From positions 1-64,000 of the forward strand of contig NZ_JAKSYI010000055.1 of assembly GCF_022829285.1 (NCBI RefSeq): a DNA stretch of 64,000 nucleotides. Direction: 5' to 3'. Under the pieces are notes generated by a model. It did no database searches. It was not told the origin of the DNA and saw only the letters and a program-made list of their open reading frames with translations. The translations under genes and the position numbers were made by a program. Positions within the stretch are counted from its first letter, which is position 1. Each line of letters starts with the position of its first letter. Positions 1 to 64,000 of this stretch are shown here, in pieces. Origin of the DNA: Methylobacterium sp. J-078 (GTDB lineage Bacteria; Pseudomonadota; Alphaproteobacteria; Rhizobiales; Beijerinckiaceae).

Positions 1-821
1 TCGGAGCGGCGGTTGTTGTAGCCGGTGGTGACCACGCCGGGGGTGTTGACCGAGTAGGTCGCGCCGGTGGCGGGCGAGTAGGCGAACACGCCGTTGTTGG
101 CGTTGTCGCGGTCGAGGTTCACGTACAGGCCTTCGACCTTGAGGGTCACGGCCGAGGACTTGAAGAAGTTCAGGAACGAGTCGGTCGGCAGGGCGTACTC
201 GATGCCGCCGCCAGCGGCCCAGCCGGTGCGGAAGGCGTTGCGGCTGCTGTTGGGCAGGCCGAAATCGGATCCACCGCCGCCGCCGTAGGCGAAGCCGCCG
301 GTGCCGTACACCAGAGTGCGGTCGAAGGCGTAGCCGAGGCGGCCGCGCACGGTGCCGAAGTAGTCGAGGCCCGACAGGCCGTTCGGGTTGACGAAGGTCA
401 GGTTGTTGACGTTCGCGCCGATGATGGAGGCGTTGTTCCGCTGCGAACCGAAGTCGACGTACTGAGCGTCGGCCTCGACACCGATCACGACACCGGAGCC
501 CGGGGTGAACTGGTAGTTGTAGCCGATCTGACCACCGCCAACGAAGCCTTCGTTGTTGTTGCGGTTGTTGAACACGGCCGCGCCGACGGCGCCGGGGGCG
601 AAGACGGGCGCGGTGGCCAGCACGGTGGTCGTGCGGTTGTTGTCGTTGCCCGTGCCGAAGCCGTAGCCGGCGTTGATACCGGCGTAGAAGCCGGTCCAGG
701 TGAACACCGGCACCGGCACGAACACCGGGGGAGCCGCGCGGCGCGGAAGGTCGGCGGCGAAGGCGGAGCCGGCGAGAGCGATGCCGGCGAGCGTGGTGGC
801 GCTGCGAAGGAAGGATTTCAT
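1..821 (-). CDS. Omp25-like outer membrane beta-barrel porin, 3' end outside the window
   Basis: The reading frame starts at the ATG at 821 and stays open to the left edge, so the C-terminus is missing. A signal peptide of about 22 residues ends in AFAADLP and is followed by a proline-rich stretch and TWTGFYAG. Then come glycine- and aromatic-rich strands such as GYNYQFTPGSG and GRLGYAFDRTLVYGTGGFAYG, typical of Omp25/Omp31-type eight-stranded barrels of alphaproteobacteria. An AGAGGA ribosome site lies 9 bases before the ATG. It is a clear paralogue of the porin at 56683-57549. Role inferred: an abundant outer membrane protein with a structural or pore function; the substrate is unknown. Confidence 0.85.
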   Translation of the reverse strand, partial: MKSFLRSATTLAGIALAGSAFAADLPRRAAPPVFVPVPVFTWTGFYAGINAGYGFGTGNDNNRTTTVLATAPVFAPGAVGAAVFNNRNNNEGFVGGGQIGYNYQFTPGSGVVIGVEADAQYVDFGSQRNNASIIGANVNNLTFVNPNGLSGLDYFGTVRGRLGYAFDRTLVYGTGGFAYGGGGGSDFGLPNSSRNAFRTGWAAGGGIEYALPTDSFLNFFKSSAVTLKVEGLYVNLDRDNANNGVFAYSPATGATYSVNTPGVVTTGYNNRRS

Positions 822-1074
822 GATCTGGTCCTCTGACTGTCAGGCAACGTCCGACCTATTGCTGGTCGCGTCCGCTGCAGTTCCCCGTCTTTAAGTGAGC
901 CGACAGCAAGAAGCTGTTGCTCTGCGATCACGCCAGCCGCATGGAACACGGCCCCTTTGTGGCGATACGCGCAGCGCCTTTTCGGCTACTTGCCACGAGA
1001 ACGCGCCTGAATGGCCAAGGTTCGCGCCACGAACACGATTTTTCCTGACAGATTGTCGCAGGGGGCTGGACGCG

Positions 1075-1863
1075 TCAGCCGACGAGGCTGATCGCCGAGA
1101 TGAGGCGGCCGTAATCGGCCTCACCGCGGTGGGTCGTGCGCCGGTAGCTGTAGAATAGCTCCGGCTCCGAATAGGTGCAGCGTCTGAGCGCGGTTCCGCT
1201 CGCGATGCCGGCCTCCTCGAGGCGCGCCAGGATGAAACCGGGCAGGTCGAACTGGGCATGCCCGTCGCGTGCGCCAGCACCGAGGAAGCGCTCGAAGCCC
1301 GCCGCTTCCGCGCGGAAGCGGGCGATGAAATCCGGTCCGACCTCGTAAGCCGGCTGGGCGATGGTCGGGCCGAGGACCGCGACGATGTCGGCGCGCCGTG
1401 CTCCCAGCCCCTCCATCGCCGCGACGGTCGCCTCGATCACGCCGGTCAGGGCGCCCTTCCAACCCGCATGGGCGGCGCCGACCACGCCGTTGCGTGCATC
1501 CGCGAACAGGATCGGGCCGCAATCGGCGGTGGCGATGCCGAGCGCCAGTCCGGGAACCCGGGTCACCATGCCGTCCGCCTTCGGGCGCTCCGCAACGGGG
1601 ATGGGTCCGTCGAGCACCACCACCTCGGACGAGTGGATCTGGTAGAGACTTACGAGACGGTCGTCGCCGACGGCGAGGTGCGCTGCCATGCGCCGCCGGT
1701 TCTCGGCCACGTGTGCGGGGGCATCGTGCGAGCCGAGCCCTCCGTTGAGGGAGCCGTAGATCCCCTCGGACACACCGCCACGCCGGGTGAAGTAGGCGTG
1801 CCGAATTCCGGACAGGCCGGACAGGTAGGGTGCCTCGATGGCCTCGGGAGCGTCACGCATCAT
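1075..1863 (-). CDS. pgeF: Peptidoglycan-editing / purine nucleoside phosphorylase family protein (YfiH, laccase domain)
   Basis: The 262-residue protein has the full YfiH/DUF152 signature: QIHS at residues 75-78, ATADCGP at 111-117 and AHAGWKG at 131-137, which carry the His and Cys metal and catalytic residues. The length matches the family (about 240-265). Members have been described as cytosolic multi-substrate purine nucleoside phosphorylases and as enzymes that keep wrong amino acids out of peptidoglycan precursors. Which activity applies here cannot be read from sequence. Two consecutive ATGs (1863 and 1860) are possible starts. It is transcribed away from the gene at 2045 and looks monocistronic. 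Confidence 0.85.
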   Translation of the reverse strand: MMRDAPEAIEAPYLSGLSGIRHAYFTRRGGVSEGIYGSLNGGLGSHDAPAHVAENRRRMAAHLAVGDDRLVSLYQIHSSEVVVLDGPIPVAERPKADGMVTRVPGLALGIATADCGPILFADARNGVVGAAHAGWKGALTGVIEATVAAMEGLGARRADIVAVLGPTIAQPAYEVGPDFIARFRAEAAGFERFLGAGARDGHAQFDLPGFILARLEEAGIASGTALRRCTYSEPELFYSYRRTTHRGEADYGRLISAISLVG

Positions 1864-2044
1864 GGATCACGTCTCGTCAGGGGAGGGGGCGCGGCGAGGA
1901 CGAGGCGGCCTCGCCTGGGATGATCAGGACAAAGCCGCGTTCCATTCGCCGAGGAAGCATCTGCGGCGCACTTTCGGATCGGCATCCTTTACGGTTCATT
2001 AAGCATGTTTTGGTCGGATGCTTCTCAGAGTCGAGGACCAACCG

Positions 2045-2641
2045 ATGTCGGAAGCAGCCCGTCACTACGCGCACCAGGATCAGGCCACCAGACCGCAGCC
2101 AGGTCCGCTGCGCGACTGGCTGGCGGCGATGAAGGCGGTGACCGCGCCGACCGCGTCTGAGGCTCAGCCGACGGCCGCTTCGCAGCACCGCGAAACCGCG
2201 CGATCCACGGAGACGTCCGGCGAGGCGCGCGGTGCCGAGGCCGCCAACACATGGGTTCCGCGGGTGGTCGTACCGGGTCCGGCCGCCGCGGACTCGACTT
2301 CCTCGGATGTCTCCGACCTCATGGCCGAGAACATCATGCTCAAGGCCAAGCTCAAGGTGGAGCACGACCGCTATGACGCTCTTCAAGGCGTCATTGCTCG
2401 CGAACTGCGCGGCCTGCGCGCTCATGTCGAGGACGAGCTCAAGGAACTCGAAGACATCCGGGCCGAACGGGATGGCCTCCTGGCGCGGCAGGCCGCGTTC
2501 GAGCAGGACATCCGGGACCTGCGTGCCCAAGTCGCGGGCGAGACCGCGAAGCTCTCCGAGATCCGCAGCGAGCGCGATCTCTGGGCCGCCCGGGCCGAGG
2601 CCCTCGCCCAGCCGATCTTTCAGAAGCGCAGCACGGTCTGA
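2045..2641 (+). CDS. Hypothetical coiled-coil protein
   Basis: I do not recognise a named family. The 198-residue product has a polar, alanine-rich and probably disordered first half, then a heptad-rich helical half. That half, from about residue 90, is rich in Glu, Arg and Leu (LMAENIMLKAKLKVEHDRY, LRAHVEDELKELEDIRAERD) and is likely a long coiled coil. No signal peptide or membrane segment is seen. I chose the ATG at 2045 over an in-frame ATG at 2018 because conserved-looking sequence begins with MSEAARHY; the start is uncertain. A perfect terminator hairpin follows 30 bases after the stop, so it is probably a single-gene unit. Confidence 0.6.
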   Translation: MSEAARHYAHQDQATRPQPGPLRDWLAAMKAVTAPTASEAQPTAASQHRETARSTETSGEARGAEAANTWVPRVVVPGPAAADSTSSDVSDLMAENIMLKAKLKVEHDRYDALQGVIARELRGLRAHVEDELKELEDIRAERDGLLARQAAFEQDIRDLRAQVAGETAKLSEIRSERDLWAARAEALAQPIFQKRSTV

Positions 2642-2671
2642 CGCCGCCCGAACGGGTCGCCCGAAACATCG

Positions 2672-2699
2672 AAAGGCCGCCCCGTGAGGGGCGGCCTTT
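2672..2699 (+). terminator. Intrinsic terminator after the coiled-coil gene
   Basis: A perfect 12-base inverted repeat, AAAGGCCGCCCC and GGGGCGGCCTTT, is separated by the tetraloop GTGA. It starts 30 bases after the stop at 2641. The right arm ends in TTT, so the hairpin is a compact terminator that could work in both directions. Confidence 0.8.
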
Positions 2700-3054
2700 C
2701 CATTGCCGAACCGCTTGATGTCCGGCCGAAACTGATACGATCGCGTCGAGCGCTAGAAGGCTGCGCCGGAGGCGACGGTCCAGGTCCGGGAGGCCGGGAT
2801 GAGCGGCTGATGACAATGAGACACTGGATCACCTCCTTTCGTTCGTTGCGGGTGAACAGAAGCTAGTCAGCCCCATCCGATTTGAAAAGGCCCGCGCCCG
2901 CGCCCATCCGACGCTCCCCTCCGGCGGGGTGAGGTGGGCCAGGCGTCCGACTGGCCTCGGCCCCGCCGGAGGTCTAAAGCATCGGGCCTTCCCCTGCGGG
3001 GCGCCGCGACGCGATCGCGCGTTCCGCCCAAAGGCCACGGACCCGTCCCTCCCC
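2700..3054. other. Intergenic region without a supported gene
   Basis: Between the terminator and the Rieske oxygenase start I see no convincing coding sequence. The oxygenase frame is open upstream to 2929, but that stretch is arginine- and proline-rich and has no family similarity. The promoter of the oxygenase presumably lies here; no clear -35/-10 pair is visible. Confidence 0.4.
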
Positions 3055-4140
3055 ATGTCCACAGCCCTGCGGATGCCGGCGCCCGACGAGGCAGCACTCG
3101 ACCCGGACGCCATGCGCCAGCCGCTCGCGGACGCGTGGTACTGCGTCGGCCGCTCCGACGCCCTGAAGACGGGCACGCTGCGCACCGTCGAACTCAACGG
3201 CGAGCAGATCGTCCTCGGCCGCGAGGCCTCCGGCGCGCCCTTCGCCCTGCGCGACCGCTGTCCGCACCGCGGCATGGCCCTGTCGAAGGGCCGCTTCGAC
3301 GGCGGTGAACTCACGTGCCCGTTCCATGGCTGGCGCTTCGGCACCGATGGGCGCTGCCGCGACGTGCCGACCCTGTCGGCCTCCGACACGGCCGATTTCT
3401 CGCGCATCGCCGTGCAGCGCTTCCCCATTCGCGAGAGCGCGGGCTTCGCCTGGGTCAATCCCTATCTCGGAGTGGAAACCGGTTCGCCCCCGGCGGCGCT
3501 GCCGGAGCTCGGCTTCACGGCGGCCGGTTCCCTCGTGGTCGAACTCGTGGTCGAGGCGTCCTTCGACCTGACGACCCTGAGCCTCGTCGATCCCGGCCAC
3601 GTCGCCTTCGTCCACGATTCCTGGTGGTTCCGGCCCTCGAAGGAGTTGCGCGAGAAGGTGAAGACCTTCACGCCGACCCCGCACGGCTTCACCATGACGA
3701 GCCACGCCACCACGACGAGTTCGCCGGTCTACCGGCTGCTGGGCGGAGTGCCCGCCGTGGAGATCGAGTTCCGCCTGCCCGGCGTGCGCCTCGAGCGGAT
3801 CGAGGCCGGGACGAAGCGAGTGGCGAACTACACCTTCGCGACGCCGCTGACCCAGAACCGGACCATGCTCACCAACGCCCTCTACTGGAACATGCCGGCG
3901 CTGAACCTCCTCAAGCCGCTGGCACGCCCGCTGATGCGTCAGTTCCTCACTCAGGACCAGCAGGTGCTCCAGCACGCTCAGGCCGGCCTCGACCGCAAGC
4001 CCACCATGGTGCTGTTCGGCCAGGGCGATCTGCCCTCGCAATGGTATTTCCGGCTCAAGCGCGAGGCGCTGCAGGCCGCCCGCGAAGGGCGTCCCTTCGA
4101 AAATCCCCTTGCCCGGCAGGAGCTGCGCTGGCGCTCGTGA
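3055..4140 (+). CDS. Rieske [2Fe-2S] aromatic ring-hydroxylating oxygenase, alpha subunit type
   Basis: The 361-residue product has a Rieske cluster motif, C69-x-H71 and C88-x2-H91 (CPHRGM...CPFHGW). A mononuclear iron site follows, D179-x2-H182-x4-H187 (DPGHVAFVH). This is the arrangement of vanillate demethylase and phenoxybenzoate-type oxygenases, which hydroxylate or O-demethylate aromatic substrates using electrons from a separate reductase. No reductase gene is next to it, so the partner and substrate are unknown. The ATG at 3055 is chosen because family-like sequence begins soon after it (PLADAWYCVGRSDAL). The longer frame from 2929 is unlikely. Confidence 0.85.
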   Translation: MSTALRMPAPDEAALDPDAMRQPLADAWYCVGRSDALKTGTLRTVELNGEQIVLGREASGAPFALRDRCPHRGMALSKGRFDGGELTCPFHGWRFGTDGRCRDVPTLSASDTADFSRIAVQRFPIRESAGFAWVNPYLGVETGSPPAALPELGFTAAGSLVVELVVEASFDLTTLSLVDPGHVAFVHDSWWFRPSKELREKVKTFTPTPHGFTMTSHATTTSSPVYRLLGGVPAVEIEFRLPGVRLERIEAGTKRVANYTFATPLTQNRTMLTNALYWNMPALNLLKPLARPLMRQFLTQDQQVLQHAQAGLDRKPTMVLFGQGDLPSQWYFRLKREALQAAREGRPFENPLARQELRWRS

Positions 4141-4219
4141 CGGCCCTGCGGCGTCTCTTCCGACTACGATGCGCGGCCGCGGCGCTTGATCGGCGCGCCG
4201 CAGCCGCCATCTCGGGTCC

Positions 4220-5296
4220 ATGAAACGGCACAGTCTGATCAAGGCGTTGAGCGCCGCCACCGTGATGACGCTCGGCGGGGTCGGCTATGCCGCCCACAAG
4301 CGCGGGCGCAACCCCTATTATCGCGGGCCGCGCAGCGACCATTTCGACGGGGTCCGCTTCCACAGCCCGGGCCAGCCGCCGGACAAGACCCTGGGCGACA
4401 TCGCCCGCTGGCGCTCCCGGCGCGGGGTGGACAGCCCCTTGCGCCAGGACTGGCCGGCCTTCCACCCGAGTCCCTATGCCCCCGACCGGCCACCGGAACG
4501 CGTCGCGGGCCTGCGCGTCACCCTGATCGGGCATGCGAGCTACCTGTTTCAGGTCGCCGGTCGCAACATCCTGGTCGATCCGGTCTATGCCCACCGGGCG
4601 AGCCCGGTGCGGTTCGCGGGCCCGAAGCGCGTCAACCCGCCGGGGATCGCCTTCGCCGACCTGCCTCCGATCGACGTGGTGCTCATCACCCACAACCACT
4701 ACGATCATCTCGACGGGCCGGCGGTGGCGCGGATCTGGCAGGCTCATCAGCCGCTGATCCTCGCGCCGCTGGGCAACGAGACGGTCCTGCGTGCCTATGA
4801 CGATACGATGCATGTCGAGACTCGTGACTGGGGCGAGTCGCTGGACCTCGGCGGCGGCCTCACCGTCCACGTCACGCCCGCCCATCACTGGTCGGCCCGC
4901 GGGCTCAACGACCGGCGCATGGCGCTCTGGTGCTCCTTCGTCCTCACCACGCCGGTGGGCGTGCACTACCATTCGGGCGACACGGGGCTGCGCGACGGAT
5001 CGACCTTCCGTGAGGCCCGCGCGCGCTTCGGGCCGCCGCGCCTCGCCACGCTGCCGATCGGCGCCTACGAGCCGCGCTGGTTCATGAAGGACCAGCACAT
5101 GAACCCGGCCGAGGCGGTGGAGGCCGGACTGATGCTCGGGGCAGACCAGATGCTCGGCCACCACTGGGGCACCTTCCAGCTCACCGACGAAGGCATCGAG
5201 GAGCCGGTGGAAGCCCTGGCGCACGCCTGTGCCGAACAGGGGATTGCGCCGGAGCGGTTCGTGGCGATGCGGCCCGGGCAGGTCTGGGAGGGCTGA
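4220..5296 (+). CDS. MBL-fold metallo-hydrolase (NAPE-PLD / RomA-like)
   Basis: The 358-residue product has a short hydrophobic N-terminus (residues 7-25), possibly a signal anchor. The metallo-beta-lactamase core follows: THNHYDHLD at residues 157-165 with H158, H160, D162 and H163 as zinc ligands, then PAHHWSAR, HSGDTGL and a late GHHWGTF. This pattern is that of the N-acyl-phosphatidylethanolamine phospholipase D-like group that includes RomA. The natural substrate in bacteria is mostly unknown; a phosphodiester or lipid substrate is an inference. It lies 79 bases after the Rieske gene and may be cotranscribed with it. Confidence 0.8.
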   Translation: MKRHSLIKALSAATVMTLGGVGYAAHKRGRNPYYRGPRSDHFDGVRFHSPGQPPDKTLGDIARWRSRRGVDSPLRQDWPAFHPSPYAPDRPPERVAGLRVTLIGHASYLFQVAGRNILVDPVYAHRASPVRFAGPKRVNPPGIAFADLPPIDVVLITHNHYDHLDGPAVARIWQAHQPLILAPLGNETVLRAYDDTMHVETRDWGESLDLGGGLTVHVTPAHHWSARGLNDRRMALWCSFVLTTPVGVHYHSGDTGLRDGSTFREARARFGPPRLATLPIGAYEPRWFMKDQHMNPAEAVEAGLMLGADQMLGHHWGTFQLTDEGIEEPVEALAHACAEQGIAPERFVAMRPGQVWEG

Positions 5297-5348
5297 TACC
5301 CCGCGCCCGGATCGAAGGCCGAAGGCCCATGATCCCGGCACCGTACGG

Positions 5349-6662
5349 TCAGAGAATGAACCGGCTTAGATCCGCGTTGGCCGCCAGACTCTCCACGCGA
5401 GAGCGCACATAGGCGGCGTCGATCGGCACCGTCTCGCCGGAGCGGTCGGTGGCCGTGAACGAGATCTCGTCGATGACGCGCTCCAGGACGGTCTGCAGCC
5501 GGCGGGCGCCGATGTTCTCCACCGAGTTGTTCACGTCGACGGCGACCCGGGCGAGGGCGTCCACCGCATCCTCGCTGAATTCGAGGGTGACGCCCTCGGT
5601 CTGCATCAGCGCCACGGTCTGCTTCAGGAGGCTCGCCTCCGTCGAGGTCAGGATCTGGCGGAAATCCTCGACGGTGAGCGGCTGCAGCTCGACGCGGATC
5701 GGCAGGCGGCCCTGCAGCTCCGGTAGCAGGTCGGAGGGCTTCGAGACGTGGAAGGCGCCGCTGGCGATGAACAGGATGTGGTCGGTCTTCACCGGCCCGT
5801 GCTTCGTCGCCACCGTCGTGCCCTCGATCAGGGGCAGGAGGTCGCGCTGCACGCCCTCGCGGGAGACGTCCGCCGAGGAACGGCCCTCGCGGGCGCAGAT
5901 CTTGTCGATCTCGTCCAGGAAGACGATGCCGTTGTCCTCGACCTCGCGGATCGCCTCCTGGGTCAGGGATTCGGCATCGACGAGCTTGTCGGATTCCTCG
6001 GCCAGCAGGGGTGCGTAGGCGTCCTTCACCGTCATCCGGCGCGGCTTGCCCTTCTGCCCGCCCAGCGCCTTGCCGAGCATGTCGCCGAGATTGACCGCAC
6101 CCATGGAGGCGCCCGGCATGCCGGGAATCTCGAACATCGGTAGACCGCCCGGGGCGCCACCGGCGAGCTCGATCTCGACCTCCTTGTCGTCGAGTTCGCT
6201 CGCGCGCAGCTTTTTGCGGAAGCTGTCCCGGGTGGCCTGGCTCGCGGTCGGACCGACCAGGGCGTCGAGGATGCGGCCCTCCGCCGCCGCCTCGGCCTTG
6301 GCTTTCACCGAGCGGCGCTTCTCGTCGCGCTTGAGGCCGATGCCGACCTCGACGAGGTCGCGCACGATCTGCTCCACATCACGGCCCACATAGCCGACTT
6401 CCGTGAACTTGGTGGCCTCGATCTTGAGGAAGGGCGCGCCGGCGAGGCGCGCGAGGCGACGGGCGATCTCGGTCTTTCCGCAGCCCGTCGGTCCGATCAT
6501 GAGGATGTTCTTCGGGGCGACCTCCTCCCGCAGGGGGCCGGTGAGCTGCTGCCGGCGCCAGCGGTTGCGCAGCGCGATGGCGACGGCGCGCTTGGCGTCG
6601 GCCTGCCCGACGATGAAGCGATCGAGTTCCGAGACGATCTCGCGGGGGGAGAAGGTGGTCAT
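5349..6662 (-). CDS. hslU: HslU, ATPase subunit of the HslUV protease
   Basis: HslU is the hexameric AAA+ unfoldase that feeds substrates to the HslV peptidase in the cytosol. The 437-residue protein shows Walker A GPTGCGKT near residues 57-64, the pore loop GYVGRD near 90, Walker B VFLDEID near 246 and the C-terminal LSRFIL tail that docks into HslV. Length and motifs are normal. A GTG directly before the ATG at 6662 is an alternative start. Unusually, its partner hslV (8733-9269) is not adjacent, because a chemotaxis receptor gene lies between them on the same strand. Confidence 0.95.
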
Positions 6663-6665
6663 CAC

Positions 6666-6982
6666 GCTCCGATCGGATGCGGCAGCCGGGCTACCAGGGG
6701 GCGGGGGAGGGCGCGCAGGATCAGCGCGCGAAAGGGGCTGCGGCGGGCGGCGGGCGCCACGCCAAGGACCCCGGAGGTGAAGAGGATTGTCGGACCGGTG
6801 CCGTCGCGCCCGCGCGCAGCGCTTGGCCCCGCCGGGCGGTCGGCGGGGATCACGACGGGACCTCGCGGCGAGTCGCCCCCTTCCGTACAGGAGCGAGGCC
6901 GCGTCGGGCGGGAGAGGGGGCTGACTGGCGCACGCCCCCGACTTAAGCGCGCCGCGTCGCCCTTTCCAGACGTCGCGGCGCC
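6666..6982. other. Gap between the chemotaxis receptor gene and hslU, no supported gene
   Basis: This very GC-rich gap has no coding sequence I can support. A 63-codon frame with a GTG start at 6853 ends at 6662, overlapping the hslU start as GTGATG, but its composition is that expected of GC-rich noise. An hslU promoter may lie here. Confidence 0.35.
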
Positions 6983-8653
6983 TCAGGCGGCCCGGATCGA
7001 GCCGACGAAGTGCGTGACTTCGCCGTCGAGGGCGCTGGAGCGCCGGGCGAGTTCCGCCGCCGAGGCCAAAACCTGCGCGGCCCCGGCCCCGACTTCCACC
7101 GCCGCGCCCTGGACTTCGGCCATGGTCTCGGTGACGTCGTGGGTGCCGCGGGCGGCGTCGCTGACGCTGCGGGCGATCTCTTGGGTCGCGACCTGCTGCT
7201 CCTCCACCGCGGCCGCGACCCCGAGGGCGATGCTGTGCACGCTGCCGATGGTGGAGCCGATCGCGCGGATGGACTCCACGGTCTCCCGGGTGGCCGCCTG
7301 GATCATGCCGATCTGCGCCGTGATCTCATCCGTGGCCTTGGCGGTCTGAGCCGCCAGGGTCTTCACCTCGGAGGCGACGACCGCGAAGCCGCGGCCGGCC
7401 TCGCCGGCCCGCGCCGCCTCGATGGTGGCGTTCAGCGCGAGCAGGTTGGTCTGGGCGGCGATGTTCGAGATCAGGGCGACGACGTCGCCGATGCGGGCAG
7501 CGCCCGCCGCAAGGGCCTCGACGCGGGCATTGGTCTGCCGGCTGCTCTCGACGGCCTCGGCCGCGGCGGCCGAGGTTTGGCCGACCTGCTGGCCGATCTC
7601 GTTGGCGGTGGCGGCGAGTTCCTCGGTGGCGGCGGCCACCGCCTGGACGTTCTGCGCCGTCTCCTCGGCGGCGCGCATCACCGCGGCCGATTGCCGGTTG
7701 GTGCGATCGGCTTGGGCGGACATCGCCCGGGCGGTCTCCTCCATGGCGGCGGCGGCGCCCGAGAGGTCGCCCACGAGGGCGCCGACGCTGCCCTGGAAGC
7801 GGTCGGCGAGTTCGGTCCGCTCGGAGCGGCGCCGGCTGGAGGCGAGGCCGGCGGCCTCGTCCTGGGTCGCCCGCAGGGTCGCGCTCTCCCGCATCGAATG
7901 GGCGAAGACCTGCATGCTGGCCCAGATCGCGCCGATCTCGTCCCGGCCGGGCTTCACGGCCGGCAGGTCGAGCTGGCCCTCGGACAGGCGCCGGATCGCG
8001 GCGGTGACGCGGGCGAGGGGCGCGGCGATCTGGCGGTGGGCGACGACGAGCCCGAGCCCGAGGCCCGCGAGGGTGCCGCCCACCGCGAGGGCGATCAGCA
8101 GGGTCCGGCGGCTGGCGTAGAGGGCGTCGGTGGCCGCGTCGATGGCGGCGACCTGCGCTTGCTCGCCAGCGACCAGGGTGTCGATAGAATCCTGGAAGGC
8201 CTGCCGGTTGGCCCGGTTGGCCTCGTTGAAGCCGAGATCCGCCGCCGCCTTCGGGGCGACCGCGGTCCCGGCCCGGGCGATCTCCTGGCGCAGGCTGGTG
8301 AAGGTGGCGGCCCCCTGTACGACCCGCTCGAACTGCGCGCGCTCCGCCTCGGGCACGCGCCGGCCCAGGGCGGCGAGGAGGTCGTTCATCGCCGTGAGGT
8401 TCTGGCGCATCCGGTCGGCGTATTTCTGTGCGTCGGCCGTGTCCTTGGCGGCGTAGACGCCGCGGGATTCGAGCACGACGTTGCTGACGAGACGGTTGAC
8501 GTTGGCCGCGTCGAGGGCCCGGCGGGCCGCATGCCGGGACTCGACCATCGCGTCGTTGAAGGCCGAGAGGGTGCTGATTCCGACGCCGGCGACCAGCAGG
8601 GTGATCGCCCCGCAAGCCAGGACGAACATCAGTATCTTCGCCTTGATCGTCAT
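6983..8653 (-). CDS. Methyl-accepting chemotaxis protein
   Basis: The 556-residue receptor has a first membrane helix at about residues 7-29, a roughly 150-residue helical periplasmic domain of four-helix-bundle type, a second membrane helix at about 184-206 and a HAMP domain. A cytoplasmic signalling coiled coil follows, with the hairpin tip [20 protein letters not shown] near residues 395-420. The tip binds CheA and CheW. No C-terminal pentapeptide tether for CheR is present. The ligand cannot be predicted. The gene stands between hslV and hslU on the same strand, with no chemotaxis gene nearby, which suggests a lone insertion into an older hslVU locus. Confidence 0.92.
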
Positions 8654-8732
8654 GTTCGAGACCCTGCTCGGAGCTTTGATACAAGCTGGTAAGCAGTGTC
8701 TCGGAAACTTCGGTTAACGGCCGAGCCCTTCG

Positions 8733-9269
8733 CTAAATTTCGGACGTCTCCAGCGTTTCGATCACGAGACTGTCATTCGTGTAGACGCAGATTTCGGCCG
8801 CGATCCGCATGGCGCGGCGAACGATCTCTTCCGCATCGTGTTCGCTATCTTCCAGCGCGCGGGCGGCGGACAGGGCGTAGTTCCCGCCCGAGCCGATCGC
8901 CATCACACCGCTCTCCGGCTCCAGCACGTCGCCCGCGCCGGAGAGCAGCAGGCTGACCTCTTTGTCGGCCACCAGCATCATCGCCTCCAGGCGGCGCAGG
9001 TAGCGGTCGGTGCGCCAGTCCTTGGTCAGCTCGACGCAGGCCCGGGTCAGCTGCCCCGGATACTGCTCGAGCTTGGCCTCCAGCCGCTCGAAGAGCGTGA
9101 AGGCATCGGCCGTGGCGCCCGCGAAGCCGCCGATCACCGAGCCCTTGGCGAGGCGCCGGACCTTGCGGGCATTGCCCTTGACGATGGTCTGGCCGAGGCT
9201 GACCTGCCCGTCGCCGCCGATCACCACCCGGCCGCCCTTGCGGACCATCAGGATCGTCGTGGCGTGCAT
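8733..9269 (-). CDS. hslV: HslV, peptidase subunit of the HslUV protease
   Basis: This is a threonine peptidase of the proteasome fold. The start is placed at the ATG at 9269, giving [13 protein letters not shown] and 178 residues, close to the usual 175-185. Processing would expose the catalytic Thr4. Conserved GGDGQVSLG and the [14 protein letters not shown] segment are present. An upstream in-frame TTG at 9302 would add 11 non-conserved residues and is less likely. It forms dodecamers that are capped by HslU (5349-6662). Confidence 0.93.
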
Positions 9270-9381
9270 CTGCGGCGGACCGCTCGCTTCGGAATGGGAC
9301 AAGACAGGCTCCGGTTCGGTTCTGAACCCCGCTCACGTAGTCGCTCGCTGGGTCCGCTCCAAGCGTCGCCGGGGTCGTGGC

Positions 9382-9777
9382 CTATTCGGGATAGCGCGGA
9401 AAGGCCGGCAGCGCGTCGAACCGGCCGAACCATGCGGGGGCGTCCGCGACCTGAATGCGGATCGACGGGGGCAGCGCGTCGGGATCGTCCAGGGTCGCCG
9501 TGTGAAAGTCGACCTGGTCGGGGAACACCGCCTCGTTGCGGTAGAACAGGTTGGTGCCGCAGGTCCCGCAGAACTCGCGGATGACGCCGGGCGAGGATTC
9601 ATAGGCCGTGGGCGTGCCGGTGATCGTGATCCGGTCGTTCGGGAAGAGCGCGAAGCCGACGACCGGCGCGCCCGTGGACCGCCGGCAATCGGCGCAGTGG
9701 CACAGGGCGCTGTGGCTCGGCTCACCCTCGGCCGCGTAGTGGATTGCGCCGCAGCGGCAGCGTCCGGTCAAGGCCAT
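9382..9777 (-). CDS. GFA family (glutathione-dependent formaldehyde-activating enzyme-like) zinc protein
   Basis: The 131-residue product carries the zinc ligands of the GFA/CENP-V fold: C7 and C9 (GRCRCG), C26, C28 and C31 (CHCADC), and C70 and C73 (FCGTCGT). Family members resemble Gfa, proposed to bind formaldehyde and glutathione, but most have no proven activity. A formaldehyde role would suit a methylotroph but is only an inference. I start it at the ATG at 9777, where conserved sequence begins (MALTGRCRCG), rather than further upstream in the open frame. Confidence 0.85.
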   Translation of the reverse strand: MALTGRCRCGAIHYAAEGEPSHSALCHCADCRRSTGAPVVGFALFPNDRITITGTPTAYESSPGVIREFCGTCGTNLFYRNEAVFPDQVDFHTATLDDPDALPPSIRIQVADAPAWFGRFDALPAFPRYPE

Positions 9778-9860
9778 GCAGAATCCCCCCTCGCGTTCGC
9801 ACCTGTTGTCCCCGACGAGGCCGAGCCGTGCAAGTCGCGCCCTGCACCAGGCAAGTCGCC

Positions 9861-10988
9861 CTACACGACGACGGTGATCCGCTTCGCCGCCCGGGTCAGG
9901 CCGGTATAGAGCCAGCGTGCCCGGTGCTCGCGGAAGGCGAACGACTCGTCGAACAGCACGACGTCGTCCCATTGCGAGCCCTGCGCCTTGTGGACGGTCA
10001 GCGCGTAGCCGTACGTGAACTCGTCGGTCTCGCGCTTGAGGAAGGCCGGGATCTCCTCTTCGGAGCCCGACATCACCGCCTTGAGCACCTTGATGTCCAC
10101 AGGACGGCGGCGCAGGGCCGGGTCGTCCTCCGGCACCACGTCGAGGCGCACCGTGTCGGCGCGCGGCGAGGAGCGCTGGGCGTGCACTGTCCAGGTGGAG
10201 CCGTTGAGCAGGCCCTTGGTCCGGTCGTTGCGCAGGCAGACCAGCTTCTCGCCCACCGCCGGCATCGGGTCGGTGTGGCCGGCGAGCTCACGCAGGCGGT
10301 TGTTGTAGAGCCGCCGGGTCTTGTTCATGCCCACCAGCACCTGATCGGCCTGGAGCACCACGGCCGGGTCGATGGCGCGCCGCGAGACGATGCGACTCTC
10401 GCCGTACTCGCCGATCGACAGGCGCCCGCCCTCGCGCACCGTCATCGCCATCCGGACGATGGGGTCGTCGGCGGCCTGCCGGTGGACGTCGGTGAGCATC
10501 ACGTCGGGCTCGGCCTCGGTGAAGAAGCCGCCCCCGCGCACCGGCGGCAGCTGCGCCGGGTCGCCGAGCACCAGAACCGGCCGGTCGAAGGACAGGAGGT
10601 CGTTGCCCAGATCCGAATCGACCATCGAGCACTCGTCGATGACGATGAGCTCGGCCTTCGAGACCGGCCCGGTCCGGTTCAGGGTGAAAGCCGGGCCGCC
10701 CTCCTCGGTCTCCTTGGTGCGGTAGATCAGGCTGTGGATCGTCGCGGCGTCGTGGCAGCCCTTCTGGCGCATCACCGAGGCGGCCTTGCCCGTGAAGGCG
10801 CCGAACACCACCGTACCCTCGACGTCGTCGGCGATGCGCCGCGCGAGGGTGGTCTTGCCGGTGCCGGCATAGCCGAACAGGCGGAAGACCTGGGCGCCGC
10901 CGGACTTGCGCCAGTCGGAAATCGCCTTCAGGGCCGCGTCCTGCTGGGGCGCGAAGCGGGTCGGAAGACCGGTCTTGCCTTCGGCCAT
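9861..10988 (-). CDS. RecD/Dda-like superfamily 1 DNA helicase
   Basis: The 375-residue ATPase has Walker A GYAGTGKT at residues 39-46, an extended Walker B (VIDECSMVD), the SF1 motif TVHKAQGSQW and a C-terminal motif VI, YTGLTRAAKR. This matches short RecD-like or Dda-like 5'-3' helicases rather than full RecD (about 600 residues). Role inferred: cytosolic DNA repair or replication restart. Its ATG overlaps the stop of the upstream SUFU gene by one base (TGATG), so translation is probably coupled. It is the third gene of a hemF-SUFU-helicase unit. Confidence 0.85.
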   Translation of the reverse strand: MAEGKTGLPTRFAPQQDAALKAISDWRKSGGAQVFRLFGYAGTGKTTLARRIADDVEGTVVFGAFTGKAASVMRQKGCHDAATIHSLIYRTKETEEGGPAFTLNRTGPVSKAELIVIDECSMVDSDLGNDLLSFDRPVLVLGDPAQLPPVRGGGFFTEAEPDVMLTDVHRQAADDPIVRMAMTVREGGRLSIGEYGESRIVSRRAIDPAVVLQADQVLVGMNKTRRLYNNRLRELAGHTDPMPAVGEKLVCLRNDRTKGLLNGSTWTVHAQRSSPRADTVRLDVVPEDDPALRRRPVDIKVLKAVMSGSEEEIPAFLKRETDEFTYGYALTVHKAQGSQWDDVVLFDESFAFREHRARWLYTGLTRAAKRITVVV

Positions 10989-11578
10989 CAGAGCACCGAG
11001 GGGCGCTGGAGGTCGAATAGGTCGGTGCCGCGCGTCGCGAACAGGTCCTCAAGGGCGTCGCCGCCGGACTCTTCCGCGAAGGCGTACTCGGCCTGCGAGA
11101 TCGGCACGGCCTGGAGGAAGGCCAGGGCCGCGTCGGGCGTCGCCAGCGTCTGAAGGCGCGCCTCGAACAGGACCGGCGGCACGAACAGGACGTGGGCGAG
11201 GCTCGCCGAGAGGCCGGTGAGCAGGCCGGGAAAGACGATGCCGGGAGCCAGGAACCAGCGTCCGTCGATGACCTGGAAGGCGCAGGCCGCCAGCATGCGC
11301 GCCACATCCGGGTCGGTACTCACGCCTAGGATCTCGCAGCGCCCGGGGAACTCCACGCCGTCCTGGTAGAGGGGGTGGTTGGCCAGCGTCACCGTCGCGC
11401 AGGCGATGAGGCCGGGACGGGGCGCGTCGCGGCAGGTGAGAATGTCGACGTGGCTGCGCCCGGTCTCGTCGGCGTGCCGGGCGACGGAGGGGCGGCCGCC
11501 GAAGGCGCCCGCCAGCATCCGCGCCACCGCGCGGTTAGTCTCGGTGATGTCCGCCGGAGGGGCGGCCGGGCCGCTCAC
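10988..11578 (-). CDS. Suppressor-of-fused (SUFU) domain protein
   Basis: The 196-residue product resembles bacterial SUFU-domain proteins. It has a central [11 protein letters not shown] and [11 protein letters not shown], then a long hydrophobic core ([13 protein letters not shown]) and the C-terminal [21 protein letters not shown] segment typical of the family. Function is unknown in bacteria; SUFU proteins often occur with polymorphic toxins as immunity proteins, but no toxin gene is seen here. The start is a GTG at 11578 that overlaps the hemF stop as GTGA, a strong sign of coupled translation. It also overlaps the helicase start. Confidence 0.7.
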
Positions 11579-12501
11579 GGCCAGCGCACCGTCGGGGGCA
11601 GCGACGAGAGAATCGAGGCGACGTTGCCGCCGGTCTTCAGGCCGAAGATCGTGCCGCGGTCGTAGAGCAGGTTGAACTCGACGTAGCGCCCGCGCCGGAC
11701 CTGCTGCTCCAGCCGGTCGGCCTCGGTCCAGGACGTCGCCAGGTTGGCGCGCACGATGGCCGGATAGGCCTTGAGGAAGGCGCCCCCGACGTCGCGGGTG
11801 AAGGCGAGGTCGGCCTGAGGGTCGCCGGTCCAGTGATAGTCGTAGAAGATGCCGCCGATGCCGCGCGGCTCGTTGCGGTGCTTGAGGTGGAAGTACTCCT
11901 CGCACCAGGCCTTGTAGCGGGCATAGTCGGCGGCCGGGGCGTGGGCGTCGCAGGCCTCCCGCATCGCCGCGTGGAAGGCGAGCGAATCCGGATCGTCCTG
12001 CGTGCGGCGCCGGTCGAGCACCGGCGTCAGGTCGGCACCGCCGCCGAACCAGGTCTTCGTGGTCACCACGAAGCGGGTGTTCATGTGCACGGTCGGCACG
12101 TTGGGGTTCCAGGGATGGGCGATCAGCGAGATCCCGGTGGCGAAGAAGCGTGGGTCCTCGGCAGCGCCCGGCATCTGGGCGCGGAACTCGGGAGCGAACT
12201 CGCCGTGCACGGCCGAGACGTGGACGCCGGCCTTCTCGAAGACCCGGCCCTTGATCATCGCCATGGTACCGCCGCCGCCGGGGGCGCCGGTGTGGTCGGT
12301 GCGCTGCCAGGGCGTTTTTTCGAAACGTCCCGGCGCGGTCGGGGCGTCGGGATGGAAGGGCCCCGTCGCCTCCGCCTCCAAGGTCTCGAGGGCGGCGACG
12401 ATCCGGTCGCGCAGTGTGGTGAACCACGCCGTCGCCTCGGCCTTGAAGGCGTCGCGCTCGGCCTCGGGCAGCGGGGGAACGGAGGATTCGGGCATGGTCA
12501 T
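11575..12501 (-). CDS. hemF: Aerobic coproporphyrinogen III oxidase
   Basis: HemF uses oxygen to decarboxylate coproporphyrinogen III to protoporphyrinogen IX in haem (and here probably bacteriochlorophyll or cobalamin-linked tetrapyrrole) synthesis. The 308-residue protein shows the conserved [41 protein letters not shown] and [13 protein letters not shown] blocks, and the length is normal. I start at the ATG at 12501; a second ATG at 12495 and an upstream TTG at 12537 are alternatives. It heads an operon whose next two genes overlap it and each other. Confidence 0.94.
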
Positions 12502-12552
12502 GCCGGGGGATGTCCCATCCCGCCGGCCGGCCGTCAATTCGTCGGGGCGCCC

Positions 12553-12822
12553 TCAATCCTTCACGGACATCAGCAGCCGCTCGGTCTTGGCGTCCTCGAT
12601 CCGATTCACCATGCGCCGGCCCTCGTGGACGTCGCGGATGGTCTTGGTGGCGGTGATGCAGGATTGCACGAGCATGATCGTGCCCATGGCCAGATATCCT
12701 TTGATCCAGATGTCGATGGGCATGAACAGGATGCCGAGGCCCACCATCGCGGCGGAGCCGAGGAACGACGCGTAGGTGAAGGCGACCCAGGCGCCGGAAT
12801 GCTGCGTGGTCTCATTGGTCAT
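12553..12822 (-). CDS. YiaA/YiaB-type two-helix inner membrane protein
   Basis: The 89-residue protein has two hydrophobic helices (about residues 12-32 and 37-60), conserved AWVAFTYASF and IKGYLAMG, and a charged C-terminus, matching the YiaAB two-helix domain. An AGGAGC ribosome site lies 7 bases before the ATG. It follows a PspA-like gene by 36 bases on the same strand, a common pairing in alphaproteobacteria. Inferred role: envelope stress or membrane integrity, together with the PspA-like protein. Confidence 0.82.
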   Translation of the reverse strand: MTNETTQHSGAWVAFTYASFLGSAAMVGLGILFMPIDIWIKGYLAMGTIMLVQSCITATKTIRDVHEGRRMVNRIEDAKTERLLMSVKD

Positions 12823-12858
12823 GGTCGTGCTCCTTGGATGAGGGGTGATACGGGACGG

Positions 12859-13548
12859 TCAGATGGCCGACGACTCTGCCGCCTCGGCCCGGGCGCGCAG
12901 GCGGTCGAGGATCACGGAGGGGGCCGGGCGGCTGCTCGGGCCGAAGCCGGCGCGCTCCATCCGCTCGGCGATGTCGGCGCCGGGCTCGGCCTCGCGCAGG
13001 GCCGCCTCGGTGTCGTCGGCCGCGGCCTGGAGGCTGCGCAGGCGGGCGAGCGTCGCCTCGGCCTCCTTCAGGGTCGCCCGGTCCTGCGGGTCCGCGCTCA
13101 CCCGCAGGCGCCGGGCCGTCTCGGCCGCGGCGGCGAGGCGACGGCCCCGCTCCAGTTCCGCCTGACGCCGGGTGGCGTCGGCGACCTTGGCGCGGATTCG
13201 GGCTAGCTCAGTGGCGAAGCGGCTCCGCGCGGTGCGGATGGCGTCGCGCTCGGCCTCCAGTTCGGCGATCGCCTCGGCCGCCTGCGCCGCGAGGTCTTCG
13301 CGGTTGGCCTGGAGCGCCGCCACGGCGCGGGTCTCGAGGTCGGCGGCGCGGGCTTCGACCTCGGCGAGGCGACGCTCCTCAGCGCGGTCGCCGGCCACCG
13401 AGGCGGCCAGCGCCTGGCGGCTGCGCTCCAGGGCGGCGCGGGTCTCCCGGATCTGCTGGTCGAGGATCAGGAGGGCGTTGCGGTCGAAGAGGTCCTCTTC
13501 GGCGCGGGCGGCGGCGCCGCGGGCGAGGGTGCGAAACAGTCTGAGCAT
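12859..13548 (-). CDS. PspA/IM30-like coiled-coil protein
   Basis: The 229-residue product is almost entirely alpha-helical and rich in Ala, Glu and Arg, with long heptads (residues 25-190) and an N-terminal basic helix, MLRLFRTLARG, as in PspA and IM30 membrane-remodelling proteins. The ribosome site GGAGC is well placed. Family role: binding and protecting the inner membrane under stress. It is the first gene of a unit with the YiaAB-like gene. Two operator-like palindromes lie 50-90 bases upstream of the start, which suggests a repressor-controlled stress operon. Confidence 0.75.
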   Translation of the reverse strand: MLRLFRTLARGAAARAEEDLFDRNALLILDQQIRETRAALERSRQALAASVAGDRAEERRLAEVEARAADLETRAVAALQANREDLAAQAAEAIAELEAERDAIRTARSRFATELARIRAKVADATRRQAELERGRRLAAAAETARRLRVSADPQDRATLKEAEATLARLRSLQAAADDTEAALREAEPGADIAERMERAGFGPSSRPAPSVILDRLRARAEAAESSAI

Positions 13549-13598
13549 GATGGGCTCCGGGTCGGTGGCTGTCGTCCACCGCCCGGTTGTCGCATAAT

Positions 13599-13636
13599 TT
13601 GAACGGTGTTCAAGTGCGATTTTGCACGACGTTCAA
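13599..13636. promoter_or_regulatory. Two tandem operator-like palindromes upstream of the PspA-like operon
   Basis: TTGAACGGTGTTCAA (13599-13613) has perfect 6-base arms with a 3-base spacer. A second copy, TTGCACGACGTTCAA (13622-13636), keeps the same layout with one arm mismatch. Centres are 23 bases apart, roughly two helix turns. The form resembles operators of TetR- or MarR-type repressors; no such regulator gene is adjacent. The second copy overlaps the trmL stop codon. Confidence 0.6.
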
Positions 13637-14100
13637 TTTGGAGCCGGGAAGCCGTCGATCTGGCGCAGGGCCTCACCCAGGATCATGGCGGCGCAGACCG
13701 CGACGTTGAGTGAGCGCAGGTCGGGGCGGATCGGCACCACCACCCGGGCATCCGCCGCGGCGTGAACGGCATCGGGCACGCCGGCCGATTCCCGACCCAT
13801 CAGCAGACAGTCGCCGTCGCGATAGGCGAACGCCGTGTAGGGCAGGGCGGCCTGCGTGGTGGCGAGGACGAGGCGGATGTTCTGCGCCCGCCGCCAGGCC
13901 GCGAAGGCGTCCCACGAGCGGTGGCGCGTGACAGCGACCCGGTCGAGGTAGTCGAGCCCGGAGCGGCGCAGGTGCCGGTCGGAGACGTCGAAGCCCGCCG
14001 GCTCGATGATCTCGACGGCGGCCCCGAGGCAGGCGGCCATGCGCAGTAGGGTGCCGGTGTTCTGCGGAATGTCGGGCTGGTAGAGGGCGAGATGGAGCAT
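13633..14100 (-). CDS. trmL: tRNA (cytidine(34)-2'-O)-methyltransferase
   Basis: This is a SPOUT-fold methyltransferase that 2'-O-methylates the wobble base of certain tRNA-Leu species with S-adenosylmethionine. The 155-residue form from the ATG at 14100 matches TrmL length (157 in E. coli) and start (MLHLALYQPDIPQNTG). Conserved LMGRESAGVP and IPIRPDLRSLNVAVCAAM form the knotted SAM site. The frame is open further upstream to 14142, but the extra residues are not conserved. It is divergent from the ABC exporter gene. Confidence 0.92.
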   Translation of the reverse strand: MLHLALYQPDIPQNTGTLLRMAACLGAAVEIIEPAGFDVSDRHLRRSGLDYLDRVAVTRHRSWDAFAAWRRAQNIRLVLATTQAALPYTAFAYRDGDCLLMGRESAGVPDAVHAAADARVVVPIRPDLRSLNVAVCAAMILGEALRQIDGFPAPN

Positions 14101-14208
14101 CAGCGGCGTCTCAGGACGGGGGCGGGCGGTTCCGTGCGGCATCGCCCCCCGGTTGGCGGACGGTCAAGACGGCATAGCTAAGGGACGCTGCAGCAACCGG
14201 ATGTTCTC

Positions 14209-16080
14209 ATGTTTCTCGATTGGCTCGAGCGCCGGATCGACACCTTCGCGCCGTTCGACGACGGCCGCATGCCGCCGAAATCCGTTCTCGGCTTCGCGGG
14301 CTTCTATCTGCGGCCGATCCGCGGCGCGCTCGCGATCCTGTTCGTTGTGGCGATCTTGGCCGGGTCGGTGGAGGCCTCGCTCTACCTGCTCATGGGCTGG
14401 TTCATCGATCTCCTGAACAAGGCCGACCGCGCCACCCTGTGGCAGGAGCACGGCACCGGCCTGATGCTGGCGGCCGGCCTTCTGCTGGTGGTGCGGCCCA
14501 TCACGATCTGGCTGCACGAGATCCTGTCGAACCAGCTGATCGTGCCGCAGGCGACGAACCAGATCCGCTGGCGCACGCACCTCTACACCCTCGGCCACTC
14601 TCTCTCGTACTTCCAGGCGGATTTCGCCGGGCGCCTCGCCAACAGGGTCGTGCAGGTCGGCCCGGCGGTGCGCGAACTCGCCGTGGTGTTCATCGACACC
14701 CTGCTCTACGTCGCGATCTATGCGGTTACGGCGGTCGGCTTGTTCGGCTCGATCTCCCTCTGGCTCGCCCTGCCGGTGGTGGTCTGGATCGCGGCCTATG
14801 CCGCCCTGACGCGCTGGTTCGTGCCGCGCGCCCGGTTCCGGTCGCTGCTGACCGCCGACACCCGCTCGGCCCTGATCGGGCGGATCGTCGACAGCTACAC
14901 GAATATTCTCACGGTCAAGCTCTTCGCCCGCGACCGCGAGGAGCGCGCGGCGGTGCGCGATGCCGTGGATGTGCATACGAAAGCCTATCTCCATCAGTTC
15001 CGGCTGGTGAGCAGCACAACCACCCTGCTCGGCCTCCTCAACAGCCTGCTGATCCTGTCCACCGCCAGCGTCTGCGTGATCCTGTGGCAGCGCGGCGGGA
15101 TGACCACAGGCGAGGCCTCGGCCGGCCTCGCCCTGGTCCTGCGCCTCATGGCGATGTCGGGCTGGGTGATGCAGACCGTGCGGGGCATCTTCGAGAATGT
15201 CGGCGTCATCCAGGAGAGCATGCAGACGATCGCCCGTCCGCACGCCATTACCGACCGGGCCGATGCCGGGACACTGGCGATCTCGGGCGGCGACATCCGC
15301 TTCGAGAACGTCGGCTTCCACTACGGCCGCGACGATACCTCGATCATCGAGGGCCTGAACCTCCACATCCGCGCTGGCGAGAAGGTCGGTCTCGTCGGCG
15401 TGAGCGGCGCCGGCAAGACCACGATCACCGCACTGCTGCTGCGCCTGCACGACCTGGAGAGCGGCCGCATCCTCGTGGATGGCCAGGACATCGCCGGGGT
15501 CACGCAGGGGTCGCTGCGCAGTGCCATCGCGATGGTGACCCAGGACACCTCGCTGCTGCATCGCTCGATCCGCGACAACATCGCGTATGGCCGCCCCGAC
15601 GCCACCATCGCCGACGTCGAGCGCGCCGCCCGCCTCGCACAGGCCGACACGTTCATCCGCGACCTCGTCGACCACAAGGGGCGCACCGGCTACGACGCCC
15701 AGGTCGGCGAGCGCGGCGTGAAGCTCTCAGGCGGCCAGCGCCAGCGCATCGCCATCGCGCGGGTCATCCTCAAGGACGCGCCGATCCTCATCCTGGACGA
15801 GGCGACCTCGGCCCTCGACAGCCAAGTGGAGGCCGCGATCCAGGAGAGCCTCGACACCCTGATGGAGGGCAAGACGGTGCTGGCCATCGCGCATCGCCTC
15901 TCGACCATCGCGGCCCTCGACCGCCTGATCGTCCTCGATGCCGGCCGGGTCATCGAGGAGGGCACCCATGCCGAACTGATCGCCGGCGGTGGCCTCTATG
16001 CTCGGCTCTGGACACGCCAGTCGGGCGGTTTCCTGGGCGATGCCGCCGATACCGCCATCTACGAGAACGCCGCCGAGTAG
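14209..16080 (+). CDS. ABC exporter, fused permease and ATPase (MsbA/multidrug type)
   Basis: The 623-residue half-transporter has a six-helix membrane domain (helices visible at about 40-65, 83-103, 155-180, 186-205, 272-292 and 303-322). The nucleotide-binding domain has Walker A GVSGAGKT at 397-404, signature LSGGQ at 506-510 and Walker B ILILDE at 526-531. It would work as a homodimer in the inner membrane. The substrate (lipid, drug or peptide) cannot be told. No partner gene is adjacent, and it appears monocistronic. Confidence 0.92.
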   Translation: MFLDWLERRIDTFAPFDDGRMPPKSVLGFAGFYLRPIRGALAILFVVAILAGSVEASLYLLMGWFIDLLNKADRATLWQEHGTGLMLAAGLLLVVRPITIWLHEILSNQLIVPQATNQIRWRTHLYTLGHSLSYFQADFAGRLANRVVQVGPAVRELAVVFIDTLLYVAIYAVTAVGLFGSISLWLALPVVVWIAAYAALTRWFVPRARFRSLLTADTRSALIGRIVDSYTNILTVKLFARDREERAAVRDAVDVHTKAYLHQFRLVSSTTTLLGLLNSLLILSTASVCVILWQRGGMTTGEASAGLALVLRLMAMSGWVMQTVRGIFENVGVIQESMQTIARPHAITDRADAGTLAISGGDIRFENVGFHYGRDDTSIIEGLNLHIRAGEKVGLVGVSGAGKTTITALLLRLHDLESGRILVDGQDIAGVTQGSLRSAIAMVTQDTSLLHRSIRDNIAYGRPDATIADVERAARLAQADTFIRDLVDHKGRTGYDAQVGERGVKLSGGQRQRIAIARVILKDAPILILDEATSALDSQVEAAIQESLDTLMEGKTVLAIAHRLSTIAALDRLIVLDAGRVIEEGTHAELIAGGGLYARLWTRQSGGFLGDAADTAIYENAAE

Positions 16081-16412
16081 GGCCGCTCGGGGGGCGCGAA
16101 GCACGCAAAGGTGTCGCAATCGGAAACGCCGCCCGGATTCGACGTGCTGCGACGCACACGAGGGGGCGGCGTTCTGCCGTTCCGCTATCCAGAAGCATAA
16201 CGTCGGCCTGACGTTGTAGCCAATTTTCGCATTTATTCTCAATATCTTAGTGGAGCTCTGCATAAGTCTTCAGCAGATATGCTCATTTCATGCTCAAACT
16301 GCATGGCAGCCCCTTTCGATCGGCGCTCCTGGTGCAGCGCAGCAGAGCCTACATCCGGGTCATGGCGCCGGGCCGCAGAGCCTGGCCGCACCCCAGATCC
16401 GGAGTTCACACC
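16081..16412. other. Intergenic region with an AT-rich leader
   Basis: No gene is supported. The segment 16210-16290 is clearly more AT-rich than its surroundings and is the likely promoter and leader region of the small gene at 16413. No regulator box is clear. Confidence 0.4.
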
Positions 16413-16622
16413 ATGGTCCAGTCCATCCTTCAGCATTTCGCTGCCTCCCTGCGCGAGAACGCCTCCGTGCGCGAAATCTCCGAGCTCACCGACCGGCAGT
16501 TCGCCGATATCGGCGGCGACCGCCTAAGCGCCAAGCTCCTTGAGAAGGCCCGCCAGCGTCGCGCCCGCGAGCACGTCCCCTTCCACGCCTCGGTCGGCGT
16601 GTTCTCTTACCCGACGGTGTGA
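16413..16622 (+). CDS. Small DUF1127-like protein
   Basis: The 69-residue product has the core REISELTDRQFADIGGDR, close to the DUF1127 consensus in which a hydrophobic helix is followed by 'L-D-x-L-x-DIG-x-R'. A GGAG site lies 8 bases before the ATG at 16413. Small DUF1127 proteins are common in alphaproteobacteria; some have been linked to RNA and phosphate or carbon regulation. The match is partial, and the C-terminal tail (HASVGVFSYPTV) is outside the usual domain. Function here is unknown. Confidence 0.55.
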   Translation: MVQSILQHFAASLRENASVREISELTDRQFADIGGDRLSAKLLEKARQRRAREHVPFHASVGVFSYPTV

Positions 16623-17134
16623 CGAACACCCGCCCTCGAGCGAAGCTGTCGGCTTTTCGGGCCGCTGCGCGAACCTTCGGCTCGCGTGGCGGCCCGACGC
16701 ATGTCTGGGATCATGTGGCAGGCGCCGGTCGATAGGGGTGGCGATGTCACCGGGTGCGTACCTCCGCACCGGCTCCCGCCACCTGCGGGATCGAGATCAC
16801 GCTTCGGTCACCCGCCCCGCCGAGCGCGCGACATCGACTGGGTCACATGCCGGGTCGGCTCTGAAAGCCGACAGGGGATAAGTCCGATGTCGGGGATGCT
16901 CCGGGCGATCCAGTCAAGGTCTGTTCCGGACGCGCGCGACGAATGCCCTGAGTAAATCCGTCGTTGGCAAAGCATTGCCGGTGTCGTTGCAACGTCGCGA
17001 TTCGGCGAGACTGCTGGGATGCCGTGGCACAACCCCGCCAAACGTCCTAAGGGAACCTGGCATCCGGGGCGGCCGATTCCCGTGGGTGCGAGGACGTGGG
17101 GTCGGGCGCACGCCCCGGCCCGGAAAGGGTCGTC
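16623..17134. other. Intergenic region before the polysaccharide cluster
   Basis: I find no supported coding sequence. A 7-base inverted repeat, GTCGGCT-CTGAA-AGCCGAC, lies at 16854-16872. The promoter for ugd and the following gene should be in this gap, but no convincing -35/-10 pair is seen. Confidence 0.4.
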
Positions 17135-18496
17135 ATGCGGATTGCGATGGTTGGCGCGGGCTACGTGGGTCTCGTCTCCGGGACGTGTCTGGCGGGTTTC
17201 GGGCACAGCGTGGTGTGCGTCGACAAGGATCCGGAAAAGATCGCGGCGCTGCAGGCCGGGCGCATGCCGATCTACGAGCCGGGGCTCGACGCCCTGGTGG
17301 CGGAGAACGTGCGCCAGGAGCGGCTGAGCTTCGCCACCGATCTGGCCCCGGCGGTGGCGGAGGCCGAGGCGGTGTTCATCGCGGTGGGCACGCCCTCGCG
17401 CCGCGGCGACGGCTTTGCCGACCTCACTTACGTCTTTGCCGCCGCCCGCGAGATCGCCGCGGCCCTGACCGGCTTCACCGTGGTGGTCACCAAGTCTACC
17501 GTGCCGGTGGGCACCGGCGACGAGGTCGAGCGCATCATCCGCGAGACCAACCCGGGGGCGGAGGTGGCGGTGGTGTCCAACCCCGAGTTCCTGCGCGAGG
17601 GCGCGGCCATCGAGGACTTCAAGCGGCCCGACCGCATCGTCATCGGCGCCGAGGACCCACGCGGGGCGGCGGTGATGGGCGAGGTCTACCGCCCGCTCTA
17701 CCTCAACGCCGCGCCGATCCTCTACACCGACCGGCGCACGGCCGAGCTGACCAAGTACGCCGCCAACGCGTTCCTGGCCACCAAGATCACCTTCATCAAC
17801 GAGATGGCGGACCTGTGCGAGCAGGTGGGCGCCAACGTCCAGCAGGTCGCCCGCGGCATCGGTCTCGACAACCGCATCGGCGCCAAGTTCCTGCACGCGG
17901 GCCCGGGCTACGGCGGCTCGTGCTTTCCCAAGGACACCCTGGCGCTCGTCAAGACGGCCCAGGATGCGGGCACCCCGGTGCGGCTCGTGGAGACGGTGGT
18001 CTCGGTCAACGACCAGCGCAAGCGCGCCATGGCCCGCAAGGTGATCCTGGCCTGCGGGGGCTCGGTGCGGGGCAAGACGATCGCGATCCTGGGCCTGACG
18101 TTCAAGCCCAACACCGACGACATGCGCGACGCGCCCGCCCTCTCGATCATCACCGGCCTGCAGGACGGGGGCGCGCGGATCCGGGCCTACGACCCGGAGG
18201 GCATGGAGGCGGCGCAGCCCCTCCTGTCCGACGTGACCTACGCCAGCGACGCCTACGACTGCGCGCACGGCGCCGACGCCGTGGTCATCGTCACCGAGTG
18301 GAACGCCTTCCGCGCCCTCGACTTCGCCCGCCTCGCAACCCTCATGGCAGCACCCGTCATGGTCGACCTGCGCAACGTCTACACCGCCGAGGACGTACGC
18401 CGCCGGGGCTTCCGCTACACCGGCATCGGCCAGTCCCGCGCCGTGCCGGTGGACGCCGATCCCGATCGCGACCGGCCGATCATCCGACGCGATTAG
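17135..18496 (+). CDS. ugd: UDP-glucose 6-dehydrogenase
   Basis: This enzyme oxidises UDP-glucose to UDP-glucuronate with two NAD+. The 453-residue protein shows the NAD-binding GAGYVG at residues 7-12, [10 protein letters not shown], the [12 protein letters not shown] substrate loop and the catalytic Cys263 in [20 protein letters not shown] ribosome site precedes the ATG at 17135. UDP-glucuronate decarboxylase follows 13 bases downstream, so the two form a short pathway to UDP-xylose for the adjacent polysaccharide genes. Confidence 0.95.
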
Positions 18497-18509
18497 GCCG
18501 ACATCCGAC

Positions 18510-19475
18510 ATGCGTTACGGCGACACCAAGAAGATCCTCGTCACGGGTGGCGCCGGCTTCCTCGGCTCCCACCTCTGCGAGCGCCTGCTGGAGCAGGGGC
18601 ACGAGGTGCTGTGCGTCGACAACCTCTTCACCGGAAGCCGCCGGAACATCGCCCGGCTGCTGGGCGACGCGCGCTTCGAGTTCATGCGTCACGACGTGAC
18701 CTTCCCGCTCTACGTCGAGGTCGACGAGATCTACAATCTCGCCTGTCCGGCCTCGCCGGTGCATTACCAGTTCGACCCCGTGCAGACCGCCAAGACCAGC
18801 GTCATCGGCGCGATCAACATGCTGGGGCTAGCAAAACGCCTCAAGGTGAAGATCTTCCAGGCGTCCACGAGCGAGGTCTACGGCGACCCCGAAATCCATC
18901 CCCAGCCGGAGGAATACTGGGGCCGGGTGAACCCGATCGGCTACCGCTCCTGCTACGACGAGGGCAAGCGCTGCGCCGAGACGCTGTTCTTCGACTATCA
19001 CCGACAGCACCACATCCCGATCAAGGTGGCGCGGATCTTCAACACCTACGGGCCGCGCATGCATCCCAATGACGGGCGCGTCGTCTCGAACATCGTGCTG
19101 CAGGCCCTGCGCAACGCCGACATCACGCTCTACGGCGACGGATCGCAGACGCGCGCCTTCTGCTACGTCGACGATCTCATCGAGGGCTTCCTGCGTCTGA
19201 TGGCGACCGGCCCCGAGGTCACGGGGCCGATCAACCTCGGCAATCCGGGCGAGTTCTCGATCCGCCAACTCGCAGACCTCGTGATCGCGCTGACCGGCTC
19301 ACGCTCGCGCATCGTCCACCGGCCGCTTCCCCCCGACGACCCGCGCCAGCGCCGGCCCGATATCGCCAAGGCCAGGGCGCTCCTCGCGTGGGAACCGACC
19401 GTTTCCCTCAGCGAGGGCCTGGGCAAGACTATCGCGTACTTCGAACGCTTTCTCGTCGAGACCGATCACGGCTGA
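18510..19475 (+). CDS. uxs: UDP-glucuronate decarboxylase (UDP-xylose synthase), SDR family
   Basis: The 321-residue extended SDR enzyme has the Rossmann motif GGAGFLG (residues 13-19), the catalytic pair Y149-x3-K153 (YDEGK) and the Uxs-specific [30 protein letters not shown] and RRPDIAKA segments. It converts UDP-glucuronate to UDP-xylose with tightly bound NAD. It lies 13 bases after ugd and is very likely cotranscribed with it. This suggests that xylose, or a pentose derived from it, is part of the polysaccharide. Confidence 0.92.
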
Positions 19476-19499
19476 TCGTACAGAGGGCGTACCGTCCCG

Positions 19500-20456
19500 T
19501 CAGATCTCCGCGACGCGACGGTCGGGGCGGCGCAGCATGCGGTCGAGCAGCCGCTGCACCCGCAGGCCGCGGCGCTTGCGGCGGAACATCGCCTCGTAGT
19601 CGCGCAGGAAGCGGCCCGGGTCCGGGGCCTTGCCGACCTGGGCGGCGAGGAAGCCCTTGTCGGACGGCAGGTGCAGGATCGCGCAGGTCGCGGCGTCGGT
19701 GAAGGAAACCTGCCGGTGGTAAGTCCGGCTCGACCACCAGCGCACGATCTGCGCGCCGCGCTCCGGATTGCCGCTGCCGAGGTCGTCCACGGCGAGGCCG
19801 TCCGCCATGGCTCGGTGGATCGCGGCCGTGACCACCATCTCGTCACCCACGTGGTGCAGGGCGTCGAGGGCACCGACGTAGCGCGGGAGGCAGGCGTCGA
19901 TGGCCTGCGTGAGCGTCCGAAACCGTTCGCTCGGACCTGCGATGAACTCGCCGCCGAACCAAAGCGGTCGCTCCACCGCGATTCCTGCGATGCGCTCGAG
20001 GTCCGCCCGGACGCGGGCGATCCCGTAGGCCGGGTAGATCTGCTCGGAGATCTCGTAGACCGAGAGGGCGTCGGAGAGGGCGAGCGGGCGCTGCAGAACG
20101 CAGTCGATGTCCACGAGCCCGACATGGGCTTCGAGATCGCCGCGGGCGAAGGCCCTGAGAACGTCGAGCTTGAAGTGCGCCGCGTAGAAGGGCGTTCCGG
20201 GGGGAACCACGGCCTGGAACGGGATTTCCACCACCCCGATCGTCCCGCACCCGAGTGCGTCGAGCCGGGCCCGGACGAGGGCGGCATCGTTGGTAATCAG
20301 CGAGAACGCTTCGTCCTGGGCCGCGAAGGAGGCGTGGCAGGTCGCAGCGCAGCGCAGGTAGGTGTCGATCGCGTCGGCCCGCCGCGCGAGGTTGACGCCG
20401 CCGCTGGTTGCCGCGTCGAGGTAGAGCAGCCCGTAGAACCCGTAGCGGCTTGGCAT
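19500..20456 (-). CDS. Putative glycosyltransferase-like protein of the polysaccharide cluster
   Basis: I do not recognise a named family. The 318-residue protein begins MPSRYGFYGLLYLDAAT, contains a D-x-D triad at residues 116-118 (GLVDIDCVL) preceded by an FKLDVLRAF helix, and ends in a basic, arginine-rich tail. The layout resembles a GT-A glycosyltransferase with metal-binding DxD, and no membrane helix is seen. The stop of the polymerase gene (20458-20460) is one base before its ATG at 20456, so translation is probably coupled. An earlier in-frame start at 20480 is possible. Confidence 0.55.
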   Translation of the reverse strand: MPSRYGFYGLLYLDAATSGGVNLARRADAIDTYLRCAATCHASFAAQDEAFSLITNDAALVRARLDALGCGTIGVVEIPFQAVVPPGTPFYAAHFKLDVLRAFARGDLEAHVGLVDIDCVLQRPLALSDALSVYEISEQIYPAYGIARVRADLERIAGIAVERPLWFGGEFIAGPSERFRTLTQAIDACLPRYVGALDALHHVGDEMVVTAAIHRAMADGLAVDDLGSGNPERGAQIVRWWSSRTYHRQVSFTDAATCAILHLPSDKGFLAAQVGKAPDPGRFLRDYEAMFRRKRRGLRVQRLLDRMLRRPDRRVAEI

Positions 20457-20457
20457 C

Positions 20458-21789
20458 TCAGGCTCCGACGCGTGGACCATCCGCCGCCCGACGCGGTCCG
20501 TAGACCCGGCCGCCGACCAGGAAGGCGTAGAAGAGCAGGATCGTGGCGAGGCAGTTGTGCCGCATGAACTGGAAGTCGGTCGCGGAGGAGGCCGTGAACA
20601 GGATCAGGATGCAGCCGAGGATGTCCGCCGACGATCCGAGCGACCGGTTGGCGCTGACCCTCAGGCCCATGATCAGAATGACGATGTAGGCCGCAAGACC
20701 GAGGTAGCCGAGCACGATGAGCACATCGAGGGCGCTGTTGTGGAAGTTCGGCGTGAAGAAGAACTCGAAGTAGGACCACAGGTCCCACACCTGCGAGTAG
20801 GGATCGCGCTGGAAGAAGCCACCGTAGCCGTAGCCGATCCAGGGATGCTTGGCGATGTAGCCCGGAGCGAGGGCCCAGAAGTCGCCGCGCCCCGTGAGGT
20901 TTGAGGAGCGCCCGAACAGTTCGGTGACCGCGCCCACATCGATGTGCGGCAGCAGGACGGAGATCAGCAGCGTTGCCATCCCGACGACGAAGAACACGGC
21001 TCCGCGCAGGCGCGGTGCGGCGCGCGCCGTCGTGATCATTGCCACCGAGACCGCCAGGGCGAGGATGGCGGAGGCCGAGTTGGCCAGGACGAGGGCAATC
21101 GCGCAGAGCGCGAGGCCGATCCAGCGCCAGACCGGGGATTTCGAGAACGAGCGCGGCTGGAAGAGCAGCACCAGGAATGCCGAGGCGGCGTTGATGCCCA
21201 TGTGGATCTTGTGGCTGAAGACGCCGCTGAACTCGCCCGCCGTGAGCAGTCCCGGCCGATCCGGCTCGGTCGTGACCAGCTCGGGGATGATCGCGAGGAG
21301 GACGAGGGAGAAGGCGATGCACGGAACCACCACCCGCGCCAGGGCGCCGAGCAGGACGTCCGGATGCACCTGCGTCGCGAGGGCGTCGGCGATGACGATG
21401 TTGGCGACCAGCATCACGCAGAAGACGAAGGCCTGGGCGGGCTGGTAGGCCCAGGTCGCCGAGGCGAGGACGTAGAGGGCGAACGGAATGAGGAGCGCGA
21501 AGCGCGGTTCCAGGCCCTGCCGCCAGAGGCTGCGCAGCACCACGAGCCCCGAAATCGCGTAGAGGAGGATCCAGCCGAGCATGTTGACGATGTCCGCGCG
21601 GGAATCGTCGTTGCCCACGAGGCCGGCTTCCTTGGGGGCGCGGGGCTGGAACGAGAAGTTGTAGAACGCGGTCGACGCGAGGAACATCGCGAGGATCGCG
21701 AAGGCCATGCGGGCGACGCGCCAGCGATCCGCCGCGCGGCCCGGCACGGGGAGGGCTCCGCTCTGCAGCGAGGCGGTCACGGCGTTCAC
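20458..21789 (-). CDS. O-antigen ligase / Wzy-type polymerase family membrane protein
   Basis: The 443-residue protein has about ten hydrophobic helices and a large periplasmic loop with WIGYGYGGFFQRDP and TPNFHNSALDVLIVLG, features of the PF04932 O-antigen ligase/polymerase family. In a polysaccharide cluster the likely role is periplasmic polymerisation of lipid-linked repeat units. The start is a GTG at 21789 overlapping the stop of the Wzc-like gene as GTGA. The DxD protein (19500-20456) follows directly. All three form one operon with the acyltransferase and deacetylase upstream. Confidence 0.85.
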   Translation of the reverse strand: MNAVTASLQSGALPVPGRAADRWRVARMAFAILAMFLASTAFYNFSFQPRAPKEAGLVGNDDSRADIVNMLGWILLYAISGLVVLRSLWRQGLEPRFALLIPFALYVLASATWAYQPAQAFVFCVMLVANIVIADALATQVHPDVLLGALARVVVPCIAFSLVLLAIIPELVTTEPDRPGLLTAGEFSGVFSHKIHMGINAASAFLVLLFQPRSFSKSPVWRWIGLALCAIALVLANSASAILALAVSVAMITTARAAPRLRGAVFFVVGMATLLISVLLPHIDVGAVTELFGRSSNLTGRGDFWALAPGYIAKHPWIGYGYGGFFQRDPYSQVWDLWSYFEFFFTPNFHNSALDVLIVLGYLGLAAYIVILIMGLRVSANRSLGSSADILGCILILFTASSATDFQFMRHNCLATILLFYAFLVGGRVYGPRRAADGPRVGA

Positions 21790-23942
21790 GCGCGCGTCCC
21801 CGTCGGGCTCACCGTCCGTGCCAGGACCATGCCGGAGAGGGAGAGCCTCGCCGCTTCGCAGAGGCCGACCGCTTCCTGGACATTCGCCTTGCGGCCGCGC
21901 TCGTTCTCCACCACGAGCAGGCCGGCATCGGCCGCAGCGGCGACGAGGGCGAGGGATTCACCGGGCGCCGACCCGAAATCCAGAACCACGAGGGCGTAGT
22001 CGACGAGCGCCTGGCGCACGAGGCCGGAAAGGCCCGGGCCGCCGATGCGTCGCAGGTCGTTGGCCGCGGTCGCGTCGGCGGGCAGGAATCCGATACCATC
22101 CTCGCGGATCGGCCAGACGGCCTCCTCGATGCTGATCCGTCCCGCGCTGCAGGCCCCGAGCCCGACGGCCGCGTCGAGCCCGAGGAAGGCGGTCAGGCCG
22201 CGGGCGCCGATGGCGGCATCGATGAGGAGCACCTTCGCGCCGATGCTGGCCGCGGCCCGTGCCAGATCCAGCGCCACGAGGCCGGACATGTCGTTGGCCT
22301 CCGTGGACGACACGCCGATCGAGCGTGGTCCGCCAGGGCGCCCGACGCCGAGCCGGTCGATCAGCTCGAGCCACGGCCGGGCATCCGTGCGGTAGAGGTT
22401 GGCGCTTCCGGGATGGACCGCCCTTGTCGCCACCGGAACGGACCCGAGGATGCGCAGCCGCGAGGCCTGTTCGAGGTCGTTCCGGGAGCCGACCTTGCCC
22501 GCCATCAGGTCGAGAGCCGTGAGGCCGCCCGCGCCGACGATCAGACCCGCCATCGCGGCGAGAGCCAGGATCAGGGAGGCGGGCGGGTTCGAGGACCGCT
22601 CCGGCGCTACGGCGGGGGCGACCTTCCGGATATTGGTGGAGTTCAGCAGCGCCTGCTCCTGCAACTGCCGGCTCCTGACCAGGGCGGAATTGTAGACCGA
22701 CCGGCTGGCCTCGGCCTTGCGCTCCAGTTCCCGCAACTGGACGAAGGCGTTGCTCGCCGAATTCGCCGTCCGGCTCTGGGCCTCGATCTCGCGGGTGTAG
22801 AGCCGCTCCGTCTCGCGGGCTCGGGCGAGGTCGCTGCGGGCCGCCTGGGCGAGGCGATCGATCTCCTGGTTGATGCTCGTCTGCGCTTCCTGCACCTCGC
22901 GGCGCAGATCCACGAGGTCGGGGTGCCGAGGCCCGAGCTTGTTCTCGAGGCTGGCATAGCGCCGCTTGACCTCGGCCATCTGCACCCGGAGAGCCGTGAT
23001 CGTGGAGGAATCCAGGCTTTCCAGGCTGCCCTGGCCGCGATTGATCTTCGACAAGCCGTCGACGCGCGCCTGAGCTTCCGCCACCTGCGTGCGGGCGCGG
23101 CCGAGCTGGGAGTTGAGTTCGGCGAGTTGCTGGTCGCTCAGGAGGCGCCCGCCCGCATTGACGAGCTTGTTCGAGACCTTGAATGCCTCGACCGCGTCCT
23201 CGGCCGCGCGGACGCGGGCTTGCATCTGCTTGATGTTCCCATCGATCGACGCGCTGGAATTGCGCGCCAGATCGGCCTGCGCCTCGGCGCTTTCCGTGAT
23301 GTAGCTGTCGACCACCGTGTTCGCCACGAGGGCGCTCTTGCGGGCATCCGCGCTCGTCATCGTGATCTCGACGACGAAGCTGCGCTCGATCCGGCGGATG
23401 GCGAGACGGTCGCTGAGGACCGCGACGGCGCGGGCCTTTAGGTCCGGCGCCGCCTTCTCACGAGTGCCGAGGAAAGCGGTGAAGACGCCCTTCACCGCGC
23501 CGATGGCGTCGCCGACGAGCGAGGATTTGGTACCGTTGAATTCCGGGTCCTCGGTGAGGCGGAGCTTGTCCACCACGTGTTCCAGCAGGTCGGTCGCCTT
23601 CAGCACCCGCATCTCGCTCTCGACGAGGTTCGTCACGGCGTCGGCGGATTGGGCCGACGGCTGCACCTCGGTGTCGAGGACCTTCAGGCCGCGCGGATCG
23701 ATGATGATCTGCGCGGTCGCGACGAAGCGCGGCGTGCTCGTGGCGACGACGGCGAGGCCGATGCCGAGGGCGAGGAGGACGGTCAGGATCAGCCAGCCGA
23801 TCCGGCGGCGCAGGATGGCGCCGAGGTGCCGGAGGGTGATGGTCTTGGCGGCACCGGCCACCGGCACGGGCTCGACGGCGTGCGCCGGATCCGGGCGTGC
23901 CATCAGGACGCGGGAGAGGTCGGCGACTTCAACGCTCTTCAT
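21786..23942 (-). CDS. Wzc/GumC-type chain-length protein with a degenerate tyrosine-kinase domain
   Basis: The 718-residue product has a Wzz domain between two membrane helices (about 50-70 and 475-497) with long coiled coils (about 240-440), as in Wzc, ExoP and GumC. The C-terminal BY-kinase-like domain from about 541 is altered. The Walker A position reads GVSSTEANDMSG (543-554), with no GKT/S and no lysine. The Walker A' position reads VLLIDAAIG instead of the usual DAD-x-R. No tyrosine cluster ends the protein. It probably sets chain length or aids export but should not autophosphorylate. The ATG at 23942 gives MKSVEVADLSR; an upstream frame to 24026 is not conserved. Confidence 0.85.
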   Translation of the reverse strand: MKSVEVADLSRVLMARPDPAHAVEPVPVAGAAKTITLRHLGAILRRRIGWLILTVLLALGIGLAVVATSTPRFVATAQIIIDPRGLKVLDTEVQPSAQSADAVTNLVESEMRVLKATDLLEHVVDKLRLTEDPEFNGTKSSLVGDAIGAVKGVFTAFLGTREKAAPDLKARAVAVLSDRLAIRRIERSFVVEITMTSADARKSALVANTVVDSYITESAEAQADLARNSSASIDGNIKQMQARVRAAEDAVEAFKVSNKLVNAGGRLLSDQQLAELNSQLGRARTQVAEAQARVDGLSKINRGQGSLESLDSSTITALRVQMAEVKRRYASLENKLGPRHPDLVDLRREVQEAQTSINQEIDRLAQAARSDLARARETERLYTREIEAQSRTANSASNAFVQLRELERKAEASRSVYNSALVRSRQLQEQALLNSTNIRKVAPAVAPERSSNPPASLILALAAMAGLIVGAGGLTALDLMAGKVGSRNDLEQASRLRILGSVPVATRAVHPGSANLYRTDARPWLELIDRLGVGRPGGPRSIGVSSTEANDMSGLVALDLARAAASIGAKVLLIDAAIGARGLTAFLGLDAAVGLGACSAGRISIEEAVWPIREDGIGFLPADATAANDLRRIGGPGLSGLVRQALVDYALVVLDFGSAPGESLALVAAAADAGLLVVENERGRKANVQEAVGLCEAARLSLSGMVLARTVSPTGTRA

Positions 23943-24153
23943 CAGCTGCACCGGCCTGGCCTCCCCGAACCCGTCATCCCGTATTCCGGCATCTGCGCCG
24001 AGGTCGTGTCCCGCTTTGGAACGCATTTGTTCCGAAATCTGGGCGGTCGCCCGGCGGGATCCGCGCCGTTTCCTCCGGTCTGCATGGCGTGAGCCAGGGA
24101 CTCAGCCGCGTTCCGGCCCCTCGCGGCGAAGCGATCCTCGGGGATGGGGTATC

Positions 24154-25278
24154 TCATCGTCCGCTGCCCCGGACCGCCGCAGCCCGACGCTCGGCGATCC
24201 TGGCTCGGAGCCGATGGATCGCTGGCCGGAGGCGCCGCTTGAGGTCGAGCCGGGCGAAGTGAAGCACGGTCGCCAGTTGGCCCGGCCTGATGAGTCCGAG
24301 CCGAGAACGGCGCGTCACCACCGTCTGGAGCGGGATGCAGGTGGCGCCGACCTGAGCTTTGTAGGGCATGTCTCCCCACATCAGGTTGAAATCCACGATT
24401 CCCCGCGCCCGGCAGGCCTCGATCGAGTTGATGAGCGTGATCTTGCCCAGGCTGCTCGTCGGATAGCCGGGATCGTACCCATGGGTCAGGAAATAGGCCT
24501 GATCCCCCGAAAGGCAGATGAGGTCGGCGGCCAGGATCGTATCGCCCATCGTCAGGATCGAGGCATGTCCGACCTTGGACGCCACCGCCGTGAGGCGCAC
24601 GGTCTCGCTGTCGTCGATGCCGTAGCGCCGGCCCTGCCCCTCGATCCGGATGCGGCCGAACGCGGTGATCGCGTCGAGAACGCTCCGCTGCGGGCCGGCC
24701 TCGAAGCGGATCGCCACGCCCGGGTTGTCGCGCGCGAGGTTGCGCAGACAGCGCTTGGTGTTGGCGACGACCTTGGGCGGTACCTGCGCCGCGCTGTCCG
24801 ACAGGGGCAGGCGCCAGTTGTTCTGGTAATGGAACACGAACCGCCGCGGTCCCCGGGGGAGGGGGGTGGCGAGTTCGACATCCTCGAAGACGACGAAGCC
24901 CGCGCCGGCCTTCGCCATGAGCCGGTCCGCCAGTGTCGAGACCATCGTCTCGTCGATGCGGGCAAGGCGTCCCTGATGGATCAGGCCACCCTTCGCACGG
25001 GTGAAGACGAGGCGCGGCGCGTCCCGCCCGGGCTGCGCCTCGACGATGAGGAGCGCGCCGGCCTCGTAGGCGCGCAGCCAGGCCGGTTGGGTGAAGAGCG
25101 TGCAGGGCGCCGCATCGGCGTATCGCGACGCCTCGTCGGTCCGGAGGCGCAAGGCCCCATCGGCGGCGACATAGTCCGCTGCGGTCAGGACCCGGCGGCC
25201 CGACGGGCCGAGCGGGCGCTCGACCGGCGACGGCGTCGCGTCCGGGGCGGATCGTGCCATGGCGAGGGACCCACTCAT
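24154..25278 (-). CDS. GNAT/FemAB-like acyltransferase (BioF2 acetyltransferase domain)
   Basis: The 374-residue protein matches polysaccharide-cluster acetyltransferases of the CelD/BioF2 (PF13480) group. It has an N-terminal half with TLFTQPAWLRAYEAG and a C-terminal half with SYP-like GYDPGYPTSSLGKITL and FNLMWGDMPYKAQVG. Expected role: acylation of a sugar or of a lipid-linked intermediate. The start is unsure. The ATG at 25278 has GGAAAG 6 bases upstream and is preferred; an ATG at 25350, ten bases after the upstream deacetylase stop, is the alternative. Confidence 0.75.
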   Translation of the reverse strand: MSGSLAMARSAPDATPSPVERPLGPSGRRVLTAADYVAADGALRLRTDEASRYADAAPCTLFTQPAWLRAYEAGALLIVEAQPGRDAPRLVFTRAKGGLIHQGRLARIDETMVSTLADRLMAKAGAGFVVFEDVELATPLPRGPRRFVFHYQNNWRLPLSDSAAQVPPKVVANTKRCLRNLARDNPGVAIRFEAGPQRSVLDAITAFGRIRIEGQGRRYGIDDSETVRLTAVASKVGHASILTMGDTILAADLICLSGDQAYFLTHGYDPGYPTSSLGKITLINSIEACRARGIVDFNLMWGDMPYKAQVGATCIPLQTVVTRRSRLGLIRPGQLATVLHFARLDLKRRLRPAIHRLRARIAERRAAAVRGSGR

Positions 25279-25360
25279 CTCGATCTTTCCGGTCTTCCCG
25301 TCCCGAGCTTCGGCCCGGTCGCGAACGCGGTCCTGGACATTTGCGGCCATCGTGTCGGCA

Positions 25361-26227
25361 TTAGGCGGCGAGGGCCGGCGGCACGAACCGCGGCTCGGCA
25401 CGGGTGGCGTAGTAGACGACCGTGCTGATTGGCCAGCCCGGCTCGAAATGGTGGCGCGGCAGGTAGCGGGGCATACCCTCGCCGGCCTGGAGAGACCCGC
25501 GCACGCTCGAGAAGATGGCGCGGTATCCGCTGGCGGTAGCCCGTGCGAGGGCCCGCTCGCTCATCGCGGTGGTGCGTCCGAACGGCCAGGCGAAGCTGGT
25601 GCATTCCCCCGGCAGCCGTGCCTCGACCGCCGCGCGGCAGCCCGCGATCTCGGCGTCGAGTTCGTCTTCGGGCAGGCGCGAGACCTCGCGGTGCGTCAGG
25701 GTGTGCGCGCCGATCTCGACGTTCTCGCGTGCGAGGCGCGCCAGGGTTTCCCAGTCGGCGAGCGGCAGTGGCTTGGCGTAGCGGGCGTTGCGCCGGAACG
25801 CCTCGCAGGCACCGGCCGGCTTCTCGATGAATGCGGGGCAGACCATCAGGGCGTAGGGGATGCCGGCTCCGCGCAGGACGGGATGCGCCTGGCTCGCGAT
25901 GTTCTCGAAACCGTCGTCGACGGAGAGGTGGAACAGGCGTCCCCGCCGGCGCGACGATCCGTCGAGGAGCGAAGCCAGCTCCGCCGTGGTGATGAAGTCG
26001 CCCTCGCGCTTCAGGGCCGCGAAGAGGCGGGTCGCGTGCTCGCGCTCCTGCGGGAACAGGTAGTGGAAGGTCAGGCAACGGACCGTGTCGGCGGTCCGCT
26101 CGTAGGCCAGGGGCCGGACACGATCCATGATCCCGCGCAGGATCAGGCGCTTGACCCGGTCGGACAGGCCGGCCGGCGGCGTCATTGCCGAGGCCGACGT
26201 CGCGTAAGCAGGGGACGGGTCAGACAT
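25361..26227 (-). CDS. Polysaccharide deacetylase (NodB homology) family protein
   Basis: The NodB signature is present: HLSVDDGFEN provides the catalytic and metal-binding Asp pair, and HTLTHREVSRL the two metal His. Later come AWPFGRT and a C-terminal LPRHHFEPG. Family members remove N- or O-acetyl groups from polysaccharides. From the ATG at 26227 the protein has 288 residues. In-frame ATGs at 26308 and 26395 would lengthen it, but no start has a strong ribosome site. Whether it acts in the cytosol or is exported is unclear, as no typical signal peptide is visible. Confidence 0.82.
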   Translation of the reverse strand: MSDPSPAYATSASAMTPPAGLSDRVKRLILRGIMDRVRPLAYERTADTVRCLTFHYLFPQEREHATRLFAALKREGDFITTAELASLLDGSSRRRGRLFHLSVDDGFENIASQAHPVLRGAGIPYALMVCPAFIEKPAGACEAFRRNARYAKPLPLADWETLARLARENVEIGAHTLTHREVSRLPEDELDAEIAGCRAAVEARLPGECTSFAWPFGRTTAMSERALARATASGYRAIFSSVRGSLQAGEGMPRYLPRHHFEPGWPISTVVYYATRAEPRFVPPALAA

Positions 26228-26690
26228 GGAAGAATGGGCGTGGATCGCGGGAGGCCGGTCGCGCTGGGCCTCTGCCTCTGTCCACACCGTGCCGTGGAGG
26301 ATCTGCATCGCGATCGAGCGCTCCGTCGATAAGCAACCAGGAACCCGGAACGGGACGGGCCACGATGCGCCTCGGACCGGTCCGACGTCGTCCACAGCCG
26401 ATACCTCCGTGGGTGACGGACCGGAACAAGGCCGACCATAGACCGAGAGGGTAAAGGAACGCTCGCGTGGCCTTCGAAAAATGGCATATGGTTACCAATA
26501 TATTCTTGTTCACCGACAGAAACCTATCTGTCTCGAAATCCGTTATATTGACGTTTGCGTGGTCCATTCTTGGCTCAATCCCGAACATGACCGTGCCATC
26601 TTGTGGCGACAGGGTCCGGCATTCCGCCTGCATTGCGGTCATCGAACATGCGGCTCGTCATCCATTCGGACCGTCCGCGCGCCTTCGAGA
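26228..26690. other. Divergent intergenic region with an AT-rich core
   Basis: This gap separates the leftward deacetylase operon from the rightward beta-helix operon. The segment 26475-26580 is markedly AT-rich for this genome and probably holds promoters for both directions. An inverted repeat lies at 26515-26532. The beta-helix frame is open upstream to 26481, but the extra residues (MAYGYQYILVHRQ) look non-coding. Confidence 0.5.
26515..26532. promoter_or_regulatory. Inverted repeat in the divergent polysaccharide promoter region
   Basis: GACAGA-AACCTA-TCTGTC is a perfect 6-base inverted repeat with a 6-base spacer, lying in the AT-rich core. Its location between two divergent polysaccharide operons suggests an operator. 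The regulator is unknown. Confidence 0.45.
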
Positions 26691-28844
26691 ATGAAGCTCA
26701 TGACGCTGCCTCAGGCTAGCACTTCGACCCCTGGCCGCGATGCCCTTCGCCGGCATCGGGTTCGGCCGGCCTGTCTGGTTGCGATCGGCCTGCTCGCAGG
26801 CGCGGCGCTCCAGTTCGCCCGTGACGCGAAGGGCGCGACCGACTCGCGCATGCCCGGATTCCAGATTCGGGTCGATCCCGGCGTGAGCCGCTCCGCTACG
26901 ACGGCGGGGCGGGAGATCGTGGTCGCGACGCTCGAGGAGGCCCTCGACGTCCTTCGGCAACGGCGACGGGCGGGGCGTGACGGAGAGGGGGGCGCCCTGA
27001 TCGCGTTCGCCGGCGGGGTCCATCGTCTCGCGGAGCCGGTCCGGATCGAGAAGGGCTTGGGCGGGCTCCCCGGTCAGCCCCTGGTCCTGCGCGGGGCCGC
27101 GGACGGAAGCACCCGGATCGTCGGCAGCGTTCCCCTGGCGCCGGTCGATGAACCCCTGCCGGGCGGTGTCGATCCGCAGCAGCGCAGCCGCGTGCGCAGC
27201 TATCGCCTGCCGCGCGCCGCCGCCGACGAGCCCAGCATCAACGTGCACCGCATCCACCCGGTGCCGTCGCCCCCCCTCGGTCTGGAGATCTTCGACGCGC
27301 AGGGCGCGCTGATGCCCGCCCGCTGGCCGAATGCCGGCTGGGCACACCTCGCTCTGCCAGACGAGCCGCCTAAGGGCGCAGAGGCCACGGACCCCACGAT
27401 CCTCCTCCCGGAAGGGCGCGCGGCCCGCTGGCGCGACGAGGGCGACCTCTGGATCGCCGGGTATCTCGGCCAGGACTGGTCCTTCGAGACGCTGCCGGCG
27501 CTGGCCCTGCCCCCCGCCGCGAACCGCCTCGCGCTGCTCGGCACGCCGCATTACCCCCTGCGGCCGAAGGACCGCTTCTACGTCGAGAACGCCCTGGCGG
27601 AGCTCGACGCACCGGGCGAATGGTGGCGCGACACGAAGCGTGGCCTCGTCCTCCTGATTCCGCGCCAGGACTCGGCCGGGCCGATCGAGGTCTCCGTCGC
27701 TTCGGGCCTGATCGCGATCGACGGGGCCAGTCACGTCCGCCTCGAGGGGCTCACCCTGGAGCGCACGCGCGGCGACGCCGTCGTGGTGACGGGGGGCGAC
27801 GATGTCGTCCTGGAGGATTGCACCCTGCGCTGGACCGGCGGTCGCGGTCTCGTGATCACGGACGCGGTCCGCTCGGGCCTTCGGCGCTCCGTGGTGGCCG
27901 AGACCGGCGAGGGCGGGGTCACCCTCACTGGCGGCGACCGGGCGCGCCTCGTTCCGGGCGGCAACTTCGTCGAGGACAGCGTCCTCGTCCGGTTCAGCCG
28001 CCTCGGACGGACCTACAAGGCGGCGGTCTCGGTGGATGGCGTCGGCATGCGGGTTACCGGTAACCTCGTCGCGCACGCGCCGCACCTCGCCATCCTGTTC
28101 CAGGGCAACGATCACGAAATCGCACGCAATGAGATTTACGATGTCGTTAGGGAATCGTCGGATGCATCTGCGATCTATACGGGGCGCGATATCACCGCTC
28201 AGGGCACGCGTCTGAGTGGAAATTTTCTTCACGACATCCGCCCCGAACCTGGGTTCGAGGTGAAAGGAATCTATCTCGATGACATGGCGAGCGGTTTGAG
28301 CATCACCGGCAACCTGTTTCTCCGTGTCGACCAGCCGGTTTTCATCGGGGGCGGCCGGGACAACACCGTGATGGGCAACACCTTCGTGGGGTCCCCGCCC
28401 GCGTTCTTCCTTGATGGGCGGGGCGAAGTCTGGGCGGGTCCGCCGATCACGAGCTCGGCCAACACGGTGCGCGCGGCCTTCGATTCGGTACTGGCGACCC
28501 GGCCGCCATGGTCGACGCGCTATCCTCTGTTGGCTGGCCTTCTGTCGGACCGGCCCCTGGCCGCCAAGCGCAACGTCTTTCGCGACAATCTTCTCGTGTC
28601 GAGTGGCGCGCCGCAGATCGAGGCCGGTGCCGATCCGCGCCTGCAGACGGTCGGGGCCAACCGGACCCTCGAGGCGCCGGAGGCCGCGCGGGCGCCGACG
28701 CTCGCCGCCCTCGAACCCATCCTCGCGACGGATCGAACCATCCCGCACGCGCTCGATGCGTTCGACCGCGCCGCGATCCTCTCCCGAATTGCCACCCTCA
28801 AACGACGGGCCGGCCATCTTCTCACACGCGACGGATCTCCATGA
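26691..28844 (+). CDS. Right-handed parallel beta-helix protein, probably exported
   Basis: The 717-residue protein has a basic N-terminus and a hydrophobic segment (about residues 30-45, ACLVAIGLLAGAALQF) that looks like a signal peptide. Many PbH1-type repeats follow between about 340 and 600 (such as IDGASHVRLEGLTLERT, VTGNLVAHAPHLAILFQGN, ITGNLFLRV). Such folds are found in polysaccharide lyases, epimerases and hydrolases that trim or modify the polymer in the periplasm or outside. A specific activity cannot be named. The glycosyltransferase that follows overlaps its stop as ATGA. Confidence 0.8.
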   Translation: MKLMTLPQASTSTPGRDALRRHRVRPACLVAIGLLAGAALQFARDAKGATDSRMPGFQIRVDPGVSRSATTAGREIVVATLEEALDVLRQRRRAGRDGEGGALIAFAGGVHRLAEPVRIEKGLGGLPGQPLVLRGAADGSTRIVGSVPLAPVDEPLPGGVDPQQRSRVRSYRLPRAAADEPSINVHRIHPVPSPPLGLEIFDAQGALMPARWPNAGWAHLALPDEPPKGAEATDPTILLPEGRAARWRDEGDLWIAGYLGQDWSFETLPALALPPAANRLALLGTPHYPLRPKDRFYVENALAELDAPGEWWRDTKRGLVLLIPRQDSAGPIEVSVASGLIAIDGASHVRLEGLTLERTRGDAVVVTGGDDVVLEDCTLRWTGGRGLVITDAVRSGLRRSVVAETGEGGVTLTGGDRARLVPGGNFVEDSVLVRFSRLGRTYKAAVSVDGVGMRVTGNLVAHAPHLAILFQGNDHEIARNEIYDVVRESSDASAIYTGRDITAQGTRLSGNFLHDIRPEPGFEVKGIYLDDMASGLSITGNLFLRVDQPVFIGGGRDNTVMGNTFVGSPPAFFLDGRGEVWAGPPITSSANTVRAAFDSVLATRPPWSTRYPLLAGLLSDRPLAAKRNVFRDNLLVSSGAPQIEAGADPRLQTVGANRTLEAPEAARAPTLAALEPILATDRTIPHALDAFDRAAILSRIATLKRRAGHLLTRDGSP

Positions 28845-29986
28845 AAGTCGCTCTCCTCACCAACATCGTCACCCCCTATACCCACCGGCTCTTCGAGCGG
28901 ATGGGTCAGGGCCTGGGCGGCGACCTCTCGGTTTTCGCCTGCAGCGAGACGGAGCCGGACCGGCACTGGATCATCGAGCCGGCCCGGCACTACCGCCGCG
29001 CGGCCCTGGCGGGCCTGCGCCTGCACCGCTCCTACGTCAGCCACATCTACCTCAATCCGGGCATCGTGCCGGCCCTGCTGGGGACGCGCTACGACGTGGT
29101 CGTCCTCAGCGATTTCTCGCCGACGATGATGATGGCCTGCGCAGCCGCCCGCGCGCGCCGCATCCCCGTGATCATCTCGACCGACGGGCAGCCCGAGACC
29201 GATCCGGGGCGGCACTCTCGGATCCACCGCCTTGCGCGGCGCGCCATCGTGCCGCTCTGCGCGGCCGGGGTCGGGGCGAGCCGGGGCAGTCTCGCGCTCC
29301 TCCAGGCCTACGGCCTCGCGCCCGAGGCGTCCTTCCTCTCGCCGATCGCCCCCGGCTGGGATTTCGTCGGCTCGCCCCCAGACTTCGACGCGCGCCCGTT
29401 CGATCTCCTGTTCTGCGGCCACCTCGACGACGATCGCAAGGGCGCCCTGTTCTTCGCCGACGTGGTCGACGCCCTCGTGGCGCGGGGACGCCGCCTCACG
29501 GTCCGTGTCGCCGGCGACGGTCCCTTGCGCGACGCCCTGGCTGAACGCCTTCGGGCAGTTGGCGTGGAGGCCCGGTTCGACGGATTCCTGAGCCAGGAGG
29601 CTCTGGCCGAGGCCTATGCGTCCGCGAAGGTCTTCCTGTTTCCGTCGCGCGGGGATCCCTGGGGGCTCGTGGCGAACGAAGCCATCCAGTGCGGCACGCC
29701 CGTGATCGCCTCGGTGCACGCGCAATCCGCCCTGGAACTGGTGGGCCCGAGCGGCACAGGGCAGGTCCTCCCGCTCGCCGTGGCAGCCTGGGCCGACGCG
29801 GCCGAGCGGTACCTCGACGACCGCGCGGCGTGGCAAGGCGCCCACGCTTCCGCGGTCGCGGCGACCCGGACCTTCTCGATCGACGCCATGACCGCCGGCT
29901 TCCTGGCGTCCTTCGACTACGTCACCGACCGGTCCGGCGGGACGCCATCCGGCGCGCTGGGCGCGAGTCTCGGACGGGCGGAATGA
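28841..29986 (+). CDS. Glycosyltransferase family 4 protein
   Basis: The 381-residue protein has a GT-B fold. It begins MKVALLTNIVTPYTHRLFE, has a second-domain start FDLLFCGHLDDDRKG, and a donor-binding motif FPSRGDPWGLVANEA in which Asp replaces the first Glu of the usual E-x7-E. It is expected to add a sugar to a lipid-linked repeat unit on the cytosolic face of the inner membrane. Its ATG overlaps the beta-helix stop, and the flippase ATG overlaps its own stop (ATGA at both joints), so the three genes are translationally coupled. Confidence 0.9.
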   Translation: MKVALLTNIVTPYTHRLFERMGQGLGGDLSVFACSETEPDRHWIIEPARHYRRAALAGLRLHRSYVSHIYLNPGIVPALLGTRYDVVVLSDFSPTMMMACAAARARRIPVIISTDGQPETDPGRHSRIHRLARRAIVPLCAAGVGASRGSLALLQAYGLAPEASFLSPIAPGWDFVGSPPDFDARPFDLLFCGHLDDDRKGALFFADVVDALVARGRRLTVRVAGDGPLRDALAERLRAVGVEARFDGFLSQEALAEAYASAKVFLFPSRGDPWGLVANEAIQCGTPVIASVHAQSALELVGPSGTGQVLPLAVAAWADAAERYLDDRAAWQGAHASAVAATRTFSIDAMTAGFLASFDYVTDRSGGTPSGALGASLGRAE

Positions 29987-31308
29987 TTCATCTGTCGATG
30001 GTCTCCCCGGCCCGGTCCGGCTTTCCGGGGACGATCGTGCGCACCCTGGCCATGCGGCTGTGGTCGGACCCCTGGATCTGGTCGGCGGGCGTGCAGGCCC
30101 TGTCGAGCGGCATGAGCCTCGTCGTTTCCGTGGTGGCGGCCCGCCTGCTCGGCGTCGCGGATTTCGGCATCTACGCCCTGGTTCATGCCGGCGTCGCGCT
30201 CCTCGGCGTGCTGCAGTACCAGCTCGTCGCCGGACCGATGATGATCGTGGCCGGGCGCCGGACCCGGTCCGCCGACTATTTCGGCACCGTGGCGCGTGCG
30301 GCGATCGTGGTCTCGCTCCTGGTCGGCGCCGCGGTCGCAATCTATACCGCCGCCCTCATTGAGCGGCCGACGGGAAGCGGCGCCTGGGCGCTGCCGCTCG
30401 CGAGCCTCGTCTACGCCGCCGGCTACATCGTGCATGACAACGCCAAGCGGCTGGCCTTCGCCCGCGGATGGTCCCGGGCGGGTTTCGCCTACGAACTGGC
30501 GCGCCACCTCGTCTTCATCGCCCTGCTCGCCCTGGTCTGGCTGATTTACGGGGTGGACACGCCGATCCTGCTCGCCTGCGGGGGATTGTCAGCGATGCTG
30601 GCCTCGTTCCCGGCCTTTCTCATCGCGCTCAGGAGCCGCACGCGGGGCAGCCTCCGGCGCACCGTCGGCCGTCACCATTGGGTGCTCGGACGCTGGCTCG
30701 TCCTCGTCATCTTCGTCTCGGCGGCCCACGAGCAGATCGTCACGATCCTGGCGGGATCGCTGATCGACCAGGACGCCTCGGCGGCCCTGCGCGCCGTGCA
30801 GGTGCTGTTCGGCCCCCTGCTCGTTCTGATGATGAGCCTCGAGAACATCGTCCCCCGCCAGGCCACCAACCGGTTGCAGGCGGGCGGACGGGCCGCCCTG
30901 GCCCGCTATCTCCTGCGCGTGCTCGTCCTGATGGAAATCCCGATCGTCGCCGTCTGCCTGATCGTCGGCCTCTACGGGGCATCGATCCTCGGCTGGCTCA
31001 TGGGCCAGGGCTTCGCGAGCTTCGGACGCGTCGCCGCCATCATGGCGCTGGGTCCGCCCGTGACGATGTGCCGGGAGATCGGGGTCCTCTACCTGCGCAC
31101 GACGGGCAACACCCAAGGCGTCTTCTTCGCCTTCCTGACCAGCGCCGTGATCACCGTGACGGCGATCTACCCGCTGATCCATACCTTCGGCCTCGAAGGC
31201 GCGGCCGCCGCGGCGATCCTCGGTCACTGCGTCTCGACGGCCGTCATCCTGTTCCAGGTCTGGCGGCTGCGGCCCGGTCTCGATCGTCCGACCGCCGCGT
31301 CGGCCTGA
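29983..31308 (+). CDS. Wzx-type polysaccharide flippase
   Basis: The 441-residue membrane protein has about twelve to fourteen hydrophobic helices and starts with an oligosaccharide-flippase-like region, SSGMSLVVSVVAARLLGVADFGIYALV. Family role: moving undecaprenyl-linked repeat units across the inner membrane before polymerisation. The ATG at 29983 overlaps the glycosyltransferase stop by four bases; an ATG at 29998 is an alternative. It ends the rightward operon and converges on the WecG-like gene. Confidence 0.87.
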   Translation: MIHLSMVSPARSGFPGTIVRTLAMRLWSDPWIWSAGVQALSSGMSLVVSVVAARLLGVADFGIYALVHAGVALLGVLQYQLVAGPMMIVAGRRTRSADYFGTVARAAIVVSLLVGAAVAIYTAALIERPTGSGAWALPLASLVYAAGYIVHDNAKRLAFARGWSRAGFAYELARHLVFIALLALVWLIYGVDTPILLACGGLSAMLASFPAFLIALRSRTRGSLRRTVGRHHWVLGRWLVLVIFVSAAHEQIVTILAGSLIDQDASAALRAVQVLFGPLLVLMMSLENIVPRQATNRLQAGGRAALARYLLRVLVLMEIPIVAVCLIVGLYGASILGWLMGQGFASFGRVAAIMALGPPVTMCREIGVLYLRTTGNTQGVFFAFLTSAVITVTAIYPLIHTFGLEGAAAAAILGHCVSTAVILFQVWRLRPGLDRPTAASA

Positions 31309-31317
31309 CACGAACGG

Positions 31318-31354
31318 AAAAAAAGGGGGGCGCGCCCTCGCGTGGGCGGCCCCC
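31318..31354 (-). terminator. Intrinsic terminator of the WecG-like operon
   Basis: A GC-rich hairpin (31325-31354, arms GGGGGGCGCGCCC and GGGCGGCCCCC with one imperfection) is followed on the minus strand by seven U residues (A tract 31318-31324). It lies 23 bases after the stop of the minus-strand gene and may also stop the converging flippase transcript. Confidence 0.75.
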
Positions 31355-31376
31355 TCATGCGCGTCCGATCGGTGTT

Positions 31377-32207
31377 CTACGGCTTGCCGGAACTCCCGCG
31401 ATCGCGCGCCACGATGGCGAGGAAGCGGGGGACCACGGTGGCGTAGCGTCGGCCCAGGCGGCGCGGCTCCCGGATCAGCCGATACAGCCATTCGAGGCCG
31501 AGCCGCGTCATGGCGGCCGGCGCCCGCGGAATCGTGTTCAGGTTCACGTCGAAGGCCGCGCCGACGCCCATGGCGATCGTGCTGGGCAGGAACGGCGCGT
31601 GGCGGTGCATGAACAGTTCCTGCTTGGGCGTGCTCAGACCGATCCACAGGACCTGCGTGCCCGCCCCGCGGATGCGCTGGTGCAGGGCCTCGGACTCCGG
31701 CTCGGTGAGGGGGCGGTAGGGCAGGGTCTCGTGCCCGGCGATCGCCAGGCCCGGCGCGCGCCGCGCCATCTCGTGGGCCAGCGCCTCGGCGACCCCCGGT
31801 CCACCTCCCAGGAAGAAGTGCCTCCAGCCCTCCGCGAGGCCGGCCCGGCACACGGTCTCCACGGATTCGATGCCCGGAACCTGGGCGATCCTCGCGTGTC
31901 CGCGCAGGCGCCCGATCCAGGCGAGGGGGCGCCCGTCCGCGCAGACCAGAAGCGCGGCGTGGTGGGCCGCCATCACGTCGGGATCGTCCTGAGCCCGTAC
32001 GATCCCGTGCGCATCGCGGAAGACCACGAAGGTGCCGGGTGTACCGGGTCCGCGTCGGAGCCGCCGCCGCATCGCATCCACCAGGCCGGTCATGTCAGTG
32101 ACCGAGACCGGAACGCCGCCGAGGGCGTAGTGCGCGACCTCGGGATCGTGCCCCCAGGCATGGCGCCCTGTCGTCTGCGGAAAGGGTTCGGATGCGGACA
32201 GGATCAT
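31377..32207 (-). CDS. WecG/TagA/CpsF family glycosyltransferase
   Basis: The 276-residue product matches the WecG/TagA family: ALGGVPVSVTDM at the start, LLVCADGRPLAWIGRL, FFLGGGPGVAEALA, and the diagnostic WIGLSTPKQELFMHRH and IAMGVGAAFDVN. Members transfer N-acetylmannosamine-type or glucose-type residues to lipid carriers. It may provide an early sugar of the repeat unit. The ATG at 32207 overlaps the stop of the upstream GT4 gene (ATGA), so the two are coupled. An intrinsic terminator follows. Confidence 0.87.
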   Translation of the reverse strand: MILSASEPFPQTTGRHAWGHDPEVAHYALGGVPVSVTDMTGLVDAMRRRLRRGPGTPGTFVVFRDAHGIVRAQDDPDVMAAHHAALLVCADGRPLAWIGRLRGHARIAQVPGIESVETVCRAGLAEGWRHFFLGGGPGVAEALAHEMARRAPGLAIAGHETLPYRPLTEPESEALHQRIRGAGTQVLWIGLSTPKQELFMHRHAPFLPSTIAMGVGAAFDVNLNTIPRAPAAMTRLGLEWLYRLIREPRRLGRRYATVVPRFLAIVARDRGSSGKP

Positions 32208-33460
32208 GGCGCCTCTCGCTGGTGGCTGCTGGCACGGGCGGCGATCGCCTCGCGGTAGATCGGAAGGGCACGGGCGGTGACGGAGGCTTCGGTCCACTCG
32301 CGCTCGTAGACACCGCGACCCGCGCGGCCCATGGCGCGGGCCTCCTCCGGTGCATCGATGATCCGGTCGAAGGCGCGCGCGAGGGCGTCCGGGTCGCCGG
32401 GCGCGGCATGCAGGCCGGTCACGCCTTCGCCCACGAGATCGGGCAGCGCGCCGATCCGCGACACGATGACGGGCGTGCCGACGCTGAACGCTTCCGCGAT
32501 CACCATGGGCAGGCCCTCGTAGCAGAGCGAGGGCACGACCACGGCCTGGGCCGCGCGCATCGCCGCGCGAACGCCCTCTCGGTCTCGGGGTCCGAGATAG
32601 GTCAGGTTCGGCACCCCGCGTACGAGGTCCACCAGGGGGCCGTCGCCGATGATGGTGAGCGGCGCACGCGTCCGGCCTGCGGCCTCCACCAGGGGGGCCA
32701 CGCCCTTCTCCGGTCCGAGCCGCCCGACATACAGGATGCCGGCGCGCGGGCCGTCCGGCCCCGCGCCCGGATCGGCGAGGCCGTTGGGCTTGATCCGGAT
32801 CCGATCCCCGGGAAGCCCGGCCGCGACGAAGCGGGAGCGTGCGAAATCGGTCAGCGCGATGAAGCGATCGACGTCCCGGGTCCAGGTGCCGGCGCGGCGA
32901 TGCACGTCGATCATCCGCGCCACCGCCAGGGAACCGAGGCGCGAGCCCCGGTAGCAGGCGTGGCGGACGGCCTGGTAGGGCGAGCCGCCCACGCAATCCT
33001 CGCAGGGGCGCGCATCGCGCATCAGGATGCCGTTCGCACAGGTGACGCGAAAATTGTGGAGCGTCTGCACCGTCGCGGTGCCCGTGGCCCGCACGGCGGC
33101 GTGCATGCCGGGCGAGATCCTGGGGAAGACGTTGTGGGCGTGCACCACGTCGGGTCGAAAGGCCCGCACGGCATCGAGCACGGCGGCGATTCCGCGCGGG
33201 GCGTAGGCCGCCTCCCAGGCGGCCCTCAGCTTGTCGGCGGCCGTGCGGATGCCGTCATTGTCCAGGAACAGGGTCTCGACGCTCTGGCCCGCCCGGCGCA
33301 GGCTCGCCACTTCCTGCTCCACCACTGCGTCCTCGCCGCCGCGGACCTGATAGCGGTTGTGCACCACGAGGATGCGCAGGGGCGCCACGGTGCCGTCCCG
33401 TACCGAGACGGAGTCCGCGCCGGATCGGAAAGCGTCGCGCGACCCGGCGTCTTCCCTCAT
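32204..33460 (-). CDS. Glycosyltransferase family 4 protein
   Basis: A GT-B enzyme. It starts with LRILVVHNRYQVRGGEDAV, has the acceptor-domain segment DVVHAHNVFPRISPG, the second domain GILYVGRLGPEKGV and a canonical E-x7-E donor motif (YEGLPMVIAEAFSVGTPVI). The start at 33460 (418 residues) is chosen for the GGAAG 8 bases upstream; in-frame ATGs at 33490 and 33508 are alternatives. A cysteine pair in ARPCEDCVGGSPYQAVRHACYRG suggests a bound metal, as in some GT4 enzymes. It leads the leftward two-gene operon with the WecG-like gene. Confidence 0.87.
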   Translation of the reverse strand: MREDAGSRDAFRSGADSVSVRDGTVAPLRILVVHNRYQVRGGEDAVVEQEVASLRRAGQSVETLFLDNDGIRTAADKLRAAWEAAYAPRGIAAVLDAVRAFRPDVVHAHNVFPRISPGMHAAVRATGTATVQTLHNFRVTCANGILMRDARPCEDCVGGSPYQAVRHACYRGSRLGSLAVARMIDVHRRAGTWTRDVDRFIALTDFARSRFVAAGLPGDRIRIKPNGLADPGAGPDGPRAGILYVGRLGPEKGVAPLVEAAGRTRAPLTIIGDGPLVDLVRGVPNLTYLGPRDREGVRAAMRAAQAVVVPSLCYEGLPMVIAEAFSVGTPVIVSRIGALPDLVGEGVTGLHAAPGDPDALARAFDRIIDAPEEARAMGRAGRGVYEREWTEASVTARALPIYREAIAARASSHQREAP

Positions 33461-33999
33461 CAGAGAATCTTCCGAGAGGCGGAGCGGCATCGAAGCTGTC
33501 TCTGTCATCGCAACATGTCGAGGGTCGTCCTGAACGGACCATGCCTTGCCCAGATCAACGCGTACCGAGACCGCTCGGACAGAGAGCCGAGGCGTCGGCC
33601 CTGCATGTCCGGGCACCGCTCCGGGTCACCGTTCGGGCGATCTAGCCACGCAGGTCTTAAAATTCGCTCGGCGCCATCCGCGATCCATTGACATTCGGAT
33701 TTACGCTTCTCTCACCAATACGGTAGGTGGTCGTCGGAAACTTGGGAACTGCCGGTGCAGTCGGCATGCGGTGCGCGTCTGTTCGCCCCGACCGCGCGTG
33801 CCACAGGCAGGTGCCATGTGTGATCCGCATGGATAGGAACACACACCCGACGACGCCGTTCTATGCCTGAGCGCTCGGGCAGACGACGTACGCCGCCGCC
33901 AGCCCGAGACCAGGTTCATAGACATCGAAGTCGCGCACCGCATCCGCCGAGGGGTTGGAAGGCCGGCTGCCGCTTCGTCGAAACCGGAGGACGACACGA
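33461..33999. other. Divergent intergenic region between the GT4 operon and dps
   Basis: No supported gene. The 5' part (to 33508) may be the N-terminus of the GT4 protein if an earlier start is used. The rest should hold promoters for that operon and for dps. A TTGACA-like hexamer is at 33691-33696, but no good -10 at the right distance is visible. Confidence 0.4.
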
Positions 34000-34554
34000 A
34001 TGGCTGATTCCAAGGCTCAGGCCGGTAACCAGCGTCTCCACGAGACACAGAACGGAACGAAGTCGAACGCCAAGAAGGTCTCGATCGACGTGTTGAACGC
34101 CCGTCTGTCCGACGGCATCGATCTCGCGCTCGACGTCAAGCAGGCGCACTGGAACCTCAAGGGTCCCCAGTTCATCGGCATCCACGAGATGCTCGACGGC
34201 TTCCGCACGGAGTTGGACGACTACAACGACAAGGTCGCGGAGCGCATCACCCAGCTCGGCGGCACGGCCCGCGGCACCGCGCAGGCGGTGGCCTCCGCCT
34301 CGCAGCTGAAGCCCTACCCCCTCGACGCCTATGCGATCGCAGACCACCTCGCGGCGCTGATCGACCGCTACGGCGTCTATGCCAACGCCGTCCGCCAGAA
34401 CATCGACGAGACCGACGAGGCCGGGGATGCCGGGACGGCCGACCTCCTCACCGAGGTCTCACGGGGCGTCGACAAGCAACTCTGGTTCCTCGAGGCTCAC
34501 GTGCAGGAGCCGACCGGCACGTTGCGCGACGGCGACCACGCCGGGCAGCGCTGA
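34000..34554 (+). CDS. dps: Dps family ferritin-like DNA-protection protein
   Basis: Dps forms 12-subunit shells that oxidise and store iron and protect DNA from peroxide in stationary phase. The 184-residue protein has the ferroxidase residues at the expected positions relative to E. coli Dps: H50 (KQAHWNLKG), H62 and D66 (IHEMLDGF), D77 and E81 (DKVAERI). A lysine-containing N-terminal tail of about 25 residues may bind DNA. GGAGG lies 9 bases before the ATG. A strong terminator 28 bases downstream makes it monocistronic. Confidence 0.95.
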   Translation: MADSKAQAGNQRLHETQNGTKSNAKKVSIDVLNARLSDGIDLALDVKQAHWNLKGPQFIGIHEMLDGFRTELDDYNDKVAERITQLGGTARGTAQAVASASQLKPYPLDAYAIADHLAALIDRYGVYANAVRQNIDETDEAGDAGTADLLTEVSRGVDKQLWFLEAHVQEPTGTLRDGDHAGQR

Positions 34555-34582
34555 AGTCCACCGACCATCAACGGATCTCTCG

Positions 34583-34612
34583 AAGGGAGGCGCCGCAGGG
34601 CGCCTCCCTTTT
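34583..34612 (+). terminator. Intrinsic terminator after dps
   Basis: A perfect 12-base inverted repeat, AAGGGAGGCGCC and GGCGCCTCCCTT, with loop GCAG, followed by TT. It begins 28 bases after the dps stop. Confidence 0.88.
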
Positions 34613-35046
34613 CGTTTGAGACGTATCCCGCATGGCCGACCACCCGCCGCGGACAGGCAAAAGGAGGATGCGTGGTGCCGAGGGTAGTGGGGATGTCGTC
34701 GAAGACGGCCTAAGCCGCGATGCCTTCGCCCGCGCGTTCCACTCGCCACAGGGTTTAAGTCCTGCATGGTGATGCCGCCGGTTCGTCGTTGCGGGGATGG
34801 TCGCATCTGCCGCGCATGGTCTCGTCGGATGTGCCGGGTTGCGCTTGGCGCGCGGACCGCCGGCATGGGTCCGCGGCCGGTGATCCGGCCTCACCCTGAG
34901 ACGCCCATTGCCTGTCTCCTCCGAAGCCGCAGCACGGGCTGCCGTCGTTCCGGGACGCGAGGCCGCCAAGCTTTCTGGTGTTTGTGCGCTTGTCGCGGCA
35001 AGAGAACTCGTGTTACGGAGCCTCCGTCTCATCGAGGCGCCTTCGC
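34613..35046. other. Intergenic region before tRNA-Ser
   Basis: No supported gene. The segment should hold the tRNA promoter: TTGTCG at 34990 and TTACGG 17 bases later is a possible weak -35/-10 pair, about 30 bases before the mature tRNA start. Nothing else stands out. Confidence 0.35.
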
Positions 35047-35138
<92 letters not shown>

Positions 35139-35414
35139 CGATTTTTCGCTTCAGCAGTAACGACTCCGCAACGCACCAGCGCGGTGCGTCCTAAGTCCTT
35201 CGTGGGCACTGTCCGGCAGCATCCGATCCGGGCGTCCCGGCGATCGGCTTCCCGGTGATCCCTACGATCCGGTCGTTCCGTCCGGCCCTCACCGGACGTT
35301 CGACGACGGTGATATCCGTCGGACGCCGTCGGCCAACTGCAGCGCACGCGCCTCGCTTGACACCTGGGACCGGCCTCTTAAACGCTGGCCGCCCCTTCAC
35401 GGACCGGAAGCCCC

Positions 35415-36362
35415 ATGTCGAGCGACACCCCGATCGCGAGCGCCGTGGATCTCGCGCCCCAAACCTCGTTCCAGGGCCTGATCCTCACTCTGCAGCGCTT
35501 CTGGGCGGCCCAGGGCTGCGTGATTCTGCAGCCCTACGACATGGAAGTCGGCGCCGGCACCTTCCACCCGGCCACCACCCTGCGGGCGCTCGGCCCCAAG
35601 CCCTGGAAGGCCGCCTACGTGCAGCCCTCCCGCCGCCCCAAGGACGGCCGCTACGGCGAGAACCCGAACCGGCTGCAGCACTATTACCAGTTCCAGGTCA
35701 TCCTGAAGCCGAACCCGCCGAACCTCCAGGAGCTCTACCTCGCCTCCCTCGCCGCCATCGGCGTCGACCTGGCGCTGCACGACATCCGCTTCGTGGAGGA
35801 CGATTGGGAGAGCCCGACCCTCGGCGCCTGGGGCCTGGGTTGGGAATGCTGGTGCGACGGCATGGAGGTGAGCCAGTTCACCTACTTTCAGCAGGTCGCG
35901 GGCTTCGAGTGCGCGCCTGTCGCGGGCGAGCTCACCTACGGCCTGGAGCGCCTGGCGATGTACGTCCAGGGCGTCGAGAACGTCTACGACCTGAGCTTCA
36001 ACGGCGGCACGGGCGCGGAGCGCGTCACCTACGGCGACGTCTTCCTCCAGTCCGAGCAGGAATACTCGCGCCACAACTTCGAGGCGGCCGACACCGCGAT
36101 GCTGTTCCGCCAGTTCACCGACGCCGAGAAGGCCTGCCGGACCTACCTCGATGCCGGCGCCCCGGCGGACGAGACCGGCCGGCACCGGATGGCCCAGCCG
36201 GCCTACGACCAGTGCATCAAGGCGAGCCACGTCTTCAATCTGCTCGACGCCCGAGGCGTCATCTCGGTGACCGAGCGTCAGAGCTACATCCTGCGGGTGC
36301 GGGAACTCGCGAAGGCCTGCGGGGCGGCCTACCTGCGGACCGCGGGCGGTGGGGCGGCCTGA
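35415..36362 (+). CDS. glyQ: Glycine-tRNA ligase alpha subunit
   Basis: The alpha subunit holds the catalytic class II core that forms glycyl-adenylate. The 315-residue sequence is classic: [60 protein letters not shown], then WEVWCDGMEV-like [26 protein letters not shown] lies 7 bases before the ATG at 35415. glyS begins 60 bases downstream, making the usual glyQS unit of an alpha2-beta2 synthetase. Confidence 0.97.
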
Positions 36363-36422
36363 CCGGCCCCCGCCCCGAACGCGCACCGCCTCCTCGTACA
36401 TTCCTCTCCGGACGCTCCCGCC

Positions 36423-38564
36423 ATGCCCGACCTCCTCCTCGAACTGCGCTCCGAAGAGATCCCCGCCCGCATGCAGCGGCGCGCGGCCGACGATCTGCGC
36501 AAGCTCGTCACCGACGCCCTGGTGGAGCGCGGCTTCCTCTACGAGGGTGCCAAGGCCTTCGCGACGCCGCGCCGGCTGGCGCTGCACGTGGCCGGCCTGC
36601 CGCCGCGGGGCCAGGACGTGCGCGAGGAGCGCAAAGGCCCCCGCGTCGGGGCGCCGGAGGGCGCGGTCCAGGGCTTCCTGAAGAGCGCGGGGCTGGCGAG
36701 CCTCGACGAGGCCACCATCGTCACGGACCCGAAGAAGGGCGAGTTCTACGTGGCGGTGATCGAGCGGCCCGGCCGCCCGACCCTCGACGTGCTCGCCGAG
36801 ATCCTGCCGCAGATCATCCGTGCCTTCCCATGGCCGAAATCGATGCGCTGGGGCGCGGCCTCGGCCCAGCCGGGCGCTTTGCGCTGGGTGCGCCCGCTGC
36901 AATCCATCGTCGCCACCTTCGGACCGGAGACCGAGACGCCGGACGTGGTGCCGTTCGCGGTCGACGGCATCATGGCCGGCACCACCACCTACGGACACCG
37001 CTTCCTGGCGCCCGACCCCATCGAGGTCCGGCGCTTCGACGATTACGTCCAGGCCCTGGAGCGCGCGAAGGTCGTGCTCGACGTGGAGCGGCGCAAAGAC
37101 ATCATCCTGCACGACGCCCGGGATCTCGCCTTCGCGCGCGGCCTCGAACTCGTGGAGGATGACGGGCTGCTCGAGGAGGTCGCCGGCCTCGTCGAGTGGC
37201 CGGTGGTACTGCTGGGCTCCTTCGACGACGCCTTCCTGGACATCCCGGCCGAAGCGATCCGCGCCACCATCCGGGCCAACCAGAAGTGCTTCGTGCTGCG
37301 CCATGCCGGCACCGAAACCCTGGCGCCGGCCTTCATCCTGACCTCGAACCTGATCGCCAGCGACGGCGGCGCGGCCATCACCGCCGGCAACGAGCGCGTG
37401 GTGCGGGCGCGGCTGTCCGACGCCAAGTTCTTCTGGGAGACCGACAAGGCGACCCGCCTGGAGGAGCGCCTGCCGAAGCTCGACGCCATCGTGTTCCACG
37501 AGAAACTCGGCACGCAGGGGCAGCGCGTGCAGCGCATCGCGGCGCTCGCCCGCGAACTCGCGCCGCTGGTCGGCGCCGACCCGGATCTGGCCGAGCGCGC
37601 CGCGACCCTCGCCAAGGCAGACCTCGTCACCGAGATGGTCGGCGAGTTCCCCGAGCTTCAGGGGCTGATGGGACGCAAATACGCGGGCCTCCAGGGCGAG
37701 CCGGAGAGCGTCGCGGCGGCGGTCGAGGAGCACTACAAGCCGGTCGGCCCTTCCGACCGGGTACCCACCGACCGGGTCGCCGTCGCGGTGGCCCTCGCCG
37801 ACAAGTTCGACACCCTCGTGGGCTTCTGGTCCATCGACGAGAAGCCCACCGGCAGCAAGGACCCTTACGCCCTCCGTCGGGCGGCGCTCGGCGTGATCCG
37901 CCTGCTCATCGAGAACACGGTCAAGCTGTCCCTCCTGCGGGACGGCTATCAGGCGGCGGCAGACGGCTTGCGGAACTACGGTGCCGTGGACGACGAGGCG
38001 GCGGGCGACGCCACGGCGAATGACGGCGACGCCGCGAGCCTCCTCGCCTTCTTCGCCGACCGCCTCAAGGTCTACCTGCGCGACAAGGGCGCCCGCCACG
38101 ACCTCATCGACGCCGTCTTCGCCCTGCCGGGGCAGGACGACCTGCTGATGGTGGTCCGCCGGGTCGAGGCGCTGGGCACGTTCCTCGAGACCGACGACGG
38201 CCGGAATCTGCTCGCCGGCTACAAGCGCGCGGCCAACATCCTGCGCATCGAAGAGAAGAAGGACGGCCGCGCCTACGACGCCGCGCCCGATGCGGCCCTC
38301 GCCGCCGAGGGGCAGCCCGAGGAGCGCGACCTCTCGGACGCCCTCGTCACCGCCCGCGCGGCGGCCTCGGCGGCGGTCGAACGCGAGGACTTCGCCGGCG
38401 CCATGCAGGCGCTGTCGACCCTGCGCGCCCCCGTCGATGCGTTCTTCGAGCACGTGACGGTGAACGCCGAGGACCCGGCCCTACGCCAGAACCGGCTCGC
38501 CCTACTCAACGCCCTGCGGGCGGCGACCCGAGCGGTCGCGGACTTCTCCCGCATCGAGGGCTGA
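36423..38564 (+). CDS. glyS: Glycine-tRNA ligase beta subunit
   Basis: The 713-residue subunit binds tRNA-Gly and completes the alpha2-beta2 enzyme. It starts [21 protein letters not shown], includes an HD-like region ([13 protein letters not shown]...[20 protein letters not shown]), then [35 protein letters not shown], and ends with an anticodon-binding helical domain. The length is normal (690-720). It follows glyQ in the same operon. Confidence 0.97.
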
Positions 38565-38633
38565 ACCGGCGTCCTTTGGGGCGCATACCGTTTCGTGTTG
38601 GTGGCTTCGGTCTGCGTGCGCGCGACGTGCTCG

Positions 38634-38651
38634 CTCTCCCAGACGGGAGAG
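38634..38651. terminator. Hairpin in the convergent gap of glyS and the HxlR gene
   Basis: CTCTCCC-AGAC-GGGAGAG is a perfect 7-base inverted repeat, 70 bases after the glyS stop and 49 bases beyond the restored HxlR stop. No long U tract follows, so termination is likely but not certain; it resembles the short palindromes seen in other gaps of this window. Confidence 0.45.
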
Positions 38652-38699
38652 GGAGCCCGTTTCGACCAGGACGACCGAAGCGATCAGCCGGAAGCCGTC

Positions 38700-39117
38700 T
38701 CAGGTCTCGGCCCGGAATCGCGTCCGGGCCGCGTCGATGGCGGCGTGGTTCCGTTCCGCCCAGGCGACCAGGGCGGTGAGCGGACCGAGGAGCGATCGGC
38801 CCCAGCGGCGTCAGGGCGTACTCGACGCTCGGTGGGCTCGTGGGAAAGACGCGCCGCGTCGCGAGGCCGTCGCGCTCCAGGTCGCGCAGCGTCTGCGTCA
38901 GCATCCGCTTGGAGATGTCCGGGATCACCCGGTGGATGGCCCCGAACCGGCGCGGGCCGCCGGCGAGCGCCGCGATGATCAGCGTGGTCCACTTGTCGCC
39001 GACGTGACTCAGCACGTCGCGGACCGGGCAGCGATGCGGATCGAGACCGAGATCCTGCCAGGCCGCGAAGCGTTCAGCGAGGTCTGGACCATCCCGGCTG
39101 TCTGCGTCATCGCGCAT
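38700..39117 (-). pseudogene. HxlR family regulator disrupted by a one-base frameshift
   Basis: Residues 1-106 are a clear HxlR winged helix: C30 in [20 protein letters not shown], then [22 protein letters not shown] and VEYALTPLG. The frame breaks at a run of four C (38800-38803). Removing one base restores [20 protein letters not shown] and a stop at 38700, giving 138 residues as in the family. As written, the frame instead runs on to 38506, into the 3' end of glyS. It may be a real mutation or a homopolymer sequencing error. Inferred role: an autoregulated sensor of quinone or aldehyde stress controlling the divergent reductase. Confidence 0.75.
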
Positions 39118-39174
39118 GGCGGGTTCCTTGCCGGTAACCAGGGATCGAAAACCTGCCGCCTTACGGGGCCTGTC

Positions 39175-39191
39175 GGTCTCTTTTATAGACC
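39175..39191. promoter_or_regulatory. Operator-like inverted repeat between the HxlR gene and the reductase
   Basis: GGTCT-CTTTTAT-AGACC has perfect 5-base arms with a 7-base AT-rich spacer and lies between the two divergent starts (39117 and 39225). The spacing and position suit an HxlR dimer site overlapping the promoter. Confidence 0.5.
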
Positions 39192-39224
39192 TCGTGTGGA
39201 TCGAGAACCATGAGGCACAGCGAC

Positions 39225-40103
39225 ATGTCCCAGACCCTTTCCCCTAAAGTTTTCATCACCGGCGCGAGCGGCCAGCTCGGGCGCCTCGTCGTCGCGGCGC
39301 TCCTGCGCCGGGTGCCGGCATCCTGGATCGTCGCCGGTGTCAGGAACGCCGAGTCCCAGGCCGCGCAGGACCTACGTACCCAGGGCGTCACGGTGCGGAT
39401 CGCTGATTACGCGCGTCCCGAGACCCTGGCGGAGGCCTTTGAGGGCGTCGACCGCCTGCTGCTGATCTCCTCCAGCGAGGTCGGCCAGCGCGTGCCCCAG
39501 CACCGCAACGTCGTCGCGGCGGCCGGCCGGGCCGGAATCGGGCTCATCGCCTATACCAGCCTGCTGCGCGCGGACACCTCGCCCCTGGGGCTCGCCGGCG
39601 AGCACCGCGCCACCGAGGCGATCCTGGCGGAATCCGGGGTGCCGGCCGTGATCCTGCGTAACGGGTGGTACACGGAGAACTACACGGCTTCCCTGCCGGC
39701 GGCCCTCGCGCACGGGGTCATGCTCGGCAGTGCCGGCGCGGGGCGGATCGCCAGCGCCGCGCGCGCCGATTACGCGGAGGCCGCCGCCGCCGTGCTCACC
39801 GCCGAGGCAGCGGGCGGGCGCGTCTACGAACTGGCGGGGGACGAGGCCTACACTCTAGATGCGTTCGCCGCAGCGGCCGCGCAGGCCTCGGGTCGGCCAA
39901 TCCGCTATCAGGACCTGCCGGCGCCGGAGTACCGGGCGGCTCTCCTCACCGCCGGCCTTCCCGACGGAGTGGCGAGCCTGCTCGCGGATTCCGACGCGGG
40001 CGCTGCGCAGGGCGCCCTGTTCGACGACGGGCACGCTCTGCGCACCCTCATCGGGCGCCCGACGACCCCGCTGGCGAGCGTTATCGCGACTGCCCTGGCC
40101 TGA
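39225..40103 (+). CDS. NmrA/QorB-like NAD(P)H quinone oxidoreductase
   Basis: The 292-residue SDR protein starts with a Rossmann motif ([19 protein letters not shown]) and shows [27 protein letters not shown] and [21 protein letters not shown], as in E. coli QorB (YtfG, 286 residues) and related quinone reductases. It reduces quinones with NADPH in the cytosol. The divergent HxlR regulator matches the ytfG-ytfH arrangement. I prefer the ATG at 39225 (GAGG 9 bases upstream) to an in-frame ATG at 39210. Confidence 0.87.
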
Positions 40104-40242
40104 CGTCGCCGCCGGGACCGCCAAGTCATCGCGGGCCGATGCGCCACGAGGCGGGAGCATTCGGCAGTTCGAGCCAGGATGTTGCGGAACGGATTCCGGC
40201 GGAGCGCCGTTGGGGCTCCAGATTTCCTGGAGGGAGATGTCC

Positions 40243-40482
40243 ATGCGCAACCCCATCATCGCCGCCCTGACCCTGGCCACGCTGTTCGGTGCTTCGGCCG
40301 TACAGGCCGAGACGACCGTCATCCGCCGCGAGGCGCCAGAGACCGTCGTCGTCGACCGTCCGGCCAGCGAGACCCGCACGGTCGAGCGCCGCGAGACCAG
40401 CGACGGCTGCTCCTCGAAGACGGTGACCAAGGAAAACGACGTCGGCGACCGCAAGACGGTCACGAAGGAGAGCTGCGACTGA
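40243..40482 (+). CDS. Small secreted hypothetical protein
   Basis: The 79-residue product has a clear signal peptide, MRNPIIAALTLATLFGASAVQA, with likely cleavage after AQA-type VQA. The mature part is short, highly charged and threonine-rich (TTVIRREAPETVVVDRP, TVERRETSDGC, KTVTKENDVGD) with two cysteines. I do not recognise a family. The start at 40243 has GGAGGG 8 bases upstream; the ATG at 40237 is too close to it. A terminator follows 28 bases after the stop. Confidence 0.65.
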   Translation: MRNPIIAALTLATLFGASAVQAETTVIRREAPETVVVDRPASETRTVERRETSDGCSSKTVTKENDVGDRKTVTKESCD

Positions 40483-40510
40483 CCTCATCGCGCCGCGTCG
40501 CACGTCGTCG

Positions 40511-40540
40511 CCCGTCCCGGTTCTGCCGGGGCGGGTTTTT
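40511..40540 (+). terminator. Intrinsic terminator after the small secreted protein
   Basis: CCCGTCCCGG-TTCTG-CCGGGGCGGG forms a 10-base stem with one G-U pair, followed directly by TTTTT (40536-40540). It also marks the end of the convergent gene at 40540. Confidence 0.85.
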
Positions 40541-41061
40541 CATGCCCGGTCGAGGCGCGCCGCGAGTGGCCGAGCCTTGAGGCGGCCGCTGAATTTTGGC
40601 CCGGCCAGCAGGCGCTCGCGCCGCACGAGGTCGCCGGGGCGCGGGGCGGTCGCGCCGATGACGCGCTCGCCCCGGGCGGCCATGCGCGCGGGCAGCCCGG
40701 TATGGGGGCGGCGCAGGCGGGCCAGCGAAACCTCCGGCCGGGCGGTGCCGATGAAGCGGTCGAGGAGGCGGATCCAGCCCTCGGCCGGAACGTCACCGGC
40801 CTCCAGGCAGAGCACCCAGTCCCGCCGCGCGGCCCTGGCGCCCGCCGACCAGGGCGAGGCGCCGCGCCCGCGCAGCACCACCTTGGCGCCGGTCGCCTCC
40901 GCCACGGTCTCGATAGTCGGGTTGGGGGCCGGCACGATGATCACCGCATCGCCCACGAGCCCCGCCGCGACGCCCGCCACCAGCGCGCCGAGGGTATCGG
41001 CGAGCTGGTCGACGGCATCGGGGTCGTTGGGCCGGGCCACGGAGATGAGAGCCGAGAGCAT
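40540..41061 (-). CDS. Short GT2-like glycosyltransferase domain protein
   Basis: The 173-residue protein resembles the nucleotide-binding half of GT-A family 2 transferases: MLSALISVARPNDPDAV at the start, VIIVPAPNPTIETVAEATGAKVV, and WVLCLEAGDVPAEGWI, where CLEAGD stands in place of the usual DDD. The domain is short and lacks obvious acceptor features, so activity is doubtful. It may scaffold or regulate another transferase. It stands alone between convergent and divergent neighbours. Confidence 0.6.
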   Translation of the reverse strand: MLSALISVARPNDPDAVDQLADTLGALVAGVAAGLVGDAVIIVPAPNPTIETVAEATGAKVVLRGRGASPWSAGARAARRDWVLCLEAGDVPAEGWIRLLDRFIGTARPEVSLARLRRPHTGLPARMAARGERVIGATAPRPGDLVRRERLLAGPKFSGRLKARPLAARLDRA

Positions 41062-41223
41062 GCGCGCGCATACCGCATTTTTGCGTCGCGCAAAGCCGTC
41101 GCATGGCGACGCATCCCCGGCAGGGGGGTGGAAATGCGGCGCGCCGGCCGATCTGCCTGAAATATCCGCAGTCCGGCGATGCCGTGTTCATGTTATGTTC
41201 GCCTTCCCGGAACGAATAGCCCG

Positions 41224-42348
41224 ATGCCCCCAGACGCGACCCGCCCAGCCCCGTTCGAGCCGGAACCGGCACGACGCCTCGCCGAGACGACGCCCCTTGG
41301 CGCGGGACGGCGGGGGCGGGGCGCCACGGCCAATCCGAGCGGGCGCTACGAGGCCGCACGGCGGGAAGCCTTCGACGACGGCTGGCCCGGGGACGACGCG
41401 CCGGCGCCGCTGCGCACCGAGGTGCGGCCGGAGCAGGCCCGCACGCTCATCACCCGCAACACCTCGCCCGACATCTCGTTCGATCGTTCGATCAACCCCT
41501 ACCGGGGCTGCGAGCATGGCTGCGTCTACTGCTTCGCCCGGCCGAACCACGCCTATGTGGGCCTCTCGCCGGGCCTCGATTTCGAGACGAAGCTGTTCCG
41601 GAAGGTGAATGCCGGCGCGCTCCTCGCGCGGGAATTGTCGGCGCCGGGCTACAGTCCGGCCACCATCGCGCTCGGCACCGCCACCGACCCCTACCAGCCG
41701 ATCGAGCGCGAGCATCGCGTCACCCGCGCGGTGCTGGAGGTTCTGGCGCGCTTCCGCCACCCGGTCGGGATCGTGACGAAGTCGAACCTCGTCGTGCGCG
41801 ACCTCGACCTCCTCACCGATCTCGCGCGGGACGGTCTGGTAAAGGTGGCGATCTCGGTGACGACCCTCGACCCGGTGCTGGCGCGCCGGCTGGAGCCGCG
41901 GGCGCCGCATCCCGAGCGGCGCCTCGACGCCATCGGCCGCCTCAGCGCGGCCGGCATTCCCGTGATGGTGATCGCGGCGCCGGTCATCCCCTCGCTCAAC
42001 GACCACGAGATCGAGGCGATCCTGGCCCGCGCCCGCGCACACGGCGCGGTGGAGGCGAGCCACGTCCTCCTGCGCCTGCCCCTCGAACTCGACGCCCTGG
42101 TGGACGACTGGTTCGCCGAGCACGAGCCGGGCCGGCGAGCACACGTCATGTCGCTGGTCCGGGCGGCCCGGGGCGGAAAGGCCTACGACGCGGCCTTCGG
42201 CACCCGCATGACCGGTACCGGCGCCTACGCGGACCTGATCGCCCAGCGCATGCGCCTCGCCCGGCGGCGCCTCGGCTACCCCGAGACGCGCCGGCGCCTG
42301 CGCACCGACCTGTTCAGGGTTCCGACGGATCAGCTGAGCCTGTTCTGA
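41224..42348 (+). CDS. PA0069 family radical SAM protein
   Basis: The 374-residue protein has the radical SAM cluster motif C96-x3-C100-x2-C103 within YRGCEHGCVYCFARPNH, which matches the PA0069/Rv2578c family. ALGTATDPYQPIER, VGIVTKSNLVVRDLDLL and VMVIAAPVIPSLNDHEIE follow. The family cleaves SAM at a [4Fe-4S] cluster; its substrate is not known. Related proteins are often linked to DNA-repair or spore-photolyase-like folds. The 3' end overlaps the converging rnhB gene by 35 bases. Confidence 0.88.
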   Translation: MPPDATRPAPFEPEPARRLAETTPLGAGRRGRGATANPSGRYEAARREAFDDGWPGDDAPAPLRTEVRPEQARTLITRNTSPDISFDRSINPYRGCEHGCVYCFARPNHAYVGLSPGLDFETKLFRKVNAGALLARELSAPGYSPATIALGTATDPYQPIEREHRVTRAVLEVLARFRHPVGIVTKSNLVVRDLDLLTDLARDGLVKVAISVTTLDPVLARRLEPRAPHPERRLDAIGRLSAAGIPVMVIAAPVIPSLNDHEIEAILARARAHGAVEASHVLLRLPLELDALVDDWFAEHEPGRRAHVMSLVRAARGGKAYDAAFGTRMTGTGAYADLIAQRMRLARRRLGYPETRRRLRTDLFRVPTDQLSLF

Positions 42349-42943
42349 GGGCGTAGGCGCGGGTGAAGCTGAGGCGGTGATGGGGCGAGCGCCCGCGCTC
42401 CGCCAGACCGGCGAGGTGCGCGCGCGTGCCGTAGCCGACATTGCTGGCCCAGCCGTAATCCGGGTAGCGCCCGGCGAGACGATGCATCAGCCCGTCGCGC
42501 AGTGTCTTGGCCACGATGGAGGCGGCGGCGATCTGTGGCACCAACCGGTCGCCGCCGATCACCGCGCGGCAGGGCTGGGCGAGGCCCGGCACCGGGTCGC
42601 GCCCGTCGACCCGGACGGGTTCGGCGAGGCCGAGGGCCAGCACGGCGCGCCGCATGGCGTCGAGGGTCGCGCCCCGCACGTTGAGCCGGTCGACGAGGGC
42701 GCGCGAGCCCGCCGCCACGGCGACGCGGGCGTGGTCCCGGATCAGGGGCGTCAGCGCGGCCCGCTCGGCCGCCTTCAGGCGCTTGCTGTCGTCGAGGCGG
42801 GCGAGCAGGTCGGGCGGGAACGCGACCGGGTCGAACCAGACCGCCGCGACGACGACGGGCCCGCAGAGTGCCCCACGCCCGACCTCGTCGCAGCCGATCA
42901 CCGCCGGGTAGGTCGCCGCCAGGCGCGGGTCGAACGGGGGCAT
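42314..42943 (-). CDS. rnhB: Ribonuclease HII
   Basis: RNase HII cuts the RNA strand of RNA-DNA hybrids and starts removal of misincorporated ribonucleotides. The 209-residue protein has the catalytic D19-E20 in IGCDEVGRGALCGPVV, later KRLKAAERAAL, and the SIVAKTLRDGLM segment with the conserved Ser and Lys. The C-terminal YGTRAHLAGL and HRLSFTRAY motifs are normal. It overlaps the end of the radical SAM gene tail-to-tail. Confidence 0.95.
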   Translation of the reverse strand: MPPFDPRLAATYPAVIGCDEVGRGALCGPVVVAAVWFDPVAFPPDLLARLDDSKRLKAAERAALTPLIRDHARVAVAAGSRALVDRLNVRGATLDAMRRAVLALGLAEPVRVDGRDPVPGLAQPCRAVIGGDRLVPQIAAASIVAKTLRDGLMHRLAGRYPDYGWASNVGYGTRAHLAGLAERGRSPHHRLSFTRAYALRTGSADPSEP

Positions 42944-43009
42944 CGGGCGGGTTCCGAGGGGAGGGCGGTGTGCGCCTCCCTAGCCCGGTCCCGCCGAACG
43001 GTCCACGCC

Positions 43010-44080
43010 TCAGCCGATCCCCACGACACTGCGGGGGGCCGCGCCGGGAGCCCGGGCCCGCACGGGGGCGGTGCCGTGGGCCAGCGCGATGTTGTCGTAG
43101 AACTGGCGCGCGCTCTCGGCCCAGGTGTAGCGCAGGGCTTCGGCGCGGCAGCGCGCACGGGGGATCGTCAGGGCCGCGAGGGCCGCCGCCTCGAGGTCGT
43201 GCCCCAGCACCCCGGCGCCGGTGTCGCCGATCACGTCGAGGGGGCCGGTGACGGGAAAGGCCGCCACCGGCACCCCGCAGGCCAGGGCTTCCAGCAGCAC
43301 GATGCCGAACGTGTCGGTCAGGCTCGGGAACACGAAGGCGTCGGCCCCGGCGTAGAGGGCGGCGAGGTCGGCCCCCGTCCGGGTCCCGAGGAAGCGCGCC
43401 CGGGGGTCGATGGCCGCGAGGCGGGGTCGGTCCGGCCCGTCGCCGACCACCACCTTGGTGCCCGGCAGGTCGAGGCGCAGGAAGGCGTCCAGGTTCTTCT
43501 CCACCGCGAGCCGGCCCACGGACAGGAAGATCGGCCGCGGCAGGCCTGCGAAATCCGCCGGCTCCGACGCCTGCGGCCGGAACAGCTCGGTGTCGACACC
43601 CCGCGTCCAGCGCATCAGCTTCGTGAAGCCGCGCCCGGCGAGGTCGCGCTCCAGGGAGGGCGTGGACACCATGGTGCCGTTCGAGGCGCCGTGGAACCGG
43701 CGCAGCCAGGCGTAGCTCCAGGCCTCGGGCACGGGGGCCCGGGCCGAGACGTATTCGGGGAACCGGGTATGGTAGCTCGTGGTGAAGGGCCGGCGATGGG
43801 CGAGGCAGTAGCGCCGGGTCGCGTAGCCCACCGTGCCCTCCGTGGCGATGTGGACGTGGGTCGGGCGCAAGGTGTCCCACAGGCGCGCCACGTGCCGCTT
43901 GGTGGCGTAGGCGAGGCGGATCTCAGGGTAGCCCGGCAGCGGCAGGGAGGCGAAGTCCTGGTGGGTCAGGAAGACCGGATCGAAGCCGTAGGCGGCCCCG
44001 GCCGCCGCCATGTTCTCCAGGGAGCGGACGACGCCGTTGACCTGGGGGGCCCACGCATCCGTGGCGATGAGCAGCCTCAC
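43010..44080 (-). CDS. Glycosyltransferase family 4, GDP-mannose-dependent alpha-mannosyltransferase-like
   Basis: The 356-residue GT-B protein starts VRLLIATDAWAPQVNGVVRSLE, has HIATEGTVGYATRRYCLAHRRPF, SYHTRFPEYVSAR, SVGRLAVEKNLDAFL and the donor motif SLTDTFGIVLLEALACGVPV. This pattern is typical of MgtA-like mannosyl- or glucosyltransferases that act on membrane lipids. The GTG start at 44080 overlaps the stop of the upstream phosphoesterase gene as GTGA, so the two are coupled. Inferred role: glycolipid synthesis at the inner membrane. Confidence 0.87.
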   Translation of the reverse strand: MRLLIATDAWAPQVNGVVRSLENMAAAGAAYGFDPVFLTHQDFASLPLPGYPEIRLAYATKRHVARLWDTLRPTHVHIATEGTVGYATRRYCLAHRRPFTTSYHTRFPEYVSARAPVPEAWSYAWLRRFHGASNGTMVSTPSLERDLAGRGFTKLMRWTRGVDTELFRPQASEPADFAGLPRPIFLSVGRLAVEKNLDAFLRLDLPGTKVVVGDGPDRPRLAAIDPRARFLGTRTGADLAALYAGADAFVFPSLTDTFGIVLLEALACGVPVAAFPVTGPLDVIGDTGAGVLGHDLEAAALAALTIPRARCRAEALRYTWAESARQFYDNIALAHGTAPVRARAPGAAPRSVVGIG

Positions 44081-44895
44081 GCGACGGCCCGGGCGCCGTC
44101 CGGCCTCGGGCGCTCGACCACGGCGGTTTGCAGGCGGGCGCGTAGCAGGCTCGGATAGTGCAGCACCTCCATGGTGCCGTCGTAATGCTCGACGATGGCC
44201 GTGCAGGATTCGACCCAGTCGCCGGTGTTCAGGTAGGTCAGCCCGTCGATCTGCCGGTTGGCCGCGTGGTGGATGTGGCCGCAGATGACCCCGTCGGCCC
44301 CGACGCGCTTGGCCTCGGCGCTGAGCAGTTCCTCGAACTTGCCGATGAAGTTGACCGCGTTCTTCACCTTGAGCTTGGCCCAGGCCGAGAGCGACCAGTA
44401 GGCGAGGCCGAGGCGGCGGCGCGCGGTGTTGACGTAGGTGTTGATGAAGAGCGCGAAGGTGTAGGCCCCGTCGCCCAGATAGGCGAGCCACTTGGCGTGG
44501 CGCACCACCATGTCGAACTGGTCGCCGTGGATGACGAGGTAGCGCTTGCCGTCGGCCGCCTCGTGCAGGCGCTGGTCGGCGATCTCGATGCCGCCGAATG
44601 TCATGCCGATGTAGTCGCGCAGGAACTCGTCGTGGTTGCCCGGCACGTAGACCAGCGTCGAGCCCTTGCGCACCTTGCGCATCAGCTTCTGAACGACATC
44701 GTTGTGGCTCTGGGGCCAGTACCAGCCGGACTTGAGCTGCCAGCCGTCGATGATGTCGCCGACGAGGTAGATCTCGTCCGCATCGTAATCGCGCAGGAAT
44801 TCGAGCAACAGGTCGGCCTGGCAACCCTTGGTGCCCAGATGCATGTCGGACAGGAACAGTGTCCGGACGCGGGTCGTCTCGGTCTCTTCGCCCAC
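44077..44895 (-). CDS. LpxH-like metallophosphoesterase
   Basis: The 272-residue protein has the calcineurin-like metal motifs: D17-x-H19 (LSDMHLG), GDIID, GNHDE, HGDQFD and GHIHH. It resembles UDP-2,3-diacylglucosamine diphosphatase-type enzymes common in rhizobia and their relatives. A lipid A role is possible but not proven, since these proteins form a separate group from classical LpxH. The start is a GTG at 44895 with GGAGG 5 bases upstream. No in-frame ATG gives a full domain. It is coupled to the glycosyltransferase downstream. Confidence 0.82.
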   Translation of the reverse strand: MGEETETTRVRTLFLSDMHLGTKGCQADLLLEFLRDYDADEIYLVGDIIDGWQLKSGWYWPQSHNDVVQKLMRKVRKGSTLVYVPGNHDEFLRDYIGMTFGGIEIADQRLHEAADGKRYLVIHGDQFDMVVRHAKWLAYLGDGAYTFALFINTYVNTARRRLGLAYWSLSAWAKLKVKNAVNFIGKFEELLSAEAKRVGADGVICGHIHHAANRQIDGLTYLNTGDWVESCTAIVEHYDGTMEVLHYPSLLRARLQTAVVERPRPDGARAVA

Positions 44896-45485
44896 GCTCG
44901 CCTCCGGGACAGCCTCCGATGCCGGCGAGCCAAACCGGATTCCCGTATCAGTTTGATGACGCCGGCCCGGTCCGCGCCCGGCGTGCCGCGCCGCGACGTA
45001 AGCCCCTCGTCCACGAAAAAAATTTTGATTTGTGATCAAGTATTTCGGGTTTTCCTTTCGGGCTGAAGGGGGGCATAGTCCCGCTCAAGGTGCCCCACCG
45101 GTCCGCGTTCGCCAACGCACGACCGGAGCCCATCGAGGCGAACTAAGGGTGCCGTCCCCGGGGACGACGACGCTGAAACGGCCCAGCGGTGAGCGCGTGT
45201 CGAGCGCGCGCCCCGGCCCATGGAGAAGTGGCTTGAGGTATTCGGTGCCGCGCGCGGGCAGGCGCGTCGAAGGTTGTCCTTCGGCGTCGGCGGGTTTCCG
45301 TCCGGCCCCCGCCCGAACACCGGACGGCGCGAACGAGATCGTCCCACGATTCACCTGACGAGCGGCCACGCGGGGCATCCGGACCGATCCGGGGCCGCCC
45401 GCGGGGGCCGCATCAACCATCGGCGCATCCTTGGCGCCGCACGGCGAGCCCGTGCGGGCGCAACGTGAGAAACGGAGAAAACACC
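44896..45485. other. Long leader region before the serine-cycle cluster
   Basis: A 590-base gap between divergent genes with no supported coding sequence. An AT-rich block at 45015-45060 contains a LysR-type palindrome. The rest is GC-rich. The sgaA ribosome site (GGAG, 9 bases before the ATG) is at the right end. A long untranslated leader or a promoter well upstream of sgaA is likely. Confidence 0.5.
45025..45039 (+). promoter_or_regulatory. LysR-type T-N11-A box upstream of sgaA
   Basis: TTGAT-TTGTG-ATCAA is a perfect 5-base inverted repeat with a 5-base spacer, fitting the T-N11-A site of LysR-type regulators. It lies in an AT-rich block 446 bases upstream of sgaA. In M. extorquens the serine-cycle genes are activated by the LysR-type regulator QscR, so this is a candidate QscR site (inference). 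Confidence 0.5.
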
Positions 45486-46694
45486 ATGGCGGCAACGCGA
45501 CGTCCCGGCCGGAACCACCTGTTCGTTCCGGGCCCGACGAATATCCCGGATCGCGTGATGCGCGCGATGACGGTCCAGTCCGAGGATCACCGTTCGGTGG
45601 ACTTCCCCGCCCTGACCAAGCCGCTGTTCCAGGACACGAAGGCGGTCTACGGCTCGACCGAGGGCACCATCTTCCTGTTCCCGGCCTCCGGCACCGGCAT
45701 CTGGGAATCCGCCCTGTCGAACACCCTGTCGCGCGGCGACAAGGTGCTGGCCGCCCGCTTCGGCCAGTTTAGCCATCTCTGGATCGACATGGCCCAGCGC
45801 CTCGGCCTCGAGGTCGTGGTGCAGGACGAGGAGTGGGGCACGGGTGCCAACCCGGAGCGGATCGGCGAGGCCCTGCGCGCCGACAAGAACCACGAGATCA
45901 AGGCCGTTATGGTGGTCCATAACGAGACCGCCACCGGCGTCACCAGCGATGTCGGCGCCGTGCGCAAGGCCATCGACGCGGCCGGTCACCCGGCCCTGCT
46001 GTTCGTGGACGGCGTCTCGTCGATCGGCTCGCTGCCCTTCAAGATGGACGAGTGGAAGGTCGATTGCGCCATCGCGGGCTCGCAGAAGGGCCTGATGCTC
46101 CCCGCCGGCCTCGGCGTGATCTGCGTGAGCCAGAAGGCCCTCAAGGCCGCCGACACCTCGTCGGGCCAGAACGACCGCCTCGCGCATGTCTACTTCGACT
46201 GGGCCGACCACCAGAAGCAGAACCCGGCCGGTTACTTCCCCTACACCCCGCCGCTGCCGCTCCTCTACGGCCTGCGCGAGGCCCTGGCCTGCCTCAACGA
46301 GGAAGGCCTCGAGAACGTCTACCACCGCCACCACGTGCTCGGCGAGGCGACCCGCCAGGCCGTGGCCGCCTGGGGCCTGAAGACCTGCGCCAAGGAGCCC
46401 AAGTGGAACTCCGACACGGTCACGGCCATCCTGGTGCCCGAGGGTGTCGACGCCGCCGCGATCATCAAGCACGCTTACGTGCGCTACAATCTGGCGCTCG
46501 GCGCGGGCCTGAGCCAAGTCGCCGGCAAGGTCTTCCGCATCGGTCACGTCGGTGACATGAACGAGCTGTCGCTGCTGGGTGCCATCGCGGGCGCCGAGAT
46601 GGCGATGCTCGACCACGGTGTGAAGGTGCAGCCGGGCTCCGGCGTCGCCGCCGCGTCGAGCTACCTGCGCGAGAACCCGCTCGCCAAGGCCTGA
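45486..46694 (+). CDS. sgaA: Serine-glyoxylate aminotransferase
   Basis: SgaA transfers the amino group of serine to glyoxylate, giving hydroxypyruvate and glycine, the defining transamination of the serine cycle. The 402-residue PLP enzyme starts RRPGRNHLFVPGPTNIPDRV, has ATGVTSDVGAVRKAID, LLFVDGVSSIG and the PLP lysine K201 in AIAGSQKGLMLPAG. A GGAG site lies 9 bases before the ATG at 45486. It is the first gene of the cluster; hprA follows after 99 bases that contain a strong hairpin. Confidence 0.96.
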   Translation: MAATRRPGRNHLFVPGPTNIPDRVMRAMTVQSEDHRSVDFPALTKPLFQDTKAVYGSTEGTIFLFPASGTGIWESALSNTLSRGDKVLAARFGQFSHLWIDMAQRLGLEVVVQDEEWGTGANPERIGEALRADKNHEIKAVMVVHNETATGVTSDVGAVRKAIDAAGHPALLFVDGVSSIGSLPFKMDEWKVDCAIAGSQKGLMLPAGLGVICVSQKALKAADTSSGQNDRLAHVYFDWADHQKQNPAGYFPYTPPLPLLYGLREALACLNEEGLENVYHRHHVLGEATRQAVAAWGLKTCAKEPKWNSDTVTAILVPEGVDAAAIIKHAYVRYNLALGAGLSQVAGKVFRIGHVGDMNELSLLGAIAGAEMAMLDHGVKVQPGSGVAAASSYLRENPLAKA

Positions 46695-46712
46695 CAGCAC
46701 CCATCCTGTCCT

Positions 46713-46747
46713 GTGATACCGGGGTGGGGCGCCCGCCCCGGTATCAC
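46713..46747 (+). repeat. Long hairpin between sgaA and hprA
   Basis: Perfect 12-base arms GTGATACCGGGG (46713-46724) and CCCCGGTATCAC (46736-46747) can extend inward through GGG/CCC to a stem of about 16 pairs with a three-base loop. It starts 18 bases after the sgaA stop and has no U tract, so processing or mRNA stabilisation is more likely than full termination. Confidence 0.7.
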
Positions 46748-46793
46748 GCCATCGACCCTACCCGTGACCCGGCCGGATCGGCCAGAGGATTCC

Positions 46794-47732
46794 ATGACGA
46801 AGAAGATCGTGTTCCTCGACCGCGAGTCCCTGGACGCCAAGGTCCGTGAATTCAACTTTCCGCACGACTACGTCGAGTACGAGTCGACCTGGACGCCGGA
46901 GGAGATCGTCGAGCGCCTGAAAGGCGCCGAGATCGCGCTGATCAACAAGGTCCCGATGCGGGCCGAGACCCTGAAGCAGCTCCCCGACCTCAAGCTGATC
47001 GCGGTGGCCGCCACCGGCACCGACGTGGTCGACAAGGAGGCCGCCAAGGCGCAGGGCATCACCGTCGTCAACATTCGCGGCTACGCCTTCAACACCGTGC
47101 CGGAGCACGTGATCGGCCTGATGTTCGCCCTGCGCCGGGCCATCGTTCCGTACGCGAATTCGGTGCGCCGGGGCGATTGGGCGAAGTCGACCCAGTTCTG
47201 CTACTTCGACTACCCGATCCACGACATCGCGGGCTCGACGCTCGGCATCGTCGGCTACGGGGCACTCGGCAAGTCCATCGCGAAGCGCGCCGAAGCGCTC
47301 GGCATGACGGTCATCGCCTACGACGTCTTCCCCCAGGAGGGCCTCGTCGACTTCGAGACGATCCTGCGCGAATCCGACGTCATCACGCTGCACGCGCCGC
47401 TGACGCCCGAGACCCGCAACATGATCGGGCGTGAACAGCTCGCGAAGATGAAGAAGCACGCGCTCCTCATCAATACCGCGCGCGGCGGCCTCGTTGACGA
47501 GGAGGCCCTGGCCGAGGCCCTCAAGGCCGGCACCATCGGCGGCGCCGGTTTCGACGTGGTGATGACCGAGCCCCCGAAGAACGGCAACATCCTCTGCGAG
47601 CTTGACCTGCCCAACCTCATCGTCACGCCGCACGTGGCCTGGGCCAGCAAGGAAGCCATGCAGATCCTGGCCGACCAGCTCGTCGACAACGTCGAGGCCT
47701 TCGTCGCCGGTAAGCCGCAGAACGTGGTGTGA
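46794..47732 (+). CDS. hprA: NAD-dependent hydroxypyruvate reductase
   Basis: HprA reduces hydroxypyruvate to D-glycerate in the serine cycle. The 312-residue D-2-hydroxyacid dehydrogenase has the cofactor motif GYGALG at 154-159 and the catalytic R230 (NTARGGLVDE), E259 (MTEP) and H280 (TPHVAWAS). An Asp after the second strand (AYDVFP) favours NADH. AGAGGA lies 4-5 bases before the ATG at 46794. mtdA follows after a 211-base gap filled by REP-like repeats. Confidence 0.96.
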   Translation: MTKKIVFLDRESLDAKVREFNFPHDYVEYESTWTPEEIVERLKGAEIALINKVPMRAETLKQLPDLKLIAVAATGTDVVDKEAAKAQGITVVNIRGYAFNTVPEHVIGLMFALRRAIVPYANSVRRGDWAKSTQFCYFDYPIHDIAGSTLGIVGYGALGKSIAKRAEALGMTVIAYDVFPQEGLVDFETILRESDVITLHAPLTPETRNMIGREQLAKMKKHALLINTARGGLVDEEALAEALKAGTIGGAGFDVVMTEPPKNGNILCELDLPNLIVTPHVAWASKEAMQILADQLVDNVEAFVAGKPQNVV

Positions 47733-47737
47733 GTTTC

Positions 47738-47850
47738 CTCCCTCCCCCCTCGCGGGGAGGGATCGAGGGTGGGGGTGGTTCCGCCGGCCTCCGAAGCGGC
47801 AGGGTCACCCAATCGCCCCTGACCTTCCCCACAAGGGGGAGGGGGGCCGC
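47738..47850. repeat. REP-like palindromic repeats between hprA and mtdA
   Basis: Two GC-rich palindromic units are seen: CCCCTCGCGGGGAGGG near 47748-47762 and CTTCCCCACAAGGGGGAGG near 47824-47842. Both have the 'cccctt-gcg-gggagg' form also found at 51778-51925. Such intergenic palindromes are widespread in Rhizobiales. They form hairpins and can tune operon expression. Confidence 0.6.
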
Positions 47851-47943
47851 GTTCCTGAACACAGCCGAATTGGCGAGGCGCCGATCGGCGATCAAAACCA
47901 AACGCCAGCCGCGCCGAGCGCGGGACCGACAGGGATCATAAAA

Positions 47944-48804
47944 ATGAAAAAACTGCTGTTCCAATTCGACACCGACACCGTCCCGAGCGTGTTCGACGTG
48001 GTCGTGGGCTACGATGGCGGCGCGGACCACATCACCGGCTACGGCAACGTCACCCCGGACAATGTCGGGGCCCTGGTCGACGGCACGATCTACACCCGCG
48101 GTGGCTCCGAGAAGAAGTCCACGGCGATCTTCGTGGGCGGCGGCAGCATGGCGGCCGGTGAGGCGGTGTTCGAGGCGGTCAAGAAGCGCTTCTTCGGCCC
48201 GTTCCGCGTCTCGATCATGCTCGATTCGAACGGCTCGAACACCACCGCCGCCGCCGGCGTCGCCCTGGTCCAGAAGGCGGCCGGGTCGCTGACCGGCAAG
48301 AAGGCCGTGGTCCTGGCCGGCACCGGCCCGGTCGGCATGCGCTCGGCGGCACTCCTCGCGCAGGAAGGCGCCGAGGTGACGCTCTGCGGACGCTCCCTCG
48401 ACAAGGCGCAGGCTGCGGCGGACCAGATCAACAAGCGCTTCAAGGTGAGCATCAAGGCCGCCGAGACGCCCGACGCTGCCTCCCGCGCGGCGATCGTCAA
48501 GGGCCAGAACATCGTCTTCTCGGCCGGCGCCATCGGCCTCGAACTCCTGCCAGAGGACGCCTGGAAGGACGAGGCCAGCATCGAGTTCGTCGCCGACTAC
48601 AACGCCCAGCCGCCGCTCGGCTTCGGCGGCATCGAGGCCATGGACAAGGGCAAGGACCGGCACGGCAAGAAGGTCTTCGGCGCCCTCGGCATCGGCGGCC
48701 TGAAGCTCAAGCTGCACCGGGCCTGCGTGGGCCAGCTCTTCGACAACACCGAGCAGGTGCTGGACGCGGAGAACATCTACGCCCTCGCCAAGAAGATGGC
48801 CTGA
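47944..48804 (+). CDS. mtdA: NADP-dependent methylene-tetrahydromethanopterin/methylene-tetrahydrofolate dehydrogenase
   Basis: MtdA interconverts methylene- and methenyl-tetrahydrofolate (and the methanopterin forms) with NADP, feeding C1 units to the serine cycle. The 286-residue sequence has the MtdA-specific MKKLLFQFDTDTVPSVFDVVVG, GGADHITGYGNVTPDNVGA, the MLDSNGSNTTAAAGVALV segment, an NADP-binding AGTGPVGMRSAALLAQEGAEV, and GALGIGGLKLKLHR near the end. The ATG at 47944 follows AAAAATGA-type A-rich sequence with no classic ribosome site, which is unusual in this cluster. fchA starts 5 bases after its stop. Confidence 0.97.
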   Translation: MKKLLFQFDTDTVPSVFDVVVGYDGGADHITGYGNVTPDNVGALVDGTIYTRGGSEKKSTAIFVGGGSMAAGEAVFEAVKKRFFGPFRVSIMLDSNGSNTTAAAGVALVQKAAGSLTGKKAVVLAGTGPVGMRSAALLAQEGAEVTLCGRSLDKAQAAADQINKRFKVSIKAAETPDAASRAAIVKGQNIVFSAGAIGLELLPEDAWKDEASIEFVADYNAQPPLGFGGIEAMDKGKDRHGKKVFGALGIGGLKLKLHRACVGQLFDNTEQVLDAENIYALAKKMA

Positions 48805-48809
48805 CCGCC

Positions 48810-49451
48810 ATGGCTGCCAAAGAGAACGCCGCGAACGAGACCATCCAGACCTTCCTCGACGGTCTGGCGAGCTCGGCCCCCACCCCCGGCGGGGGCGGGG
48901 CGGCCGCCATCTCGGGCGCCATGGGCGCCGCCCTCCTCAGCATGGTGTGCAACCTCACCATCGGGAAGAAGAAGTACGTCGAGGTCGAGGCGGAGCTGAA
49001 GGAGATCCTCGGGCAGTCCGAGGCCCTGCGCGCCGAGCTCACCGGCATGATCGCCGACGACGTCGAGGCCTTCGACGCCGTGATGGGGGCCTACGGGCTG
49101 CCCAAGGGCACGGACGACGAGAAGGCCGTGCGGGCCGAAACGATCCAGGCGGCCCTGAAGGTCGCCACCGACGTGCCGCTCGCCTGCTGCCGGGCCTGCC
49201 GCAAGGTCATTGATCTCGCTCAGACCGTCGCCGACAAGGGCAATCTCAACGTCATCTCGGATGCCGGCGTGGCGGTGCTCTCCGCCCATGCGGGCCTGCG
49301 TAGCGCGGCGCTGAACGTCTACGTCAACGCCAAGGGCCTCGACGATCGCGCCTTCGCGGAGGCGCGCCTGAGCGAACTCGAGACCCTGTTGGGCTCGGCC
49401 GGACCGCTCAACGAATCCATCTACGAGGTGGTGAAGGCCAAAGTGAACTGA
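48810..49451 (+). CDS. fchA: Methenyl-tetrahydrofolate cyclohydrolase
   Basis: FchA hydrolyses methenyl- to formyl-tetrahydrofolate, linking MtdA to formate-tetrahydrofolate ligase. The 213-residue protein has the formiminotransferase-cyclodeaminase family features: FLDGLASSAPTPGGGGAAAISGA, then VEAELKEILGQSEALRAELTGMI and LNVISDAGVAVLSAHAGLRSAALNVYVNAK. The overlap-like 5-base gap to mtdA shows cotranscription. A hairpin 54 bases downstream may end or attenuate the first half of the cluster. Confidence 0.95.
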   Translation: MAAKENAANETIQTFLDGLASSAPTPGGGGAAAISGAMGAALLSMVCNLTIGKKKYVEVEAELKEILGQSEALRAELTGMIADDVEAFDAVMGAYGLPKGTDDEKAVRAETIQAALKVATDVPLACCRACRKVIDLAQTVADKGNLNVISDAGVAVLSAHAGLRSAALNVYVNAKGLDDRAFAEARLSELETLLGSAGPLNESIYEVVKAKVN

Positions 49452-49505
49452 GCCTTCGCCTCGAAGACGACGTCGCACGAGGTCGAATCGCGTGATCTGA
49501 TATAC

Positions 49506-49541
49506 CAAGAGCTGCTTCCGACGCCATCGGAGCAGCTCTTG
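49506..49541 (+). terminator. Hairpin downstream of fchA
   Basis: CAAGAGCTGCTTCCGA and TCGGAGCAGCTCTTG pair over 15 bases with a single bulge and a CGCCA loop. It lies 54 bases after the fchA stop in an AT-rich gap. Only a short T run follows, so it may be a partial terminator or attenuator. Confidence 0.6.
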
Positions 49542-49544
49542 TAC

Positions 49545-49560
49545 AAACTGAATACAGTTT
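49545..49560. promoter_or_regulatory. Inverted repeat in the fchA-mtkA gap
   Basis: AAACTG-AATA-CAGTTT is a perfect 6-base inverted repeat. It sits just after the hairpin and just before a strongly AT-rich run (49583-49640), within the 228 bases ahead of mtkA. This is consistent with a separate promoter and operator for mtkA. Confidence 0.4.
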
Positions 49561-49679
49561 CACCGCCTTCAAGGCAGAGTGAAACACAATGTAAAAAAAT
49601 ATAAATGCTCAGGGACTTTCCGTGAAGTGAAATTTACGAGAGAGTCCTTCCAAGGGAAGAAACGTCGAGGAGAACGCGC

Positions 49680-50858
49680 ATGGACGTGCACGAGTACCAG
49701 GCCAAGGAGCTGCTTGCCGGTTTCGGCGTCGCCGTTCCGAAGGGCGCCGTCGCCTTCAGTGCCGATCAGGCGGTCTATGCCGCCACCGAGCTCGGCGGCT
49801 CGTTCTGGGCGGTGAAGGCCCAGATCCACGCGGGCGCCCGCGGCAAGGCCGGCGGAATCAAGCTCTGCCGGACCTACAACGAGGTCCGCGACGCCGCCAA
49901 GGAGCTCCTCGGCAAGCGCCTGGTGACGGTCCAGACCGGACCCGAGGGCAAGCCCGTCCAGCGCATCTACGTCGAGACCGCCGACCCGTTCGAGCGCGAA
50001 CTCTACCTCGGCTACGTCCTCGACCGGAAGGCCGAGCGGGTCCGCGTCATCGCCTCCCAGCGCGGCGGCATGGACATTGAGGAGATCGCCGCCAACGAGC
50101 CCGAGGCCCTGATCCAGGTGGTCGTCGAGCCGGCGGTGGGCCTGCAGCAGTTCCAGGCCCGCGAGATCGCGTTCCAGCTCGGCCTGAACATCAAGCAGGT
50201 CTCGGCCGCCGTGAAGACGATCATGAACGCCTACCGGGCGTTCCGCGATTGCGACGGCACCATGCTGGAGATCAACCCCCTCGTCGTCACCAAGGACGAC
50301 CGGGTGCTGGCGCTCGACGCCAAGATGTCCTTCGACGACAACGCCATGTTCCGGCGCCGCAACATCGCCGACATGCACGACCCCTCGCAGGGCGACCCGC
50401 GCGAGGCCCAGGCCGCCGAGCACAACCTCTCCTATATCGGCCTCGAAGGCGAGATCGGCTGCATCGTCAACGGCGCCGGCTTGGCCATGGCCACCATGGA
50501 CATGATCAAGCACGCCGGCGGCGAGCCCGCGAACTTCCTGGATGTCGGCGGCGGCGCCTCGCCGGACCGGGTGGCCACGGCCTTCCGGCTCGTGCTCTCG
50601 GACCGCAACGTCAAGGCGATCCTCGTCAACATCTTCGCAGGCATCAACCGCTGCGATTGGGTCGCCCAGGGCGTGATCCAGGCGGCGCGCGAGGTGAAGA
50701 TCGACGTGCCGCTCATCGTCCGGCTCGCCGGCACGAATGTCGAGGCAGGTCAGAAGATCCTGGCCGAGAGCGGCCTCGACCTCATCACCGCCGACAGCCT
50801 GTCGGATGCCGCCGCCAAGGCCGTGAAGGCCTGCGACGACGCCAAACGTAACCGCTGA
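49680..50858 (+). CDS. mtkA: Malate-CoA ligase (malate thiokinase), beta subunit
   Basis: MtkA with MtkB makes malyl-CoA from malate, CoA and ATP. The 392-residue protein has the ATP-grasp layout of succinyl-CoA synthetase beta subunits: [81 protein letters not shown] and [22 protein letters not shown] lies 8 bases before the ATG. mtkB follows after 17 bases. The serine-cycle context fixes the malate rather than succinate assignment. Confidence 0.95.
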
Positions 50859-50875
50859 ACCGGGGAGGACACGCG

Positions 50876-51769
50876 ATGAGCATCCTGATCGACGAGAAGA
50901 CCCCGATCCTGATCCAGGGCATCACGGGCGACAAGGGCACCTTCCACGCCCAGGAAATGATGGCGTACGGCTCCAACGTGGTCGCCGGCGTCACCCCGGG
51001 CAAGGGCGGCAAGACGCATCTCGGCGTGCCGGTGTTCAACACCGTCAAGGAGGCCGTGGAGGCCACGGGTGCGACCACCTCCATCACCTTCGTGGCCCCG
51101 CCCTTCGCGGCCGACGCGATCATGGAAGGGGCCGATGCGGGGCTCAGCCTGATCTGCTCGATCACCGACGGCATCCCGGCCCAGGACATGATGCGGGTGA
51201 AGCGGTATCTGCGCCGCTACCCCAAGGATAAGCGCACCATGGTGGTGGGCCCGAACTGCGCCGGCATCATCTCGCCCGGAAAGTCGATGCTCGGCATCAT
51301 GCCGGGCCACATCTACCTGCAGGGCAATGTCGGCGTGATCTCGCGCTCCGGCACGCTGGGCTACGAGGCCGCCGCGCAGATGAAGGCCGAAGGCATCGGC
51401 ATCACCACCTCGGTGGGCATCGGCGGCGACCCGATCAACGGCTCCTCCTTCCTCGACCACCTCGCCCTGTTCGAGCAGGACCCGGACACCAAGGCCGTGC
51501 TGATGATCGGCGAGATCGGCGGTCCCCAGGAGGCGGAGGCCTCCGCCTGGATCAAGGAGCACATGACGAAGCCCGTGGTCGGCTTCGTCGCCGGCCTCAC
51601 CGCCCCGAAGGGGCGCCGCATGGGCCATGCCGGCGCGATCATCTCGGCAACCGGCGACTCGGCCGCCGAGAAGGCCGAGATCATGCGCTCCTACGGGCTG
51701 ACCGTGGCCCCGAGCCCCGGCGAGTTCGGCACGACAGTGGCTCAGGTCATGCGCAAGCTGGCGGCCTGA
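50876..51769 (+). CDS. mtkB: Malate-CoA ligase (malate thiokinase), alpha subunit
   Basis: The 297-residue alpha subunit carries the CoA-binding Rossmann domain (ILIQGITGDKGTFHAQEM) and the phosphorylated His251 in RRMGHAGAIIS. The central NCAGIISPGKSMLGIMPGHIY and DPINGSSFLDHL segments are as in succinyl-CoA synthetase alpha. GGGGAGGAC lies 6-8 bases before its ATG, and the gap to mtkA is 17 bases. ppc follows after a gap with REP-like repeats. Confidence 0.95.
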   Translation: MSILIDEKTPILIQGITGDKGTFHAQEMMAYGSNVVAGVTPGKGGKTHLGVPVFNTVKEAVEATGATTSITFVAPPFAADAIMEGADAGLSLICSITDGIPAQDMMRVKRYLRRYPKDKRTMVVGPNCAGIISPGKSMLGIMPGHIYLQGNVGVISRSGTLGYEAAAQMKAEGIGITTSVGIGGDPINGSSFLDHLALFEQDPDTKAVLMIGEIGGPQEAEASAWIKEHMTKPVVGFVAGLTAPKGRRMGHAGAIISATGDSAAEKAEIMRSYGLTVAPSPGEFGTTVAQVMRKLAA

Positions 51770-51777
51770 CCTCCAGG

Positions 51778-51925
51778 ACCCTTCCCCCTTCGCGGGGGAG
51801 GGTGCCTGCGGAGCAGGCGGGCCGAGACGACGTCCCGCAAGAGGGGAGCGCCACCTCCGGACCGGTCGCCCCCTCACCCGACCCGCTTCGCGCGCCACCC
51901 TCTCCCGCAGAAGGGAGGGGGAACG
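51778..51925. repeat. REP-like palindromic repeats between mtkB and ppc
   Basis: The first unit, around 51778-51806, has the form ACCCTTCCCCCTTCGCGGGG followed by GAGGGTGCC. An inverse partner, CACCCTCTCCCGCAGAAGGG, begins at 51896. Together they form a mosaic about 150 bases long that can fold into long hairpins. It is of the same type as the unit at 47738-47850. Confidence 0.65.
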
Positions 51926-52022
51926 CGCCCAACGCTCAACACTCGATCGCACACGTCACCGCCTTCCCATCGCCCGCTTCCGTCGCGGTCAGTCGGCGAA
52001 GAACTTTCCTCAAGGTGGCCCC

Positions 52023-54782
<2,760 letters not shown>

Positions 54783-54912
54783 CGAACTTGTCAGGTTGTC
54801 GGAGGCGCGTCGCGGTCCATGGGCCGGCGCGCCCCGGCGCCTCCATCGATATGGTGGCCCGACTCTCGGGTCTCATGAACGTCCAGAACACTTGCCTTAG
54901 GAAGGATACCCA

Positions 54913-55887
54913 ATGAGCTTCACCCTGATCCAGCAGGCGACCCCGCGCCTCCACCGTTCGGAACTCGCCGTCCCGGGCTCCAACCCGACCTTCATGGAGA
55001 AGTCCGCCAGCTCCAAGGCCGACGTGATCTTCCTCGACCTCGAGGACGCGGTGGCCCCGGACGACAAGGAGCAGGCACGCAAGAACATCATCCAGGCGCT
55101 CAACGACCTGGATTGGGGCACCAAGACCATGATGATCCGCATCAACGGTCTCGACACCCACTACATGTACCGCGACGTCGTCGATATCGTTGAGGCCTGC
55201 CCGCGCCTCGACATGATCCTGATCCCCAAGGTCGGCGTGCCCGCCGACGTCTACGCCATCGACGTGCTCACCACCCAGATCGAGCAGGCCAAGAAGCGCG
55301 AGAAGAAGATCGGATTCGAGGTGCTGATCGAGACGGCCCTGGGCATGGCCAACGTGGAGGCGATCGCCACCTCCTCGAAGCGCCTGGAGGCCATGTCCTT
55401 CGGTGTGGCCGACTACGCCGCCTCGACCCGCGCCCGCTCCACCGTCATCGGCGGCGTGAACAAGGACTTCTCGGTGCTCACCGACAAGGACGAGGCCGGC
55501 AACCGCGAGACCCATTGGCAGGACCCCTGGCTGTTCGCCCAGAACCGCATGCTGATCGCCTGCCGCGCCTACGGCCTGCGCCCGATCGACGGCCCCTTCG
55601 GCGACTTCTCCGATCCGGACGGCTACACCTCCGCCGCCCGCCGCTGCGCGGCCCTGGGCTTCGAGGGCAAGTGGGCGATCCACCCGAGCCAGATCGATCT
55701 CGCCAACGAGGTCTTCACCCCCTCCGAGGCCGAGGTCACCAAGGCCCGCCGCATCCTCGAGGCCATGGAAGAGGCCGCCAAGGCCGGCCGCGGCGCCGTC
55801 TCCCTCGACGGCCGCCTCATCGACATCGCCTCGATCCGCATGGCCGAGGCGCTGATCGAGAAGGCCAACGCGATGTCCGCCAGCTGA
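54913..55887 (+). CDS. mclA: Malyl-CoA / beta-methylmalyl-CoA lyase
   Basis: MclA cleaves malyl-CoA to acetyl-CoA and glyoxylate, closing the serine cycle, and acts in glyoxylate regeneration through the ethylmalonyl-CoA pathway. The 324-residue HpcH/CitE-type protein has DVIFLDLEDAVAPDDKEQAR with the metal-binding acidic residues, MMIRINGLDTHYMYRD, VLIETALGMANVEAIA and SFGVADYAAS. The start MSFTLIQQATPRLHRSELAVPG matches known malyl-CoA lyases. A clear intrinsic terminator 48 bases downstream ends the cluster. Confidence 0.96.
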   Translation: MSFTLIQQATPRLHRSELAVPGSNPTFMEKSASSKADVIFLDLEDAVAPDDKEQARKNIIQALNDLDWGTKTMMIRINGLDTHYMYRDVVDIVEACPRLDMILIPKVGVPADVYAIDVLTTQIEQAKKREKKIGFEVLIETALGMANVEAIATSSKRLEAMSFGVADYAASTRARSTVIGGVNKDFSVLTDKDEAGNRETHWQDPWLFAQNRMLIACRAYGLRPIDGPFGDFSDPDGYTSAARRCAALGFEGKWAIHPSQIDLANEVFTPSEAEVTKARRILEAMEEAAKAGRGAVSLDGRLIDIASIRMAEALIEKANAMSAS

Positions 55888-55934
55888 GGGTTCGGCCGAT
55901 CGCCGGCCTGACCCCTAGCCAGGACCCGTAACTC

Positions 55935-55965
55935 GGCCGCCCCTGAGGGGGCGGCCCTTTTGTTT
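55935..55965 (+). terminator. Intrinsic terminator of the serine-cycle cluster
   Basis: GGCCGCCCC-TGAG-GGGGCGGCC forms a 9-base GC stem, followed by CTTTTGTTT. It lies 48 bases after the mclA stop and is the clearest transcription end after the cluster. Confidence 0.88.
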
Positions 55966-56094
55966 GGTGCGCGGCACGCGGCGCAACCCGAGACCGGGTC
56001 ACGCCACGAACCGTCCGCCGAACGGCCCCCGGCGGCATCGCCGGAAACCGGCCGCACGACACGAGACCCCACCGGGTATCCAGGGAGAGCCACC

Positions 56095-56529
56095 ATGCAC
56101 GTGACCATCGAAGACGCACACAAGGCCATCGAGGCCGCCCGCGCCAAGGCCGTGGAACTCGACACGCAGATGTGCATCGCCGTCGTGGATTCCGGCGGCA
56201 ACCTCAAGGCCTTCTACCGGATGGACGGCGCCTGGGTCGGCTCCATCGACATCGCGCACAAGAAGGCGAAGACCTCCGTCTTCTTCGGGATGACCACGGG
56301 GCAGATCGGCCAGCTCTCGCAGCCCGGCGGCCCGCTCTACGGCATCGAGCATTCGAACGACGGGCTCATCACCTTCCCGGGCGGCATCCCGATCGTGGAC
56401 AAGGACGGCGAGATGTCCGGCGCCATCGGCGTCAGCGGCTCCACCGTGGAGAACGACCACGCCGTGGCCCTGGCAGGCGCCAGCTCCATCGGAGCCACTG
56501 AACTGCCGGCCCATCCCTGGCGCACCTGA
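56095..56529 (+). CDS. GlcG/HbpS family (DUF336) haem-binding-like protein
   Basis: The 144-residue protein belongs to the GlcG/HbpS fold: [74 protein letters not shown] and ENDHAVA. Members bind haem or corrinoid-like cofactors, or accompany glycolate and diol metabolism. No cysteine-rich metal motif or signal peptide is seen. AGGGAG precedes the ATG. It lies beyond the mclA terminator and before its own strong terminator, so it may be separately transcribed. Confidence 0.82.
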
Positions 56530-56600
56530 GGGGCCGACGCGCGGGCCGGGGCGACCGGACTCGTGCGTTCCCCGGCCGGTTTGCCTGCGCACGACCGGAA

Positions 56601-56640
56601 CGAAAGAAGGCCCCGCTCGCGAGAGCGGGGCCTTCTTTCG
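56601..56640. terminator. Bidirectional terminator between the GlcG-like gene and the porin
   Basis: CGAAAGAAGGCCCCGCTC (56601-56618), loop GCGA, and the perfect reverse complement at 56623-56640 form an 18-base stem. The flanks are rich in A on the left and T on the right. It sits between two convergent genes and can serve both. Confidence 0.9.
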
Positions 56641-56682
56641 TCGTACGCTCCGGCCCCGCGAGGGAGCCGGAGCGCGGTCTCC

Positions 56683-57549
56683 TCAGAGGCCGCCGAACTT
56701 GTAGTTGAAGCCGGCCTTGATAATGTTGCCCGAGGTCTCGAAGCGCGAGGTGTAGGAGCCCGTGGCGGCGGGGAGGCCGACATTGTTCACGATGACGTTG
56801 CGGCTGCCGAGGTCGTAGTGGAGGTACTCGGCCTTCAGCGTGATGGCGCTGGCGCCGAGCAGGCTGCCGATGAAGTTGAAGCGGTTCAGGAAGCTGTCGG
56901 TGGGGATCGCGTACTCGATGCCGCCGCCGTAAGCGTAACCCGTCTGCATCTCGTTGTAGCGGCCCGAATAGGCCAGGACGTTGGTGCCGGTGAAGAAGTC
57001 GGCGCGGTAATCGACGCTGCCGTAGGCGAAGCCGCCGGTTCCGTAGACCAGGAACCGGTCGAAGGCGTAGCCGAGGCGGCCCTGCACGGTGCCCAGGTAG
57101 TCGAGGCGCTGGCGGAAGGTCGCGGGATCGCGCAGCACCGGGTTCAGGGGGGTCAAGGGACCGAGGTAGCCGTAACGCTTGCTGATGTCGGTCCAGGTCA
57201 CGTCGGCGTTGACGCCGATGACGAAGCCGGAGCCCGGGGTGAACTGATAGTTGTAGCCGATGCCGCCACCGACGTTGCCGATGCCGTCCTGCTCGGAGCG
57301 GAAGTTCTGCGGACGCCGGTTGAGGGCGACGTTGGTCTGCGTCAGCGCATCGTTGCCGGTGGTGCGGATGTTCTGGCGGTCGCTGAACGCGTACGAGCTG
57401 TGGGTGCCGAGGTAGAAGCCGGTCCAGGTGAAGACCGGGATGGGCGTGAAGACCGGCGGCGGCGCCTGGCGGCGCGGCAGGTCGGCGGCCGAGGCCGCAC
57501 CGATGGCGACCAGCGAGGCGACGCCGGCCAGGAGAAACTTCTTGATCAT
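56683..57549 (-). CDS. Omp25-like outer membrane beta-barrel porin
   Basis: The 288-residue product has a signal peptide (MIKKFLLAGVASLVAIGAASA, cleaved before ADLPRR) and the proline-rich linker APPPVFTPIPVFTWTGFYLG. Glycine-rich strands follow (NVGGGIGYNYQFTPGSGF, YLGTVQGRLGYAFDRFL, YGTGGFAYGSVDY), ending in KAGFNYKFGGL with the terminal aromatic pattern of barrel proteins. It is paralogous to the gene at 1-821. Inferred: an outer membrane structural or pore protein. The start at 57549 follows the signal-peptide logic; the frame is open to 57606. Confidence 0.9.
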   Translation of the reverse strand: MIKKFLLAGVASLVAIGAASAADLPRRQAPPPVFTPIPVFTWTGFYLGTHSSYAFSDRQNIRTTGNDALTQTNVALNRRPQNFRSEQDGIGNVGGGIGYNYQFTPGSGFVIGVNADVTWTDISKRYGYLGPLTPLNPVLRDPATFRQRLDYLGTVQGRLGYAFDRFLVYGTGGFAYGSVDYRADFFTGTNVLAYSGRYNEMQTGYAYGGGIEYAIPTDSFLNRFNFIGSLLGASAITLKAEYLHYDLGSRNVIVNNVGLPAATGSYTSRFETSGNIIKAGFNYKFGGL

Positions 57550-57813
57550 CACGGTGGGTTCCGAAATCCGAGGCTTGACCGTCACGCTAGCTCGCCCCGC
57601 CGGCACGGACTATGCCCGCCAAGCCACACCCAACCACAGATGCGTTCGCCGACGCACAAAGTCGCGCTTCCGGAAAGCTTAAACCGCCGCATGATGCGCG
57701 ATGCGCGAAAAGCCTGCGGCCCCGAACGGCGCGTCGCGGGATACGTGAACGGCCGGTTAAGTACGTTGGGCTAAACCGCTCGGGGACGTTTTCCAACCGT
57801 GACGGGAGCGACG

Positions 57814-57993
57814 ATGACACGGGACCAACTCGCCGCCGAACTGAAGCGTATCGCCGCCGACCAGGTCAGCGACATCGAGCGCGCCGTCAAGGATGGCCAC
57901 AAGACGATCGCGCTGAACGAGATCGCGGACCTGAACCGCAACCTGAAGGCTCTCGCCGCTGCGGTGAAGGGCAAGAGCGTCGTTCGCGCCTGA
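57814..57993 (+). CDS. Small conserved-looking hypothetical protein
   Basis: The 59-residue product, MTRDQLAAELKRIAADQV and onward, is a highly helical, charged peptide (LNEIADLNRNLKALAAAVKG). I do not recognise a family. GGGAG lies 5 bases before the ATG at 57814; a GTG at 57799 is in frame. It is divergent from the porin gene, with a 264-base gap between them. Confidence 0.5.
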   Translation: MTRDQLAAELKRIAADQVSDIERAVKDGHKTIALNEIADLNRNLKALAAAVKGKSVVRA

Positions 57994-58212
57994 ACCGAAG
58001 CCTCGTGCCGGCTGGCCCGGGCGGTTCTTCCGGTTGGATCTCGCTGAAGTTTCCACCCTTACGCCGCCGATGCCCGTGTTCGAACCTCCGACGAGCGGCG
58101 AGACTTTCCAGTCGCCGATTGAGAGTTCACCCTCGGCGCCCTTCTGCTCGGAGAACCCTCCGCATCCGCTTCAGGGGTCGTCGAGGGAAAAGCGTCATGC
58201 GACTGTGAACGG

Positions 58213-58971
58213 TCAGGCAGAGATGCCGCTGCGCAACCCGTTGAGGAGCGCGTCCACGTCGGCCCGTGCGGCCGCCAGCGCGGCGGCATCGCGCCCGCGC
58301 ACGACGATGCGATTGGCAAATCCGTTCGGTGTCATCGACGGATAGGAGCCGATCGAGACCGTCGCGTGCGCCTTGGCGATGGTCGCCAGACCACCCGCGT
58401 AGTTGCCCTCGGGCAGGTTGCCGGCCTCGATGGTCTCCGACAGGACCTTGGCGCCGGTCGCCAGGGTCGGGCCGACATTGTCGAGCATCGCCTGCATGAT
58501 TCCCGGGACGCCTGCCATGACGATGACGTTGCCCAGGCGGAAGCCCGGCGCCTTGGAAACGGGGTTGGCGATGAGGTCGGCCCCGGCCGGGATGCGCGCC
58601 ATGCGCAGGCGCGCTTCGTTCAGATCCTCTGGCCTGTGGCGCTCCAGCAACATCGCCTTCGCCCGGGGGTCGACGTCGATCGTCACCCCGAAGGCGGCAG
58701 CCACGCAGTCGGCCGTGATGTCGTCGTGGGTCGGGCCGATGCCGCCGGTGGTGAAGAGGTAGGTGTAGGATTCGCGCAGAGCGTTGATCGCCGCGACGAT
58801 GCGGTCGGCCTCGTCGGGCACGATGCGGACTTCCTTCAGGTCGACGCCGATGGCGGTGCAATAATCCGCGATGGAGCCGATGTTCTTGTCCTTGGTGCGC
58901 CCGGACAGGATCTCGTCGCCGATGACCAGGACGGCAGCGGTGACGGCGGCGGGTTCGATGGGTGCGGGCAC
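58213..58971 (-). CDS. MoaB/CinA-like molybdopterin-binding domain protein
   Basis: The 252-residue protein has VIGDEILSGRTKDKN near the N-terminus and FTTGGIGPTHDDITADC further on, the signature of the MoaB/MogA fold as found in the N-terminal half of CinA. It lacks the C-terminal nicotinamide-mononucleotide deamidase domain. Standalone proteins of this type are common in alphaproteobacteria; a molybdopterin or ADP-ribose role is possible but not shown. The start is a GTG at 58971; no nearby ATG would keep the first strand. Confidence 0.83.
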   Translation of the reverse strand: MPAPIEPAAVTAAVLVIGDEILSGRTKDKNIGSIADYCTAIGVDLKEVRIVPDEADRIVAAINALRESYTYLFTTGGIGPTHDDITADCVAAAFGVTIDVDPRAKAMLLERHRPEDLNEARLRMARIPAGADLIANPVSKAPGFRLGNVIVMAGVPGIMQAMLDNVGPTLATGAKVLSETIEAGNLPEGNYAGGLATIAKAHATVSIGSYPSMTPNGFANRIVVRGRDAAALAAARADVDALLNGLRSGISA

Positions 58972-59038
58972 GGTAGATCCGGGGCAGGGGGCGAGACCTT
59001 GCCAAGTAGCGCAGCAGGGCCCGCCTGACCACGCGTTC

Positions 59039-61309
59039 TCAGCGTGCGCCGCGCTGGAGGTCGCCGTCGATGAGGAGCGCGCTCTTGCCGTCGAGGCGGT
59101 TGCGGTAGACCTGCAGGTTCTCCATCACCCGCTGGACGTAGTTGCGCGTCTCCGTAAAGGGGATACGCTCGACCCAGTCGATCGGGTCGATGCCGGCCCT
59201 GCGCGGGTCACCGAAAGCATCGATCCACTTCTTCACGTTGCCGCCGCCGGCATTGTAGGCCGCGAACGCGAGGATGTACGAGCCGCGCCAATCCTCCATG
59301 AGTTCGCCGAGATGGGCTTGGCCGAGGCGGGCGTTGTAGGCGGGATCGCTGGTCAGGCGGTCCTGGTCGAAGCTGGCGTTGACGCGACGGGCGGTGCGCT
59401 GGGCGGTGGCCGGCATCATCTGCATCAGCCCACGCGCGCCGACGCTGGACTGCGCGAGCGGATCGAACTGGCTCTCCTGCCGGGCGATGGCGAAGACCAT
59501 CGCCTTCTCCACCAGGGGAACGGCGGCCGACGCCTCATAATTCGGGATGCCGATGGTCGGGTAGGCATGGGCGTCGAGGGGCAGGCCGCGCTGCACCGCC
59601 GCCTTGCCGATGGCCACGAGGGCCCGCGAGTTGCGCTGCTCGGCGGCGATGTTTCCGAGCGCTTCGAGCTCGGCCGCGTCGGTGAGGCGGTTGGCCGTGT
59701 CGATGTAGAGCGGCAGCGCGAGGTCGCGGATCGCAGCGGCCTCCAGCATCTTCAGGGCCCGCACGTAGAGGCGCTGGTCGAAGGCCACCTGCTGGGCGGC
59801 GTCGAGGCTCGCGATGCTGCGCAGCGACAGGCTGGAGCGCCCGAGCTTCGTGCGTGCCAGCTGGCCGTAATACGCGATGGGCTGAAGGGCCGCCCGCTCG
59901 TAGAAGCCCTTGGCGGCACCGGACTGGCCAAGGGCTTCGGCGGCGCGTCCCTGCCAATAGGCCGTGCGGGCGAGCGAGATCGGCGTCTCGGCGATCCGGG
60001 CGGCCTCGGCGAAGTGTTGCGCCGCTTTCGCCGCGTCGTCCTGGAAGCGCAGTGCGATCCAACCGGCGTGGAATTCGGCCTCGATCCGCTTCTCGACGGT
60101 GCGGGCGCAGGGTGCCCGCGCCACCGCGTAGGCGGCTCCAGGGTCGTTGGCGTCGATCAACTTGCGGGCGACGATCCGGCGCTCGACCCACCACTCGTCG
60201 CCGTCGACCAGCACGTCGGGGTTCGTAGGCGCGGTGGCCAGCATCGCGGCCGCCTCCACGAACTTGTCGTGGCGGCGCAGGTACTGAGCCCGCGACAGAA
60301 TATAGGAGGAATCGCTCCGCAGGGCCGGCGGCACCGCGTTGAGAGCGGCCGGCGCGCTCGAGCTCTTGTCCTCCACCGCGCGCCGCGCACGCACGAGGGT
60401 CGCGTAGCTGCCGCCCGCCAGCGTCGCCGCCCGCCCGGCCGTGTCGTAATCCTCCTTCAGGAGCGCGCGCTCCATCCGGTAGCGGTGATCGACCCGGCTC
60501 AGCGTCGTCGGGAAGGCATCGAGCACCCGCATCTCGAGGTTCCGCCCGAAGGTCTCGGAGCGCCACAGGTCGCGCACCAGCGCGGCGGCGTCCTCGTCGA
60601 GCCCTTCCGCCCGGAAGGCCAGGGCCAGGGCGAACTTGCCCGGCGCGCTCGCCGGCCGCGAGGCGGCAAAGTAAGCCCGCACGGTCGCGGGATTGCGACG
60701 CTCGGTGAGCAGGGCCTCCTCGGCGCGGCGGCGGAGGAGGGGACCGGCCGGCCAGTCGGGATTGCTGCGGGTGAAGGCGACGGTGCGCTCGAAGCCGATG
60801 CCGGCGCCTGCCCGGATCGCCACCCATTCGAGAAGGGCGCGCGCCGCCGGGTCCTTGAATCCGTCCCGAAGGCGGTCGCCCTCGGAGACGCGGCCCTTGC
60901 GATAGGCGTCGATCGCCTGGCGCAGCGCGGGCAAGTCGACATCGGGCGCCACCTGGGCGGCGCGGCTCGGGTCAGGGACCTCGGGGACGGGAGCCGCCGG
61001 AGAGACGGTGGCATCCGGAATCGGAAAGGCGATGCCCGCCTCGGGATCGGCGGAGGCGTAGGCCTTGGCGGCCGCCGGCAGGCCCTGGCTCGGAGCGGCC
61101 TCCGGCGTCTTCGCCTCGATCTTCAGGGCATCCACCGCGATGGGGTCGGCGACCTTGGCCTCGGGCAGGGCGGCGGAGGGGGCCACCGCATCGCTGGCCG
61201 GGCGGAGGCTCGGCGCGTCCCCCTCCAGGCCCGTGGAGGCTGCGAGGGCGCCGGCCGAAACAAGGCTAAGGGCCAGCATCAGGGCTGCGCGCTGCGTCGA
61301 GAACACCAT
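59039..61309 (-). CDS. Soluble lytic murein transglycosylase
   Basis: The 756-residue periplasmic protein has a signal peptide (MVFSTQRAALMLALSLVSAG, cleaved after ALA), a long alpha-helical superhelical domain (about 170-590), and a C-terminal SLT domain. The catalytic Glu612 lies in ARQESQFDP, followed by VGARGLMQMMPATAQ, AAYNAGGGNV and FTETRNYVQRVM. It cleaves the MurNAc-GlcNAc bond with anhydro product formation. GGAAG lies 5 bases before the ATG at 61309, better than the upstream ATG at 61327. It is divergent from dapA. Confidence 0.93.
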   Translation of the reverse strand: MVFSTQRAALMLALSLVSAGALAASTGLEGDAPSLRPASDAVAPSAALPEAKVADPIAVDALKIEAKTPEAAPSQGLPAAAKAYASADPEAGIAFPIPDATVSPAAPVPEVPDPSRAAQVAPDVDLPALRQAIDAYRKGRVSEGDRLRDGFKDPAARALLEWVAIRAGAGIGFERTVAFTRSNPDWPAGPLLRRRAEEALLTERRNPATVRAYFAASRPASAPGKFALALAFRAEGLDEDAAALVRDLWRSETFGRNLEMRVLDAFPTTLSRVDHRYRMERALLKEDYDTAGRAATLAGGSYATLVRARRAVEDKSSSAPAALNAVPPALRSDSSYILSRAQYLRRHDKFVEAAAMLATAPTNPDVLVDGDEWWVERRIVARKLIDANDPGAAYAVARAPCARTVEKRIEAEFHAGWIALRFQDDAAKAAQHFAEAARIAETPISLARTAYWQGRAAEALGQSGAAKGFYERAALQPIAYYGQLARTKLGRSSLSLRSIASLDAAQQVAFDQRLYVRALKMLEAAAIRDLALPLYIDTANRLTDAAELEALGNIAAEQRNSRALVAIGKAAVQRGLPLDAHAYPTIGIPNYEASAAVPLVEKAMVFAIARQESQFDPLAQSSVGARGLMQMMPATAQRTARRVNASFDQDRLTSDPAYNARLGQAHLGELMEDWRGSYILAFAAYNAGGGNVKKWIDAFGDPRRAGIDPIDWVERIPFTETRNYVQRVMENLQVYRNRLDGKSALLIDGDLQRGAR

Positions 61310-61496
61310 TGGTTCTTCCAGTCCCATCACCGTGGACAGACCTTCAAGCTCACCCGAAGGGCATTAAGAAGGCATTAACCCCGTGAAAGCAGCGTTTGCG
61401 CCGGTGCGGCCGAGGGCCTATGTCTGCCCGTCCGCGCGAAGCGGGACGCGGCCGGACAACCGGCGCATGACGAGACCGACGGCTGGGAACGCCAGG

Positions 61497-62396
61497 ATGA
61501 CCGAGACCTCCACACGACGCCTCAGGGGCGCGATGTCCGCCCTCGTGACCCCGTTCAAGGACGGTGCCTTCGACGAGGCGGCCTTCCGCAAATTCGTGAA
61601 CTGGCAGATCGCGCAGGGTATCCACGGGCTCGTTCCGACCGGCACCACCGGCGAGAGCCCGACCCTGAGCCACGCGGAGCACGACCGCGTGGTCGAGATC
61701 TGCATCGAGGAGGCCGCCGGCCGCGTACCCGTCATCGCCGGCGCCGGCTCCAATTCCACCGCCGAGGCGGTGGAACGCGCGCGCCACGCCGAGAAGGCCG
61801 GGGCCGATGCGGTTCTCGTGGTCACGCCCTACTACAACAAGCCGACGCAAGGCGGGCTCTACGCGCATTTCAAGGCCGTGAACGACGCCATCGGCATCCC
61901 GATCATCCTCTACAACATCCCCGGCCGCTCCATCGTCGACATGAGCGTCGAGACGATGGCGCGCCTGTACGAACTCAAGAACATCGCCGGCGTGAAGGAT
62001 GCCACGGCCAAGCTCGACCGGGTCAGCCTGCAGCGCCAGGCCATGGGCGAGGACTTCGTCCAGCTTTCGGGCGAAGATGCGACGGCGCTCGGTTTCAACG
62101 CCCATGGCGGCTGTGGCTGCATCTCGGTGGTGTCGAACGTGGCACCCCGGCTCTGCGCCGACCTGCAGGAGGCGACGCTGGGAGGCGACTACGCCAAGGC
62201 CCTCGCGATCCAGGACCGCCTGATGCCCCTGCACGCCAGCATGTTCGTGGAGCCGAACCCCTCTCCCGTGAAGTATGCCCTGGCGCGCCTCGGCCTGATG
62301 ACCGACGAGGTCCGACTTCCGCTCCTCACGGTCAGCGCGGAGACGAAGGCGCTTGTCGATGCCGCCCTGCGCCATGCGGGCCTGCTCGACGCCTGA
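61497..62396 (+). CDS. dapA: 4-hydroxy-tetrahydrodipicolinate synthase
   Basis: DapA condenses pyruvate with aspartate semialdehyde, the first committed step of lysine and diaminopimelate synthesis. The 299-residue TIM barrel has T50-T51 ([11 protein letters not shown]), [14 protein letters not shown]139 (ILYNIPGRS), and the Schiff-base lysine K167 in [10 protein letters not shown]144 in IPGRS also fits. I start at the ATG at 61497; an in-frame ATG at 61533 with AGGGG is an alternative. smpB follows after 82 bases, the usual rhizobial order. Confidence 0.95.
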
Positions 62397-62478
62397 GCCC
62401 GACTGGCGAAGCGGACCGCGCAGAACCATATTCCTCGGCCCGGTCGCGATGGCGCGGCCGGCCTGACCCGACGTTGTG

Positions 62479-62952
62479 ATGGCTCCCAAACCCGAATCGA
62501 ACCGCCGCGTCGTCGCCGACAACCGCGCCGCCCGCTACCATTACGAGATCACCGATACGTTCGAGGCGGGACTCGCCCTGACGGGGACCGAGGTCAAATC
62601 CCTGCGCAAGGGCAAGGCGACCATCGGCGAGGCCTATGCCGGTCCGTCCGGCACCGACCTGATGTTGTTCAATGCCTACATCCCGGAATACGTCGAGGCG
62701 AACCGCTTCAACCACGAGACCAAGCGGCCGCGTCGCCTGCTGCTCCACCGCAAGCAGATCAACAAGCTGATCGGCGCCACCCAGCGCGAGGGTTTCACCG
62801 TCGTGCCCCTCAAGATCTACTTCAACGAGCGGGGCCGGGCCAAGATCGAGCTCGGCCTTGGCCGAGGCAAGAAGCTCCACGACAAGCGCGAGGCCGCCAA
62901 GGAGCGCGACTGGCAGCGTGACCGCGCCCGGATCCTGCGGGATCGAGGCTAA
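62479..62952 (+). CDS. smpB: SsrA-binding protein (trans-translation)
   Basis: SmpB binds tmRNA and brings it to stalled ribosomes. The 157-residue protein has the OB-fold core: [42 protein letters not shown], and a basic C-terminal tail ([25 protein letters not shown]) that inserts in the mRNA channel. It follows dapA on the same strand. A GTG directly before the ATG at 62479 is a possible alternative start. Confidence 0.96.
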
Positions 62953-63224
62953 GCAGCCTCGCGTTGGCACGCCAACGCTTCGTCCGCTTAGGGTCTTGGT
63001 GTGTCGCGGATTGTCGTCGCAAAACCGGCAGCCACTTTTGCGAAATCTGCTTTGGTCCTCGCCCCCGAACGGTGGTCGTCGGAGATCGCGATGGTCAGCC
63101 TCGGCGCGGGGCCTTGCTGTCGATGCGATTGTCGCGAACCCGCGCTACCGCGCCCGATTCTAATCGGCACGGCAGCGCAGTATGGACGGCTCGAGGAGCG
63201 AGGGCGTCCGAAGCAACCGTCGCG

Positions 63225-63917
63225 TCAGGTTTCAGAGACCTCGTCGTTCTGACGAATGCCGTAGCGACTTTCCAGGGCCGGACTCGGCCGCACCGAGCGA
63301 TCCGCCGATCCCTCCCCGCGCGAGCGCGTGGGCGTTTCGCCATGGGGGCGTGCCTCCTGCCCACGTGTCTCGTGGTTGCGCGGTGACCGCTCGCCGGCAT
63401 CGCGTCCGATCCGCGGCAGCAGATGAGCAAGGTCGACGAATTCATCGGCTTGGCGCCTCAGATCGTCGGCAATCATGGCGGGCTGCGTCTGGATCGTCGA
63501 GACGACGGTGACCTTCACGCCGCGCCGTTGCATGGCCTTCACGAGCGAACGAAAATCGCCGTCACCCGAGAACAGGATCATGTGATCGATGCGCGGGGCC
63601 AGATCGAGGGCATCGATCGCCAACTCGATGTCGATGTGACCTTTGACTTTTCGCCGTCCCTGCGAATCCACGAACTCCTTGGCGGGCTTCGTGACAACGC
63701 AAAACCCATTGTAATCCAGCCAATCGATCAGTGGTCGAATCGAAGAGTATTCTTGATCTTCGATGACTGCCGTGTAGTAGAATGCCCGCACGAGCAAATC
63801 ACGAGACTGAAATTCTCTCAGAAGTCGCCGATAATCGATTTCCGTACCAAGAGCTTTTGTTGCCGCATATAGATTTGCTCCATCAATAAAGAGCGCACTG
63901 CGTTGACCGGAATGCAT
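63225..63917 (-). CDS. NYN-domain (LabA/DUF88, PIN-like) protein
   Basis: The 230-residue protein has a NYN/PIN-like nuclease fold: D12 in ALFIDGANLYAA, D96 in GHIDIELAIDAL, and LFSGDGDFRSLV with D119 and D121. The acidic residues suggest metal-dependent RNA cleavage, though many members are uncharacterised. A disordered C-terminal tail of about 45 residues, rich in Arg, Glu and Ser, follows. The N-terminal coding part lies in AT-rich DNA (from about 63700 on), unlike its neighbours. I start at the ATG at 63917; an upstream TTG at 63953 would add 12 residues. Confidence 0.85.
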   Translation of the reverse strand: MHSGQRSALFIDGANLYAATKALGTEIDYRRLLREFQSRDLLVRAFYYTAVIEDQEYSSIRPLIDWLDYNGFCVVTKPAKEFVDSQGRRKVKGHIDIELAIDALDLAPRIDHMILFSGDGDFRSLVKAMQRRGVKVTVVSTIQTQPAMIADDLRRQADEFVDLAHLLPRIGRDAGERSPRNHETRGQEARPHGETPTRSRGEGSADRSVRPSPALESRYGIRQNDEVSET

Positions 63918-64000
63918 GCAATGATCCAAAATTTGTCTATCAAAATGACTCAATGAGCGAGATATATGATCCTGAGCGATATTAAAAACCCATTAATATT

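Follow-up and report, generated by a model that had tools for sequence, protein, structure and literature searches.

Co-polymerases (PCPs) of the GumC type lack a kinase domain. For Wzc-type proteins the current model, as laid out in PMC11986026, is that cycles of tyrosine phosphorylation are needed for their assembly and disassembly around the polymerase. Inactive BY-kinases, both fused and stand-alone, together with the idea that they act as scaffolds, are already in print. On the authority of Cuthbertson et al. 2009, PMC12004946 gives four fused PCP-2/BY pseudokinases: SMc01795 of Sinorhizobium meliloti, Mlr8439 of Mesorhizobium japonicum, BCETI_6000729, and VV1_2305. The same text describes EcpK/EpsV of Myxococcus xanthus and HfsB/HfsA of Caulobacter crescentus, where a BY pseudokinase devoid of catalytic motifs and tyrosine tail serves a PCP-2 protein.

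A further candidate, here called P0001, is encoded in a window of 64,000 nucleotides of Methylobacterium sp. J-078 (contig NZ_JAKSYI010000055.1). Compared with the four fused proteins as described in PMC12004946, it likewise contains a PCP and a BY-kinase-like domain in one polypeptide from which the catalytic residues are missing. EcpK and HfsB are comparable in lacking motifs and tail, but according to the same source they are separate proteins with a tested function, whereas the pseudokinase of P0001 is fused and known from its sequence. Wzc of Escherichia coli and CapAB of Staphylococcus aureus share the kinase fold with P0001 and Wzc also the order of domains; both, however, have the Walker lysine, the Walker A' aspartate pair, the interface motif, and the tyrosine tail, each of which is lost or incomplete in P0001. 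The GumC-type arrangement, the PCP part alone, occurs in the sister proteins of P0001, whereas P0001 itself retains a folded and conserved kinase-like domain. The rhizobial hosts of SMc01795 and Mlr8439 belong to the same bacterial order as the host of P0001. Judged by title and the beginning of the abstract, none of the papers listed in a search covering part of the literature deals with P0001 or with pseudokinase PCPs of Methylobacterium. P0001 is a further instance of the kind of inactive kinase described in PMC12004946, and it may act as a structural part.

The gene and its polysaccharide cluster

The interval given for the gene in the original prediction was exact, and the gene is read from the minus strand (Table 1); on the plus strand a stop interrupts this stretch. 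Residues 34–127 match the Wzz family (PF02706, 46.1 bits, cut-off 25.5) and residues 405–472 the GNVR family (PF13807, 30.4 bits, cut-off 27.7), while matches to TIGR01005 and EpsF were below their own cut-offs. Together with two transmembrane helices and a cytoplasmic domain of BY-kinase fold, all the features of a PCP-2a protein (Wzc/ExoP-type) were found.

The start codon of the Wzy gene overlaps the stop codon of the P0001 gene (GTGA). Further enzymes of polysaccharide synthesis are encoded on both sides, among them a member of the epimerase family which may be a UDP-glucuronate decarboxylase. The putative Wzx flippase has no match in Pfam or NCBIfam; homologues of it and of the beta-helix protein occur in the same cluster in loci L168-L171 and L173. 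P0001 probably helps to make a surface sugar polymer.

Table 1. Positions in the window of the P0001 gene, its parts, and the neighbouring genes
Feature	Coordinates	Strand	Basis
UDP-glucose/GDP-mannose dehydrogenase family, precursor sugar	17096..18496	plus	PF03721 E 1.1e-64
NAD-dependent epimerase/dehydratase family	18510..19475	plus	PF16363 E 8.4e-50, PF01370 E 8.4e-49
Wzy-type polymerase (O-antigen ligase family)	20458..21789	minus	PF04932 E 3.3e-15
P0001, PCP-2a co-polymerase of 718 aa carrying a fused BY pseudokinase	21786..23942	minus	Wzz and GNVR Pfam matches
P0001 cytoplasmic BY-kinase-like (pseudokinase) domain, aa 498-718 (last 221 residues)	21789..22451	minus	AlphaFold, Foldseek, Z scores
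P0001 degenerate Walker A', aa 571-579, VLLIDAAIG	22206..22232	minus	sequence alignments
P0001 degenerate Walker A, aa 543-554 (Lys to Ser553)	22281..22316	minus	gapless alignment to GK[ST] BY-kinases
P0001 second transmembrane helix, aa 455-480	22503..22580	minus	hydropathy windows from 453-461; helix 455-480 in full-length model
P0001 first transmembrane helix, aa 48-68	23739..23801	minus	hydropathy windows from 47-53; helix 48-68 in full-length model
GNAT/FemAB-like acetyltransferase	24154..25401	minus	PF13480 E 9.1e-13
Polysaccharide deacetylase	25361..26395	minus	PF01522 E 2e-14
Right-handed beta-helix protein	26481..28844	plus	PF13229 E 3.5e-13
Glycosyltransferase (GT4)	28508..29986	plus	PF13692 E 1.8e-23
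Putative Wzx flippase	29689..31308	plus	cluster position and look at the sequence only
WecG/TagA/CpsF glycosyltransferase	31377..32258	minus	PF03808 E 7.2e-50
Glycosyltransferase (GT4)	32204..33616	minus	PF13692 E 6e-27

Fold and motifs of the kinase-like domain

An AlphaFold model of residues 498–718 was obtained with a pLDDT of 78.6 and a pTM of 0.83. Foldseek returned 4jmp as the top match (E 3.8e-11), and in the fold alignment, for which 27 of the 59 available references were used, the model reached Z 23.8 with 4jlv and 23.7 with 7nhr. This comparison, which had been proposed together with the original prediction, places CapAB and Wzc as the best fold matches (Z 23-24). The 19 top VIA rows were all BY-kinases (Z 20.5-23.8), with ParA/Soj following at 17.1, and ParA/MinD proteins match more weakly (Z about 17 versus 24). 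MinD/ParA ATPases carry the deviant Walker A motif KGGxGK[ST], which is absent from the P-loop place of P0001. With a profile of 15 BY-kinases bearing GK[ST] (two of which, L154 and L128, do not figure in the careful tree described below) the domain aligned at E 8.5e-18, the Walker A column being free of gaps.

The Walker A place, residues 543–554, reads GVSSTEANDMSG and aligns gaplessly to BY-kinases that look active, for example GVVSAVPNEGKTTF. The lysine is replaced by Ser553 and the glycine before it by Met552, MSG standing in place of GK[ST] in P0001 and in all three orthologues. A canonical kinase with a shifted P-loop was ruled out, as the alignment runs gapless through the loop and no lysine is found there; beyond residue 510 the only lysines are K570 and K685, neither aligned with the P-loop. 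In Walker A' the DxD is changed to DAA, with D575 kept and A577 in place of the second aspartate, and the Walker B aspartate D655 remains. All tyrosines of the protein are at positions 214, 329, 382, 417, 517, and 649, which leaves none in the last 40 residues and none after 649 of 718. The losses predicted for the Walker A lysine and the C-terminal tyrosine cluster were thus borne out, while that of the Walker A' aspartate holds for the second aspartate and not for the first. The octamer-interface motif EX2RX2R, searched for as E..R..[RK] in residues 498–547, is missing as well, whereas 15 of the 22 rows in the canonical clade have it.

None of the sequence marks of an active BY-kinase (GK[ST], DxD, tyrosine cluster, EX2RX2R) was found, and the domain corresponds to a BY pseudokinase in the sense of EcpK and HfsB, that is, a BY-kinase fold without catalytic motifs and tyrosine tail, in a fused variant. 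Family, fold, and motif losses all support a Wzc-type protein with a kinase domain that is presumably dead, as had been proposed. The three orthologues (77-95% identical, the one at 95% being from M. goesingense DSM 21331) also lack the lysine and show the same motif losses, and the lysine-less state is therefore not a lone accident. An assembly or frameshift artefact was ruled out by the open frame in P0001 and all three orthologues.

Relatives with and without the domain

For a tree of related proteins 78 rows were prepared, of which L147 and L162 were dropped as too short; a careful version was calculated without seven long-branch rows (L166, L155, L128, L167, L142, L159, and L154). The rows are a sample, made up of 29 loci with best matches to P0001 in the genus, out of many more among the matches listed, 30 loci from the TIGR01007 search, 16 of the 71 loci of one further set, two more PCPs of the own genome, and P0001. 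The sister group of P0001 consists of five PCPs (L041-L045) without a kinase domain, with a support of 99/97. Two of these five loci sit in a cluster similar to that of P0001, and their PCPs contain Wzz and GNVR and no kinase or ATPase family. By profile no stand-alone BY-kinase-like gene was detected near the kinase-free sister PCPs in stretches of about 20 kb at each of the loci L171-L175 (best E 0.68, L174). The 41-row clade of the sample around P0001 includes 27 kinase-like tails, and from every one of them both a C-terminal tyrosine and the octamer-interface motif are absent. Lysine-less domains with a different degenerate loop were found on another branch of the tree, in Mesorhizobium (L072, L077, L091) and in a Hyphomicrobiales MAG (L080). 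L011, which is called lysine-less on the alignment alone, is outside the 41-row clade. A second PCP of the own genome (C107) was considered as a lysine-less kinase fusion and rejected, as at E 1 no kinase or ATPase family matched its C-terminal part, which reached only E 0.07 with the profile.

As a tentative history, for which the chances are a little below even, the rhizobial PCP clade containing P0001 could have abandoned control by phosphorylation a single time, after which the kinase was lost stepwise: the tyrosine tail and interface motif went first, the P-loop followed in two branches, and elsewhere the whole domain disappeared. The PCP-2 proteins of this genome would function with no BY-kinase at all, and the domain that survives would be a nucleotide-free structural part.

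Possible roles of the domain

P0001 is likely the co-polymerase of a Wzx/Wzy-type exopolysaccharide cluster, with a fused BY pseudokinase serving as a scaffold independent of phosphorylation. Its periplasmic part would control or aid the Wzy polymerase of the next, overlapping gene; the cytoplasmic domain would keep the kinase fold with no autophosphorylation and would hold or position the PCP oligomer as a structural element without a phosphorylation cycle. The absence of ATP binding and phosphorylation, the scaffold role, and control of chain length are what we infer for the protein. A scaffold in the form of the canonical kinase ring is not a given, because the interface motif is missing and this contact area is, according to PMC3795738, essential for trans-autophosphorylation and polysaccharide synthesis. 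Contacts might instead be made by other faces of the domain, one candidate being a conserved helix at residues 522–531.

The domain might instead be a vestige being lost, with little function since catalysis went, in a lineage between PCP-kinase fusions and PCP-only proteins. This would agree with the well-supported sister group lacking it, two of whose loci lie in similar clusters, and as these sisters manage without the domain it may be dispensable in P0001. The former P-loop, residues 543–551, is variable (two of nine residues invariant in P0001 and the three orthologues), and among the three close sequences the dN/dS of the domain, 0.13-0.22, exceeds the value of about 0.06 for the PCP part by a factor of 2-3.5, which also fits slow decay. 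However, dN/dS of residues 536–718 is only 0.13-0.23 over all six pairs of the four sequences, indicating purifying selection, and it falls slightly below that of the PCP part in the three pairs that include the 77% orthologue. With 130 of 183 residues invariant in the four sequences the domain also comes near the PCP part (351 of 457), and none of the four frames is broken. A vestige is, on this balance, unlikely.

Residues 552–577 are invariant throughout the four sequences (26 of 26) and include the retained D575, which, with D655, would suit a rebuilt site for a nucleotide or other ligand and a ligand-gated switch of the oligomer; some nucleotide-binding proteins lack the Walker lysine. 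Against such a switch, which we regard as very improbable, stand the loop without lysine, the unaligned positions of K570 and K685, and the variation of the loop itself among orthologues.

The original prediction had left a choice between the lack of a phosphorylation cycle and the action of another kinase. The latter was weakened by a search of the own genome for a separate BY-kinase, in which none of 15 matched stretches exceeded the TIGR01007 cut-off. Twelve of these fit best to ParA, MinD, CpaE/Ssd, Mrp/ApbC, BchX, or formate-THF ligase, many of these best-family matches being themselves below the curated cut-offs of the families; the other three are P0001 itself, one stretch that reads as BchL-like, and one more stretch belonging to a frame that the count already includes. 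The phosphatase looked for alongside has a candidate in a low-molecular-weight tyrosine phosphatase family gene at C58:10294 (55.1 bits), with a weaker match at C128. Phosphorylation of P0001 in trans by another kinase, to which this gene would lend some colour as such phosphatases accompany some BY-kinase systems, is the least probable reading, given the lack of a BY-kinase over the cut-off, weaker matches resembling other ATPases, a tail that offers no tyrosine, and a phosphatase family that also includes arsenate reductases.

P0001 is a natural, conserved protein of the Wzc type that lacks the parts for a phosphorylation cycle, in a genome without a BY-kinase over the cut-off and with kinase-free sisters in similar clusters of its relatives. 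The system lets one ask what a kinase-shaped domain does besides phosphorylating.

The kinase-like domain and its predicted fold

The gene of P0001, a protein with a C-terminal domain resembling BY-kinases (residues 498–718), lies exactly at the coordinates originally noted and on the minus strand. As its Wzz and GNVR domains are accompanied by two hydrophobic helices bounding the periplasmic part on both sides, it is a polysaccharide co-polymerase (PCP) of the PCP-2a type, and its nearest named relative is a Methylobacterium goesingense protein (95% identity). Pfam matches down to E 1 included no kinase or ATPase family. NCBIfam yielded sub-cut-off matches to an exopolysaccharide transport model and the EpsF model, and residues 541–710 weakly matched the tyrosine autokinase model TIGR03029 (35.4 bits, cut-off 313.8) and TIGR01007 (32.5 bits, cut-off 108).

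Coordinates of the proteins and domains described
Feature	Location	Strand	Remarks
P0001	window 21786-23942	minus	718 aa
Wzz domain	P0001 aa 34-127		Pfam, above cut-off
GNVR domain	P0001 aa 405-472		Pfam, above cut-off
326-aa protein adjoining wzy	window 19500-20480	minus	no Pfam/NCBIfam match
Second large PCP, 810-aa frame	L033 8934-11363 (contig C107)	minus	Wzz above cut-off

The original prediction was a Wzc/GumC-type protein which had lost the Walker A lysine, the Walker A' aspartate and the C-terminal tyrosine cluster. Residues 543–556 (GVSSTEANDMSGLV) can be aligned gaplessly with BY-kinases from within the genus, e.g. GVVSAVPNEGKTTF, which puts serine 553 at the position of the lysine and confirms its loss. 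The tyrosine cluster is likewise missing, the final tyrosine being residue 649 of 718. The Walker A' claim held in part: in VLLIDAAIG the second aspartate is replaced by alanine, but the first is still present. The Walker B aspartate (D655) is retained, and the lysines beyond residue 510 are the two at 570 and 685. The octamer-interface motif E..R..[RK] was not found in P0001; according to PMC3795738, the octamer contact area is essential for trans-autophosphorylation and polysaccharide synthesis.

An AlphaFold model was calculated from residues 498–718 and 26 homologues (pLDDT 78.6, pTM 0.83). Foldseek against the PDB ranked CapA2B2 first (E 3.8e-11), followed by the E. coli Wzc kinase domain (query-based TM 0.81), and VIA-align gave Z scores of 23.8 for CapA1B1, 23.7 for Wzc and 17.1 for Soj/ParA as the next match, so that the CapAB/Wzc kinase fold was matched best, by a model which GK-bearing kinases in the underlying alignment may have biased toward this fold. 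A profile from the four orthologous sequences alone matched 15 GK-bearing kinases selected by us at E 8.5e-18. The full-length model had a pTM of 0.40 and low inter-domain confidence. Sequence and predicted fold together support the claim of a dead kinase and argue strongly for a pseudokinase domain.

Orthologues, selection and the surrounding cluster

Among 111 genomes of the genus, its own included, P0001 has three orthologues (77–95% identical end to end), after which the best match drops to 43% over partial length. All three lack the Walker A lysine. Over the six pairs dN/dS was 0.13–0.23 for residues 536–718 and 0.06–0.25 for the PCP part; among the three close sequences the domain value was 2–3.5 times that of the PCP part, and in the three pairs involving the 77% orthologue slightly below it. 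All four sequences agree at 130 of the 183 domain positions, including 26/26 at 552–577 and 2/9 in the old P-loop at 543–551 (Fisher p 0.003, for a stretch picked post hoc with the alignment already viewed). The nucleotide site has decayed and the fold is retained.

In the sequence GTGA the stop codon of the PCP gene and the start codon of a Wzy-type gene overlap. Acetyltransferase, deacetylase, beta-helix protein, glycosyltransferase, putative flippase, WecG-type transferase and precursor-sugar genes surround them, in an order conserved in the orthologous loci within their extent. The 326-aa protein recurs in two of these, L169 (94%) and L170 (76%), and has no match in L168. Three genes for outer-membrane export (OPX) and two for initiating transferases of the Bac_transf type were located by genome-wide searches, all of them beyond the window.

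A similar gene set was found in loci L171 and L173 around a PCP which ends shortly past its second transmembrane helix (identities: wzy 37–39%, PCP 42%, beta-helix protein 45–48%, glycosyltransferase 48%, deacetylase and flippase 28–30%). In a family search these PCPs showed Wzz and GNVR and no kinase or ATPase family, and our own profile detected no kinase-like gene in either locus. Three further loci with a kinase-free sister PCP (L172, L174, L175) share only PCP and wzy with the P0001 cluster.

The PCP tree

A tree of the PCP part only was calculated by a careful method from 69 rows; as these were sampled from best hits, the counts describe the sample. P0001 and its three orthologues, all without the lysine, together with the five PCP-only sister proteins make up one side of a branch (support 99/97). 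They belong to a larger group of 41 rows (support 100/99), which comprises 12 PCP-only proteins, 8 lacking the lysine, 19 in which an unusual loop still contains GK[SA], and 2 whose tail is unrelated. Neither the interface motif nor a tyrosine within the final 40 residues occurs in any of the 27 kinase-like tails of this group (0/27 each). Among the 22 rows of the canonical clade, 15 have at least two tyrosines, 6 have none, and 15 carry the motif; loss thus happens outside the 41-row group too. Although the tree gives neither root nor direction of change, loss of kinase features is the natural reading because GK-bearing kinases are widespread.

Nineteen PCPs of the genus with GK[SA] (L046–L062, L064, L066), with a loop like ADDRxGKS and LLVDADP, lack the interface motif and any tyrosine in the last 40 residues, and possibly bind nucleotide without autophosphorylation. 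In L063 and L065 the cytoplasmic tail of about 155 residues has no kinase-domain likeness visible in the alignment. On a separate branch, PCP-2a proteins from Mesorhizobium (L072, L077, L091) and a Hyphomicrobiales MAG (L080) lack the lysine, with a loop like SPPEDAAQRGR; they are perhaps of the kind of Mlr8439.

Kinases of the genome and known pseudokinases

The genome (145 contigs, 100% complete per its table) contains three PCPs above the Wzz cut-off, namely P0001, a PCP-only protein on contig C56 and the 810-aa frame, whose C-terminal part of about 200 residues matched no kinase, ATPase or other family. Close to this frame lie genes for an OPX protein and an initiating glycosyltransferase. 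A search with TIGR01007 found no separate BY-kinase above the cut-off; twelve weaker hits best matched ParA, MinD, CpaE/Ssd, Mrp/ApbC, BchX or formate-THF ligase, and one more is BchL-like by our reading of its sequence. The BchL-like gene lies on contig C128 (L024) and BchX on C12 (L022); judged from such sequences, the organism carries bacteriochlorophyll synthesis genes. TIGR01007 matched 59 of the 111 genomes with an E value of at most 1e-20 and 12 of them with a score above the cut-off, the present genome having none. Tyrosine-phosphatase family genes were found in it.

In the canonical cycle, as outlined in PMC11986026, unphosphorylated Wzc is octameric and is disassembled by phosphorylation, and capsule production depends on this cycling. 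PMC12004946 records the BY pseudokinases EcpK with EpsV and HfsB with HfsA, and, after Cuthbertson et al. 2009, fused ones in Sinorhizobium, Brucella, Mesorhizobium and Vibrio; a phosphorylation-independent scaffold role is put forward there. P0001 belongs to the fused kind described in that paper, and by analogy its domain may act as a scaffold. What it adds is a dead domain under purifying selection, in a genome without a BY-kinase above the cut-off, and with sister PCPs free of a kinase domain in similar clusters.
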